This document shows positions 1-64,000 of a DNA stretch of 64,000 bases, piece by piece. The notes under the pieces are model-generated. The model saw nothing but the letters and a program-made list of their open reading frames with translations, searched no databases and had not been told where the DNA came from. Source of the stretch: Bidens hawaiensis (lineage: Eukaryota > Streptophyta > Magnoliopsida > Asterales > Asteraceae); NCBI GenBank assembly GCA_021521415.1, contig JAIQDT010009205.1:20511-84510 (forward strand). The letters run 5' to 3'. Positions within the stretch are counted from its first letter, which is position 1; each line of letters begins with the position of its first letter. The position numbers and the translations under genes were made by a program.

Positions 1-1755
1 AAGGGTAGTTTTTCCTCAAGTGTTCCGAACAACAACTACTCTCAGATGCCCATGAGTGTTAAATCTGCTGAACAGCAGTTTGCTCTCTATGCATCTTTTA
101 TTGCTTCTTACGAAAATTACATTAAAGGTAAAATCGTTGACCCTGCAACTTTAGACGAAGACTATGATCAGATCGATGCTGATGATCTGGAGGAGATGGA
201 TCTGCAGTGGCAGATGACGATGATAGTAAGAAGAGTCAAAAGGTTTATGAAGAAAACTGGTAGAAAGTTTGTTGGCGAAAGACCAGGGTTTGATAAGTCA
301 AAGGTTCGGTGTTATAACTGTCAACAGAATGGACACTTTGCTAAAGAATGCACAAATGAACGAGTAGAACGTAGTCAGAACAGGCCAACACAACCGAATG
401 GGGGAAGTAACGAGAATAGGGCGATGATATCCAGACAGAACGGGGAATACAATTGGAATCTGCAAGTTGAGGAAGTGTTCAAACAGGCCAACTTGGTTAA
501 CATCGAAACTGAAGGAAAAAACAGAGAGACAAGAGAAGATCAAGCTTATATGGCAGAGGTGAATGATCAGCTCTCTGAGGTAAGTTCTAAACTCCCTTGT
601 ATGAAATGTGAAAATCTGTCTGAACAATTGAAAACAATAACTGATCAGTTTGTTAGCTTGGATGCTCAATTTAAAACAGTAAAAGAAGATCATTATTACA
701 CTAAAACTAGAGAAAACAGTTACACGGTAAAAATAAAAGCTAGTGAGAAAGATATCAGAAGTCTTAAAGCCAGTCTAGCCGAAAAAATACAAGTAATTGA
801 TCTTAGCTATGAAGTGTTAGAAGAGAAAACCAAACTAATTGCTGAAAGGGATAAACAGATAGCTGATTACCAGGTGAAAGTGGTGGAACTAAACAGAAAG
901 CTTGAGCAATTTAGAAATTCCTCTGCAATACTTGATCACCTCGTAAGTGATCAACGTTCCCCAGTTAAAAGGGGAGGAATTGGATATTCTGAAGTTCCAC
1001 CACCTTATAATCATAACTATACTTATGATCCTAGAAATCAGAAATCTGTTGATGTTGAAATTGGTCAGACCGTTCCTGTTAAAGTTACGATTAAAGATCC
1101 AGAAGTTAGTAAAAGCGAAACGAGTAAGCCTGTTTCGAATGTTAAGATTTCTGTTCCTAGTTCTGTCTCATCAAATTCGGACAAGACATCCGAGTCTAGT
1201 GAGACAAAAGAAGAGGCAGTGTTACTAAAACGTGGAGAGGAACATAAACCAACTGAAAAGAATTCTCCACTAAACCCGTATGTCCCACCATATGTTAGAC
1301 AAACGGGCAGTAATGCAACCTCAACATCTAAAACAACTGTTGAGACGAAAGTTGAACACAGAAGTTGTTTCAGATGTAATCAAATAGGACACCTGATTGC
1401 TGATTGCCCTCTAGATCAGAGATTCAGAGGTATGAGGCCTCCAAAAACTGAGAATAAACCAAACAGTAATTATTATAATAGACAGAACGCAAATTTACCA
1501 ATGTTCAGACATTGGACTAAACCAAGATTTCAAAGATGTCAATCTCAGTTTTTCCCTGTTAACAACCAGACCACTGGTTACAATTCATTTAAGTCACGAA
1601 GGTTTAGATGGCCTCATAGTCAATCTCCAAGAAGGTATCCTTCCAGAACTTACAGAAATCATTCTAATACTAACTTTGGACAGCCAAAGTACGGGATGCC
1701 TTTTAACAGATTTAATCGACCCAAGACCAATAGGTCTTGGGTCCCCAGATTTTAA
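1..1755 (+). CDS. gag: Gag polyprotein of Copia-1, 5' partial
   Basis: Structural capsid/nucleocapsid protein that would package element RNA in cytoplasmic particles. The frame is open from base 1, and the 15 codons before the first internal ATG (46) align with the middle of the intact Gag at 8623-11262, so the true start lies upstream and 46 is not the start. Two CCHC zinc knuckles are visible: CYNCQQNGHFAKEC (bases ~310-351) and CFRCNQIGHLIADC (~1368-1409). Between them is a charged heptad-like segment (bases ~600-920) that should form a coiled coil. The C-terminus is rich in Asn, Arg and Phe and ends in WVPRF. The N-terminal UBN2-type capsid domain is missing only because of the window edge. 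The stop is TAA, and pol continues in the same frame after it. Confidence 0.92.
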   Translation, partial: KGSFSSSVPNNNYSQMPMSVKSAEQQFALYASFIASYENYIKGKIVDPATLDEDYDQIDADDLEEMDLQWQMTMIVRRVKRFMKKTGRKFVGERPGFDKSKVRCYNCQQNGHFAKECTNERVERSQNRPTQPNGGSNENRAMISRQNGEYNWNLQVEEVFKQANLVNIETEGKNRETREDQAYMAEVNDQLSEVSSKLPCMKCENLSEQLKTITDQFVSLDAQFKTVKEDHYYTKTRENSYTVKIKASEKDIRSLKASLAEKIQVIDLSYEVLEEKTKLIAERDKQIADYQVKVVELNRKLEQFRNSSAILDHLVSDQRSPVKRGGIGYSEVPPPYNHNYTYDPRNQKSVDVEIGQTVPVKVTIKDPEVSKSETSKPVSNVKISVPSSVSSNSDKTSESSETKEEAVLLKRGEEHKPTEKNSPLNPYVPPYVRQTGSNATSTSKTTVETKVEHRSCFRCNQIGHLIADCPLDQRFRGMRPPKTENKPNSNYYNRQNANLPMFRHWTKPRFQRCQSQFFPVNNQTTGYNSFKSRRFRWPHSQSPRRYPSRTYRNHSNTNFGQPKYGMPFNRFNRPKTNRSWVPRF

Positions 1756-1834
1756 TCCTTTACTTTAATCGTGCAGGAACAGTTGAACAGGGCTGCAAAC
1801 AATCTATGGGTTGTGGATAGCGGCTGTTCCCGGC
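1756..1834 (+). pseudogene. pol: Start of Copia-1 pol (protease), cut by Copia-2
   Basis: After the gag TAA (1753-1755) the same frame stays open and reads into LWVVDSGCSR, the aspartic-protease active-site region of Copia pol (DSG). It stops where the Copia-2 LTR begins at 1835. The reading continues at 12298 with the duplicated CCGGC and then HMTGNK, exactly as expected if the inserted element and one TSD copy are removed. Just upstream lies the pyrimidine-rich run ending in TCGTGCAG (~1769-1776), which resembles a 3' splice site; whether it is used is unknown. Confidence 0.85.
1830..1834. repeat. Target-site duplication (left) of Copia-2, CCGGC
   Basis: CCGGC directly precedes the TG of the left LTR and is repeated directly after the CA of the right LTR. 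A 5-bp direct duplication is the normal result of LTR-retrotransposon integration, and it fixes the element ends at 1835 and 12297. Confidence 0.95.
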
Positions 1835-2307
1835 TGTAGGTTCCTTGGACGGATCACACGAGATATCCCGATATACACAGGTGCGGAATCCCTGTGTAGA
1901 TCGTTACGGACGTAGAACACAAGCTCACAAACACACGAACACGATACGAACAAAACCACGTTATATTAATAACTCGAACCGTGATACTTACAGACTCTCG
2001 ACCTCACGTCACTTGACTCACTGAATTACACCTAAATTGAACTACTCGATCAACTAATCAACCTCTAAAACGATCAGCCGTACACTATATAAATACACGA
2101 CAACTTCGCCTCAGGCGAAGTTGTCCATAACTTCGCTCGTTCAGCAAGTTCGCCCAGGCGAACTTGTTAACAACTTCGCTTGGTTAACAAGTTCGCCTAA
2201 GCGAACTTGTCAACAACTTCGCTTCTAAACAAACAAATACATAAACAATATTACAGACTCGATTACAGACATTAGACATATGAACTACTGACATTTATGC
2301 ATCAACA
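1835..2307 (-). repeat. 3' LTR of Copia-2
   Basis: 473 bp, beginning TGTAGG and ending ATCAACA on the plus strand; the element reads on the minus strand. It contains a TATA-like stretch at about 2085-2095 and, upstream of it on the minus strand (2101-2225), a cluster of inverted GGCGAAGTT/AACTTCGCC and GGCGAACTT/AAGTTCGCC words. It is nearly identical to the LTR at 11825-12297. Confidence 0.95.
2101..2225 (-). promoter_or_regulatory. U3 word cluster with inverted repeats upstream of the LTR TATA box (3' LTR copy)
   Basis: At least ten 8-9 bp words of the types AACTTCGCC and AAGTTCGCC, in both orientations, fill this stretch. Three pairs form near-perfect palindromes with 2-3 nt loops: 10-bp arms in the first two pairs, slightly shorter in the third. 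On the transcribed strand they lie directly upstream of the TATA-like box at 2085-2095, where enhancer elements of an LTR promoter normally sit. Promoter function is inferred from position. Confidence 0.6.
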
Positions 2308-2325
2308 GACTCCCCCTTGGCAGTA
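2308..2325 (-). other. Polypurine tract of Copia-2
   Basis: On the minus strand CTGCCAAGGGGGAGTC ends exactly at the start of the 3' LTR. This is the expected plus-strand DNA primer of reverse transcription. The same tract precedes the 3' LTRs of Copia-1 (20627-20639) and Copia-3 (22852-22867). Confidence 0.88.
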
Positions 2326-2371
2326 GCTTCATATCTTGATCTTTCAGCTCTTGTCTCGTAATCCTGTATCT

Positions 2372-5203
2372 TCACGCGTGCACTCCTTCTCTAACACACA
2401 CCGTGACTACTCGCTGATATTTCCTTGCTTCATCCTTCCAAGCAAGAATATAGAATATCTTCTTTTCATTCAACACTAGCAGATCAGCTTTCGATAAGTT
2501 AACAAGATGCATCGGATCATACACCCTCAGCACTTCTTGTTCGTCTTCGTCTTCCATCACGGCTTCAGCAGTCTGGCAATCAACGTACGACCATTTTAGA
2601 TTCTTCAACACATCTTGAGGCATAGTCTTCATTGGAACCTCCTTGATGCATCGGATCGGTTTGTACTTCATCACCATCCATGGCTTGCCATCTGCTCTCA
2701 ATCCCCTTTCTGTATCCTCCACGAGCTTTCCCTTCTGTGGCTTTAATAATTCAAACTTCTTCTCTTTTACGCTTTCTTTCCACACGATCTTCCCAATCAC
2801 TCTTGCCATGTTGTCGTCACTTCTATTTATCAGGCCCAACCTGGCCAAATCCTTCACCTCACATTCCGGCAACGTATTGAGAGATCTCAACATTCTTTTG
2901 AAGTATTGAATACCATCATAACGTTTCACCACAAACAACTTTATCTGTTCATCATATATCCAACAGATAATTCCCTTCTTCGACTCGGCATAGCCTTTGA
3001 TGTTATAACTCTTCTTGAACATGGCTGGAACAGCAGGCTTCTTGGTCTTAATAAACCAATGAGCACAGCCTTCCTTCCACCTAGGCTGCTCCTCCCACTC
3101 AGTCTCATCCATCTCAGTACCCATGTCGGCTTTCTCAACATCAGGGATCTCGTGTTCGACGTCTTCTTCTACTATCTCCCCCTCTTCTATCCCATCTTCA
3201 ATCACAATCTGCTCACCGATCTTCTCAATCACATCACTCGGCAGCACATCTTCATCAAACAACACATCATCGCTGAACATATCATCGTCAAGTTCCTTCA
3301 ACGCATCAATCACGTCATCCTCCACCAACACCACATCATCACCAGAACCACCAGCCACGTCGGTAGACTCCCCCTCAGCTGTGGAAGTACCAAGAGCTTG
3401 AGAAGTTCTTGGCAGCTCACCACATGCATCTTTCGATGCATTGGGATCATCGTCTCGGTCATTTCTTCTTTTAGTCCTGAGCTCGTCGCCCTTACAGCTC
3501 ATCTCCCCCTGAGATGCCAAGAACTCCTTCAAGGCATCTATAACTTTCCCATGCTCAACCAGGAGGGATGCCTGTAGTTGATTTGCTTCCACTAGGCTTT
3601 GAATAGTCTTAGATTGCTCTGCCACGATCCGCTCTAGTGAAGCTATTCTCTCTGAGTCTGAAGTAGGCGTAGGCGAGACACCAGAAGCAGGCGTAACCGC
3701 AGGTGGTACCATACCTGATAACCCTGCAGTAGTGATGACCGTTGACTCTACAAATCGTGCAGCTACCACCGACTGAGTAAGCGTTGGAGGTGGTAGAGAC
3801 ACGATCTCCGGAGTCGACGTCTGGATAGCAGTGATGGATGGAGTGCCAGCAGATGATGTAGCCACCACGGGAACATCCGCAGCGCTTGTACTTGTAACCT
3901 GTACAGAAGAAGGAACGATAGACATACCAGACAGTGCGGACGGAGCGAAACGTACCGTCCTTGAAGTCTCTCCAGCTCCCATGCCAGCACCTGTCCTTTC
4001 CCGTCTTGATCTTCTTATCAGCTTATGTATATCTTCTTCCTCTTCTGACTCTTCATCATCCTCCGTTCTCTTTCTTTTCCCAAACGTTCTCTCTCGAGAC
4101 ACCATCAACCGTCTCCCCTCATCCATGATCTCATCCAAATCTGAGTCAGCTATCGAAGTTGCTGCTCTAGTAGCACTCACACCCGAACCTTGTGTAGCCG
4201 AGACCTGCACCTCTTCAACTTGATCCATATCAAAATAACCTTGACCTCCAAAGACAGCGTCAAGATCAATATCCTCTGCAGCCGACACAACAGGCACAGC
4301 AGGAGCAGGAACAGCTTGAGTTGCTCTTGCCTGTCGCGGTTGAGGATCTCTGAACTCGTCCCCACCAGCAGGAACATACTCTGGGTTAATTAAAAAACCA
4401 AACAGTGGAGTATGCCTGGGACGACGTTCAGGGTTGCTCCTCGCACTTGAAGTGCGGCATTGAGCAAAGATACGTTTGCTCACAGATTCCACGTATCTTA
4501 TCGGGCGTCTCTGAGGTAGATTCGGAGCCACATGGTTCAATATCATATGGATAAAACGTGGGTACATAATGAACCGCTCCCGAGACATCGCCCTTCTTTG
4601 CCTGTCAATCTCGTAAAAGACCATCTGACTGAAACTGAAGCGTTTATTGTAAGTCAGTGCAGTCATTGCAGACTGCATGGTCGCACCCATACCGTCAGTG
4701 CCCGCCTTCCTCCCAGACATGCAAACTATCATAACGTGCATGAGGAAGCGCCACTGATCTAGAAGGAAATCCTTCCTCCTCTGGGTATCACCTAATGGAC
4801 CAGAGTAGCCCATTCGGAGAAACGCTCCATCACGGAACGGAGCTACGAACTCAGTTGGGTTGTCCCTCGTCTCTTCTCCAAATCGTAATGCCACCCGAAT
4901 CTGTTCAGAATTGAACTGAACTTGTTGATTGTTCACAGTCGCTCTCATGACCGGGGGCTCAACACGACAGTCGTATTCGACCGTCTGCCAGAAGTCTTCG
5001 ATATTTGGTAGAGATATCGGCAGAGTGTTTGTGATGGCATGAAAAATCCTCGAGCGTAGGAGGAAAGTTATGATCTCGCGGTAATCGTCCACACCGCTCG
5101 TCTCCGGGTCAAAGGTGATGTACATATTGTGACCCGGGAAAAATTGACGTTGGTTATCACCATCGTCTCCTCCTGTACCTCCAGCACCCGCTACCGCAGC
5201 CAT
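2372..5203 (-). CDS. Third ORF (ORF3) of Copia-2, intact, 943 aa, function unknown
   Basis: A single open frame after pol and before the 3' LTR. Residues ~25-300 look globular and contain a recurring block (FWQTV, then DQWRFLMHVM, then FSFSQMVFYE, then FIMYPRFIHMIL) that I recall from plant retrotransposon proteins, especially Asteraceae. A low-complexity Ser/Thr/Pro/Ala stretch follows, with basic-acidic GKRKRTEDDEESEEEED near residue 372 (nuclear-signal-like). Next come a probable coiled coil (~514-564), an acidic stretch (~610-700), and a conserved basic C-terminal domain (~714-943) with WFIKTKKP, RYDGIQYF and DPMHLVNLS. No transmembrane segment or signal peptide is visible, so it does not look like an envelope protein. 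No catalytic motif is recognised. The ATG follows TTTGTTGCAG. Broken copies exist at 17631-20559, 22930-24390 and 57886-60867. Confidence 0.85.
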   Translation of the reverse strand: MAAVAGAGGTGGDDGDNQRQFFPGHNMYITFDPETSGVDDYREIITFLLRSRIFHAITNTLPISLPNIEDFWQTVEYDCRVEPPVMRATVNNQQVQFNSEQIRVALRFGEETRDNPTEFVAPFRDGAFLRMGYSGPLGDTQRRKDFLLDQWRFLMHVMIVCMSGRKAGTDGMGATMQSAMTALTYNKRFSFSQMVFYEIDRQRRAMSRERFIMYPRFIHMILNHVAPNLPQRRPIRYVESVSKRIFAQCRTSSARSNPERRPRHTPLFGFLINPEYVPAGGDEFRDPQPRQARATQAVPAPAVPVVSAAEDIDLDAVFGGQGYFDMDQVEEVQVSATQGSGVSATRAATSIADSDLDEIMDEGRRLMVSRERTFGKRKRTEDDEESEEEEDIHKLIRRSRRERTGAGMGAGETSRTVRFAPSALSGMSIVPSSVQVTSTSAADVPVVATSSAGTPSITAIQTSTPEIVSLPPPTLTQSVVAARFVESTVITTAGLSGMVPPAVTPASGVSPTPTSDSERIASLERIVAEQSKTIQSLVEANQLQASLLVEHGKVIDALKEFLASQGEMSCKGDELRTKRRNDRDDDPNASKDACGELPRTSQALGTSTAEGESTDVAGGSGDDVVLVEDDVIDALKELDDDMFSDDVLFDEDVLPSDVIEKIGEQIVIEDGIEEGEIVEEDVEHEIPDVEKADMGTEMDETEWEEQPRWKEGCAHWFIKTKKPAVPAMFKKSYNIKGYAESKKGIICWIYDEQIKLFVVKRYDGIQYFKRMLRSLNTLPECEVKDLARLGLINRSDDNMARVIGKIVWKESVKEKKFELLKPQKGKLVEDTERGLRADGKPWMVMKYKPIRCIKEVPMKTMPQDVLKNLKWSYVDCQTAEAVMEDEDEQEVLRVYDPMHLVNLSKADLLVLNEKKIFYILAWKDEARKYQRVVTVCVREGVHA

Positions 5204-5224
5204 ATCTGCAACAAACTAACCAAG

Positions 5225-5935
5225 TTAGATAAACGTTAATGAATAACACAAGTTCGCTGGTTACCATGAGCGAAGTTGTGATAAACTCTGTATAGGCGAA
5301 GTTAAAGTTGAGGCGAAGTTGGGAACAACTTCGCTTCAGCTTTAAGTTCGTCTAATTAATATTAAGTAAAAATGATCTTAGGCGAAGTTAATGTTAACTT
5401 CGCCTCATCACAACATCGCCTCAGGCGAATTTAAGTTTCAGGCGAAGTTACGGATAACTTCGCCTCAGGCGAACTTAAGCTTCGGGCGAAGTTACGGATA
5501 ACTTCGCCTCAGGCGAACTTAAGTTTCAGGTGAAGTTGCTGATAACTTCGCCTAAACCCTAACTTCGCCTGAATCTGAATCGGCGACAGTGAGGATTATG
5601 GAACAACGTGCAGTCGATGTTTTCGTGATTAAGGAATCCGGAAAACATGAATGAACATGAAATATATGATAATTCGACATCTCGAACCTTGAACTTAATG
5701 AAATCTGGGAAAAAATAACACGTAATCGGTTTAAATAACAAGTTCGCCGGAGAATAGGTAAGTTCGCCGGATAAGTTCGCTGGATATTTGAAAAGTGATG
5801 AACAGTTTACCTGTTGAACATCCTTATATAGGGTCTGGGTTATACAGGCGAAGTTACGGATAACTTCGCCTAGGCGAAGTTATTCACAACTTCGCCTGTT
5901 TAACAACATCGCCTATATTTACAAAATCAAACCTT
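5225..5935 (-). promoter_or_regulatory. Candidate internal promoter of ORF3 in Copia-2
   Basis: A dense array of GGCGAAGTT/AACTTCGCC words in both orientations surrounds a TATA box read on the minus strand as CCCTATATAAGG (5821-5833). Several words (5845-5930) lie just upstream of the TATA on that strand, and many more (5225-5575) lie between it and the ORF3 ATG at 5203. The same words sit upstream of the TATA in the LTR. I infer that ORF3 may have its own promoter; no transcript evidence is available. Confidence 0.5.
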
Positions 5936-6929
5936 ATAATTTGAACATTTTTCAATTAACTCTTTAAAACTTCCCTTTAAGGAATAAATGACATGATCAA
6001 TTCTAAGTAACCAGTTAAAAAATCATAAAACTATCTAAGTACAAAAACTTAAAAAATTTAAAGTATAAGGGATCAAATTTCAGTCTCGATAGGGACTGCT
6101 ACGTTTTAGAAAAGATCCGAACAGGAATCATACTAAGTATGTGACTGTCACATAGATCCGTGTTTAGCTGTATTATGACATAAAGAGACAGGTTGTAAGC
6201 AGGTAAATAACTTAAGATGGTTTTCATCGTTTCTGTGATACGAGTTATATTCAATTAAGCTTGATAAATTTAAGTGGGCAACAACTCAGAAATATTGATG
6301 CCTCCTATCTATCCTCAAAGCGTATTTGACTTTCCCCAAGTCACCCCGAATTGACTTCGACCCATAGTGTCTGATTAAACATGTAAGTACTCTTCTTCTG
6401 TTTCCCGTTCTTCTCTCTTACTCAATGATTGTGAAGTCTTGATTTTGTCATCTCTAATATGTTTCAATAACTCCAAATATATATTTTTTTTTAATAAACA
6501 TAGACTTCAAAGTAGAAATTAACTGCAAGTCCCGAATCTGGATCACTGCAGTATCTTGAGACACTATCTTCACGGGAATCAGAACACACATGGGCTCGTG
6601 TATGACTGGGTAATCGCTTTTCTGCCTATCATTCGGAAAGATATATATGAAGACATGCAAAACTCTTAAGGAGTTTCCACGTAAAATCAAGTAAATTTAG
6701 TTTGTATCACATCTACTTTTACGCACCATAAAAAGTTACCATGACATACAATGACTGTCCTAAAGCCTTTTAAGCCTAATAACTTCACTAGCTAAGCACA
6801 CAGAATTAGTATAACTATCATTTTCCAAGGTTGGATCAATTTTCTTGTAAACATAGCTAACGAACTTCTTACGAAGTAGTAGACTTGAAAAATAATTTCA
6901 TTTCCCTTTTTCTTTCAAAATTTTAACAT

Positions 6930-7200
6930 TAATCGCCCCGACCAAAACAAAGTCTTCAGGTAAACGGCTATCCCGAAGATCCAATGGATCAGCTGGACCG
7001 ACCACATACTAGTATGTGTCCTTCTAACTAAGTATGATCCACTAATTTTAAGCGAAAGAAAGAAAAACTCATCATAAACCGCCCCGGTCACTATCAGTAA
7101 TCTGGTTAATGGCTATCCTCAAAATCTACAAGTAGAAAATGAGGACCAAAACATATCCGAAGACAAGTCCTTCAAACTGATGTAACCGACATATTTTTAA
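6930..7200 (-). ncRNA. Tandem hairpin module (two copies) in Copia-2 spacer
   Basis: On the minus strand, copy A has a hairpin at 7143-7170 (GGAC...GGTCC with a TTCG loop) and copy B one at 6995-7021 (ACATACTAGTATGT core, a perfect palindrome). Each is followed by a second small hairpin with a conserved ATAGCCRTTWA loop and then GGGGCG. They match modules in Copia-1 (15597-15866) and Copia-4 (55160-55435). Whether this acts as RNA structure is inferred from compensatory changes. Confidence 0.5.
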
Positions 7201-7252
7201 GCGATTAGTTAAGGTTTTTTTTTTTATTTTAAATACCACAAGAAAAGCATGG

Positions 7253-8622
7253 TTACTCGGGATTGATCATCCCATTCAGTTCAATAAGGTTTTGAAATCT
7301 GGATTTGTCAAACGCTTTAGTGTATAAATCAGCGAAATTATCAAGCATATCCACCTTTTCAAGCATTATCAGTTTCTTCTCAGCACAATCCCGTATGAAA
7401 TGATGACGTATGTCAATGTGTTTAGTTTTACTATATTTCACGGGATTGTTAGTTACTGAGATAGCAGCTGTGTTATCAATGCAAATAGGAGTAAGTAAGA
7501 AATTCAGACCATAGTCGCGCAACTGTTGTTGAATCCAAAGAACCTGAGAGCAGCAGTTGGATGCTGCCATGTATTCTGCCTCACAGGTTGAAATTGCGAC
7601 TGAAGTCTGCTTCTTGCATTGCCACGACACCAATCTGCCACCAAGAAACTGACATCCTCCAGTTGTTGACTTCCGACTCTGATTGTACCCTCCATAATCA
7701 GAATCTGTGTAAGCGACCAGCTCCAAGTCTCCTCCTCTCGGGTACCACAACCCCAGCTTCGGCTTGCCCTTGAGATACCGCAGTATCCTCTTTGCACCTT
7801 TCAAATGAGATTCTTTTGGATTTGCCTGAAAACGTGCACAAAGACAAACAGCAAACATTATATCAGGCCTAGATGCAGTTAAGTACATTAAATAACCTAT
7901 TATTGCCCGATATTGAGTTGGGTCCACATCTGCATCACCGTCTACTTCAGCACCCAATTTGTGATTGACGCAGATTGGAGTATCATATGGAGAACTGTCC
8001 TCCATCTTGAAGCGCTTGAGCACATCATGAACATACTTCGTCTGATGAATGAACATCCCGTCCTTCTTCTGATCAACCTGCAATCCTAGAAAGAAAGTTA
8101 GTTCACCCATAGCACTCATTTCAAACCTTTTCTTCATGACGGCTTCAAACTCCTGACACATGGAGACTTTTGACGCAGCAAATATAATGTCATCCACGTA
8201 GACTTGTACCAGCAGGAAGTCGCTTCCATCTCTTTTGAAGAACAACGTGCTATCAATTTTCCCTCTTTCAAAACCATTCTCGAGCAAGTAATCCGATAAC
8301 GTTGAATACCAGGCACGAGGTGCCTGATGTAATCCATACAACGCCTTGCTCAACCTGTACACGTGATCTGGAAAGTCTGGGTCAGGAAAACCCGGAGGTT
8401 GCTCAACATACACAACCTCATCAACTTTCCCATTGGACACCGTTCCTTTTCTAGTAATTCTTCCTCCACTTTCACCAGCAAAGCTAACTCTCGCTCCTTG
8501 AACAGGTTTTAAGTCGTGCTACAAGTATTTGTTACCCGTCATGTGCCGGGAACAGCCGCTATCTACAATCCAAAGACTGTGGGCAGCCCTGTTCAACTGT
8601 TCCTGCACAATAAAGCAAAGGA
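7253..8622 (-). pseudogene. pol: Deleted pol of Copia-2: protease start fused to RT C-half and RNase H
   Basis: Reading leftward from the gag stop, the frame gives the protease DSGCSRHMTGNK region, then [10 protein letters not shown], then jumps at about 8427-8434 from ...NGK (protease) to [10 protein letters not shown] (RT). The integrase and the RT N-terminal half, about 1.95 kb by comparison with Copia-1, are missing. Both ancestral sites contain AAYGG(K)AAA, so microhomology may have guided the deletion. What remains includes YVDD (RT active site), RNase H with AYTDSDYGG and STCEAEYMAA, and a normal end at 7253. A TAG in the protease part and a 1-nt shift after gag also block expression. 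The part from 8440 to 7253 is an uninterrupted 395-codon frame. Confidence 0.9.
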
Positions 8623-11262
8623 TTAGAATCTAGGGACCCAAGACCAATTGGTCTTGGATCTATACATCCCGTACTTCTGCTTTCCAAAGTTAGCATTTGG
8701 ATAATTCCTGTCAGTCCTATTAGGAAATCTCCTTGGAAATTGAGTGTGAGGCCTTCCAAACCTATGTGTATTGAAAGTATTATATCTAGTGGTTTGGTTA
8801 TTAGCATTGTTAAACTGAGGTTTGTTTCTGTGAAAACCTGAATTAGTTACATTTCGGAACTTTGAAGGGTTTTCATTTTTAACAGTATTAAAATTACCAT
8901 TAGGCTTATGCTCAGTTTTAATAGGCCTCACACCTCTGAATTTCGGCGTCAGAGGGCAATCTGCAACAAGATGTCCTAACTTATTACACCTAAAACAACA
9001 CCTATGTTCCATTTTCTTTTCAAATGTTGTTTTGGATGTCGAGGCTGTGTTACCGGCCGTTCGTCTCACATAAGGTGGGACGTACAGGTTGAGTGGAGTA
9101 CTCTTTTTAGAAGTTTTATCTTTTTCTCCACCAGTGGGTAACACTACCTTCTCTTTTGTCTTAACCGATTCGGACAACTTATCTGAATCTGATGAGATTG
9201 GACTCGTAACAGAAATTTTCACACTTGAAACAGGCGAACTCGTTTCGCAACTACTAACACTTGGTTCTTTACTCGTAACCTTGATTGGAACTGTCTGAGG
9301 AACTTCAAAATCAACAGATTTTTGAACACTAGGGTTAAAAGTGTAATTGTGGTTATATGGTGGTGGAACCTCGTGATAACCAATTCCTCCCCTCTTCGTA
9401 GAGGTACCTTGATCACTAACAAGGTGATCAAGAATAGCTGAGGAATTTCTGAACTGTTCAAGTTTTCGGTTCAGTTCCACCACTTTCACCTGGTGGTCAG
9501 CAATCTGCTTTTCTCGTTCAGCAATCAGTTTAGTCTTTTCTTCTAAAACCTCATAATTTAGATCAATTACTTCAATTTTTTCAGCAAGTTTTGTTTTTAA
9601 GCTTTTAACATCTTTTTCACACGCTTTTATTTTAACTTTGTAACTGTTTTCTCTTGCTTTCATAAAGTGATGATCTTCTTTAAGAGTTTTAAATTCAGCA
9701 TCTAAACGAACATACTGATCAGTTATGGTAGCAAGTTGCTCAGACAAATTCTCACATTTAGTACAATTAGATTTAGAACTTACCTTGGAGAGTTGATCAT
9801 TGTTATCTGCCATGAAAGCTTTTTCCTTACCAGTAGCTTTCTCTTCTCCGGTAATCTTCTCACATTCTTCATTCTCAACCTTAGCCATATTTGCCTGTTC
9901 ACTAGTTTCATTCGAATGCAGGTTCCAGTTGTATTCACCTGCTTCTCTGGACATCATGGCATTGACTTCTTTACTACTCCCAGTGTGCTGTGCAGACCGG
10001 CCCTGACCACGTTCAACTCGCTCGTTTCTGCACTCTTTGGCAAAGTGCCCGTTTGGTTGACAGTTATAGCACCTCACCTTAGACTTGTCGAACCCTGGCC
10101 TGCCACCAACAAACTTTCTCCCCGTCTTTCTCATAAACTTCTTCACTCTCCTCACTATCATGGCCATCTGCCATTGTAAATCCATTTCCTCCAGATCATC
10201 AGCATCGATCTGGTCATAGTCTTCATCTAGCATCGCTGGATCAACCACCTTTCCTTGAATATAGTTTTCATATGAAGCAATAAATGAAGCATAGAGGCCA
10301 AACTGCTCTTCAGCAGATTTGATGCTCATTGGCATCTTAGAGTAATTATTGCTTGAGGAACTTGAAGATCCACTAATCTTGCTTGCTGTCTGTTGAGTAC
10401 CACTTGATCCACCCGCAACAAAGCAAACATCCCCATTTGAGTTTACTGACACATGCCCTTCCTGTGAAGAATTGGCACCCGACTCACCCTTCGAGTAGTA
10501 GGCGGCAAAATCAGTCTTTGAACTTGTATTGGAGTTTACTTTAGCACCGTACATGCCTGGATCTTGAACCTGATCCATAGATGTTTCTTTCCTTACCATA
10601 TTAAGCTCAAAAGTTCTGAGCTTGTTGACAGTGGTTTCAAGATCATAAGTAGGGAAGTCCTTGTCTTCCCTCATCAGTACAGTATACATCTCCCATTTTG
10701 GTGGGAGAGCATCGAGAAGTTTTTCCACAATCTCTTCTTCTCGGTATGAAATGGAGTAGTTACTCAATTCAGTCATTAGATGATAATATCGAGTGATAAT
10801 GTCATCCAGAGATTCGTTCTTTAAGTACTTAAAGACTGAAAATTGAGTCTTGAGCAACTTTATCTTTGAAGCCCGAATACCTACATTCCCTTCAAATCTG
10901 CTCTCAAGAGCTTCCCAAAGCTCTCTAGCTGATGTATACTTTCTGAACGTATGGAGGATCTCCTGTGGAAGAGCCATTGTGATTGCAGCATGAGCCTTGC
11001 TCTCGGCTTCATACATCTTTTTCTCCTCCTCTTCCATTTTACTGTATTTCTTGATTTGGTCTCGACCCTCATACTCCATGATTGGTGGAATATATCCATC
11101 TTGGATGCATACCCACATCTTCGCATCCTGGTACTTAACGTATTGTATGAACCGATCCTTCCACGCGACAAAATCGGTTCCCTTCAGCAACCTTGGGGCC
11201 TTTGTAGCTGACCCCGCTTCAAATTCCATCTTTACAAGCTCCGAAATGTTGATCGACGACAT
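8623..11262 (-). CDS. gag: Gag polyprotein of Copia-2, intact, 879 aa
   Basis: Capsid/nucleocapsid precursor. It starts MSSINISELVKMEFE. An N-terminal UBN2-type capsid domain (residues ~20-240) shows LLKGTDFVAWKDRF and ELWEALESRFEG. Zinc knuckle 1, CYNCQPNGHFAKEC, lies at about 397-410; a long charged coiled coil at about 500-620; zinc knuckle 2, CFRCNKLGHLVADC, at about 754-768; then a basic Asn/Arg/Phe-rich tail ending WSWVPRF. It aligns along its whole shared length with the partial Gag at 1-1755. It is open despite the loss of pol in this element, so the particle protein may have been made, or needed, until recently. The stop is TAA. Confidence 0.93.
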   Translation of the reverse strand: MSSINISELVKMEFEAGSATKAPRLLKGTDFVAWKDRFIQYVKYQDAKMWVCIQDGYIPPIMEYEGRDQIKKYSKMEEEEKKMYEAESKAHAAITMALPQEILHTFRKYTSARELWEALESRFEGNVGIRASKIKLLKTQFSVFKYLKNESLDDIITRYYHLMTELSNYSISYREEEIVEKLLDALPPKWEMYTVLMREDKDFPTYDLETTVNKLRTFELNMVRKETSMDQVQDPGMYGAKVNSNTSSKTDFAAYYSKGESGANSSQEGHVSVNSNGDVCFVAGGSSGTQQTASKISGSSSSSSNNYSKMPMSIKSAEEQFGLYASFIASYENYIQGKVVDPAMLDEDYDQIDADDLEEMDLQWQMAMIVRRVKKFMRKTGRKFVGGRPGFDKSKVRCYNCQPNGHFAKECRNERVERGQGRSAQHTGSSKEVNAMMSREAGEYNWNLHSNETSEQANMAKVENEECEKITGEEKATGKEKAFMADNNDQLSKVSSKSNCTKCENLSEQLATITDQYVRLDAEFKTLKEDHHFMKARENSYKVKIKACEKDVKSLKTKLAEKIEVIDLNYEVLEEKTKLIAEREKQIADHQVKVVELNRKLEQFRNSSAILDHLVSDQGTSTKRGGIGYHEVPPPYNHNYTFNPSVQKSVDFEVPQTVPIKVTSKEPSVSSCETSSPVSSVKISVTSPISSDSDKLSESVKTKEKVVLPTGGEKDKTSKKSTPLNLYVPPYVRRTAGNTASTSKTTFEKKMEHRCCFRCNKLGHLVADCPLTPKFRGVRPIKTEHKPNGNFNTVKNENPSKFRNVTNSGFHRNKPQFNNANNQTTRYNTFNTHRFGRPHTQFPRRFPNRTDRNYPNANFGKQKYGMYRSKTNWSWVPRF

Positions 11263-11810
11263 TCTTCTTGAAGACTAAGAAACCCGAAAAATTCTGAAAA
11301 GGCGAAGTTAAGAAATTTCCTCTGAACAGTACTGTAGGCGAAGTTAAGGATAACTTCGCTTAAGTAATAACTTCGATGGATCTTTCTTAAATTCGCGTGA
11401 CTGGGCGAACTTGAGAATAACTTCGCTTAGGGTAAGCGAACTTAGAAAGTAGGCGAACTTGAAGAAAACTTCGCTGAGCTAGGCGAACTTGAGGAGAACT
11501 TCGCTGAGTTAGGCGAAGTTGAGGAGGTAGGCGAAGTTGTAAATAACTTCGCTTCTCCTTATATCTTCGCTGAAACCCTACGTATCCTGACGGCAACTTC
11601 GCCTGATGAACAGCAACTTCGCCTGACGAACTTAAACTTTCTGCAGATCTGAAAAACGGATTTTAATGACGTTTCCGACGGTTTAAAGGCTTAAACACAC
11701 TGGTAGGAGGCTAGAATGAGCAAAAACACCACAAACTCGTCCCGTGAATACCCGAAATGGGACGTATTCTACACCCGCGTGAATATCCCGAACCACACAA
11801 TCGAGCAAAA
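11263..11810 (-). other. Leader of Copia-2 between PBS and gag
   Basis: About 550 nt of untranslated leader. It holds at least a dozen AACTTCGCC/GGCGAACTT words in both orientations (11300-11635), often 20-40 nt apart, then a word-free stretch next to the primer site. No ORF of substance runs on the element strand. Retroelement leaders usually carry packaging and dimerisation signals; these words could fold into stem-loops. Confidence 0.7.
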
Positions 11811-11822
11811 GCTCTGATACCA
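11811..11822 (-). other. Primer-binding site of Copia-2 (tRNA-iMet type)
   Basis: TGGTATCAGAGC on the minus strand, two bases inside the 5' LTR. This 12-mer is complementary to the 3' end of plant initiator tRNA-Met and is the usual minus-strand DNA primer site of plant Copia elements. Confidence 0.95.
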
Positions 11823-11824
11823 AT

Positions 11825-12297
11825 TGTAGGTTCCTTGGACGGATCACACGAGATATCCCGATATACACAGGTGCGGAATCCCTGTGTAGATCGTTACCGA
11901 CGTAGAACACAAGCTCACAAACACACGAACACGATAATAACAAAACCACGTTATATTAATAACTCGAACCGTGATACTTACAGACTCTCGACCTCACGTC
12001 ACTTGACTCACTGAATTACACGTAAATTGAACTACTCGATCAACTAATCAACCTCTAAAACGATCAGCCGTACACTATATAAATACACGACAACTTCGCC
12101 TCAGGCGAAGTTGTCCATAACTTCGCTTGTTCAGCAAGTTCGCCCAGGCGAACTTGTTAACAACTTCGCTTGGTTAACAAGTTCGCCTAAGCGAACTTGT
12201 CAACAACTTCGCTTCTAAACAAACAAATACATAAACAATATTACAGACTCGATTACAGACATTAGACATATGAACTACTGACATTTATGCATCAACA
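11825..12297 (-). repeat. 5' LTR of Copia-2
   Basis: 473 bp, TG...CA, matching the left LTR except for about five substitutions (four sites, one of them two adjacent bases). U3 words lie at 12091-12212 and the TATA-like box at 12075-12085 (minus strand). This is the copy that would drive transcription of the element. Confidence 0.95.
12091..12212 (-). promoter_or_regulatory. U3 word cluster and TATA of the active-side LTR of Copia-2
   Basis: Alternating AACTTCGCC and AAGTTCGCC words form three hairpin-like inverted repeats. On the minus strand they end about 6 bases before TATTTATATAG (12085-12075). The arrangement is the same as in the Copia-1, Copia-3 and Copia-4 LTRs. Promoter role is inferred. 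Confidence 0.6.
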
Positions 12298-12302
12298 CCG
12301 GC
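12298..12302. repeat. Target-site duplication (right) of Copia-2, CCGGC
   Basis: Direct copy of the CCGGC at 1830-1834, immediately after the CA end of the right LTR. Confidence 0.95.
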
Positions 12303-15300
12303 ACATGACGGGTAACAAGAATTTGTTACACGAATGGAAACCTGTTCAGGGAGGTAGAGTAAGTTTTGCTGGAGAGAGTGGTGGTAGAATTACTGGAATG
12401 GGGACGGTGACAAATGGTAAAATGAAGCTAGAAAAGGTGAATTTCGTTGAAGAGCGGAAGCATAATTTGCTGAGTGTGTCTCAGATCTGTGACAAAGATT
12501 ACACTGTGCACTTTACCAAAAATGAAGCGATTGTACTATATCCTGGTTTCAAGATACCAGAGGCATGGATAGTAATGAAGGCTCCAAGGGAAAAGAATAC
12601 ATATGTTATGGACATGAGGTCGACTGAGATGGCAACAGAAGAATCATGTCTTCTGTCAAAAGCAATTGAATTGGTGTCCGATTTATGGCATCGAAGAATG
12701 GGGCATATACATCTTCGAAAAATGAACTACATCGTCAAGAATGGGCTGGTGCTGGGTGTTCCCTTGAAAAATTTCAACTTTGAAGACCAATGTCTATCGT
12801 GCAAGAAGGGAAAGCAACACAAGAAATCTCATCACACCAAGAAGGTTAATTCAATAGTCTGTACCCTAGACCTACTTCACATGGATTTCTTCGGTCCCGT
12901 GAATGTAAAAAGCCTAGGTGGAACATCATACTGCTTGGTGATAACTGATGATTTCTCTCGATATTCTTGGGTATATTTCCTGAAGACAAAGGATGAAACG
13001 ATTCAGTTGGTAATTAACTTGATTACCAAGGTTGAGAATATTATGGGGAGAAAGGTTAAATACATCAGGAGTGACAATGGGACAGAGTTCAAAAACTATC
13101 AGATGGAGATATTCTGCTTACAGAAAGGGATAGACCACCAGTACAGCGATCTGTATACTCCGCAACAAAATGGGGTGGCTGAGAGGAAGAACAGAACGCT
13201 AATTGAAGGAGCCAGAACCATGCTGGCTGATTCTAAACTTCCTGTGGTGTTCTGGGCTGAAGCTGTTGCAACAGCCTGTTATATCCTTAATCGAGTTTTA
13301 ACTGTTAAAAGATTGAATAAAACATGTTATGAACTTATGCATGGTAGAAAGCCTAACTTGAATGGTCTCGAACCATTCGGGTCCCCGTGTTCGATATTAA
13401 AGACGAACTCAAAATTTGGTGAGATAGCTGACGAAGGTATTTTAGTCGGATATGTTGTTGGGACACCCAACAGACGAGTCTTTAATCTATCGACCAGCAA
13501 GGTTGAGGTGGTGTGTAACACTGACATCACAAGTTACAAATCACCAAAACCAAGCACGGGACCCGCTGGGGCTTTCGACTATGATAAGCTTTTTAAATCT
13601 TTTAATTTGCCTTACTTGGATTGTGCAGAATTTGATGAGAGAATAGCTACGAAGATTCTTTATGATGAGGAAGAAAATGTTGTGCAACGACCGCAGTACG
13701 ATGAATGTCAACCTTCCTCGTTAAATGCTGTTGATACCCCTGCTGCCTCTACAGAAGAGGAATTTTTCAATCCTTTTCACTCTCAACAACAATCACCCAT
13801 TGATGAACTATCTTCGAACCTGGAAGACAATCTGCAAGTCAGTTCGGTTCCGACTACGAGTGTTCACAAAAATCACCCTTTGGAGAACGTGGTAGGTGAT
13901 CTGTCCGACGGTGTACAAACAAGACGAAGCTTGAATGAGCACACTTGTGTTTACACGAGCATTAAAGATACAGGCATCATTAACGAATGCTTGTATACCT
14001 GCTTCATCAGCCAGATTGAACCAAAGAACTATCAAATGGCTCTCAAGGACAGCTCGTGGGTCGAAGCCATGCAAGAGGAGTTAGCCCAGTTCAAGAAGAT
14101 GGAGGTATGGAATTTGGTTGCAAAACCGAAGAATGTGCATGCGATTGGCACCAAATGGGTTTTCAAATGTAAGAGAGATGAGAAAGGAATAATCATAAAG
14201 AACAATGCAAGGCTGGTTGTAAAAGGTTTTAATCAGCAAGAGGGGATCGACTACAATGAAGTGTTTGCGCCCGTGGCAAGATTGGAAGCGATTCGACTGT
14301 TTTTGGCATTTGCTGCACACAAGGAGATGAATGTGTTCCAATTAGACGTGAAAAGTGCATTTCTTAACGGTAAAGTCGATGAGGTTGTGTACGTTGAGCA
14401 GCCTCGGGGTTTTCCTGACCCAGACTTTCCTGATCACGTGTACAAGCTAAGTAAAGCGCTATATGGGCTACATCAGGCCCCTCGTGCCTGGTATGCAACT
14501 CTATCCGATTACTTGCTTGAGAATGAGTTTGAAAGGGGAAAGATCGATAGCACACTGTTCGTGAAGAGAAAAGGAAGAGACCTTCTTCTGGTTCAAGTCT
14601 ACGTGGACGACATCATCTTTGCTGCGTCAAAAGTCGCCATGTGTCAGGAGTTTGAAGCCGTCATGAAAAAGAGGTTTGAAATGAGTGCTATGGGTGAACT
14701 AACTTTCTTTTTAGGATTGCAGGTTGATCAGAAGATAGATGGGATGTTCATTCATCAGACTAAATATGTCCAAGACGTTCTCAAACGCTTCAAGATGGAG
14801 GACAACACTCCATTTGATACTCCAGTTTGCGTCAACCATAAATTGGGTGCTGATTCAGACAGTGATGCAGACGTGGACCCAACCCAATATCGGGCAATAA
14901 TAGGTTCTTTAATGTATTTAACTGCATCTAGACCTGATATTATGTTTGCAGTTTGTCTTTGTGCTCGTTTTCAGGCAAACCCAAAGGAATCTCACATGAA
15001 AGGTGTGAAGAGGATATTGCGTTATCTCAAAGGCAAGCCTAAGCCAGGGTTGTGGTACACGAAAGGGGGAGACTTGGAGTTAGTCGCCTACACGGATTCT
15101 GATATGGAGGATGCAATCAGAATCGGAAGTCGACAACAGGTGGATGTCAGTTTCTTGGAGGCAGATTAGTGTCATGGCAGTGCAAGAAGCAGTCCTCAGT
15201 CGCCATTTCTACCTGTGAAGCAGAATACATGGCAGCATCGAACTGCTGCTCCCAGGTTCTTTGGATACAACAGCAATTGCGCGATTACGGTCTGAATTTC

Positions 15301-15546
15301 ACTCATATTCCTATTTGCATAGATAACACTGCTGCTATCTCGATAACTAACAATCCCGTAAAGCATAGCAAAACTAAACACATTGACATCCGTCATCATT
15401 TTATATGGGATTGTGCTGAGAAGAAATTGATAGTGCTCGAAAAGGTTGATTCGTTAGCTAATTTCGCTGATTTGTTTACTAAAGCGTTTGACAAAACTCG
15501 TTTTCAAAACCTTGTTGAGCTAAATGGGATGATCAATCCCGAGTAA
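12298..15546 (+). pseudogene. pol: Pol of Copia-1: integrase, reverse transcriptase, RNase H; one frameshift
   Basis: Continues the protease cut at 1834. In order: GAG-pre-integrase region with [13 protein letters not shown] and CLSCKKGK (zinc HHCC); integrase core with [13 protein letters not shown] and [10 protein letters not shown] (the D, D, E residues); C-terminal GKPN-type region; RT with [20 protein letters not shown] and the YVDD active site (about base 14600); RNase H with AYTDSD and STCEAEYMAA. A single missing T near 15102 shifts the frame at AYTDSDYGG, so the frame ends at 15169 in the shifted register; the correct register resumes and runs to the TAA at 15544-15546. Apart from this and the Copia-2 insertion the frame is open, so loss of function is recent. 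Confidence 0.93.
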
Positions 15547-15596
15547 CCGTGTTTTTCGTTTTTACTTACAAAAAAAAAAAAAAAAAAAACGTCACT

Positions 15597-15866
15597 ATCG
15601 CTTAGAATTATGTCGGTTGCTTCAGTTTGAAGGACATATCTTCGGATATGTTTGGTCCTCAATTCTACCTGTAGAGTATGAGGATAGCCGTTAACCAGAT
15701 GACTGAAAGTGACAGGGGCGGTTTATGATGTGTTTTTATTCTTTCGCTGAAAATTAGTCGTTCATACTTAGTTAGAAGGACACATACTCGTATGTGGTCG
15801 GTCCAGCTGATCCATTGGATCTTCAGGATAGCCGTTTACCTGAAGACTTTGACTTGATCGGGGCGA
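15597..15866 (+). ncRNA. Tandem hairpin module (two ~146-nt copies) in Copia-1 spacer
   Basis: Copy A: CGCTTAGAATTATGTCGG, hairpin 1 at 15632-15658 (outer stem GGAC/GTCC, inner ATATC-TTCG-GATAT), hairpin 2 at 15682-15696 (GG-ATAGCCGTTAA-CC), GGGGCGG at 15715-15721. Copy B: TCGCTGAAAATTAG, hairpin 1 at 15778-15804 (CACATAC/GTATGTG), hairpin 2 at 15821-15845 (CTTCAGG/CCTGAAG closing the same ATAGCCGTTTA loop), CGGGGCG at 15859-15865. Copies keep the pairing but change the paired bases. This is not a family I recognise. Confidence 0.55.
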
Positions 15867-16879
15867 TAGAAGTTAAATTTTTTTAATTGGGAGATGAAAT
15901 AATTTTTCAAGTCTACTACTTCGTAAGAAGTGAATATACAATGTTTAAAAGAAAATTGATCCAACCTTGGAAAGTGATGGACAAACTGATTCTGTGTGCT
16001 TAACTAGTGAAGTTATTAGGCCTAAAAGACTTTAGAACAGTCATTGTATGTCAAGGTAGCTTTTTATGGTGCGTAAAAGTAAAAGTGATACTAACTAAAT
16101 CTCCTCGATCTTACGTGGAAACTCCTTAAGAGTTGTGCATGTCTCCATATATATCTTTCCGAATGATAGGCAGCAAAACGATTACCCAGTCATACACGAG
16201 CCCGTGAGTGTTCTGATTCCCGAGAAGATGGTGTGTCAAGAAACTGCAGTGATCCAGATCCGGGACTTGCAGTAGTTTACTTGAAGCTGTGTAAATCTTA
16301 TTATTTAAAAAAAAAAAAATTATTTAAGCCTTCTAAAGCTTATAATGTAATACTTATCAATCATGAGGCAAGAAAGAGAACGGGAAGAAGAGTCTAAAGA
16401 TCGAAGAGTACTTACTATTTAATCAGACACTACGGGTCGAGGTCAACTCGGGGTGACTTGGGGAAAGCCAAATACGCTTTGAGAATAGATAGGAGACATC
16501 ATAATCTCTGAGGTGTTGCCCATTTAAGTTTTGAGCTTAATTGAACCTAACCCGTATCACAGAAGCGATGAAAACCATAATAAGTTATTTACCTGCTTAC
16601 AACCTATTTCTTTATGTCATAATACAGCTGAACATGGATCTGTGTGACAGTCACTTAATTAGTATGATTCCTGTTCGGATCTTTTCTAAAACGTGGTAGT
16701 CCCTGTCGAGACTGAAATTTGATCCCGTGTACTTTATTTCTAAATTTTATTCTACTTATGTCGTTTTACGAGTTTATACCTGGTTACTTGGTCTATGATC
16801 GTATCATTTAACTTTTTAAAGGAAGTTTCAAAAGTTGATTGCAAAATGTTCAAATTAAAAGGGTTTGTTTTGTAAAGTT

Positions 16880-17570
16880 TAATATAGGCGAAGTTGCTTA
16901 AACAGGCGAAGTTATGGGATAGGCGAAGTTAACCCTAACTTCGCCTGTATAACTTTGACCCTATATAAAGAAATTTTTGGTCAAACTCATTATTATTTTT
17001 TAAACCCAGCGAACTTGTCATCCATTAACCTCGGCGAAGTTATATCTCGAATCACATCTTGTTGTTTTTCTCAGTTTCTAATCCGATTTAAAGGTGTGTA
17101 GTGTCATCATATCGCATAATCTATGACAATGATGTTAATCAAGGTTGTTTCGACCCGATTTGTGACCCCGTTCAATCAAACCCTCAACACCCGCTTTTCA
17201 AACTTATTTTTACGTGGTCGTAATCATATTGATCGTCTAGATCTCCATAAAATCATGTGTTTATGAGTCCACAATCATCAAATTATCCAATTTCACCTCG
17301 TTTGGCCGGCTATACTGTTGCCGCTTCAGATTCAGGCGAAGTTACAGTTTAGGCGAAGTTAACCTTAACTTCGCCTAAGGGTTAACTTCGCCTGATATTT
17401 AATTGTTTAACAGTATATGAGGCGAAGTTGTGGTTAGGCGAAGTTATCATTAACTTCGCCTGGCCCTTTTAACTTATTTTTAATTTACATTTATCAGGCG
17501 AAGTTATTACCAACTTCGCCCCACCCTTAACTTCGCCTATACAGAATAAATCATAACTTCGCTCATGGTT
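16880..17570 (+). promoter_or_regulatory. Candidate internal promoter of ORF3 in Copia-1
   Basis: GGCGAAGTT words cluster at 16885-16945, followed by a TATA box CTATATAAAG (16961-16970) about 660 nt before the ORF3 ATG. More words fill 17025-17575. The word set equals that of the element's own LTR (20725-20810). A pyrimidine-rich TTTTTGTTGCAG ends two bases before the ATG and looks like a 3' splice site, so either an intron in the 5' UTR or splicing from the LTR transcript is possible. Confidence 0.5.
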
Positions 17571-17630
17571 ACAGGCGAACTTGTGATTTGACTTGACGAT
17601 TCTCTAACTTAGACTGTTTTTGTTGCAGAA

Positions 17631-20559
17631 ATGGCAGCTGTAGCTGGAGCCGGTGGTGCAGGTGGTGATGAAGGTGGAGACAACAACCGACAGTTTTTCC
17701 CGGGGCATAATACGTACATTACTCTGGACCCGGATGCGAGCGGTGTTGATGATTTCCGCTAGATCATCACGTTTCTTATCCGCTCGCGTATCTTCCACGC
17801 TATTACTACAACACTGCCTATCTCTTTGCCAAACATAAAAGATTTCTGGCAGACAGTGGAATATGATTGTCGAGTCGAGCCCCCGGTTATGCGTGCAACG
17901 GTTAACAATCAGGTAGTGCAGTTCTCGTCTGAGCAGATCAGGGTGGCCTTGCAATTTGGAGATGAAACGAGAGACGATCCTACAGACTTTGTGGCTCCAT
18001 TCAGAGATGGTGCTTTTCTAAGAATGGGCTATTCTGGTCCATTGGGGGATACTCAAAGACGAAAGGGGTTCTTGTTAGATCAATAGCGCTTTCTCATGCA
18101 CGTGATGATCGTGTGCATGTCGGGTAGAAAGGCCGGTACAGATGGAATGGGTGCAACGATGCAGTCAGCGATGACAGCACTGACTTACAATAAGCGTTAT
18201 AGCTTTAGTCATATGGTGTTCTACGAGATAGACCGTCAAAGACGAGCGGTGGCGCGTGAGAGGTTCTTGATGTATCCAAGATTCCTTCAAATGATCTTGA
18301 ATCACGTTGCTCCCACGTTACCTCAGCGCCCCCCCGATTAGATATGTGGAGAGTGTAGGTAAGAGAATCTTCGCTCAGTGTAGATCCTCAAGTGCAAGAA
18401 GTAAGCCTGAGCTCCGTCCTCGACATACTCCATTGTTTGGGTACTTGATCAATCCCGCGTATGTTGCAGCTCGTGGGGACGAGTTTCGGGATCCGGCACC
18501 ACAACAGGCTGGAGCACCTCAACCACCACCTGAGGTACAACAAACTTTACCTGCTGCTCCTGTTGTGTTACCGGAGGAAAATGTAGACCTTGAAGCTGCA
18601 TTTGGCGGTCAAGGATTTTTTGATATGGAGCGTGTTGATCCTGAGGAAGATGTACAAGTCTCGGTTGCACGGGTTACTAGTGTGGATGTGGCTATGGCAG
18701 CTACGACGGAGGCTGATTCTGATTCTTCGAATGATGATGTGGCTGAGGCTAGACAGATTTTGATCTCTTAAGAAAGAATTCATGGGAAGAGAAAGACAGA
18801 CACCGATGACAGTGATTCGGATTTTGAAGAAGATTTACATCGGTTGGTTCGAAGATCGAGAAGGGAAAGGGCAGGTGCAGGTTCGGGAGCTGGTGAGAGC
18901 TCAAGGGTGGTTCGTTTTACTCCACCCGCACTGTCTGGTATGACTATGGTCCCTTCATCACTGCCAGTTACAGGGTTAAGCGCTGCGGATGTTCCCGTGG
19001 TGACTACCTCATCTTCCTTCGGCATCCCACCCACTACATTCCAGCTCTCGGCTCCGGAGATTGTGTCCTTGCCACCTCCATCTCTTACTCCATCGGAGGT
19101 CGTAGCAAGGTTTGTTGATTCGACAGTTGTTGCCACTGCAGGGTTGTCGGTTACGATACCACCTGCGGTTACGTTTCCACCTGTTTCTTTGGTGCCGGTT
19201 ACATTGGGAATCTCTCCTCCGTACACTCAAGACATATCACCTATGAGGTTTGATTTCGATGCAACCTTATCCGACTCGGAAAGAATAGCAGCGCTTGAAC
19301 GGGTCGTGGCCGAACAATCAGAAGTAAATCTTATCCAGACTCATGGTATTCAGCGCCTCGTTGCGGAGAATCAAATTCAGTCATCCCTCCTGATCGAGCA
19401 TGGTAAAATATTTGATGCCTTGAAACAGTTCTTGGCATCTCAGGGGGAGACGAGCTGTAAGGGTGACGAGCTGAGGACAAAAAAGAGCAACGATCGAGAC
19501 GATGATCCCAATGCATCGAAAGGTACAGGTGGTGAGTTGCCAAGAACTGAACAAGCTCTTGGGACTTCCACATCTCAGGGGGAGTCAACGAGTGCAGCTG
19601 GCGGTTCAGGGGGTGATGATGTGGTGGTTGTGGATGCTGAGGAGGTGTTAGATGATGACGTTATGTGTGATGAGGATGTGTTACCATTGGAAGAGATCGA
19701 GAAGATAGGAGCTGAGATCGTGATTGACAATGAAGTTGAAGAAGGAGAGATTGTGGAGGAGAACATTGAGCATGAAATTCCGGCAGTTGAAAAGTCAGAT
19801 CTGGGTCAAAATACGGAATGTGATGAGACTGAATGGGAAGAGCAGCCAAGATGGAAAGAAGGCTACGCTCAGTGGTTCGTAAAGACTAAGAAACTGGCGG
19901 TCCCTACTATGTTCAAAAAAAGTTACAACATCAAGGGTTATGCTGAATCGAAAAAGGGGATTATTTGCTGGTTATATGATGGGCAGTTGAGGCTCTTTGT
20001 GATTAAACGGTATGATGGGGTTCAGTATTTCAAGAGATTGTTGAGGTCGTTGAATACGTTGCCTGAGTGTGAAGTGAAGGACTTAGCCAGGTTGGGATTG
20101 ATAAACAGGAGTGATGATAACATGGCTAGGATCATTGGAAAGATTATTTGGAAAGAAAGCATAAAAGAGAAAAAGTTCGAGTTATTAAAGCTGCAGAAGG
20201 GAAAGCTAGTTGAAGATAAAGACAGAGGTATGAGAGCTGATGGCAAGCCTTGGATGATAATGAAGTATAAGCCGATCCGGTGTCTAAAAGAAGTGCCGAT
20301 GAAACAAATGCCCAAGGATGTGCTCAAAGATCTGAAATGGTGGTACGTTGATAGTGAAACAGCTGAAGCAGTGATGGAGGATGAAGATGAACAAGAGCTG
20401 ATGAGAGTGTATGATCCAATGCACTTAGTGAATTTGTCTCAAGCTGATCTGCAGGTGCTGAACGAGAAAAAGATATTTTACATTCCTGCTTGGAAAAAAG
20501 AAGCAAAGAAATATCAAAGAGTAGTTTCAGTTTGTGTACGAGAAGGCGTTCATGCTTGA
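17631..20559 (+). pseudogene. Third ORF (ORF3) of Copia-1, broken
   Basis: Same protein as the intact 943-aa ORF3 at 2372-5203, starting MAAVAGAGGAGGDEG. Breaks: TAG at 17760-17762 (Glu in the intact copy), TAG at 18084-18086 (Trp in DQWRFL), a one-base insertion in a C-run near 18329, and TAA at about 18769-18771. From 18772 to the stop at 20559 the frame is open, covering the basic RRSRRERAG segment, the coiled coil with SDSERIAALERVVAEQS, the acidic stretch and the conserved C-terminal domain (WFVKTKKL, DPMHLVNLSQ). More decay than in pol suggests this ORF was under weaker constraint in this copy, or chance. Function unknown. Confidence 0.88.
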
Positions 20560-20626
20560 AGATGGAAGATACAAGATTTTTGGGATTACGAGACACGTGT
20601 TTGAAGATAGAGATATGAAGCTACTG

Positions 20627-20639
20627 CCAAGGGGGAGTC
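20627..20639 (+). other. Polypurine tract of Copia-1
   Basis: CCAAGGGGGAGTC ends directly before the TG of the 3' LTR, the same sequence and position as in Copia-2. Confidence 0.88.
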
Positions 20640-21039
20640 TGTTGGTACATGATGTCAGTAGTTCAGTATCTAGTGTCTGTAATTGTGTTAGTTGGATTTG
20701 TATTAATGTTTTGTTAACTTGTTTCACAAGTTCGCCTCTTATAAGCGAACTTGTGGAACAGGCGAAGTTATCAACAACTTCGCCTAACATGTTAGGCGAA
20801 GTTGTCTATAACCATAAAAGCTTAGCTGCGGTTGTTTTGTAATTAACGATTCAGTACGTGTAATCGGTGATTGAGATATCACGTGTTATTAGTTGCAATA
20901 CAACGTTTTCTTTGTTTATTGTAACATGTGTTTGCTTGTGTTTAACGTATATCGATTCTACGCTCGTATCATCTTACGTAGGGATTCCGCACCTACATAG
21001 AACGAGATATTTCCGCGTAGATCTGGCTGGGAACCTACA
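20640..21039 (+). repeat. 3' LTR of Copia-1
   Basis: 400 bp, TGTTGGTAC...GGAACCTACA. It aligns at both ends with the reverse complement of the Copia-2 LTR but is shorter and clearly diverged, so it is a related subfamily. U3 words (AAGTTCGCC, GCGAACTTG, GGCGAAGTT) lie at 20725-20810 and precede a weak TATA-like TCTATAACCATAAAA (20805-20819). The 5' LTR is outside the window. Confidence 0.88.
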
Positions 21040-22448
21040 AACACCATAACAACTAAACAAACATTGCAAAGTCTTATTCTAGAAATTCAAACATAAACAT
21101 AGTGTTTCAAATAAACCTTACATCCAAGATGATCACCAATGAAATTAGCCGCTCATGGTGTTGTGAATCATCATCACATCAATTGTATTGTTCATATGAA
21201 TCAAAGAAACATACCCAATGTTAGAAATCACCTCAATTATTTTTTTTGCACCCCAAAATCGTCTCTCCAAAGATCTAGGTCGGAATAATATGATAGATAA
21301 TGAAAAGACACCCAAAATCTGCTTAAAAATGGCAGTTGCGGATTTCATGCGCCAACTCCACCATAAGCTACAATTTCTTTAGGGGCCACCTACGGTGGAG
21401 CTCTTGTTCAGTCTTTTGTTTTCTTCATAACTTTCTTTTTTCAACTCCGTTTTCTTCACCATTTTCGCCCACGTTCTTGTGATTTCATCCTCTATCTCCT
21501 CTTACCTGTAATTATACGAGTAATAATAGTCAAGTAATTCCATGAAATAAAATAATTATATGTATTATTATTAAAAGTCTTGTATCACTTATGGGTTGTC
21601 CAATGGACCACCCGTCACATTCCCATATTTACCCATTTCTTGCCCTCAAGCAACTCAATTATTCAAAGTTAAACAGTAACTCATTCAAAAAAAACCCTTC
21701 TCGTTTAAGGTTCCAAGTCATACCCTATTCCCACGTGTTTCATAGTTGCACTAATAACACATTCATATTCATCAAACATTAAAATTCAACCAAACCTAAC
21801 ACGTTTCCTGTATTTCTTTCACGCAACACACCCCTCTTGAACTGTCCACTCGACAATTTTTTTTAAAGAGCATGATGTGCTAGTCCACCCAAATGCACGT
21901 GTGCCAATCTACTATAATAAGCTTGTGTAATTATCAAACCTCCACCTAATAAATGCATAAACACTCGTGCAAATCAAGAGGTCTTACCATGGGTTGTAAC
22001 GGGGCCAAGTGTTAGGGTACAAAATTGGAATATTGAAAGTAGCTTAGGCGATCCAATCCGGCTTATTACATACAAACTAAATGAACGTAAAAATAAAATA
22101 AACAACTAAAATATATTACATACACCACTAAATTTTATTTGAACTAATAAACATAATACTAAGCACTCCATAACAATTACTACGCAACAATACAATTACA
22201 AGAAATAACCTACTAAGCCGGATCGTCTCGCAAATGTAACTACTGGGTGTTGATTTATAAACAATAAGTCTACAAATGGCTTCTAAAGGAACCAACCCCC
22301 GCCCTTCTCATTAACCACGCTCATTTGTATTATGTATGAGGCCCAACCCCAAAACTCAGACTCACACTCATCCAAACGTGGCTATACCTAAATGCCCCTA
22401 TCATTTTTGTACTCATGCCAAGCTAAGATCACGAAACGCATTCATTAC
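21040..22448. other. 1.4 kb between Copia-1 and Copia-3, no recognised feature
   Basis: AT-rich sequence with only short unconvincing ORFs. Two copies of an ATCCGGCTTA-type word lie in opposite orientation near 22055 and 22210, about 150 bp apart. I see no transposon end, tRNA or gene-like exon here. It may be old intergenic DNA into which elements inserted on both sides. Confidence 0.4.
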
Positions 22449-22851
22449 TGTAGGTTCCCAGCCGGATCTACACAGGAGTATCTCGTAACATGAGGGTGTG
22501 GAATCCCCTACGTATACGAAATGAGTGTTTATACGAGAGAAACGTAAAGAACACGTAACACGTAAGAACAAAGGTTTACTTGTTATTAGATGTTAAACCA
22601 AACAACTGATAAACCCTAGCCGTCCAAGACAAAATGATTAGAAATTACCCTAAAGAAAGCCGAAGTTAGGTTTATATAACCACGACAACTTCGCCTAACA
22701 GACTAGGCGAAGTTGTCCCTAACTTCGCTAATATACTAACTTCGCTATTACACACTTTAACTAACAAGTTCACCAAAACGTAATAAGCAAAGTAACGATT
22801 ACATACACGATTGACACAAGACTAATGAACTACTGGCATAATGCACCAACA
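22449..22851 (-). repeat. 3' LTR of Copia-3
   Basis: 403 bp, TGTAGGTTCCCAG...GCACCAACA on the plus strand. Words AACTTCGCCT and GGCGAAGTT (22686-22770) precede, on the minus strand, a TATA box GTTATATAAA (22680-22671). It is closest to the Copia-1 LTR. Confidence 0.88.
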
Positions 22852-22867
22852 GACTCCCCCTTGGCAG
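22852..22867 (-). other. Polypurine tract of Copia-3
   Basis: Minus-strand TGCCAAGGGGGAGTC abutting the LTR, as in Copia-1 and Copia-2. Confidence 0.85.
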
Positions 22868-22929
22868 TAGCTTCATTTCTCTTACAGCTTCGTTTCGTCT
22901 TGTAATCCAAAAAGCTGTACAAACAATCT

Positions 22930-24390
22930 TCAGGCGTGCACCTCATGTCTCACACAAATTGAGACCACCCTTTGATATTTCTTCGCCTCATCTTTCCAAG
23001 CAGGAATATAGAAGGTCTTCTTTTCATTGAGTACCTGCAAATTAGCTTGAGACAAGTTAACCAAGTGCATATGATCATACACCCTTATGATCTCCTGTTC
23101 ATATTGATCTTCCATCACAGCATCAGCAGTCTGGCAATCAAGATACCACCATTTCAGGTCTTTAATCACATCTTGAGGCATTGTCTTCATCGAAACCTCT
23201 TTCAGACACCGAACAGATTTGTACTTCATCACCATCCAAGGCTTACCATCTGCTCACAATCCTCTCTCAGTATCCTCAATTAGCTTACCCTTCTGAGGCT
23301 TTAACAACTTAAAACTTTTTCTCCTTCACTACCTCCTTTCATACAATATTACCAACCCAGCCAGCAACCATATCGCCACTCCTACTAATCAACCTCAGAC
23401 GTGCCAAATCCTTCACTTCACATTCATGCAGTGTGTTGAACGATCTCAGATTCTTTGCAAAGTACTGAATCCCATCATATCTCTTAATCAGAAACAACTT
23501 GAGTTGATCATCATAAAGCCAAAAGATGATTCCCTTCTTTGAGTCAGCATATCCTTTGATATTATAACTCCTCTTGAACATCGTAGGTACCACTGGCTTC
23601 TTTGTCTTGATAAACCAACGAGCATATTCTTCTTTCCACCTTGGCTGTTCCTCCCACTCAGAATCACCCGACACATTATCATCTTGACCCAACTGTTCTT
23701 GACAAGCACTAGGAATATCATGTTCAATATTATCATCAGGTATCTCACCTTCCTCTAAACCACTGTTAATTTCAATCTGTTCACCAATATTTTCAATCTC
23801 ACTAAAAGGCAACACATCTTCACCCATATCATCCTCATCGTCTACAACAAAAGTCTCACCACTTGCACTGCCAGATGGAGCGGTAGACTCCCCCTGAGTT
23901 GTGGAAGCCCCAAGAGTTTGTTAAGTTCTTTGCAGCTCACCACCTGTATCTTTCGACGCATTGGGATAATCATTTTTGTCCTCTCTCTTATTTGTCCTCA
24001 ACTCATCACCTTTGCAACTCGTCTCCCCCTGAGATGCTAAGAACTGCTTTAAAGCATCAAAGAGTTTACCATGTTCAATAAGGAGAGATATATGAATCTG
24101 ATTTTCAGCCACTAGCCGTTGAGTAGCTTGCGTCTGAATGAGGTTAATTCTTGATTGCTCAACCACTACACGTTCTAGAGCAGCTATCCGCTCTGAATCG
24201 GACAACGAAGTATCAAAGGCAAATGACATGTGAGAAATATCTTGAGCATATGGCGGAGGAATACCCAAAGTCACCGGAACCTCTGATGAAGATGGAATAG
24301 TAACTGGAGGTGGGATTGTAACCGAGGACCCGACAGTTTCCACCACAGTAGATTCAACAAACATAGCCACAACTTCAGATGGAGTAACAG
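22930..24390 (-). pseudogene. ORF3 remnant of Copia-3 (C-terminal half)
   Basis: Three frame pieces (24390-23921, 23827-23339, 23235-22930) together match ORF3 from TPSEVVAMFVEST through the coiled coil (SDSERIAALERVVVEQS), the acidic region, SEWEEQPRWKE, RYDGIQYF and the end. Frameshifts and stops separate the pieces. The first piece begins inside an open frame whose N-terminus is Athila RT sequence (FTCPYGT), a chance fusion. Confidence 0.85.
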
Positions 24391-24392
24391 TA

Positions 24393-25413
24393 GTACCATA
24401 TGGACAAGTGAAGGTGGTTTTGCAATTTGTTTGTACCTTGAATACCCATCCATAAAACATTAATATTTTTGACCGGAAAAATTTTCAATTATTTGGTCAA
24501 TGAATGGTAACGGGTAATGATATTTTGAGGTGGCGGTATTTAATTTCCTATAATCGATGCACACTCACCACCCGGTTACCGGTCGAGTGGCAATTTGTTC
24601 ACCGTTATCATCTTTTATTACCTTGATGCTGGCTTTCTTGGGCACAACCTGTGTCGGGCTCACCCATGGACTGTCTGAAATGGGATATATGATCCCCGCA
24701 TCCAACCACTTGATCACCTCCTTTTTCACCATTTCCCGCAAGTTCAGGTTCAATCTTCTTTGAGTCTCCCTTGTTAGTTTAGCCTCCTCATAGGTAATTA
24801 TTTTATGCATAACAATAGAAGGACTAACACCTTTTAGGTCTGCAAGCGTCCATCCAGTGGCTGCCTTATGTGCTTCCAAAACTTTCACCAACGCCTGCTC
24901 TTGATCTTCCTCCAAGTTAGAAGCAATGTTTACCGGAAGGGCTTCATTCTCTCCTAAAAATGCATACTTCAAATGGATCGGAAGTTCCATCAATTCAACC
25001 TTTGGTGGACACTCCAAAGATGGATTTGTGCCCGAATTAATCTCCATTGGCAGGCCCTCGAATTGATGTGTCCATGGTGGTCTTCCCTCTTTCATACCTA
25101 GAGCATCATGTTTTTGCTCCTCCATCCGCAAAGCACACACGTGACCTGTTCAGGAACATCACAAATACAAGCTTCCACACAATCCTCATCGTATTCATGA
25201 GGAATACAATGATCTACCATATTTGCTATAAAACACCCTTCACCACTTAATGAATTAGCAACGATAGTAAAAAAATTAAGGCACATTTTTCGATTACCAG
25301 CCTCCATGTCAATGGTACCAAATCTACAATCAATGATCGCATGGGCAGTGTTCAATAATGGTCGACCTAAGATAACATTTTGTTGTTGACTTGAGTCAAC
25401 TGCTGAATAACCA
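24393..25413 (-). pseudogene. pol: Athila-A: Gypsy protease-RT fragment
   Basis: Minus strand. The end of an aspartic-protease region (LGRPLLNTAHAIIDCRFG, about 25380-25320) is followed by the protease-RT linker and RT N-terminus: DLKGVSPSIVMHKI, RRLNLNLREMVKKE, DAGIIYPISDSPWVSP, VVPKK, then a decayed CxxIDYRKLN and PYGT. These are Athila-lineage signatures. It is cut on the left by fusion to Copia-3 and on the right by the Athila-B LTR inserted in the protease. Confidence 0.82.
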
Positions 25414-27135
25414 TGATGTGCGAAAATATATATATAAATATTAAACACAAGTCGAAACTAAGCTTTAAAAACCAGACAATCTATCCTAGTTCACACAAAC
25501 GGCAAGTGTACCGATCACGTATAGCACAGATGAGGAAAGTCCGGATATCGAACTCGAAGACACATGAAAACGTTTATAATTACGAAACTCTAACCAAGAC
25601 TCACCAAAATATTTAATTAATTTATTTTAGAATTTATTTAACTACTTAACTTAACTGAACGAAAACTTTTAACAAAACTTTGAAAACTTTGATTTAAATT
25701 CAATGAATAAAGACGTCTACCTAGGAATGAATCATGTTGATAGAAATAACAGGACAATGGATTGAAAATATTCACGACACCGATTATAAAAGATGACACA
25801 ACTAAAACTTGTTTAAGAAAGTCAAATTACCTCTCAGTTTCTCTAACAATCTCTAACTTATCTTAGTTGATTTTAAAGAATAAACCGGAAAAACAATTAT
25901 TAACGTGTTCAAATGTCGACTCACCTCTCAGTCTCACCGACACACTAGCCTAATGGAAACGAATACTACGCAACCAAAGATAGAGGAACAATTTAACTTA
26001 ACCCAAATTAAACCAACTAATTGCACATAAACACTCAAACTTGATAAGACAAAAACCCGCTCTCGCGCGGTCTTAATTCTAACAAGTAAAAGCAACGAGA
26101 CAATATTACTTCTTATCACCTCTCGGTCTCAAAAAAGGTGTATTTTAACTGATTTTAGATGATTATATTACCCACTTATCCCTACGGTTGTACACCCCGC
26201 AAATAAACCCTAAACACCAAGTCAAGAGTCTAACAAGCAATCAATTAATCAAAACCAATTCAATTAACTAATGCAAGAGGATTATAAGTAATAAAACATA
26301 AAACACAGACATCACACACAATCTAATTTATGGTTTAGTTAAACTTTACATCAATAATTTAAGCCTTGAACATTAACAATCCATTATACAAGTTTAAACT
26401 ATTCAACAATCATCTATCCTAGGTAGAACAAGCAAGTTTAGCTACTCATAGATTTTGGACAGCCATGTATACTCAAGAAAAACATCACAAACATCAACTT
26501 AAACATGATTAAATTCATTCAAGATCCAAACAATATCAATCACAAAACAAACTATCAATCAATTGCAAAACAATTCAAAGAAAAAGACCAAATCAACAAA
26601 GTTAGGGTTCTTGAAAAATAAACAAAGTTTATGGATGAATTACTTAAGTTATATGGCTGAAACAAACGATGTAAAAGGCCCCTAGCAGCTGCCAAAGATC
26701 ACCCCGAGCCTCCTTCTTCTTCCTCTAGCCTCCACAGCCGCCTAGCCGCCTCTTTTTTTCTTTTTTTGCCGCTGCTACAGTGGCTCCGATCGGACAGGTG
26801 GCTGAAGTTAGGGTTTAGGGTTTTTTTTTGATTTCGGGATTATTGCTTGAAATAATGGCTGATTTCTCATGTTATTAACTTAATATAATATTATAAAAGG
26901 CTTTTAAGATGTGGGCTTGGGTCGGGCCTTGACTTATAAGTTTGAAAGTTGAACAATTAAGCCCCTAAACTCTTCAATTTAACTCTTTTTACCACCAAAC
27001 TTCATAACCTACAAGAAAACAATCATCTTTGTAATATTAAGCATAAACAAACCATAAAACTTAATAATTAAACTAAAAAGCAATTAAAACATGATAAAAA
27101 TGATACGGAAAGTAAATGTGTTTTACAACACATCA
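25414..27135 (-). repeat. 3' LTR of Athila-B
   Basis: 1722 bp, with the inverted ends TGATGTG at the left and CACATCA at the right. On the minus strand the right end begins TGATGTGTTGTAAAAC just after the PPT AAGTGTGGGGATGTT. Contains pyrimidine-rich and GC-rich stretches near 26690-26790. No TSD can be checked because the 5' LTR is missing. No gene in it. Confidence 0.75.
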
Positions 27136-28433
27136 AACATCCCCACACTTAAGTCTTTTTCCGTCCCTGAAAAAGTCTAATGCAGTTGGATCAGAATCGG
27201 AAAATCAAAGTTAAATCAAACATATAGGTTATATTTTAAAGCTCAGAAAAAACGCAAAAACCGCGATCATCGATATTGTTGTCCACCTAAACCCATGCCT
27301 TAATCTTTACCGAGACAAATAAGATCCGACAATAATATTACTTAGTGGTTTACACAATTAAGACCCGCTTATTCTCTGCTTTTACCGGACCAGACCACCC
27401 CAACTTGACTTAAACCTCAAAGTTAGCAGATTTAAAACTTTGTTGCTTAATATTTATGAATAGTTAAGACGATCAAGGGTATTGTTTATCCACTTAAGCT
27501 TAAGCATCAAAGTCTACCAAGCAGCCATTAGATATGATTAAGGTTCAATTATTTATAGCCAGTGCTCCCCACAACATGACATACCCCCGTTATCAAGCAA
27601 TACCCCAAATCCATAACCATAGGTGAGTATGCAAAATTTTATCTGTAGGGCTTACATGTAGCGTGTCCCTTGTGGTCCGTTTCTTAATGGTAATGAGACG
27701 CGAGCAAGGGGACCCCACATGACTAACAGCGTGGATGATCAAGTCTGTAGTGTATTTGTACTTTCGTACTTTTTGTGATCATGTTTATAGACTTATAAGG
27801 GTTTGCTCTTTGGCTTTATTTTAAATATAAACAACCCCACTTAGGAATTATGAATACCCAGCTAAATAGATTGCATACAGACCCATGGTCTCCGGACCCA
27901 AAGCATCCCATCAATACAGGATTTAAGGTTATAAAACCATACGTCGATGAGGTGTAAAACACTAAACTAGCATTTTAAGATTTATATCACAGGCTACACG
28001 GCATACTCTAACGTTAAACCTACCCAAGCATCATATGATAACGTAATCAGATTTTTAAATTCTCATGATATTTCCACTTTTTCATACCAAAATTTGAGGC
28101 TTGAGTATGGCCCGACCTTTCATTGCTTATTTTCCGCGGACAAAACGCTTTACCCACAAAAGATTTCCGTTTAACCGTTTTATCAAATTTGCCCTTTCAT
28201 TTTCAAGGCTGAGCCTACCGACACATCCCAAGTTAAGTGCGTTTTCTTTTATTTATCTCATATTATTAGTAGTTTGAAAAACTGATTTCCGATAAATATC
28301 ATCATCTCCCATTTTAATGCAAAAGAAACTAAAAACAAGGGACATTTTTTTTTCCAACTTAAACAACGTACGAAAATGAAAACGAGTGAGAAATTTTTAT
28401 TTTTATAAGAATTTTTTTAATTTTTTTTTCTTT

Positions 28434-28474
<41 letters not shown>

Positions 28475-28998
28475 TTTATACAACTAAGTAAAATAAATTC
28501 CCATCCCCACACTTAGAACGAAATCGTCCTCGATGAGAACAAGGAAAAGAAATAAAATAAAAATAAAACTTAAAACATAAAATTAAAACTTGAAAGAATA
28601 GAAATTAAAATAGAGAACGGGTTACTCCCCTGGTTTAGATGCAAATTCTTCATCAACTTTGTAAGATTTGAACGAACGACCGTATAGCATTTCATTCGCG
28701 GCCGCAACCTCGGGTGAACCAGTTCCAAAACGCCATCAGAGCTACCATGCGCATAATAATACATGTAACAACTCAAACTCGCTCGCATGTAGCGGCGTAC
28801 GAAACAGAAAACAAAAACATAAGAAGTAAACATATTTTTGTGTTTTTGAATTTTTTTTAATTTTTTTTTGATTTTTTTTGTATTTTTATGTTTTTATAAA
28901 TAAAAATAAAAATAAAACAAATAAAAACAGATAATAAAGAGAATAATAATACAAACTCTACAACTCGGGCTGTCTCCCGAGTGATGCATCCATCACGC
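27136..28998 (-). other. 3' non-coding region of Athila-B with PPT
   Basis: About 1.9 kb without coding signal. The PPT (27136-27155) and a PPT-like copy CTAAGTGTGGGGATGGG at about 28500-28516 (minus strand) are typical of Athila elements. A (ATT)n microsatellite lies at 28436-28474. Confidence 0.65.
28436..28474. repeat. (ATT)n microsatellite
   Basis: About 13 uninterrupted ATT units in the 3' region of Athila-B. Confidence 0.95.
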
Positions 28999-31969
28999 CT
29001 ATTCCTCGGTGAATGAGTCAAGGTAGAACACCTCGACTGTCTGATCAGTTATCGGCTCTCCAATGTAGTGCTTCAATCTATGGCCGTTCACCTTAAACTT
29101 CCCGCTTCGATCTTGTATCTCAATCGTGCCATACGGGAAAACCTCAGTGACCGTGAACGGTCCCGACCATCGGGATTTCAACTTTCCCGGGAATAACCTC
29201 AATCGTGAGTTATACAGTAAAACCTTATCCCCACACTTGAACTGCTTATTACCCTTCAATTTCCTGTCATGCAGTTCCTTCGTATGCTCCTTATACCGAA
29301 ATGATTGTGCATATGCGTGATCCCGGAGCTCCTCTAATTCATGTAAATGATGGAAACGATTACCCTCTGCGGTGGGTAAATCCAGATTAACCCTTTGAAG
29401 GGACCATGAAGCGCGGTGTTCCAATTCAACAGGAAGATGACAGGCCTTCTCATAAATCATCCGAAATGGTGTGGAACCAGTCGGAGTCTTGTAGGCTGTA
29501 CGGAAGGCCCACAGAGCGTCATCTAATTTGTCGGACCAATCCCGACGATTTGAACCAACCGTATTCTCGAGAATACGTTTGATTCCCCGATTACTCACTT
29601 CTACTTGCCCACTAGTCTGTGGGTGGTAGGCGGTCGCAAGCCGATGGGTGACCCTATAACGCTTCAACGCCTTATCCATCGGCGAGTTGCAAAAGTGAGT
29701 ACCTCGATCACTGATCAAGGCTTTCGGGACTCCAAAACGAGCAAACAGACTTTTCAGAAAATGGACTACCACTCGGGCATCATTGGTGGGTAGAGCTTTG
29801 GCCTCAACCCACTTAGACACGTAATCGATGGCCACGAGTATGTATTTGTTTCCACGCGAAGATGGAAACGGTCCCATGAAATCAATACCCCAAATATCAA
29901 AAACCTCACAAACTTGAATCGCATTCTGGGGCATTTCGTTTCGTGAAGAAATGTTGCCGACACGCTGGCAACGATCACAACTCTTAACGAAAAGATGAGC
30001 ATCCTTAAAGATAGACGACCAGTAAAAACCAGAATCAAAGACTTTCTTTGCCGTAGAATTCACACCGTGGTGACCTCCAGTCGGTCCCACGTGACAATGG
30101 CTCAAAATTTGCCATCCTTCCTTGACATCTACATACCTTCTAATGATCAGCACCAATGCGGAAAAGATATGGATCGTCCCAAAGGTAAAATTTGATGTCA
30201 GCAAAGAATTTCTTCTTTTGCTGGTAAGGCATCTTTGGGAGGTTTCCGTCAGCAAGATAGTTCGCGAAATCAGCAAACCATGGAAAACCTTCCTCTTGTG
30301 CAGTAACAAACATCAGACTCTCCGTCGGAAAACGATCGTCGATCCTAACTCCCGAATCTCCTGAATCAACTCCTTCTAGTCGTGAAAGATGATCAGCCGC
30401 AACATTCTCGGCCCCCTTTTTATCACGGATCTCTATATCGAACTCTTGAAGCAACAGGATCCATCGGATAAGACGAGGCTTAGCATCCTGCTTGCTGAAA
30501 AGATATCTAATAGCGGCATGATCCGTATAAACAATCGTTTTGGACAATACCAGATAGGACCTAAATTTGTCGAAAGCGAACACCACAGCTAAAAGCTCTT
30601 TTTCGGTGGTGGTATAGCTTTCCTGTGCGCCATTTAAGGTCCGGCTTGCATAGTAGATCGGATGGAAGTGTTTATCCTTCCGTTGTCCAAGAACCGCTCC
30701 GACTGCGAAGTCGCTCGCGTCACACATCAACTCGAATGGTAACGACCAGTCGGGAGCAACCATGATTGGGGCGTTAACGAGTTTGTCTTTTAGAAGATCA
30801 AACGCCTCGATACACTGCTCAGAAAAAACAAATGGAGCATCCTTCTCCAAAAGTTTGGTCATGGGTCTCGCGATTTTAGAAAAATCTTTGATGAACCGGC
30901 GGTAGAACCCAGCATGACCTAGAAAGCTACGAATTAATCTCACAGAAGTAGGCGGGGGAAGATTAGAAATTGTCTCGACCTTTGCCCGGTCAACCTCTAT
31001 CCCCGCACTTGAGATTAGATGACCTAGAACAATGCCCTCGCGAACCATGAAATGACATTTTTCCCAGTTAAGGACTAGGTTGGTGTCGATGCAGAGGGAC
31101 ATCATCCTCTCAAGATTTGATAAACATTGATCGAAGGAACTCCCAAATACGGAAAAATCGTCCAAGATCACCTCCATGGAGTCCTCGATCATATCATGGA
31201 AAATGGCCACCATACACCTCTGGAATGTGGCCGGAGCGTTACAAAGTCCGAACGGCATACGTTTGTAAGCAAACGTTCCGTAAGGGCAGGTGAAAGTGGT
31301 TTTCTCCTGGTCGTCGGGAGCTATCGGAACCTGGAAGTACCCGGAGAAACCATCTAGGAAGCAGTAGTACTGCTGACCTGCTAAACGCTCTAACATCTGA
31401 TCAATGAATGGGAGAGGAAAGTGGTCTTTCATGGTGGCATCATTCAGTCGGCGATAGTCGATGCAGACTCGCCATCCTGTCACAGTCCTCGTGGGAATAA
31501 GCTCGTTCCTCTCATTGGTGACGACAGTCATGCCACCCTTTTTAGGAACCACTTGGACTGGACTCACCCAAGCACTATCAGAAATGGGGAAAATGATCCC
31601 CGCATCAAGGAGTTTAATGATCGCCTTCTTTACGACCTCTTATATTTTCAGATTAAGCCGCCGTTGCGGCTGGACGACAGTTTTGAAATTTTTCTTCATG
31701 AGGATTTTATGAGTACAGAATGAAGGGTTGATACCCTTAATGTCGATAATCTTCCAAAGAATAGCCTCCTTGTGCTCTCGTAGCACCCTCAACAACTTCT
31801 CCTTCTCGACCTCGGTCAACGCAGATGCAATGATAACCGGAAGCTTCCTCTCTTCATCTAAAAAAGCATACTCAAGGTGGGAAGGTAAATCCTTAAGCTC
31901 CAAGGAAAGAGGAGGACTCTCGACCGAAGGTCGGTCCATCGGATCGTCTCGTACGATCTCAGCAGACAC
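28999..31969 (-). pseudogene. pol: Pol of Athila-B: RT, RNase H, integrase; two breaks
   Basis: Reverse transcriptase region with [51 protein letters not shown] and catalytic ILDDFSVFG; RNase H with [29 protein letters not shown] and [11 protein letters not shown]; integrase with [44 protein letters not shown] and [14 protein letters not shown]. The integrase residues follow the Athila pattern. A TAA lies near 31640 (between NLK and EVVKK), and one missing base near 30150 shifts the frame between RNase H and integrase. Otherwise the frames are long and clean, so decay is moderate. Confidence 0.92.
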
Positions 31970-31995
31970 GCCAGATTCAGGGGTATGCGACTCGG

Positions 31996-32518
31996 ATTAT
32001 ATTGAGCCGGCCAACCCGTTCGTTAATATATCTTATAACTAACACCATAATACAATTAAAAATACGGATATAATCCTTATTCGAGCACCAACATAACTCC
32101 TACAACGAATTATAATATATCTGCATAATCTAGTTTTGATCTCGTTCTTGCCATCTGCGCCGTGGTTCAATTATTCTTTCAGTTAATCTCATTAGAGTTA
32201 ATATGATACATGGTTTTGTTCGTCTTTAAATCCTCTTCTTTAACCTCAAGGTTAATCCGCCAATCGATTAACGAATTGGGTGATTGATCTAGTTAGGGTT
32301 CATAATATGTTTTGGGTTCATGTCACTCTGGTTTTAAATTATTGTTCTAAAGATATTACCAACTGACCTGGTAGATTAGTTGGTTGTGTGTTTATGTTAT
32401 GAGTCATGTGGGCTGGAGAGCGTGGGTTCGAGCCCCTCCAGACCTGTCTTTTTATCTATTTTTGGTTTTACCCCTTTTAAGCTAATATGTTATTACCTAT
32501 AACCAATTAATGCATATT
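31996..32518 (+). repeat. 523-bp repeat with tRNA-like boxes, copy 1
   Basis: Nearly identical (about ten substitutions, no indel) to 44767-45289. Contains an A-box-like TGGTAGATTAGTTGG (32369-32383) and a B-box-like GGTTCGAGCCC (32425-32435) at tRNA-gene spacing, then T-rich sequence. It does not fold as a normal tRNA: the T-arm has a mismatch and the acceptor arms do not pair. Copy 1 sits exactly between truncated Athila-B and truncated Chromo-C. It could be a SINE-like or tRNA-derived repeat; the class is uncertain. Confidence 0.6.
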
Positions 32519-35500
32519 GGGGCCGGGGGAAGCGGAAAGAAGGATGCCGAACCAACGAGACCAAAAACAAGAGTTTACATGCTAACCCAGGAACAAGCCA
32601 AGCAGATTCCAAATGTCGTCACAGGTACGTTTCTAGTAAACGGTATTTCCGCTTCAGTATTATTTGATTCAGGTGCGAACAGAAGTTTCGTAGCCATGCC
32701 CTTTAGTAAATTAGCAAATGAAATGTTGTCGAGCGTCTGAAACTTTTATAGTAGAAACCGCTAGTGATACCTCGGTTAAAATAATGAAAATGGTTAAGGA
32801 CTGTAAGATAGAGTTAGAGTGACATGAGTTCCCAGTTACTTTGTATGTTATGACCTTAGGAGGGTTCGATGTGGTTTTGGGAATGGATTGGTTGTCTTGG
32901 TATGAGGCTCAGATAGTGTGTAGGAGTAGGATGATAAGGTTAAAGTCCTTGGATGGTAGTGCGGTGACGGTTTATGGTGATAGGGAAAGTTCTGGGCTTA
33001 ATGTCATTTCGATAATAAAAGCCGAGGGATTGTTATGGGAGGGTGCGGTGCCTACCTGGCGTATGTTGTCAATGCTACGGCCGAGACTAAAGAATTGAAA
33101 GATGTTCCTATCGTGCATGACTACCCAGAAGTATTCCCTGAGGATCTACCGGGATTGCCACCGGAGCGAGAGATAGAATTTTAGATAGACCTAGTACAAG
33201 GAGCCCAACCCGTCGCGAAAGCGCCTTATTGTCTAGTGCTTTCTGAAATGAATGAATTAATGTCCCAACTGCAAGAACTCCTCGACTAGGGTGTTATTAG
33301 AACAAGCGTTTCCCCATGGGGCGCGCCAGTGTTATTTGTGAAGAAGAAGGATGAAAGCATGAGAATGTGCATAGATTATCGAGAGTTGAATAAGCTTACG
33401 GTAAAGAATAGATATCCTTTTCCAAGGATTGATGATCTGTTTGACCAACTGCAAGGTTCAAGTTGGTTCTCCAAAATAGATCTCAGATCAGGTTATCATC
33501 AGCTGAAAGTTAAAAAAGTAGACATCCCTAAGACAGCGTTTCGGACGCGGTATGGACACTACGAGTTTCTCGTGATGTCGTTCAGTCCAACGAATTCTCC
33601 CGCAGCGTTTATGGACACGATGAATAGGGTGTGTCGGCCAATGTTGGACAAGTGGGTAGTCGTCTTCATTGATGATATATTGATTTATTCAAAGAACGAG
33701 TCTGATCATGCTGAGCATCTGAGGGATGTATTGGAGACTCTGAAGGAAGAGATGTTGTATGCTAAGTTTTCGAAATGCGCATTCTGGTTAAGAGAAGCGC
33801 AATTTCTAGGTCACGTGATTAATCCTGAAGGGATTACCGTGGACCCAGCTAAGATTGAAGCGATAAAGAGTTGGAAGACTCCATAGATTCCGACTGATAT
33901 AGGGTGCTTCTTAGGGTTAGCTGGCTACTATAGGAAATTCATCGAAGGTTTCTCCAAGATAGCCGCAACATTAACCAGTATGATCTGAAAGACGGTAGTA
34001 CTCAGTTGGGGTAAGTTCCAAGAAGAAGCTATTGAGGAATTAAAGAAGAGACTCACACAAGCTCCAATCCTTGCTTCACCCGACGGTGACGAGGATTTGG
34101 TTGTTTGTACTGATGCTTCGTATCGTGGGTTAGGTTGCATGTTGATGCAACAAGGAAAAGTGATAGCTTACGCGTCTAGATAGTTGAAGGTCCACGTGAG
34201 TACTTATCCGACGCATGATTTAGAGCTAGAAGCCATAGTGCATGCTCTCAAAATATGGAGGCATTATCTGTATGGTACTAAGTGTACCATTTACACAGAT
34301 AATAAGAGTTTGAAGTACTTCTTCGAACAGAAGGATTTGAACATGAGACAAAGGAGATGGTTGGAGTTGATTAAGGAATATGAATGCGACATTAAATACT
34401 ATCCTAGAAAAGCAAATGTGGCCGCCGACGCGATAATTCGTAAGAATGAAGAAGTCCTCGCATCGGTGAAGTCGTACCAGTTGATCATGAATTCAAGCCT
34501 TTTTGAAGATATCATCAAAGTACAGTCAGAGGTGTTAGTAGATGAAGGGTTAGTGAAAAAAGAAAGAATTTACGACCAGCAAGATGAGTTGATGGAAAAC
34601 ACTCATGGTGTTAAGACTAGGTTTGACCGTATGTGGATTCCACGACGTGGAGATCTTAGAGGTCGATTCTTAGATGAAGCTCATAAGTCAAGACACTCGA
34701 TCCATCCTAGAGCTACAAAAATGTATCAAGATTTGAAAAGAGACTACGGGTGGCCAGGAATGAAAAATGATGTGGTGGATTATGTTAGTAAGTGCTTAAC
34801 TTGTTTTCAAGTCAAAGCCGAACATAAGAAGCCATATGGGAAGATGCAACCGCTTGAGATACCTAAGTGGAAATGGGAACACATCACCATGGATTTCATA
34901 ACTAAGCTACCTCGTACAACTAAGCATCATGATGCCATCTGGGTGATAGTGGACCGTTTGACCAAGAGTGCTCACTTTCTGCCTATACGAGAGGCTATCT
35001 CGTCAGATGCGTTAGCAAGTTTGTTCATCAAAGAGGTTGTATCTAAGCATGGTGTACCGTTATCGATCGTGTCTGATAGAGATACACTGTTTAGTTCTAG
35101 GTTTTGAAAGAAGTTCCATGAAGCTATGGAAACGAGATTGAACATCAGTATGACGTATCATCCTCAAACCGATGGACAGTCTAAAAGGACGATCCAAACC
35201 TTTGAGTATATTCTACGTTTTTTGTATTTTAGACTTTGTGGAAGTTGGGATGATCACCTGCATCTAGCAGAGTTCTCCTATAATAACAGTTACCATTCAA
35301 GCATTGGTATGCCACCATTTGAAATGCTTTATGGTAGACTATGTAGAACCCCGGTGTGTTGGGGGCAGATTGGTCAGAAGGAAATGGGAAGCCTAGAAGT
35401 GGTTCAAGAAATGTCTTCAAAGTTCGATCAGATTAAGACTAAAATGAAAGCTGCTCAGGACAGGCATAAGTCGTATGCTGATAAGCGGCGACGACCGATT

Positions 35501-35924
35501 GAGTTTAACGTTGGTGACAATATGCTCAAGGTCTCGCCTGGAAAGGAATCATTCGTTTCGGGAAGAGGGAAAGTTGAGTCCGAGGTATATTGGACCGTTT
35601 AAGATTATAGATCGCGTGGGTGAAGTAGCTTATAAGCTGGATTTACTCGATGAGTTAGAAGGAATTCATTCAACCTTCCATGTCTCTCATCTGAGAAAAT
35701 GTCTAGCCGATGACTCGTCTCACGTACCATTGATGGACATTAAGGTTGATGAACAGCTAAACTACATTGAGCAACCAATAGAGATTGTTGGTCGCAAGGA
35801 GAAGCAGTTTCGTCGCAAGGTTATACCTTTGGTGAAAGTGATATGGAAGCATCGCAAGGGATCAGATGCCACTTGGGAAGCTGAGGATGAGATGCGCAAG
35901 TTTTACCCTAATCTGTTTAAGTAA
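32519..35924 (+). pseudogene. pol: Pol of Chromo-C: chromodomain Gypsy (Tekay/Del-like), decayed
   Basis: Plus strand: protease LFDSGANRSFV (about 32670), GGFDVVLGMDWLSW, RT with [33 protein letters not shown] and FIDDILIYS (about 33670), RNase H with YTDNKSLKYFFEQKDL, integrase with HPRATKMYQDLKRDYGWPGM, CLTCFQVKAEH and YHPQTDGQSKR, and a C-terminal chromodomain with VIWKHRKGSDATWEAEDEM. Chromodomains target insertion to histone-marked chromatin in this family. Breaks are many: stops or shifts near 32738, 33183, 33290, 33886, 33990, 34180, 35107 and 35600. The gag part before the protease is missing at the 523-bp repeat junction. Confidence 0.9.
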
Positions 35925-35953
35925 AAGTTAGATTTCGGGGACGAAACCTATTT

Positions 35954-35967
35954 AAGGTGGGACGACT
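35954..35967 (+). other. Polypurine tract of Chromo-C
   Basis: AAGGTGGGACGACT just before TGTAACATC, downstream of the usual ATTTCGGGGACGAAAC motif of this family. Confidence 0.7.
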
Positions 35968-36714
35968 TGTAACATCATTATTATTTTAATAATAAATAAC
36001 GAAAGCCGTGTTAAGTTGTCGTGTGCTAATAATTAACTGAAATTAAATAAAGAAAAGGTCATGGACTTGGATTAATTAAGGTGGATTAAAGGGTAATGAG
36101 CCTTAGGTCCATGAGCTTTAAGGGATATAAATACCCCCTTAAACCATCCTAAAACCCTAACTCTCATTTCCATCTTCCATAATCTCTACACAGACTCTAA
36201 AACACACACACGCCTCCTTATCATTTGCGGCCGAGAGAGGGAAGGAAGAATGAGATTGAATGAACGTGATTCTTGATAGATTCTTCATTACACAAGATAA
36301 ATACAAGATCTAAAGTTCATAACTAAGCAAAAAAACACGAAAAAGGTATGTTTTGATCTTAAAGTTTACATTTTTATAAACGTTTAGCCTTGAAACTTAA
36401 AACGAGAATAGATCGGGTATAAAAGAAACGTAAATTAACGAACTTGTTGTCAAAATGAACCTAATGAACCCGTAAACGTGTACAGCTCGTTGAAGAACAC
36501 CCTAGATCTAGTTTTAAATGTTTAGCCTTAAAGGTTCATGCTTTAACGGGTTAAGCTCTGAGCCAGGGACATTTAAGGAAGTAAATACGAGTTATATCGA
36601 ACCTTTGTAAGGTGTCGGGGTTATGTATGGGTCAAATACGAACCAAAACGAGGTGATAGGGTTGGAACATGTGGTGATAACCAAACCCGTAGCTTCTGCG
36701 GGGTAACTACGCCA

Positions 36715-36905
36715 TATGAGTTCGTTTTCATATAAGTTCACTGGATAATAAGTTCGTTTCTATTAATTTCGCCACTTTCAAGTTCGCCTACTGATATGTT
36801 CGCCGGACATTAAGTTCGTCGGATGCTAAGTTGGCTTGTATATAATTGTTCAGGTGTACATAAGTTCTCTTACAGCAAGTTCGTTTGATGTAAGTTCGCT
36901 TACAT
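36715..36905 (+). repeat. AAGTTCG word cluster in the Chromo-C LTR
   Basis: About ten AAGTTCGYY words in one orientation, 10-25 bp apart (AAGTTCGTTT, AAGTTCGCC, ATGTTCGCCGG, AAGTTCGCTT). It lies about 600 bp downstream of the TATA box, unlike the Copia clusters, which lie upstream. Confidence 0.7.
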
Positions 36906-37436
36906 TTATTTACTCTTAAGTATCCAAGATTTGATTACATCAAGGTCCGATTACTTTGGATTACCTGGATGGGTCAAATGTAAGGGTGTGGCAGAAAGAT
37001 TACCGAGGAAAGACAATTATTAAAGCAAATGAAAACCATAAACTCAAATCTGCTTGGGTTTAAGAATAAAATCTAAGTAAAAGCAAGCTAGGATAAGTAT
37101 TGATACGTGTAACATATATACAGTTAGCAGAGCTCAACTAAAGAAAGGATTAACTATTAACGTAGAAAGAAACAGGATTCAGGTGTGTTTCTAGCCCCAT
37201 TTCTTGTTATGTTTTCGGGGCTGTGTTCGTACTCGATGTGATTGTTAATACACTTATCCTAAGTGATAAGTGTATGCCTTATATGATTAAGTTAAAGATA
37301 TGAATGATATCTTGTCGGTACGTGAACGATCTTCGGAAAATGCATGTACTATCAAGTTGTAATGCTATGTATAATGTAAGTATGATATGTATGCATATGT
37401 GAATGAATGTAAAATGATGTATGGTTGTATGGTAAC

Positions 37437-37534
37437 GAAGAGGGAACCGAACTCTAATAATATTCGAGGAAAGAGGGAACCGGGCCCTAATAATACTCGA
37501 GGAAAGAGGGAACCGGGCCCTAATAATACTCGAG
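37437..37534 (+). repeat. 33-bp tandem repeats in the Chromo-C LTR
   Basis: Three units with core GAGGGAACCGGGCCC plus TAATAATACTCGAGGAAA. The reverse complement of the same unit (TATTATTAGGGTCTGGTCCC) forms longer arrays in the related solo LTRs. Confidence 0.85.
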
Positions 37535-37962
37535 GAAGTAGGGCATAATGCTCTTTATAATGTAAGATATGAAGGTAAGTATGAATAAAATAATGGTATG
37601 AAAGTACGTATAATGAAAGTATGTAAGTATGAATGTATAGTATGTTGAATGACTAACTAGAACTCACTCAGCGTAGCTGACTTTTAGTATGCATGCAGGT
37701 GAGTAGGATGAAGCAGCTCGCTTGAGGGGAATACGTGGAATTGAATAAAAGGCTGGCATCGGAAGACTCAAGACATTTATGTTTAATGTTTTTGTTTATT
37801 TTGAAAGACAATATGTTGTTTTAAGACAAGTTATGGATTGTTATGAAATGTTTTATGAAAGTTTTATATTCCTTGAATGTTTTTATTAACTCTGATGATT
37901 AGATCGATGTCAATGAGTAAATCCAACATCCAAATGTGAGGCACCTGTAACGGGGCCTTACA

Positions 37963-39308
37963 TAGCTGGTAAGATAGGCGGTTTTGGGTATGTCTTCATC
38001 GAGAATGTGCAATTGGTGATAACCTGAGCGGAGATCAATTTTAAAAAAAAAAGTGGCTCCTTGAAGCTGATCGAAGAGATCATTAATCCTCGGTAGTGGG
38101 TACCGACTCGTGATGGTAAGTTTATTTAACTCTCGGCAGTGGATGCACATTCGAAAAGATCCGTCCTTCTTTTTGACGAAAAGGACTAGAGCTCCCCAAG
38201 GTGAGAAACTGGGTCGAAAAAATCCTTTGTTGAGAAGTTCTTGAAATTGGCTAGAGAGTTCTTGTATTTTGGGCGGGGCTAAGCGGTAGGGAGATTTGGC
38301 TATGGAAGTTACACCAGGTATCAGGTCGACTCGAAATTCAACTTGTCGAGACGGAGGAAGTCCTAGAAAGTCGTCGGGAAAAACTTCGGGATAGTCTTTA
38401 ATAACGGGAATGTCTTGAATCTTTTTCCCTTCGGATTTCTTGTCAACTACATGGGCTAAAAAGGTATAGCATTGTTTCCTCAAAAGTTTATGGGCCTTCA
38501 TAAACGAGATTATTTTTAGTTTACGATCAGGTTTGTCTCCTTGAATGATTAGAGTTTCACCAGATTGTAATGGGATACGAATGAGTTACTCGTCACAGGC
38601 AACTTCGGCTTGATTATAGGATAACCAATCCATTCACACAACTAGGTCAAAGCTACCAAGCTTAAAGGGAATTAGATCGATATTAAGAGAATGATCATCA
38701 AAAGTCAAGGTTTAGTATTGGCTTGGACGGATTTACCATTGGCTAACTCGACGGTGTAAGGGAAGTTTAGTTTAGTCTGTTTCAAATTAACGAGGGGTTC
38801 AATATCAAAAGATATAAAGGCGGATCAAGATTACACATAGATAGATTAAGTAAATAAAAAGGTAGATCAATACTCCAAGTCCAACAAGTCCGCTAGTCTT
38901 CAAGATAGTTGTAATGGTCTAGCTCCATTTGCTAGTGGCATCATCCTCGAGCTCGTCGTCAAGAAGTTTATTACTTCCTACCTAGTTATTGACTAACGGG
39001 GCTACGAATTCTTCGATTGGGCCTAATATTTCTCATGGGCAGGGGAAAGAGTTCTCATTAAACGAGACCAAGTAATTGGGTTGTAGGTGGAGATAGTTGG
39101 TGATGGAGGGTTCAAGGACACGCCCAAGTCTTTTAGAGCAATGTAGTCTTCATCCAACGGTGGTAAGGGATGTGAGAGTATTCAGAAGAGTTGGCGGAAT
39201 CAAAAGACATTCTACAAAAGGGAAGTTAGTACATCTAATAGACCTAAGGGACATTCTTAGAGGTAGGTATGTTACTAACTCTCTACGACTAAGGCTCTGA
39301 TACCAATC
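37963..39308 (-). pseudogene. pol: Chromo-D: minus-strand Gypsy fragment (protease-RT), gag deleted
   Basis: Minus strand: primer site next to its LTR (39294-39305), about 450 nt of leader, no gag, then the protease end WMDWLSYNQAEVACDE (about 38630), [52 protein letters not shown] and [13 protein letters not shown]. It stops within RT at TAYLTSY where the Chromo-C LTR is inserted (37962). Missing gag between leader and protease implies an internal deletion near 38800-38870. The remaining RT and 3' half are not in the window. Confidence 0.85.
39294..39305 (-). other. Primer-binding site of Chromo-D (tRNA-iMet type)
   Basis: TGGTATCAGAGC on the minus strand, three bases from the LTR end TGTGACA. 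Confidence 0.9.
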
Positions 39309-40429
39309 TGTCACACCCCTCGGCCGAAGGCGGAAACATCGGGGCGTGCGTAGAGTGAAATCATGCACATGCTATTAAATGTAAAACTCTTATTAAAATA
39401 AACCAACACATTGTTCAAACCAAACATAATTCAAATAACAAGCAATACATAACACTTGATTTATTTAAACTTCTATGTCTGACACGTCCCCTAAGTGACA
39501 CTTCATGAATCTTCATAACTTAATATCCTTCACCCGAAAAACATGCGAGAGTGTCTACTAAAAATAGTTGGTGAGAACACAGGTTTTAAATTTAAAATAA
39601 TAGAAAAATATGTTTTATGTTGAAAATATTTCATATGTGTTAAGTTACATGTATACTCTAGTGATTACAACCAAACCTCTGACACGATAAGCAAGTCCTC
39701 TAATCCACGATTAGACTATTATGTTTAATGTTCAATGATCGTCGGATTCTGAACACACAGGCCTCTACCCGAGGCCTGAGTGGGCGTGTCGAGTCAATAG
39801 ATGTATCATCATACTACCACGGGCTTTACAAGTTAATGGTTGTCAATGCAAATATGCATACACTTGTAATAATTACTCAATGAAGATCATGAATAAAGCT
39901 TGAATCAAATAGCATGCATAAACATGAAATAAACATAAAGATCATGTTTCCACCCCGAATTATAAAACGTATTAAAAAGCATGAAAAAGGGACTATGAAC
40001 TCACCTTGCTTGATGGATGAATAGGAACACGAACAAGAGTTAGTTGAACTGGTCACGAGATGCCTTGTTTATGCTTCGAGAGAAAAGATAGAATGATATT
40101 TGGTGTGAAAAATATTGAGAATGAGAGGCTAAATTTATAGTGGAGAGTAGGAGGTCTGAATACAATTTAAGATAGAGGTAAATGTTGTTTAATGATTTAA
40201 TGATAAAACTTAATGATAAATATAATAATAAATAAATAAAATCAAATATGCATGCACACATGAATATGCACGGCAATTTTTTTCTTTTTTTTTTCATTTT
40301 AAATGATTTATATAAACTTACTTGTGGAACAAGGTTAACATAGAATGTTTTAGAATGTTCCATTTTTTAATCACATTATCAATTTAAATACATAGGATAT
40401 AATTAATATTATCAAAATATTTTGTTACA
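39309..40429 (-). repeat. 5' LTR of Chromo-D (right end tentative)
   Basis: Begins TGTCACACCCCTCGGCC on the plus strand next to the PBS. A minus-strand TATA box CTATAAATTT lies at about 40139-40130. The outer end is placed at ...TTTTGTTACA (40429) because related LTRs begin TGTAACA on their coding strand; this boundary is a guess. Confidence 0.6.
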
Positions 40430-40874
40430 TGTTATGAAATATTAATCTAGATATTTTTGTTCATTTTAAATGATTTATATAAATATTTTGTTTAATGTTT
40501 TCAAACAGATTTTGGGATGTATGTGTAATTATAATATTTATTTATTATACTATACATATTAGCAAACTGTCATATATTGTGCGTGTATTCAATTAAATGA
40601 TTAACTGTTACTTTGATTACTTGAATATAGCAACTCGAAGGAATCCAACATAATCACATTATAGTATGATCATACGACTGTCATAGTAGCCATAGTCCTT
40701 GAGACTTGGTCAACAGACGCTTTTATTTTCTCATGGTTTGCTGGTTTTACATTCCAATAACAGTTTTGCCTTTCTGTTATATTATTTATTGTAACAAATT
40801 TGATGATTTTCTCACTCAACCATGTGTTCATAAACAATGTTATTTTCTACGCATATGGAGGTTATCAGTTGGTG
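40430..40874 (+). repeat. LTR-X fragment, left part
   Basis: From about 40650 this matches the LTR family of 44275-46694 (compare GTATGATCATACGAC at 40664 and 46162, and CGCATATG at 40850 and 46430). It is interrupted by the solo LTR 40880-43274 and continues at 43280-43537. The beginning of this LTR is missing or unrecognised. Confidence 0.6.
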
Positions 40875-40879
40875 TGAAG

Positions 40880-43274
40880 TGTCACACCCTCAAAATCCAC
40901 TAACGGAGTTTTACTGTCAGAGGTTGTGAACTAAGAGGATCGGAATCATTAATTATAATCAAACATCATAAGTAAAGTTTTCAAACCACGAAACATTTAA
41001 GTGTAAATAAGTGCAGAAGCGTAAAATCATAAACCAAGTGTTGCGTCACGCAGGACGACTTAAAACCCAATTAATAACAGTTTAAAAACGAGTTTGCAAA
41101 AACGATAGAGTTCAGTGTAATGCATGTTCCTATACCGCACGCCCGCGTCGGCTACTTGAGAATAACATACTAAAAGTGTCAACACGGGGTTGGTGAGTTC
41201 ACAAGTTTATATAAATAAAGCGTTTGCGTTTGCGTTTACGTTTTATGTTTGCGTTTGCGTTTTGCGTTTGCGTTTGCGTTACCAGATAATGTTAAATTAA
41301 TTATATATCTATAGTTAGCTAGCCTATAAAACAAGTATTACTAAGTGTTCGACACCGAAGCTGACTGTTTATCAATTACCTTGCCACCATGTCTATTCAG
41401 ACCATGGAAAATGTGTTAGCCAAGATTACACCCGCTCGACCTCCAGTCGAGTTTAGCGTTGGGTGGGGTTTGTCAAACCCAGTAGTACTACTCAACAGTG
41501 ACTCGCTATTATCCAATATTAAATTGTTCGATGTTATGAAGGACTTTAGTTGTTTCGTTTGCCACTTAGCCTTTACAAGTGATATATAATCTAATAACAA
41601 AATCTAAAGCGTTTCGGAGTATGTATTCTCCCCTAAGTAAAAGCGTTTAAAAGAGTAAAAGGGGAACGTGAAACTCACTGTTTGCGAAGAATTCAAAAAC
41701 AAGTCAACCAAGAGATGCGCGTCACAGAAAATCCTCACTAGCGTTCTAAAACAAGAATGAGATTTTCTAAGTGTTGGAACTATTATTGAGTCTCTGGACT
41801 CGGCACATAATACCTACGCATAAGATACGTTTCGTGTTTCGTTTGTGAATTGTGTGTGACTCAACAAACACATTGGTGATACGTTACATGTGTGAAAAAC
41901 TACTTACGTGTCAAGTATTAATATTGTACATTACTAGCAATCATTCCCCACAAGGGCAATTTAGTCAAAAACATGGCAATTATCTAGCAACAAGCACGTT
42001 TCATGTATTTTCATATAGTTCAGCAGCTAGTTCTATCAGGACAGATTTCTACTTGAAAGATTACTCTATTCAACAGATCATAACATATCAATTAATTCAC
42101 CAAAAATCGTCACAAAAGCACACATGAGTTAGGGTTCCAGAACTATTTTTATTGTATTTTTATTCCACATAGATTTCTCACAATGGTCAAAACATTACAG
42201 TAAACTCACAGCAGTCAGAATCATGCGCAACAGAATGTTATTTGTTATTCCCGTTAAATGAAAAATCCAATTAATGCAAGACCAATGGGGTTAGGTTCCT
42301 AACTCAATGTATTTTCTTCCAGAAGTGGAACCAACCCATTTGGTCTTGTAGTTTATGTGATATCTTAGTCGCAAAACAGACTAACAGCAGTTCTCCCAAA
42401 TCAGCCTTGCACAACAGCTTTGTAAAATAATAAAAACAGACTTTTATACGTCCAAAAATTACAAACTCAGACTTTTCAGAAACTACACTCGACCTAGTAT
42501 ACTGTAGAATCAACAATCGTATCAAAACATAAAATTAACATCAAGTTACAGCCGTCCAAACACGAATTCAATAATCTGTCCAGCATCAGTTTTCATCAAA
42601 ACTCAATAAACAATTAACCTATGAACTAACAATCATGCATGTAACCCTAAATCATCAACAAACAACATATTTAACACTTAGGGTTTATGATTACAGGTTT
42701 AATCATACAATTAAATGATAGAATGGATTAGATATGGTGTTTATATTACCTAATTAGCTTCTTAACTCTTCGATCAAGCTTGAAACCGACTTGTATACGT
42801 GTGTGTGTGTGCCTTGTGGCTCGGTCGATGAGAGAGGAGAGGGGAGGGGAGCTGCCGCCAGGTGAGAGGGGAGGGAGAGAGGGGATCAGGGTTTAGGTTA
42901 TTAATATGTTGTTTATATATATAATTATGTTACACTTAACCCCCTTAAGCTTCTAATTAATCAATTTCTAGCATAACATAGACTTTTGCATCTTGAGTTA
43001 ATGTTTTAGATATGAATATCAAATAACACATAAACCTAACACATAATTCTGAAATACTTATTGTTTGGATGTTTGTCGTTTATTCACCAATGGTATGCGT
43101 CAACTCGTTTGCGTTTCGGTGCAATCCTGAAAGACTACATGTGTAGTGATTGTCAAGCGTCATTTAAACCCTAGTTTAAATGTAATGAGATGTGCGTTAT
43201 AGATCAAGTGATCTTAAGTTTGAATTGACGGAGTTTGGATTAACTGAGTTAATCTGAAATTGACGAGTGTCACA
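40880..43274 (-). repeat. Solo LTR S1 of a Gypsy-like element, TSD TGAAG
   Basis: 2395 bp, TGTCACACCCTC...GAGTGTCACA, flanked by TGAAG at 40875-40879 and 43275-43279. No internal domain is present, so it is most simply a solo LTR left by LTR-LTR recombination. Orientation is inferred from the TGTCACACCC end, which in relatives is the 3' end on the other strand. Contains a GCGTTT-rich array (41220-41280) and AG-rich sequence at 42830-42890. Confidence 0.75.
41220..41280. repeat. GCGTTT-type short tandem repeat
   Basis: About nine imperfect GCGTTT units within solo LTR S1. Confidence 0.9.
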
Positions 43275-43279
43275 TGAAG

Positions 43280-43537
43280 CTAGGCGAAGAGAAAACTAGC
43301 AAAACTTTAAGAATAAAATTAATAAAAGACTATTTAAGTTAATTTATTATTTTGATATGTTTGGATTAATTTAGATTATTTTGGTAATTTTCTCAAACTT
43401 GATGTAACTGGATGATGTTTTGTTTATTTAAAAATAATTAAATAGATATTTTCATATTATATTGCATGATAGTACCTTGTGAGCTGTGAGCAATAAGTTT
43501 GCGCCCCTGCATTTCTGCCTTAGGTTGGGCTATGACA
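43280..43537 (+). repeat. LTR-X fragment, right end
   Basis: Ends GTACCTTGTGAGCTGTGAGC...TTAGGTTGGGCTATGACA, matching the right end of the LTR at 44275-46694 (46630-46694). Confirms that S1 inserted into a member of that LTR family. Confidence 0.75.
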
Positions 43538-44162
43538 CGACTCGTCAATACTGATTCTTGTACTCATCAGTGGCATATCAATGATTTTCACGGAGGAGTC
43601 GCATTATCTCATTTCAAGAGGGATTTCACTGCGGATATAAAAGAAATTGTTTTTCCAAAATTGCAAGCTCCACGGAGCTTGACCTACATACTTCACTTCT
43701 TTCACCCTCAAGTGGAAGCCAAACCAGCTAACCCGCAAGTATTGCTTATAAAACATATTGAACATATTGACGTTAGGAGTAATACCTTGAGATTTACAGC
43801 ATAACTCATGGCGGTGAGCTCTCATCATGGTTATAGGGTGCAACTAAGTAATGTGTAAGTCGTAAGTCAACAACAACTTGTCGATAAATTTGTTAACATG
43901 TAATCTAAAGTTCCCAGCACCAAAGAAATTTGGGTATAAAGCAACCTTGCCTTCTGGGAGACTTGTCGTCATGCTACCCTCTGATGGGTATTCTGACGTT
44001 AAGTGGTACATAGCCACTAGTTTGTTAAACCCTGACTCCTTTTATTTGATCAGAGGGTTGTGCATCTTAGAACCAACACCCTTATTCTTTGTAGCAGAGG
44101 ACAATGCCATGAATCTATGGTATATATCGGGGAGAAAAACTTGGAAATTTGAAGAAACATGA
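43538..44162 (-). pseudogene. Gypsy-type transposon domain (gag-like) fragment
   Basis: Minus strand from MALSSATKNKGVGSK at about 44106 downward: LPEGKVALYPNFFGAGNF, FIDKLLLTYDLHIT, HPITMMRAHRHELCC, FNMFYKQYLRVSWFGFHL, PWSLQFWKNNFFYI. The order (ALYPxFF, GLHIxQLxP, FExxCRxxGxxPT, WKxxFFYI) is what I recall for the plant 'putative gypsy type' transposon domain that precedes some Gypsy gag-pol regions. Two in-frame stops (after NPLIK and after HIT) make it dead. It is cut on the left by LTR-X. Confidence 0.65.
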
Positions 44163-44766
44163 AAGATTAAATAAAAACTTTGAAGATTCAACAAATACCA
44201 AGAAGAAGGTGGGAAGGAAGAGAAGAAAAAAACCGGAAAGATGGCAGGAAATACCTAATGCTTCGCCTATTTATTGTAACAACTCGGATCTTTTCGTTTA
44301 ATATTCTATCCATTACTTGACCCGTTTATATGTTCGGGAAATTTTATCAAGAAAATATCACGTGGATCGAGTTATTATTATTTTATATTAATTGTTTATC
44401 ATATTTATTTAACACTGAAATATATATAAATAAACTTTCATTTATATGAATTTTTAGCCCTAAGTCATAATTAACCTTATTTTGTACCCATGCTCAAAGA
44501 CCAAGGACCTTTCTGCAAATCTGTAAAAATATTATTATATTATATCAAACACCCAGCAACCCATATGCCCGTATACGTGATCCATATACCAACCCATATG
44601 CTCGTATCCGTGATCCATATATCAACCTGGCGACCCTTTAGTGTCTTGAGCCTTAATTCTCGTCACTAACATGGAAATTGAATCAAGGATATCATAAATC
44701 TTACGAATTTCGGCCTGCCGATGCTCCTAATTATGTAACATCGAGCAATATTCATTCTTATTGCCT

Positions 44767-45289
44767 ATTATATTGAGCCGGCAAACCCGTTCGTTGATAT
44801 ATCTTATAACTAACACCATAATACAATTAAAAATATGGATATAATCGTTATTCGAGCACCAACATAACTCCTACAACGAATTATAATGTATCTGCATAAT
44901 CTAGTTTTGATCTCGTTCTTGCCATCTGCTCCGTGGTTCAATTATTCTTTCAGTTAATCTCATTAGAGTTAATATGATACATGGTTTTGTTCGTCTTTAA
45001 ATCCTCTTCTTTAACCCCAAGGTTAATCCGCCAATCGATTAACGAATTGGGTGATTGATCTAGTTAGGGTTCATAATATGTTTTGGGTTCATGTCACTCT
45101 GGTTTTAAATTATTGTTCTAAAGATATTACCAACTGACCTGGTAGATCAGTTGGTTGTGTGTTTGTGTTATGAGTCATGTGGGCTGGAGAGCGTGGGTTC
45201 GAGCCCCTCCAGACCTGTCTTTTTATGTATTTTTGGTTTTACCCCTTTTAAGCTAATATGTTATTACCTATAACCAATTAATGCATATT
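44767..45289 (+). repeat. 523-bp repeat with tRNA-like boxes, copy 2
   Basis: About 98% identical to 31996-32518 by eye and the same length. A-box-like TGGTAGATCAGTTGG (45140-45154) fits the consensus better than in copy 1; B-box-like GGTTCGAGCCC at 45196-45206. TATTA stands at both edges (44766-44770 and 45286-45290) and could be a 5-bp TSD around a 515-bp element, but the first copy lacks the same TSD. Confidence 0.6.
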
Positions 45290-46035
45290 AAAAACATTAT
45301 AAAAAAATAAATTATTATTATTATTTAATCAAAAACTGACACATTAACTAACTTATGTCCAAACCTTGGTTAAACCATATACATGTATATATATATGATT
45401 ACTAAAATTGATTAAGGGTTTTAAATTAAAATATAGATTAAATACTTATTGTTAATAAACATAGTAAAATATAATTCGAGTATTTTATAAATTGATAAAG
45501 ATCTAATAATATGATTTTTAAACAAATAAAAGTATTTTTATATAAACTAGATATCTTTTATTTAAAATAAATAAATGGTTAAAACAATCTCCTTATATAT
45601 TTTAGCAAAAATTATAAGTGTTTATTTGAGTATTTATTTATGATTATAATGTTACATAATTAATATATATTTATAATTAACATTGTTAAAATTATTATTT
45701 GTACAATTATTTTATAAACAAATGTATATTTTTTTATTTATTATTTACTCACAATTTTTAATTAAAGATAACCATCCAAAATAAATAATAAACTTAATTA
45801 AGTTATAATACCCATTCAATCTTAAATCTCTATTAGTTCTTCTACTGATTCGTTGTATTCTCCAATTATTATTATTACTTAGGATTCATTCATTGATACA
45901 TCTCGACGAACGTGACGTTTATTCTCTTACCATTCTTAAAGCATTTATTCATTTGCTTATTGTTAAGGTGAGTATTTCACTCCTTATTTTACTCATTAAA
46001 AAATTTTGGGGACCTATGCGTATTCACAGTAGTTT

Positions 46036-46036
46036 C

Positions 46037-46074
<38 letters not shown>
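46036..46074. repeat. (ATT)n microsatellite
   Basis: About 12 ATT units in solo LTR S2. Confidence 0.95.
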
Positions 46075-46075
<1 letters not shown>

Positions 46076-46827
46076 GAAACTGTTATCCTTGTGTGTATAT
46101 CAATTTATGCATAACTTGCTATCTGCTTTATTTTTACCGCATTAGGGGAGGTCCATCATAATAGTATGATCATACGACCATCGTATTGGCCAGCGTCCAA
46201 TCGCATGACAATGGTTTCACCGACAACTCATTTTTGGTAACCAATGTCTGATTCGCATGGCAACGGTTTTGCCCATTCTTTATTATTTGTTTGAATTGTG
46301 TACATGCTATGGCTTGATTGTTATCTCACATGAACAGTTTGTGTTGTCCTCTAAATATTATATTATATCTCAATTAACTGGTGTTTTACTCACTTAACCT
46401 CGTGTTGACAAAATAATTTATATTTTGAACGCATATGTAAGTCATCTTGTGAACTGATTATCCAGAATTCTAAAGGACTTAGGATTTGCTATGTTAGAGA
46501 AAATTATCAAGACTTAGTTAAATTTAGATTTTCAATTATCTTTTATATGAATTGTGTACTTGAATTTGATTTATTTGAATAATGTATTAAATTTAATAGA
46601 TATTGTCATTTTTAATTATTGCATAATAGTACCTTGTGAGTTGTGAGCAATCAGCTTATGCCCCAGCATTTTCGCCTTAGGTTGGGGTGTGACATTTATA
46701 CCCATCAAAATTAATGCACTAGGTATAACTTGCAAAAGAGAGACAGCATTGGTGGACCAATTAGAGGCTGTCACGTCAGGCGGATAGATTTAAACGGTGC
46801 ATCAAGTGGCGGGGCTTTGTCACCACG

Positions 46828-48098
46828 TGTAACACTTCAGATTATTCGTAATTTTATTTGTTTGTAGTTACCCGATTCGGGAATGTAATTTGAATCTTTC
46901 ATATTAATATAAACTTTCATTTATTAGTATTTAACTTGGTTTAACTTATTTTATATTCTCTTCACTCTCAAACTCATCAAAGAATTCTTAGAAACCCTTA
47001 AAATCGTTTAAAACGGGTAAAAATCGCATTTATAGAAGTAAATGGGCTATATTTGCCAAAAATCACAAGTTGGAACACACCTATCCCACCGCGCCACGCG
47101 TGGAAAGAGCCTACCTGAGCCGCGTCGCGCGGGGCATTTGTCCGCACAAGATCTGGTTTGTTTTGACTCGTTTATTTGTTTTTAGTGCTAAATCCTTCAT
47201 ATTTCGACTCAAATCACGAAAATTAAGCCCCAAGATAAGTCATGTGGTATTGTATATTGTCCAAATTTAGTCCCTTGATATTATGAAATAATTTTGTTAG
47301 TTAAGACATCCGATTTTGTCACTAATTACTTATTTTATTTCCTAAACGAGTTCAATTATCAAATAAACGAATTCTAACCTACAGTATTTAAACTAACTTA
47401 TCATAAAAACCCTTAAACACTTCTGTAAACTCAGACTTCATCTCTAAGTTTCGTGCATAAGAATTTCATGGTGTTTTTCTTTAAGAATCTTTATCCTTCG
47501 TTTGAATTTGGTGTTTCAAGTCTCTTTGGCTCGTATTTTCTCCCTATTCCTTTTAGGGTTATAAAAATCAAATTTTGGTACCTTTTCAATTACTATAGTT
47601 TCTGGTTAAAATTTTCTTTCGGCTAGAGGACTTATATCTTTCTCATGAAATTTTGAGTGTATTGACTCGAACCCGACTCCAGATTCGAAGTTTAGATTCT
47701 GAACAGTACCAACTCACTTAAACATTAAAAATCTCATATTTTGAGTTTTATTCATCCGTTTGTCCTGATTCTAGCGGCTATGTTCTCGTTTTTAATTATA
47801 TTTTCTTGTCTCAAAGTTTTAGGTTTGTTTGTTTCAGACCAGTCAGCACATTAAAGACTCGAGATTCGTTTAATTCTTATTTTAATATATATCTTACCTA
47901 TTCATTAAGGTGAGTAATCATTCCCCTCTTTTACTGTTTTAATTATTTTGGTTACCTTATAATATTTTTGTATATCTTAATGCATCACCTGCAAATCATG
48001 AATGTTAAGTGGTTGATCAACTGAATTCTTATATGCTACGTGCTTGCTTGCTTATATGTTTTTATATCATATTCAGAGATGGCCATCATAATACATTT
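46828..48098 (+). repeat. LTR-W: truncated LTR related to S2
   Basis: Starts TGTAACACTTCAGATT and shares with S2 the AAGGTGAGTA segment (47909 against 45965) and the GGCCATCATAATA segment (48081 against 46151). The right third is missing where another LTR-like sequence begins at 48099. The 128 bp before it (46700-46827) show no feature. Confidence 0.5.
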
Positions 48099-49380
48099 GT
48101 GACATCTCAGAAAATACCATAATTATTTTGGATTAAAAATATAAATTGTGAAAGTCGAAGGACCCAAGAATATTTTAATAATATGGAAAAAGAAATAATG
48201 AGATATGTGTGTGTGTGTGTGTGTGTGTTACTATATATAATAGATATTGGATAAAGAGTGTTAAAATGTTGAAAATTAAGAGATTTTAATGAATTGAGCA
48301 TAGTGTATAGCTGGTCACTTCGTAAATTCTTAAACTTTTCTCTCAAACCCTCAACATCAAATGAAGCGGGTATAACTTACGAGGATTCAAAATTCAAATC
48401 AAGATCTGCTCATTCTCATACTCTCTTTACCTACTATCTCAACACCAATTCAAAGCTGGAGTCACTTCTTTGCTCACCATGAAACATAAAATCGTTTGTG
48501 TTAGTTCTATGTGTACAATACGTTCGTGAGCCTGAATCAGACAACCTAATTGAATGTAAGTTTCTTTTTAACATCAAATTCCTGGATACAATTCAGTTTT
48601 GAAATTGCATGTTGGAATTCGTGTTAGCTTTCAGATCACTCTCTTTAGATATCTTCAATTAGGGTTTCTCTGTCCTGATCTGCTTTCCCATTTTTAGTAA
48701 ACCTGCATCACCGTCGCAGTCGGGGTGACTGCTCCTTCTTAGTCATCACAATGTGGTGCCAAGGGTGAAGACAACCGGAGGACTTGTTTAGGATCTCGAT
48801 AAAAATAGACTGAAAAGCCTAAGAAAATGTACTTTTATGACCTAATTTCGTAACTTCGAATCTATTTTATGAATATGATATTTTTAATACTGATAAAATG
48901 AAAGTTTGTTAATCTATTTAGAAAAAAACCACATTTATTTACTTTTTCATTCTCGGTCGTTTGGTTAAAGTTAAACAAACGAAGGAACACAAACATGTTC
49001 ATGTCTGTTCGCTTTGTTTACAAGCCTATATGTATTGTCTGTTTTAGAAGAATATGTTTTTTCTTGCATTAGAATTTCTCTACAAGCTGAAACCACAATG
49101 TCACATGATTAATGGTCCTTTAATTGGCGTGTTACATTTTTTAGGACCTGAATTTGCAAGATTGATTGCTAGAAGTCAAAAGGAATGCTAAGACTCCCTG
49201 TTCTGTTGATTAGGATTGTAGGCACTGCTGCAAATGAGACAATGACAAAGGTTTCTTTTGATATGTACAAGTTATATAAAACCAAATACAAGTTGCTACT
49301 TGAAGATGCAATTTTTTTTTTCTACTTGTTGTTTATAGATTTTCTAAGGTTTTTATTTTTTTTATTTGTTTACCCCCACT
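48099..49380 (+). other. LTR-like start and unassigned sequence
   Basis: Begins TGTGACATCTCAG, a plausible LTR left end, with a (GT)n microsatellite at 48206-48228. I could not find its right end. 48570-49380 contains a short T-rich stretch and no exon I can identify. Confidence 0.35.
48206..48228. repeat. (GT)n microsatellite
   Basis: About 11 GT units. Confidence 0.9.
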
Positions 49381-49394
49381 ATGTTTTATTCTTA

Positions 49395-49934
49395 GAACAA
49401 GAGGGTCGATTCCAGTTTCGTGTAGGAATATTGTTAGGTCTTCTGAAAAAGGTACAAATAAAGATCCATTACAATATTATGCTTATTTTTACAGTTGCTA
49501 ATTATTGGTTTCTTAGATATAAAGGCGTAGGCCCAAGTTGCGCCTTATTATTGTCTCAGCCACAGTTGAAGCAATGGCTGCATTTTTCCAATCAGGTTCT
49601 ATAATTAACAATGATTATATTAGTAGTTAAGTTTTGTTAGTTCTTAAATAAATGATTATGACTATTGTCTAATGTATTAAAATTTTGTATATTCATCGGA
49701 TTGGAATGAGGAAACACTGGACTGCAGAAAGAACATGCTATATTGTCTGTTGAGGTATATTATAACCAAATATAAATGTCAAATGTTATTATATAATAAT
49801 ATATATTAATATTATAATGTAAATGATGTTATTTCATGGTAGAGGATGTAAAATACATATTTTATATGCTGAAGAGCTTGTTTCAGATTATATTCGAGCT
49901 GCTATTTCATCAGTGGTGTCAATTCATGATAAAG
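49395..49934 (+). pseudogene. Fragment of a DEAH-box RNA helicase gene with introns (DHX35/DEAH9-like)
   Basis: Four exon-like pieces in order, separated by GT...AG-like gaps: about 49395-49451 ending ILLGLLKK; 49517-49595 reading RRRPKLRLIIVSATVEA then MAAFFQS (helicase motif III, SAT); about 49710-49754 reading KEHAILSVE; and about 49839-49934 reading EELVSDYIRAAISSVVSIHDK. This is the order and spacing of the core of plant DEAH helicases of the DHX35 type, as I recall the family. A TAA near the start of exon two, poor exon-one sequence before LLGLLKK and a weak acceptor before exon four mark it as broken. Exons for the Walker A and DEAH motifs and the C-terminus are absent. Intron retention means capture or decay at DNA level, not retroposition. 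Confidence 0.65.
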
Positions 49935-50036
49935 TACAATGACTTGATTTCTAAAACTATAGTTAATACTTGCTGCTCATTTTCCTATAAACACTGTATT
50001 TAAGAACACTGTATTGGATTTCTTTTGCATTTAAAA

Positions 50037-52480
50037 AGGAATTCACCGAGAATATAGTGCACCTTATGTACCACAATAGAACGGTGTTGCCGAAAGGAAA
50101 AACAGAAATTTGATTGAAGCTTGCCGATTCTAAGCTTCCTGTCCAATTTTGGAACGAGACTGTGAATACTGCTTGTTATACTCTTAATCGGGTTCTAACT
50201 ATTAAAAGACTCTAAAAGACGAGTTATGAACTTTTGAACAACCGAAAGCCTAAATTAAAGTACTTGGAACCATTTGGGTGTCCGTGTACGATGTTGAAAA
50301 AAGATGTGGGTAAATTTGAAGAAAAATCCGTAGAGGGTTATTTCTTGGGTTACGCCTCTCCAAAGAAAAGGGTATTTAACTTTACTTCTGGTTGTGTGGA
50401 GGAATGGTACCATGTGGATGGTCAAAGGTACACCACACCTCTTCAAGGGAAAGGTCCCGACTGGATGTTTGATTTTGATGGTTTATTTAACTCGTTTACT
50501 CCATCAACTGAACAACCAGATAATGACCTGATTCGTGCATATTTTGAAGATCAATTGGTAATTCCGAGGTTTTCAAGTTCTAATGATGTTAAAGCTTCAA
50601 CTGTAGCTCCAACTGAAGGTCCATGTGATGATCCTCCAGCTTCTTCTGATAATGTTTCTACTTCTTCTTATGACACTCCTGATGTTGCTGATGCAGTTGA
50701 AAGTGATGATTCATATCAGCTGGGAGAACATTACACTAATTTATTCGACAATGTTGTTGTTCCTGAGAATCCCACTCTTAGGATTCATAATTATCATCCA
50801 AAGGAAAACATCATTGGGGAACTTGATGTGGGAGTACAAACGCGTCATCAAGTTGCTTCTTCAAGTGAGGATAATGTATTGTGTGCTTATGCAGATTTGC
50901 ATTCTTCTGGATTGTAAATGTTGCCAAATTCACTTTCTTTCTATCCCAAGTTGAGCCAACGGCGCCACGTATGGCACTTCAATATCACTCTTAGGTAGAA
51001 GCCATGCAAGAGGAATTGTAGCAGTTTGCACGTTTGGGTGTGTGGGATCTTATTGATAAACCTGCTCGAGTCAAGAAGCCTATTCCGACTAAGTGGGTAT
51101 TTAAATGTAAAAAGGACGATCGTAGTGTGATCGTGAGAAACAAAACACGGATAGTGGTGCAAGGTTTCCATCAGCAAGAGGGTATAGACTACACTAAGGT
51201 ATATGCTCTGGTTGAAAGATTGGAGTCTATACGAATCTTTTGGCGTATGCAGCTTACCAGAATATAAATATCTATCAAATGGATGTTAAAAGTGCTTTTC
51301 TCGATGGTAAACTACACGAGGAAGTGTTTGTTTTATAGCCTCCTGGCTTTGAAGACCCTGATTATCTAGACCGAGTTTACCGATTAAACAAGGCCCTGTA
51401 TGGTCTACATCAATCCCCGAGAGCTTGGTATGACACGCTTGCCGACCATCTGACTGATAATGGCTTTAAGCGAGGGACTGTCGACTGCACTTTATTTTAT
51501 AAGAATATTGGTGATGTCTTCTCCTTGTTCAGATTTATGTCGATGATATTATCTTTGGGTAAAAAGCGACACGTTATGTAAGGACTTCGAGAAGTCAATG
51601 CAAACAAAGTTCGAGATAAGCTCGATGGGAGAGATGAACTTCTTTCTAGGGTTGCATGTTCACCAGTCTGCAAAAGGAATCTTTATTCACCAAACTAAGT
51701 ATGCGAACGATGTCTTGAGCCGATTCAAGATATCTGCCGGAAAAATCCCTTCAACTCCTCTCCCCGTGGGTCACAATTTATCACCGGGTGAATTGGAGGA
51801 CCGTCGATCCTACCCTCTATCGTTCTATGATCGGATCTTTAATGTATCTTACAACTTCTCGCCCTGACATTATGTTTGCAGTTTGTCTTTGTGCTAGGTA
51901 TCAAGCTAGTCCCCGAGTGGCTCACCTGGCAGCGATCAAGTGTATTCTTCAATATCTGAGGGGCAATCCAGACATCGGGTTATGGTAGCCCAAGGACGAT
52001 AACTTTGAACTTACCGCCTTTTCTTACTCATACTATGGAGGGTGCAAGATTAACTTCAAATCGACTACGGCAGGGTGTCAATTCTTAGGAAGCCGGCTTG
52101 TTTCCTGGCAGTGTAAGAAGCAGACGACGGTCTCCACTTCAACCGCTGAGGCAGAATATGTTGCAGCTTCGAGTTGTTGTTCCCAGGTTTTGTGGTTCCA
52201 ACAACATCTGCGCGACTACGGTTTGAAGTTTCTTACTACTCCAATTTTAATTGATAACTCTGCTGCAATTAGCATCACCAAAAATCCCGTACAACACTCT
52301 AAAACGAAATATATCGAAATTCGATATCATTTCATACGGGATTGTTTTGAAAAGAAATTAATCAACCTAGAGAAAGTACATACAGATTTTCAATAAGCTA
52401 ATATATTTACCAAAGCCTTTGACAAAACTCGATTTCAATTTTTGCTTGGTTTTAATGGATTGAAGACCCTTGCTGATATC
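50037..52480 (+). pseudogene. pol: Pol of Copia-4: integrase C-part, RT, RNase H
   Basis: Pieces: [14 protein letters not shown] (integrase, with a small deletion after it), YLEPFGCPCTMLKKDVGKFEE, VFNFTSGCVEEW; RT with [41 protein letters not shown], a shifted YVDD region near 51535, MGEMNFFLGLHVHQ; RNase H with [45 protein letters not shown]. Stops and shifts occur at least near 50079, 50210, 50917, 51020, 51260, 51340, 51540, 51850, 51987 and 52396. Old and inactive. Confidence 0.9.
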
Positions 52481-53039
52481 CTGAAATAAGGATAACTATC
52501 TTTATTTTCGGTTTAATTTTTCATTTAAATTTTATTTTGGTTTTGAATTTTAGGGGATGAAAAATAGAAATGTAAGGCCTCGTTACCGGTAGCCCTACTT
52601 TCGTGTTGGATTTATTCATAAACGCAGTTCTAAATATCAGAGTTAATTAAAACATTCGTGGAACATTAAAAACATCCAAAACATTACATTCCATAACCAT
52701 AATTCTTGTCTTATCGAGCATTCATAGTCATTTAAAGACAAAACATAATCTTTTAAAATAAAACATCATAGCATAATCTTCAGATGCCAGCTTCGTCCAA
52801 CTCTACCATGTGTCCTCCTCAAGCTACCTGCCTCATCCTACTCACCTGCGTGCATACTAAAAGTCAGCTACGCTGAGTGAGTTCTAATTAATCACATAAT
52901 CATACAATACCTTCTTACATTTCATACTTAACCTCTGAACTATCTTTCATACACACATAAGTGCATATACTTTTATTCTTACCCTCATACTTTCTTTACA
53001 TACATAATCATACGTTTTAAAGTCCCTTTCGCCCGATAA

Positions 53040-53198
53040 CCTCACAGATATTATAAGGGTCTGGTCCCTAACATCACAGATATTATTAGGGTCTGGTTCC
53101 TAACATCACAGATATTATTAGGGTCTGGTCTCTACCATCATAGATATTATTAGGGTCTGGTCCCTACCATCACAGATATTATTAGGGTTTGGTCCCTT
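53040..53198 (-). repeat. ~32-bp tandem array in S3
   Basis: About five units containing CACAGATATTATTAGGG and TCTGGTCCCTA, homologous to the three units in the Chromo-C LTR. Confidence 0.88.
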
Positions 53199-53654
53199 TG
53201 TTCGTGTAACTGTACCGTACCTGTTCATACATACTTTCCTTGACAATACGTGCAATCTCCGAAGAGCGTTCACGTACCATCATCATAACATACATACATT
53301 ATGCATACATCATATCTTTCATCATACTTATCAATAATATCTTAACTACCACCTGACGGTACATGCAATATCCGAAGATCGTTCACGCACCGTCAAACAA
53401 TCATCATACATAAATCATACAAGACATACACTTACCACTTAAGATAAGTGTATTAACTATCACATCGAGTATGCACACAGCCCCGAAAACATAACAAGGA
53501 AGTGGGGCTAGAAACTCACCTCAATGCGGTTGCGTTCACCGTTTACGGTTATCCCTTTCTTGAGCTGTACATGACTAACTGTATAATAATTATACGTTTC
53601 AGTAAACTATCACTACACATATCACCTTTCTAGTTTAGTTATTACCCTCAACGA

Positions 53655-53747
53655 ACGGGGGTCTGGGGGCAGCGCCCCTGGCAGCGGGGTTCTAGGGGCG
53701 GCAGTCCCTAGCGGTGTCCAAGGGGCAGAGCCCCTGGCTGGGGTTAA
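53655..53747. repeat. GC-rich, hairpin- and G4-prone island in S3
   Basis: ACGGGGGTCTGGGGGCAGCG followed by CCCCTGGCAGCGGGG, CTAGGGGCGGCAG and AGGGGCAGAGCCCCTGG. G-runs of 3-5 alternate with C-runs in an AT-rich setting. The same island is in S4 (62236-62326). Confidence 0.8.
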
Positions 53748-53884
53748 GCTGTCTTAACACATTTTCCATTAGCATTTTGAATCGTTGAATAATATGCTAC
53801 TTAAAAGTTCAAGGGCTTATTTGTAATTAAATCATTCTTTTCTAAGTCCAGGGACCATTCTGTCATTAAATTAAACTTCTAATT

Positions 53885-54215
53885 CGTTACTTATCCTTAA
53901 CGAACTGACTTGCCATGACGAACTGGTTCTTGAAACGAATTGGAACCTTTAACGAACTGGTTACTTACACGAATTGGACTTTTAACGAACTAGACTCTTA
54001 ACGAATCAGTCCATGTAGCGAACCAGTCCAAGTAGCGAATTAGACCTTCTAATTCGTTATCTCCCTTAACGAACTGGTCATAACGAATCAAGGGTAATTC
54101 GTTACCCTTTTCCCTTAACGAATTGGATACGAACTACAGCTAGTTCGTTAATCTTTCCTTAGCAAATCAGCTGGCGAATTACCTCGAATTAGCTAGTTAT
54201 TTCTTAGCGAACTAG
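53885..54215. repeat. AACGAACTGG/AATTCGTTA word cluster in S3
   Basis: More than fifteen words (AACGAACTGG, ACGAATTGGACC, AATTCGTTA, AACGAATCAGTCC) in mostly one orientation, 10-20 bp apart. Confidence 0.85.
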
Positions 54216-55159
54216 GGTTAGGTCAGGTTTGTCAGAACATTCCCTGACAACCTCGTACACGTTTTTCCGGCGCCGCCTTTCCGGCGCCGCCATTGCCGGA
54301 AAACTCGTCGGGAAAACGTAACTTCACCGTTTTTCATCGTTTTTCGTCCCGTTCGATCCAGATTTGAGCTAGGGTGACCCCTAAGCTCATATTAGGTTAG
54401 GTTTATACCCGATTCCACCCGGATCTCATGACTTAAACGGTTTAACGGTGTCGGCTCGTCGTTTCAAGATTATATCTAATGGATTTAAGCTCAAACAATA
54501 GAATACTATCATTACCTCGGGCCGGTTCTCAGTTTCCTTCTTGATATCGGTTTAGAGTGAGAGAACTAGAGAAAGAATCTTAAGTGTGTGTTTTGGATGG
54601 TGTAAGGGATATGTGTAAATGAATTAAATGGAGGATTAAGGGTATATATATATTTTGATCATGGGCTTAAGCCCTTGGTCTTTCCTTCATTCCTCCATAA
54701 CCCAAGTCCGTAACCCATATCCATTTATCCAACACAAGTCCATCTCGTATTCTATTCAACTAAACCGATAACGACCCGCTATAAAATAAACGAACTTTAT
54801 TTTATTAATATAACCGAAAGTAGGATGTTACAAGAAAATACAAAAATATTGTGCTTTTTGTTTGTATAGATAAAACCCAAAAACATTAAAAAAATTTAAA
54901 ACCTAATAACCATTGAAAAATTTGAAAAATCAAAATATTGTGTTTTTCTTGTCTTTTATGTTTTTCCTTAAAATATTTTGAAAATCCAAAAAAAAAAAAA
55001 AAAGCAGTTTAAAATCTTGAAAAACCAAAAATATTGTGTTTTCAGTTTGTATAGAAAAATCCGAAAATTCAAAAAGATTGTAAAGTTTATTTGTTTATAA
55101 CAAAATTGAAAAAAAAAATGTTTTTTTATATAAAGAGAAAAACCAAAAAGTTTGCATAC

Positions 55160-55435
55160 GTTCGCTGAAAAGTATGTCAATTACTCATATTTAAAGGACA
55201 TATACTTGTATATGTTTGGTCCTGAGGTTTACTTGTATGTTCGGGATAGCCATTTACCTAACAATGGAAAGTAGTTGGGGCGTTCGTTATGCGTTTCCAC
55301 TTTATTTTCTCGCTGAAAATTATGTCAGTTATTTAAGTTTGTGGAGCATGCTTGCATGTCTTGGTCCTATTATTCACTTGTTGAATTGATAGAATAGCCA
55401 TTAATTTATAGACTTAATGTAACTTGGGCGGTTAA
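55160..55435 (+). ncRNA. Tandem hairpin module (two ~147-nt copies) in Copia-4
   Basis: Copy A: TTCGCTGAAAAGTATGTCA, hairpin 1 at 55196-55222 (GGAC/GTCC outside, CATATAC-TT-GTATATG inside), hairpin 2 at 55243-55259 (loop ATAGCCATTTA), GGGGCG at 55277-55282. Copy B: TCGCTGAAAATTATGTCA, hairpin 1 at 55343-55367 (GCATGC/GCATGT), the loop word ATAGCCATTAA without a clear stem, GGGCGG. Compared with Copia-1 the inner stems differ at both strands but still pair. Confidence 0.55.
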
Positions 55436-55689
55436 ATTCATTTTGTTTTATGCTCCTCAAAATTTTGATTTTTTTGAATCAAAAAGAGAAAATGATAGTA
55501 CATTGACTATTTTGACCCCATATCCAACAAGAAATAAGCTTAAAAGACTGTGTGCTTAATTGCATTGGTGCATTGGTATGTCTTAAACAAGCTATTATAG
55601 TTAAGTATGTGATATAAACATAAAGAAATGCCAAATTGAAAGAGGTGTTAGTCTCTAGTAAAAATATCGGTGAGGATGGCAGAAATGTA

Positions 55690-55852
55690 ATAACCTATCA
55701 TACTCAAGCCTTATATTTGTTTGATCACCAAAAAAAATAAAAAAAATAAAATAAAATAAATCAAATAACCTGTCATACTCAAGACTTATATTTGTTTGAT
55801 CATCAAAAAAATGTAATAACCTGTCATACTCAAGCCTTATATTTGTTGAGGT
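55690..55852 (+). repeat. Three imperfect tandem copies, ~50 bp
   Basis: Unit TAACCTGTCATACTCAAGCC plus TTATATTTGTTTGATCA and an A-rich link, repeated three times with an A/T-rich insertion after the first. Confidence 0.85.
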
Positions 55853-56799
55853 TCTGGACACTATGAGTCTTTATGTAGCTTAATCATCTGGGTATTCATA
55901 TGTATGAGTATTTCTTCCGCTTTAAGAGCAAACCCAAAGTCATTAAACTTGATCACTGTTGTACCTCGTACAATTTAAATTAATGACTTGATCAAATTCC
56001 GCTGTTAGTCATACATTTTTTCCTCCCTTGCGCGCGTCTCAATACCATTAAGAAACGAACCCCAGGGGATACAATGTATGTAAGCCGACAGATGGACTCA
56101 TGCATATTCACTCATAGTAAAGGAAATTCAATGCATTGCTCATAAATTTCTATAAAATTCAAATTTTGATCAGCAATATAATGGTTTAAGTCAAATTGAG
56201 GTGATATGGAAAAAATCAAATTAACTTGAACTGAGATTAGAAGATAATAGTTTCTGATATTCTGTGCTCTAAATTGAACCATTAATCATATCACAAAAAC
56301 GCTTGAAAGTTTGTTATAAGATTTAAGTGGACAAAAATATCAATGACCGACTTAACACCAGTTGTAATATCGCTGAAATATAAAACTGTGATGGAAGGGC
56401 AATTTGGTTAATATAATTCTCTTCTCAAACTCATCAAAAATCCAAATATATGTACTGCTTTTGAAAAACCATACAAAAACACAAAAAACATTTTTTATTC
56501 TATGTTTTTATTTTTGGATATTTCTTTTGTAAATATTTTACGTCAAAAATTTAAAATACCAAAAATATTTTAGTTATCTTTTACATATTATTTAATTTTT
56601 ATTTTAAGTTAAGTGTTTCAAAACGTAAATCACATTAAGTTATTCGATCATCGAGATATGGGTTCTCGTTGATATTCTTAAGTTAATTGGTATGAATATT
56701 TAATTATTATTTAATTTTAATGGATTTAATTAATTTATTTAAATTTATTTAAATTTATTTATTTACTTTAAAATTACATAAAGTAATTAGTTAAATGTG

Positions 56800-57720
56800 A
56801 TTCGTTAAATTTAACGAATTAAGGCCATTTATAACGAATTGAGCTCCAATTCGTTACTTTTTAATTCGCTTCCGCCACTCTATAACAAATGGCTTCTAAT
56901 TCGTTAAGATTTTAACGAATTACTTGTAATTCGTTATGCCAAGTGTTAACTTAAGATAACGAATCACCTGATTCGTTATTTCAAAATTCAAACGAATCAG
57001 ATGATTCGTTTCACTAAAAAATGTGCCGTGTCAGACTATATAGGGAGTCGTGAAGGCGTTTCGTTTCACTATTTACTTTCTTCTCCCCTATTCCTACTTT
57101 TCCTCTAGAAAAATATTTCAAAATCTTTGATCATCGTTATATCATGTTTTGATTATATATTCTTACTCACAGGGTTAACACGATCATAACGAGATGATTT
57201 TCGTTACATTTGAAAACTGTTTGATGGTTAATTGTTTGATTTTGTTATCGGGTTTTTGAGTGTTCGATAAACCTTAATTTAATCAACTTTTTACCATGTT
57301 TTGGGACAACAAGTCAATACCATTATAATCGCAATATGATTCCGAGATCCTTGAGATCATTGATTTTGTCTTATGTTATTGATTGTGGGTGTATTGATTT
57401 CAGATTGCAATTTTGACTTTTCATGTTCTTGGTAATTTTGACCTTAACCAGTTTAGTCAAACATTAAGCTTAATTGGCCATTCGTTATTGTTTAACGAAT
57501 TGGAACTCATTCGTGTCCAATTTGTTATACAAATCACACGAATCAGGATAACGAATCCTTATAACGAATCAGATTTTCATTTGTTATTTATAACGAATTA
57601 TACTATACTTCGTTAACTTTAATTAGTGATTCGTTAAACCTAATTTGTTAATTATTTACTTGATAGAGAAGCAGTAATTCGTCATAACGAATCACCAATT
57701 CGTTATAACGAATTAAAATT
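56800..57720 (+). promoter_or_regulatory. Candidate internal promoter of ORF3 in Copia-4
   Basis: Words TAACGAATTA, AATTCGTTA, AACGAATCAG and ATTCGTTT cluster at 56800-57020, followed by a TATA box CTATATAG (57036-57043). A second cluster lies at 57480-57720, before the ORF3 ATG at 57886. Layout equals that of the Copia-1 and Copia-2 internal regions, but with the word type of the Copia-4 LTR. A pyrimidine stretch GGGTTTTTTAATATAG ends just before the ATG. Confidence 0.5.
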
Positions 57721-57885
57721 TTTAACCAATGACATATTAAATTAGTTTAAATGACTAATTATTTTAATTTTTAAATATTATTTCAAATTAAAAGTTAATA
57801 TGTTAGTTAAAATTTTATTTATATGATATGATTGTTATTATTATTATCCATTATCACTGATTCTCGGGTTTTTTAATATAGTGCA

Positions 57886-60867
57886 ATGGCTGATAACATG
57901 GATCAAGATCCTCCCGTTGATGCACCTTAACAACAACAACAAGCACAAGATATTCCCTTACTACCGTATGACAAAAGACACAACGTTTGTGCCTTCGTTG
58001 GTACAAAATTTTCTGACGAGAACATTTTTGGTGGGATGTTGGAGTTCTTACGTCGCTCGCGTATTCATTATTCTATCACTGCTAATCCCGACGTCCGATT
58101 CAGCATTGTTTGTCAAATTTGGAATACGGCGAGATATGTGGAGACTGAGAACCACATTATAGCTAAAGTGCATGCCCGACCAGTTGTGATATCAACTGAG
58201 ACCGTTCGCCGGGTGCTAAGGTTTGATGACACCATTGATGACCCGAGTGAGTACCACAAAGACTTTATTAAAGGGTTATTTGGTCGTTTGTTTTATTCTG
58301 GTGATCTGGATGAGTCCATCTATAACAAGGCATAATGTGTGTCCTACTTACAAATATTTACTACACGTTCTTATCCACTGTCTTAGTGGACGGAATGGAG
58401 GGTTTGACGAATGTCGTATCATGCTTCAATCGGCGTTCGTTGCTTTAGTGTTGAATAAGCCTTTCAATTTCTCTGAGATGATCTTCGATAATCTCAAAGA
58501 GAATTGTCTTACTGTGAAACGACGCATAAATTTCTTGATGTATCCTCGCTTCATCCAATTGTTCGTTCAAGATGCTATACATAATCTGGTGATTGATCCA
58601 ACTCAAGTTGAGGATAAATTTACGTTGGATCACATGAAAGCGGATACTATGAGGAGGATGAAGCAGTACCGTCAAGATACTCCTCCAAGATTCAAAAGAT
58701 TGACTGGTCATCTGGTGAATCCAGATTATGTATGTCCTCCCGATGATCGCTGGATCCACGATGACTCAGATTCTGAGCGTGAGGAAGGAGTAGGTGGGAA
58801 CGAGGGTGATGATAATGATGATGGTGGTGGTAATGGTGGTGATGGTGACGCTCAAGCTCAACAACAAGCTGCGGTTGAGGCTGCTTTAGCTGCTACTATA
58901 GCTGCTCAACGAAAAAAGGAAAGGGAAAGAGTTGGTTGGTGAAGGGTCTTCTAAGCGACGTGTGTCGGCTGGTGCTGGCATCTCATTTGGAGTTCAACCT
59001 CCAAGGTCGTCCATTCCTCAAAGACCGGCGGTGCCGCTTACTACTAGCACCTCGGAACTTACTCTAATGACTACGCTCACATCTGATCCGAGGCTTGGTA
59101 TGATTCCTCAAACTATTCTATCTACTTTACCAAGACCTACGACTGCAACTTCGGTGGTTTCTCCTACACCGATGATGATGCCTCCACCACCGATAGATGT
59201 TTCATTTCTGAGGCTTAACCGACCTCAAGGTCCAGTTTAACCAATCCCTTCTTCGTTTCTTGCAATGTCTCATGATCAACAAATGAACATGGTCTTGAGT
59301 TTACTCCATTTGTATGAAAATCAAATTTCTGCGGACCGAATGACTCAAGAACGTATGTTGGAGAACCAAAAGAAGTTGGTGAGTTATGTATCCTTCTGCC
59401 AAAAAGAGTCAAAAGCCCTCTGTGAGATTGTTGAGTCTTAGGGGGTGAAAATAAAAGAACAAGAGGATCTTATCTTGTAGCTAACTTGCAAGACCATGAA
59501 GATCCAGATGCTTCAGGTACTGGAGGAAGTGAGCCTAAACAAACTCACGGCTCGTCTTCTGGTGCGGGTACAAGTGCAGTTGGTGATTCGGGAAAGAAGA
59601 TAATTGTTCATCATGATTATACAGCTGCTACACCCATTGAGATGATCAAGACTAACATCGTTATCTTTGTTGATGACAAGGGGGTGGTTAGAAGTATTGT
59701 TAATGCAGATGAGATTGAGGTTGGGCAATTTGTTGAGAAATCCCTAACACGAGAGCAGATTTCTATTCTGCTTGGTTTGAATGATGATGAGTTAACCGTG
59801 TTAGAGGGTGAAGACGATGTGAAGGTCGAGAACGATGAAGAGATCTTAAATGATCCAACTATTTAGATGAATACTGAGTTTATTTATGAGGATGAGGAGG
59901 TGGAGATTGAGGATCTTACGGCAGAGGAATACCCTGACATGTTTCAACGAACCAATGTTGATCAGGGTGCTCCTATATATACAGAAGAAAACGTTAAAGC
60001 AGCCGAAGACCATCTGGATAAAGTATCAAAGGCCAAGAATGTTGTTGATACAAGATTTGATTCAAAGCCCGATCCGTCTGTTGCTGACATTCATAGATGG
60101 TTGGCTTATCGGGACAAGAAAGTTCGTAAGATTATTGATGCATTCCGATATGTGGATCAAGAGCAAAAGTTGAAGCTGTCGCTCGTGCTCAAGCTAATCA
60201 GATGACATCCTTTAAGGCCGTATCTAAAGTGCGACGTGACATTATTTCATGGCATTATGATTCCAATTTAAATGTTTGTATTGTTAAATGGGAAAATTGC
60301 ATTCAGTACTATGAAAAGATTAATGGCGTTCTCTGATTACCGCGTTGGGACGTTCGGACCCTCGCATGTCGACCGTTTATTAACCGTGGCGGGAATCAAC
60401 AAGCAATTTGGTTTCACCAACATTTTCTATTTGAGGTGAACCACGGGTTCAAATTTTTTAAACCTCAGATTCCAACCCGTAAGCGTATCGATGAGATTGA
60501 TCCAAGGACAGGTTGGAGGAAGCTGGTACTTAAGGTAAAGCCGCCAAGAACTATGAAGCGTGTACCGGTGAAGACGTTGAACCAACATATGTATTTATCT
60601 TTCAACCGCTGGTATTACAACAACCGAACTGGTGAGGCCGTTATTGTGTTGGGTAAAGGCTTAAAAACCGAGCTGATAAAGATCATTGATCCGATGTGGC
60701 TCGTGAATTTGACCGAGACCGACAATGACGTGCTATTCAAGAATAAGATATTAATTGAGCTTCGTGAAGACTATGACCGAGCAATGTAGTTTAAACGTGT
60801 TGTTCATGTGTGTCATGAACATGGTATTCACAGTTGCAGAGATTGGCAGACAAGACGCTTCAAGTAA
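57886..60867 (+). pseudogene. ORF3 of Copia-4, broken
   Basis: Starts MADNMDQDPPVDAP, then a TAA in place of a Gln codon (57928-57930). Homologous to ORF3 of Copia-2: LEFLRRSRIHYSIT, YKYLLHVLIHCLSGRNGG, NKPFNFSEMIFDNL, FLMYPRFIQLFVQ, acidic and Gln/Ala-rich middle, then a C-terminal domain with PPRTMKRVPVKTLNQH, WYYNNRTGEAVIV, IDPMWLVNLTETD and, after a TAG at 60787-60789, FKRVVHVCHEHGIHS to a TAA at 60865-60867. Several frameshifts (near 58333, 58930, 59240, 59460, 59866, 60200). The protein diverged strongly while keeping the same landmarks, evidence of an old conserved gene in this lineage. Confidence 0.82.
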
Positions 60868-60880
60868 TTAAAAACAAAGA

Positions 60881-60899
60881 GATCAAGACGAGGGGTGTC
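60881..60899 (+). other. Polypurine tract of Copia-4
   Basis: GATCAAGACGAGGGGTGTC directly before TGTTAGTACACGG, the counterpart of AAGGGGGAGTC-TGTTGGTAC in Copia-1. Confidence 0.75.
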
Positions 60900-62235
60900 T
60901 GTTAGTACACGGTTTTGCGTCTCGAGTCTTTGTAATTATCGTTTTGTATTTCTCGTTAAATTTAATGTAAAAGATATTATTAATTAAGCTAGTTCGTTAG
61001 AGGATTAGTCTAATTCGTTAAGGATGTTTAACGAACTAGACCATAAGTTAAATTATCTCCTGATTCGTTAATGATGTTTAACGAATCAGGGGGTGTTTCG
61101 TTATGTTTGTCTATTTAATCTGTTGTAATGTAAGGCCCCGTTACCGGTGCCCTACTTTGAATATTGGATTTACTCATTAACATAGTTCTAAATATCAGAG
61201 TTAATAAAAACATTCGCGGAATATTAAAATTTCAAAACAATATATTACATAACTATCAATTCTTGTCTTAATGAGCATTCAAATCATTTAAACATAAACC
61301 ATTGTCTTTTAAAATAACATAACATTTCTTGGGATGCCAGCTTCTTCAAGTTCATGCCATGTGCTTCCCCTCATGCAAGCTGCCTCATCCTACTCACCTG
61401 CGTGCATACTAAAAGTCAGCTACGCTGAGTGAGTTCTAGTTAACCATACGACATACAATATGTTCACATACTTGCACACGTGCCCGAAGGTGTGTACATT
61501 ATTCATACTTTACGTTACTTGCATTAATATCCAAACTATATAAAGAGCCTCCCGCCCTATAACCTCACAGATATTATAAGGGGTCTGGTCCCCAACATCA
61601 CAAATATTATTAGGGTCTGGTCCCTACCATCACAGATATTTAAGGGTCTGGTCCCTATCCTCACAGATATTATTAGGGTCTAGTCCTTATCCTCACAGAT
61701 ATTATTAGGGTCTGGTCCCTATCCTCACAAATATTATTAGGGTCTGGTCCCTTTGTATCGTGCTACGGTAACATACCTGTCCTTTACGTACTTACCTTAA
61801 TAACACGTGCAATATCCGAAGATCATTCACGTACTATTAACATATCATACATACATCATTCATACATCATACATACTTCATACATACATCATTCATACAT
61901 TATATATATCATTCATATCTTTAGCTACCACCTGACGGTCCATGCAATATCCGAAGATCGTTCATGCACCGTCAAGTAATCATCATACATAATTCATACG
62001 TTGCATACACTTACCACTTAAGGTAAGTGTATTAAATATCACATAGAGTATGCACACAGCCCCGAAAACATAACAAGGAAGTGGGGCTAGAAACTCACCT
62101 GAACGCGGTTACGTTCACCGTTAATAGTTATTCCCTTCTCTAGCTGTGCACGATTAACTGTATAACAATTACACGTATCAATTAACTATCAGTACCCATA
62201 TTGCGTTTCTAGTCTAATTATATCCCGCAACCAAC

Positions 62236-62326
62236 GGGGGTCCGGGGGCAGCGCCCCTGGCAGCGGGGTTCTAGGGGCGGCAGACCCTAGCAGGGTCCAA
62301 GGGGCAGAGCCCCTGGCTGGGGTCGA
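62236..62326. repeat. GC-rich, hairpin- and G4-prone island in S4
   Basis: Near-identical to 53655-53747. Confidence 0.8.
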
Positions 62327-63143
62327 GCTACCCGGTCAGCTTGGAAAAATTTTATTTCCATTAACAGTCTTATCACATTTTCCTTTAGAATTTTGAAACA
62401 TTAATTAATTTGCTAAGTTATTTTGTTAAATCATTCTTTTTCTAAGTCCAGGGACCATTCTGTCATTTTGTTAAACTTCTAGTTCGTTACATTGTTATTA
62501 ACGAATTGGGTTATCATAACGAACTGGTCCTTGTAACGAATTGGACCCTCTAACGAACTGGTCCTTATCACGAACTGGACCTTATAACGAACTGGTCCTC
62601 TGACGAATCAGTTCATGTATCGAATCAGTCCATGTAACGAATTGGACCTTCTAATTCGTTACCTCCTTTACTGAATAACTATAACGAATCAAGGGTGATT
62701 CGTTATCTTTTCCTAACACGAACTGAAGCTAGTTCGTTATGCTTTCTTTAACGAATAACTTGGCAAATCACCCCTAGTTCGTTAACTTCCCGTTAACGAG
62801 TTAGGGTTAGGTCAGAGAATGTCAGAAACATTCTCTGACATTCCTTTATCCGCGTACCATTTCTAGCTCCGCCTTTCCGGCGTCGTCGCCGGAAAAACGC
62901 GGTTTCGCCGGAAAAACGAGTTTTGGCTCGTTTTTTCTCCTCGTTCGATCCAGATCTAAGCTAGGGTGACCCCTAAGCTCATCTTAGGTTCGGTTTATAC
63001 CCGATTCCACCCAGATCTCGGGACTTAAACGGTTTAACGGTGTCGGCTCGTCGTTTCGTGACCATATCTAACGGGTTTAAGCTCAAACAACATCATACTA
63101 TCATTACCTTAGGTCGGGATCGGTTCTTCTTCTATGTTTCAGC

Positions 63144-63144
<1 letters not shown>

Positions 63145-63180
<36 letters not shown>
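63145..63180. repeat. (AG)n microsatellite
   Basis: About 18 AG units in S4, absent at the same place in S3, which has a short AGAGTGAGAGA there. Confidence 0.95.
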
Positions 63181-63183
<3 letters not shown>

Positions 63184-63595
63184 TTAAGTGTGTGTTTTGA
63201 TGGTGTATGGAATATGTGTGAAATGAAATTAAATGGGTAACTATGAGTTATATAATTATGGATCATGGGCTTAAGCCCATGGTCTTTCCTTCCTTCCTTC
63301 ATAACCCAAGTCCATAACCCATATCCATTTAACCCAACACTAGTCCGACTCATAATAACTCGTATTTCATTTATTAACCGAAAATCGAAACAGGATGTTA
63401 CATGTAACGAAGTAGGAGGCCAGTTCGTTACGGAATGTGTAACGAACTAGACCCATCTTCCTATATATAGAGGTTCATCCTCTTCTTAATTAAACTTTGA
63501 GATTAACGTATTGAATCTCTGCCCAAGTTTCCTCTCAATAAAACTTCATATAATTAACCTATTACGTATAATATATACACCTAATACAACTAATA

Positions 63596-63598
<3 letters not shown>

Positions 63599-63651
<53 letters not shown>
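63599..63651. repeat. (AT)n microsatellite
   Basis: About 26 AT units in the Copia-4 LTR. The sequence after 63726 is AT-rich with no feature seen. Confidence 0.95.
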
Positions 63652-63652
<1 letters not shown>

Positions 63653-64000
63653 CGTATAATCTATAAGAGCAATAATGAACTAGTTCCGTTTATTGTTATT
63701 TAAACCTTAGATCTGAGGGTTTCACACAAAAAACCCGATATTTTGGTTTGGTTTTGTTGTCAACAAAAACCGAAAAAAAAACGGACTTGAACCATTAATT
63801 TAGAACATTTTATGAGTGACTTGGGTGTTTGGGATTCTTTATAAATATGAAAATAACCACCGATTTTTCGAAATACATTTTAGATAATATATTTTAGGAA
63901 AGATCAACGTACTTACGGACACGGAAAGATTGTTACTTTTTTAAGTTATATTATTATTTATTTGTTAAACGTTTGGCAGAGTTGGGGATTTTTTAGCACT

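Follow-up and report, generated by a model that had tools for sequence, protein, structure and literature searches.

The third gene (ORF3) of two related Copia retrotransposons is probably driven by the DNA directly before it, acting as an internal promoter for RNA polymerase II and including a leader intron, a reading to which we give a probability of roughly 70%. In the window, which denotes the whole stretch of 64,000 nt analysed here, each of these elements carries before ORF3 a dense set of short words that also occur in its LTRs, a TATA box at a near-constant distance from the last upstream word, and splice-like signals between TATA and start codon. The layout of words and TATA is real and conserved among genomic copies of both families, and it probably represents an internal promoter. 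An earlier sequence-only reading of this DNA had proposed an internal promoter sharing its control words with the LTR; it stands as the best reading and its layout as conserved, whereas the activity itself is proposed from sequence.

Elements, words and TATA boxes

Copia-2 lies on the minus strand, inserted inside the plus-strand Copia-1, and both follow the order gag, pol, long spacer, third ORF and 3′ LTR; Copia-4, a distant relative of the two, occupies the plus strand from ~50 kb. Among the 120 best hits listed, relatives of the window's pol genes are nearly all from Asteraceae (Mikania, Smallanthus, Helianthus, Tanacetum, Centaurea, Arctium and Tagetes), with one filed under E. coli. The source assembly comprises 3.47 Gb. 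The LTR pair of Copia-2 is identical at 461 of 468 aligned columns, and an Rfam scan of the window gave no match at gathering threshold. The features to which the text refers are as follows.

1835..2307, minus strand: Copia-2 3′ LTR, words as in the 5′ LTR
2372..5203, minus strand: Copia-2 ORF3, open, 943 aa
5823..5831, minus strand: Copia-2 internal TATA CTATATAAG; TATATAAG in 30 of 30 copies
5847..5896, minus strand: four Copia-2 words, arranged as two facing pairs ahead of the internal TATA
11263..11640, minus strand: Copia-2 leader from primer site to gag, with a word cluster (15 words in 11263-11812, 0.11 expected)
11825..12297, minus strand: Copia-2 5′ LTR, nine words, the last one 9 nt before the TATA site
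16887..16945, plus strand: four Copia-1 words immediately preceding the internal TATA; the two nearest to it form the facing pair GCGAAGTT-N6-AACTTCGC
16961..16969, plus strand: Copia-1 internal TATA CTATATAAAG
17335..17582, plus strand: second Copia-1 word cluster, downstream of TATA and upstream of ORF3
17631..20559, plus strand: Copia-1 ORF3, interrupted by stop codons in frame and by a change of frame
20640..21000, plus strand: Copia-1 3′ LTR (part), five words directly upstream of the TATA-like CTATAACC
57036..57043, plus strand: Copia-4 internal TATA CTATATAGGG, flanked by AACGAAYY words, 11 before it and 8 after it
57886..60834, plus strand: Copia-4 ORF3, degraded

The elements may be called Sirevirus-like, a class assigned from short motifs rather than from an RT tree, and one that the junction and PPT fit while the dinucleotide and box core do not. 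Specifically, the junction of LTR and primer site in Copia-2, ...CCTACA-ATTGG-TATCAGAGC, fits the Sirevirus rule CA-ATTGG-TATCAGAGC, and the PPT AGGGGGAG starts 10 nt before the 3′ LTR, as that class has it, in Copia-1 (20630; LTR at 20640) and Copia-2 (2317; LTR at 2307). Each of these two elements has four copies of the PPT motif, the upstream ones inside pol or ORF3; in Copia-4 the motif was not found. The PPT–LTR dinucleotide is TC in Copia-1 and Copia-2 instead of the Sirevirus AT, and the paired word GCGAAGTT-N6-AACTTCGC differs from the CGG-CCG core of Sirevirus boxes, a core with one exception, Tnd-1, according to the accessible text of the source (PMC2829016). Gag (879 aa) has a zf-CCHC at 397-412 and downstream of it only a sub-cutoff Sec10_N hit at 564-621.

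Counted as GCGAAGTT or GCGAACTT on both strands, words number 84 in the whole window, where 2.6 ± 1.6 are expected and no more than 8 occurred in any of 200 shuffles, and chance is thereby rejected as their origin. They are located in the LTRs, the Copia-2 gag leader and the pre-ORF3 regions, with two more at 36.8-36.9 kb; the stretches of gag, pol, ORF3 and conserved spacer that were counted in Copia-1 and Copia-2 contain none. Before ORF3 there are 18 in Copia-1 (16871-17631) and 22 in Copia-2 (5204-5960, minus), for which 500 local dinucleotide shuffles averaged 0.04 and 0.09 words and never exceeded 1 and 2, respectively, in keeping with what the sequence-only reading had said of both regions. 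That the words are promoter-only elements was considered and rejected, given the filled gag leader of Copia-2. Viral contigs contained no match to the word pair.

The same reading had placed internal TATA boxes at 16961, at 5831-5823 (minus) and at 57036, and ORF3 start codons at 17631, 5203 and 57886; all six positions are correct, the start codons as read from the sequence. Its description of words directly upstream of the LTR TATA also holds: in the four LTRs measured, every word precedes the TATA-like site, at a distance of 2-12 nt with the motifs used, and the Copia-4 LTR has its own word. Similarity between LTR and internal region is, as it had supposed, confined to short word-bearing stretches. 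The same layout had been claimed for Copia-4, where the order of words, TATA and ORF3 is indeed present but the word is a different one, AACGAATT/AACGAATC/AACGAACT and not GGCGAAGTT, found 19 times before ORF3 and 7 times in the LTR. Many pre-ORF3 words are downstream of TATA (14 of 18 in Copia-1, 18 of 22 in Copia-2 and 8 of 19 in Copia-4).

Words of these types also occur elsewhere in the window. Two solo LTRs of another family sit inside Copia-4 (52567-54832 and 61131-63404), each showing a 5-bp target duplication on visual inspection, and have AACGAAYY clusters of their own, a Copia-4-like word, with 13 and 12 words. An RCGAACT word cluster occupies 36719-36900, outside the regions assigned to Copia elements, and related RCGAANY words are found near 36.7-36.9 kb.

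Conservation across copies and signals before ORF3

For the Copia-1 region the analysis covered all 40 genomic copies that had been scored (5,829 candidates at first look), and for the Copia-2 region 30 of the 40 scored copies (3,527 candidates), the window element being included in each set; the copies share ancestry, and counts such as 39/40 and 30/30 are therefore not independent trials. The sequence-only reading had suggested comparing family copies, and the comparison came out in its favour: TATATAA is intact in 39/40 and 30/30 copies, and word sites are the least variable of the region. The one Copia-1 copy without TATA (L029) has a deletion there. The last word precedes TATA by 17 nt in 38/40 Copia-1 copies (one has 31 nt) and in 30/30 Copia-2 copies, and the base preceding the Copia-1 TATATAA varies among C, G and A. 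In the Copia-1 region TATATAA is among only 10 fully invariant word-free 7-mers of 500 sliding windows; for Copia-2 the equivalent test has low power, as 84 of 406 such windows are invariant. The pattern YTATAWAD matches the Copia-2 sense strand (10,467 nt) only at the two LTR copies and the internal site, and the examined part of Copia-1 (8,710 nt) only at the internal site, the LTR site CTATAACC being outside the pattern. There are 10 matches in Copia-4, some in the inserted solo LTRs, and 2-8 in each of six further 9.9-kb loci, three of which have CTATAAAT some 490 nt beyond their primer site.

Variation per site is 0.0097 in words versus 0.088 outside them in the 40 Copia-1 copies, and 0.0045 versus 0.0238 in the 30 Copia-2 copies, making word sites 5-9 times less variable than the remaining sites of the region. 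Shifted word masks never performed as well (0/757 for the first 28 copies of the Copia-1 set, 0/714 for the Copia-2 set). Methylated CpG normally decays fastest; at CpG sites of the Copia-1 region, variation in the first 28 copies is 0.018 inside words versus 0.085 outside. Of the four Copia-1 words upstream of TATA, the outermost is kept in 12/28 copies and the others, in order, in 26/28, 25/28 and 28/28.

Spacing within pairs is similarly constrained. Among window pairs within 30 nt, 23 of 24 facing words have a gap of 6 nt, filled by 18 different inner 6-mers, and close facing pairs (gap up to 14) in genomic copies have a gap of 6 in 137/137 and 200/200 cases (337 in total), again with variable inner 6-mers. 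Fixed spacing combined with free inner sequence suggests a two-part (paired) protein site. LTR pairs are less uniform: across the five long loci that were examined, some facing words are 5 or 7 nt apart, so that the 6-nt rule applies strictly ahead of ORF3 and more loosely within LTRs. Copia-4 has variable gaps.

Through words and TATA, the distance between Copia-1 and Copia-2 is 0.21-0.23, compared with Ks of 0.66 in pol and 1.4 in ORF3; downstream of TATA it rises to 0.40 and then 0.89 (17022-17330), and is 0.26 near the acceptor. Synonymous divergence between the two elements (46-20559 and 2372-11262) is uneven, with 0.66 in pol, 1.13 in gag and 1.42 in ORF3, the higher values being near saturation, and could reflect past recombination between families. 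Their non-coding pol–ORF3 spacer (15625-16277, 16387-16742) differs by 0.12-0.13, below the 0.66 at pol synonymous sites. In Copia-1 this spacer contains one further feature:

15597..15875, plus strand: two tandem, repeated, hairpin-bearing units of ~134 nt

Tandem units of this kind also lie between pol and the internal promoter in Copia-2 (7205-6924, minus) and Copia-4 (55161-55440, plus), and exactly two were found in 12 of the 14 loci searched (the window copy L001 included), with none in L008 and L044. They have a conserved outer stem and a hairpin, with two-sided changes in 4 of 16 pairs; single-sequence folds outperform shuffles by only a modest margin (z -0.3 to -2.8), and Rfam gave no match for the units.

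Between TATA and ORF3, Copia-1 and Copia-2 have conserved splice-like signals, which were absent from the sequence-only reading, as were the gag-leader words and the different Copia-4 word.

16992..17093, plus strand: putative Copia-1 leader exon, start taken as TATA + ~30; AUG-free in 39 of 40 copies
17094..17628, plus strand: putative Copia-1 leader intron, AAG/GTGTG to TTGCAG/; contains 12 of the 18 words
17604-17608, plus strand: Copia-1 branch-like CTAAC
5688..5801, minus strand: putative Copia-2 leader exon; AUG-free in 30 of 30 copies
5206..5687, minus strand: putative Copia-2 leader intron, AAG/GTTCG to TTGCAG/

Copies of the Copia-1 region keep a donor-like AAGGTG (39/40), TTGCAG (40/40) and a branch-like TCTAACT (39/40), and those of the Copia-2 region keep the donor AAGGTTCG (AAG/GTTCG) and TTGCAG (both 30/30). 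TTGCAG ends 2 nt before the ORF3 start, and the start codon is itself kept in 40/40 and 29/30 copies. Every copy has ATGs between donor and ORF3 (3-7 per Copia-1 copy, 4-9 per Copia-2 copy); given an AUG-free leader and an ATG-rich intron, unspliced internal RNA would be expected to translate ORF3 poorly and spliced RNA to translate it well. Splice donors were scored against a donor consensus of 9 positions, which the Copia-1 donor matches at 8 and the Copia-2 donor at 6, the latter a weak fit, no better than the best LTR-leader sites. Consensus scoring gave no convincing donor in the pre-ORF3 region of Copia-4.

A separate pair of splice-like sites is found in gag and pol. The gag donor (A/G)AG/GTAAGT, in phase 0 in both window copies, faces the acceptor TGCAG/GAACAG, at which pol (..WIVDSG) opens exactly, in a frame different from that of gag (Copia-2, 9783 to 8602, minus; Copia-1, 580 to 1777, plus). 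Joining the two in Copia-2 would fuse gag to pol in frame, making the sites a candidate for a spliced Gag-Pol message. Both sites are present in both window copies and in 4 of 6 long loci (L041, L042, L043 and L045), and neither was matched in the other two.

Expression of ORF3 and the protein that may bind the words

In the internal-promoter reading, a protein, probably a dimer, would bind GCGAA(G/C)TT-N6-AA(G/C)TTCGC in the LTR and internal promoter alike, and would activate or de-repress both together. Transcription would begin ~30 nt after the internal TATA, and the short AUG-free leader would be spliced to TTGCAG, two nt before the ORF3 AUG, with removal of an intron carrying several AUGs and many words. 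This would yield a distinct mRNA for ORF3, with its end in the 3′ LTR. Copia-4 counts in favour, insofar as it keeps the order of words, TATA, words and ORF3 despite a different word and an ORF3 with only 31-33% amino-acid identity to that of Copia-2 in matching pieces. Counting against are the words crowding the gag leader, for which the reading assumes no promoter, together with the TATA loss in L029, the single 31-nt spacing, the 5- or 7-nt gaps of some LTR pairs, the outermost word kept in 12/28 copies, the weak Copia-2 donor and the lack of a good one in Copia-4.

Comparison of Copia-1 with Copia-2 shows ORF3 to be under strong purifying selection (Ka 0.144, Ks 1.42, near saturation, over 564 codons; for pol, Ka 0.049 and Ks 0.66 over 245 codons). 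The Copia-2 protein has no transmembrane stretch (highest 19-residue hydropathy 1.12), and a membrane Env-like protein is rejected on that ground; it does contain runs of basic residues (KRKR, RRSRR) as well as an acidic tract, with 37 D/E in residues 601-700. Two AlphaFold2 models are poor (mean pLDDT 42 and 35), albeit with a fairly confident helix at ~516-565 of Copia-2 ORF3. A search with the ORF3 N-terminus found 10 relatives at E <= 0.001 among 623 candidates, all from Smallanthus sonchifolius, and a full-length protein search found nothing among 7,994 scored candidates. The locus tags of two Smallanthus relatives adjoin those of pol proteins (L1987_06821/06822 and 58100/58101), which is the same gene order. 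PF20167 (putative plant transposon protein; Pfam cutoff 45) gave no hit in Copia-2 ORF3, 15.9 bits in a Copia-4 ORF3 piece, and 23-28 bits in three of four scanned Smallanthus relatives, the fourth having no hit; the protein database assigns it to 4 of the 10. A partial match to this family also occurs in an extra ORF of sunflower Athila, as far as the accessible text goes (PMC11728184). Viral contigs contained no relatives of ORF3 or pol, and prokaryote genome contigs none of ORF3.

As to the binding protein, we put at a little under even odds the possibility that the internal promoter is real and its binder a host transcription factor, ORF3 not being its regulator; this is compatible with the internal-promoter reading, and the two probabilities overlap. 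Two solo LTRs from a different family bear clusters of Copia-4-type words, and RCGAANY words occur near 36.7-36.9 kb; similar words in unrelated LTRs of the window point to a host factor as readily as the differing words of related families make ORF3 attractive as the binder. Against a host factor, words differ between families with related ORF3 proteins, as if each ORF3 tracked its own word, which is only suggestive. A more tentative possibility, which we consider less likely than not, is that ORF3 is a family-specific nuclear DNA-binding regulator of the 22-bp paired word in LTR, gag leader and its own promoter, that is, a feedback switch activating or un-silencing its own family, with related elements having changed word and ORF3 together.

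A different route to ORF3 would be that of retroviral env, the LTR transcript being spliced from a leader or gag donor to the ORF3 acceptor, with the TATA incidental or a relic. The TTGCAG kept directly before ORF3 in 70/70 copies accords with such splicing, and the accessible part of one source reports env-like messages made by splicing in the plant element Bagy2 (PMC7264820). Copia-2 gag also offers a perfect donor, AAG/GTAAGT, although one that would leave ORF3 out of the gag frame. Two of the three donors ranking next in gag (8/9; 10487 and 9938) would join gag to ORF3 in frame, but neither is kept in Copia-1 relatives (no GT in 3/3 and 5/5 aligned sequences), whereas the wrong-phase donor is kept in 5/5; as donors for a gag–ORF3 fusion they are rejected. 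No Copia-2 leader donor scores above 6/9, although one of them could still be used, and a route that needs no TATA leaves a conserved one at a fixed distance from the words unexplained; we regard env-like splicing as unlikely. Least probable is that the words have no direct promoter role and are palindromic repeats maintained or multiplied on other grounds (small-RNA hotspots, hairpins or satellite-like growth), for although the gag leader is also word-filled and maize Sirevirus LTR palindromes are described as fast-evolving small-RNA hotspots in the accessible text of PMC5311732, the rigid spacing around a variable inner 6 nt, the low variability of word sites and the fixed TATA distance all speak against it, and hairpin loops need no exact length.

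Relation to known systems

For the question of how plant Copia elements express their third genes, the conserved TATA, the fixed word–TATA distance, the rigid paired site and the leader-intron signals provide exact positions at which the internal-promoter reading can be tested. As far as its accessible text goes, Bousios et al. 2010 describe 13 Sireviruses in which palindromic boxes precede a conserved TATA of the LTR; nine of the 13 have ENV, with extra linker boxes of which 77 of 79 are upstream of ENV, and six further ENV-bearing Sireviruses have no boxes (PMC2829016). An internal promoter was proposed for Sireviruses in that paper, not conclusively identified, and is among the expression mechanisms listed in a 2012 database paper, of which part was accessible (PMC3414828). 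The claim of the sequence-only reading that internal promoters are unusual in plant Copia elements has to be corrected, since pre-ENV boxes and the internal-promoter hypothesis are in print (PMC2829016), and a maize Grande accessory gene has its own promoter (PMC7264820). A literature search mostly outside subscription journals, in sources partly accessible, found no Copia internal promoter shown together with its TATA. The layout itself, with boxes before the LTR TATA and before the third gene, is already known; the additions here are an identified conserved TATA, fixed spacing, a paired word with a different core, gag-leader words and intron signals.

Compared with the Sireviruses as described in the accessible text of PMC2829016, the elements here share palindromic repeats upstream of the LTR TATA and third gene, the junction CA/ATTGG/TATCAGAGC and the terminal PPT AGGGGGAG, and differ in having no CGG-CCG core, in their gag-leader words, in a conserved TATA with leader-intron signals, and in an ORF3 without a membrane segment. 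Gene23 of maize Grande is likewise an accessory gene between pol and the 3′ LTR with its own promoter; Grande, however, is a Gypsy element whose gene is antisense to gag-pol, and the accessible portion of the source makes no mention of shared LTR words (PMC7264820). If true, the ORF3-regulator reading would provide a plant Copia counterpart of both the foamy-virus Tas/internal-promoter switch and VANC, and a self-encoded regulator would explain why each family keeps its own word. Foamy viruses, in the partial sources available, similarly have a promoter inside the element and one factor, Tas, controlling LTR and internal promoter, but are animal retroviruses, whereas the shared factor here is proposed from sequence. 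VANDAL/VANC anti-silencing, according to the accessible text of PMC5735166, also combines short family-specific non-coding motifs with the element's own accessory protein, the motif differing between related families; VANDAL, in contrast, is a DNA transposon with demonstrated motif binding, while the motif described here is known from its sequence.
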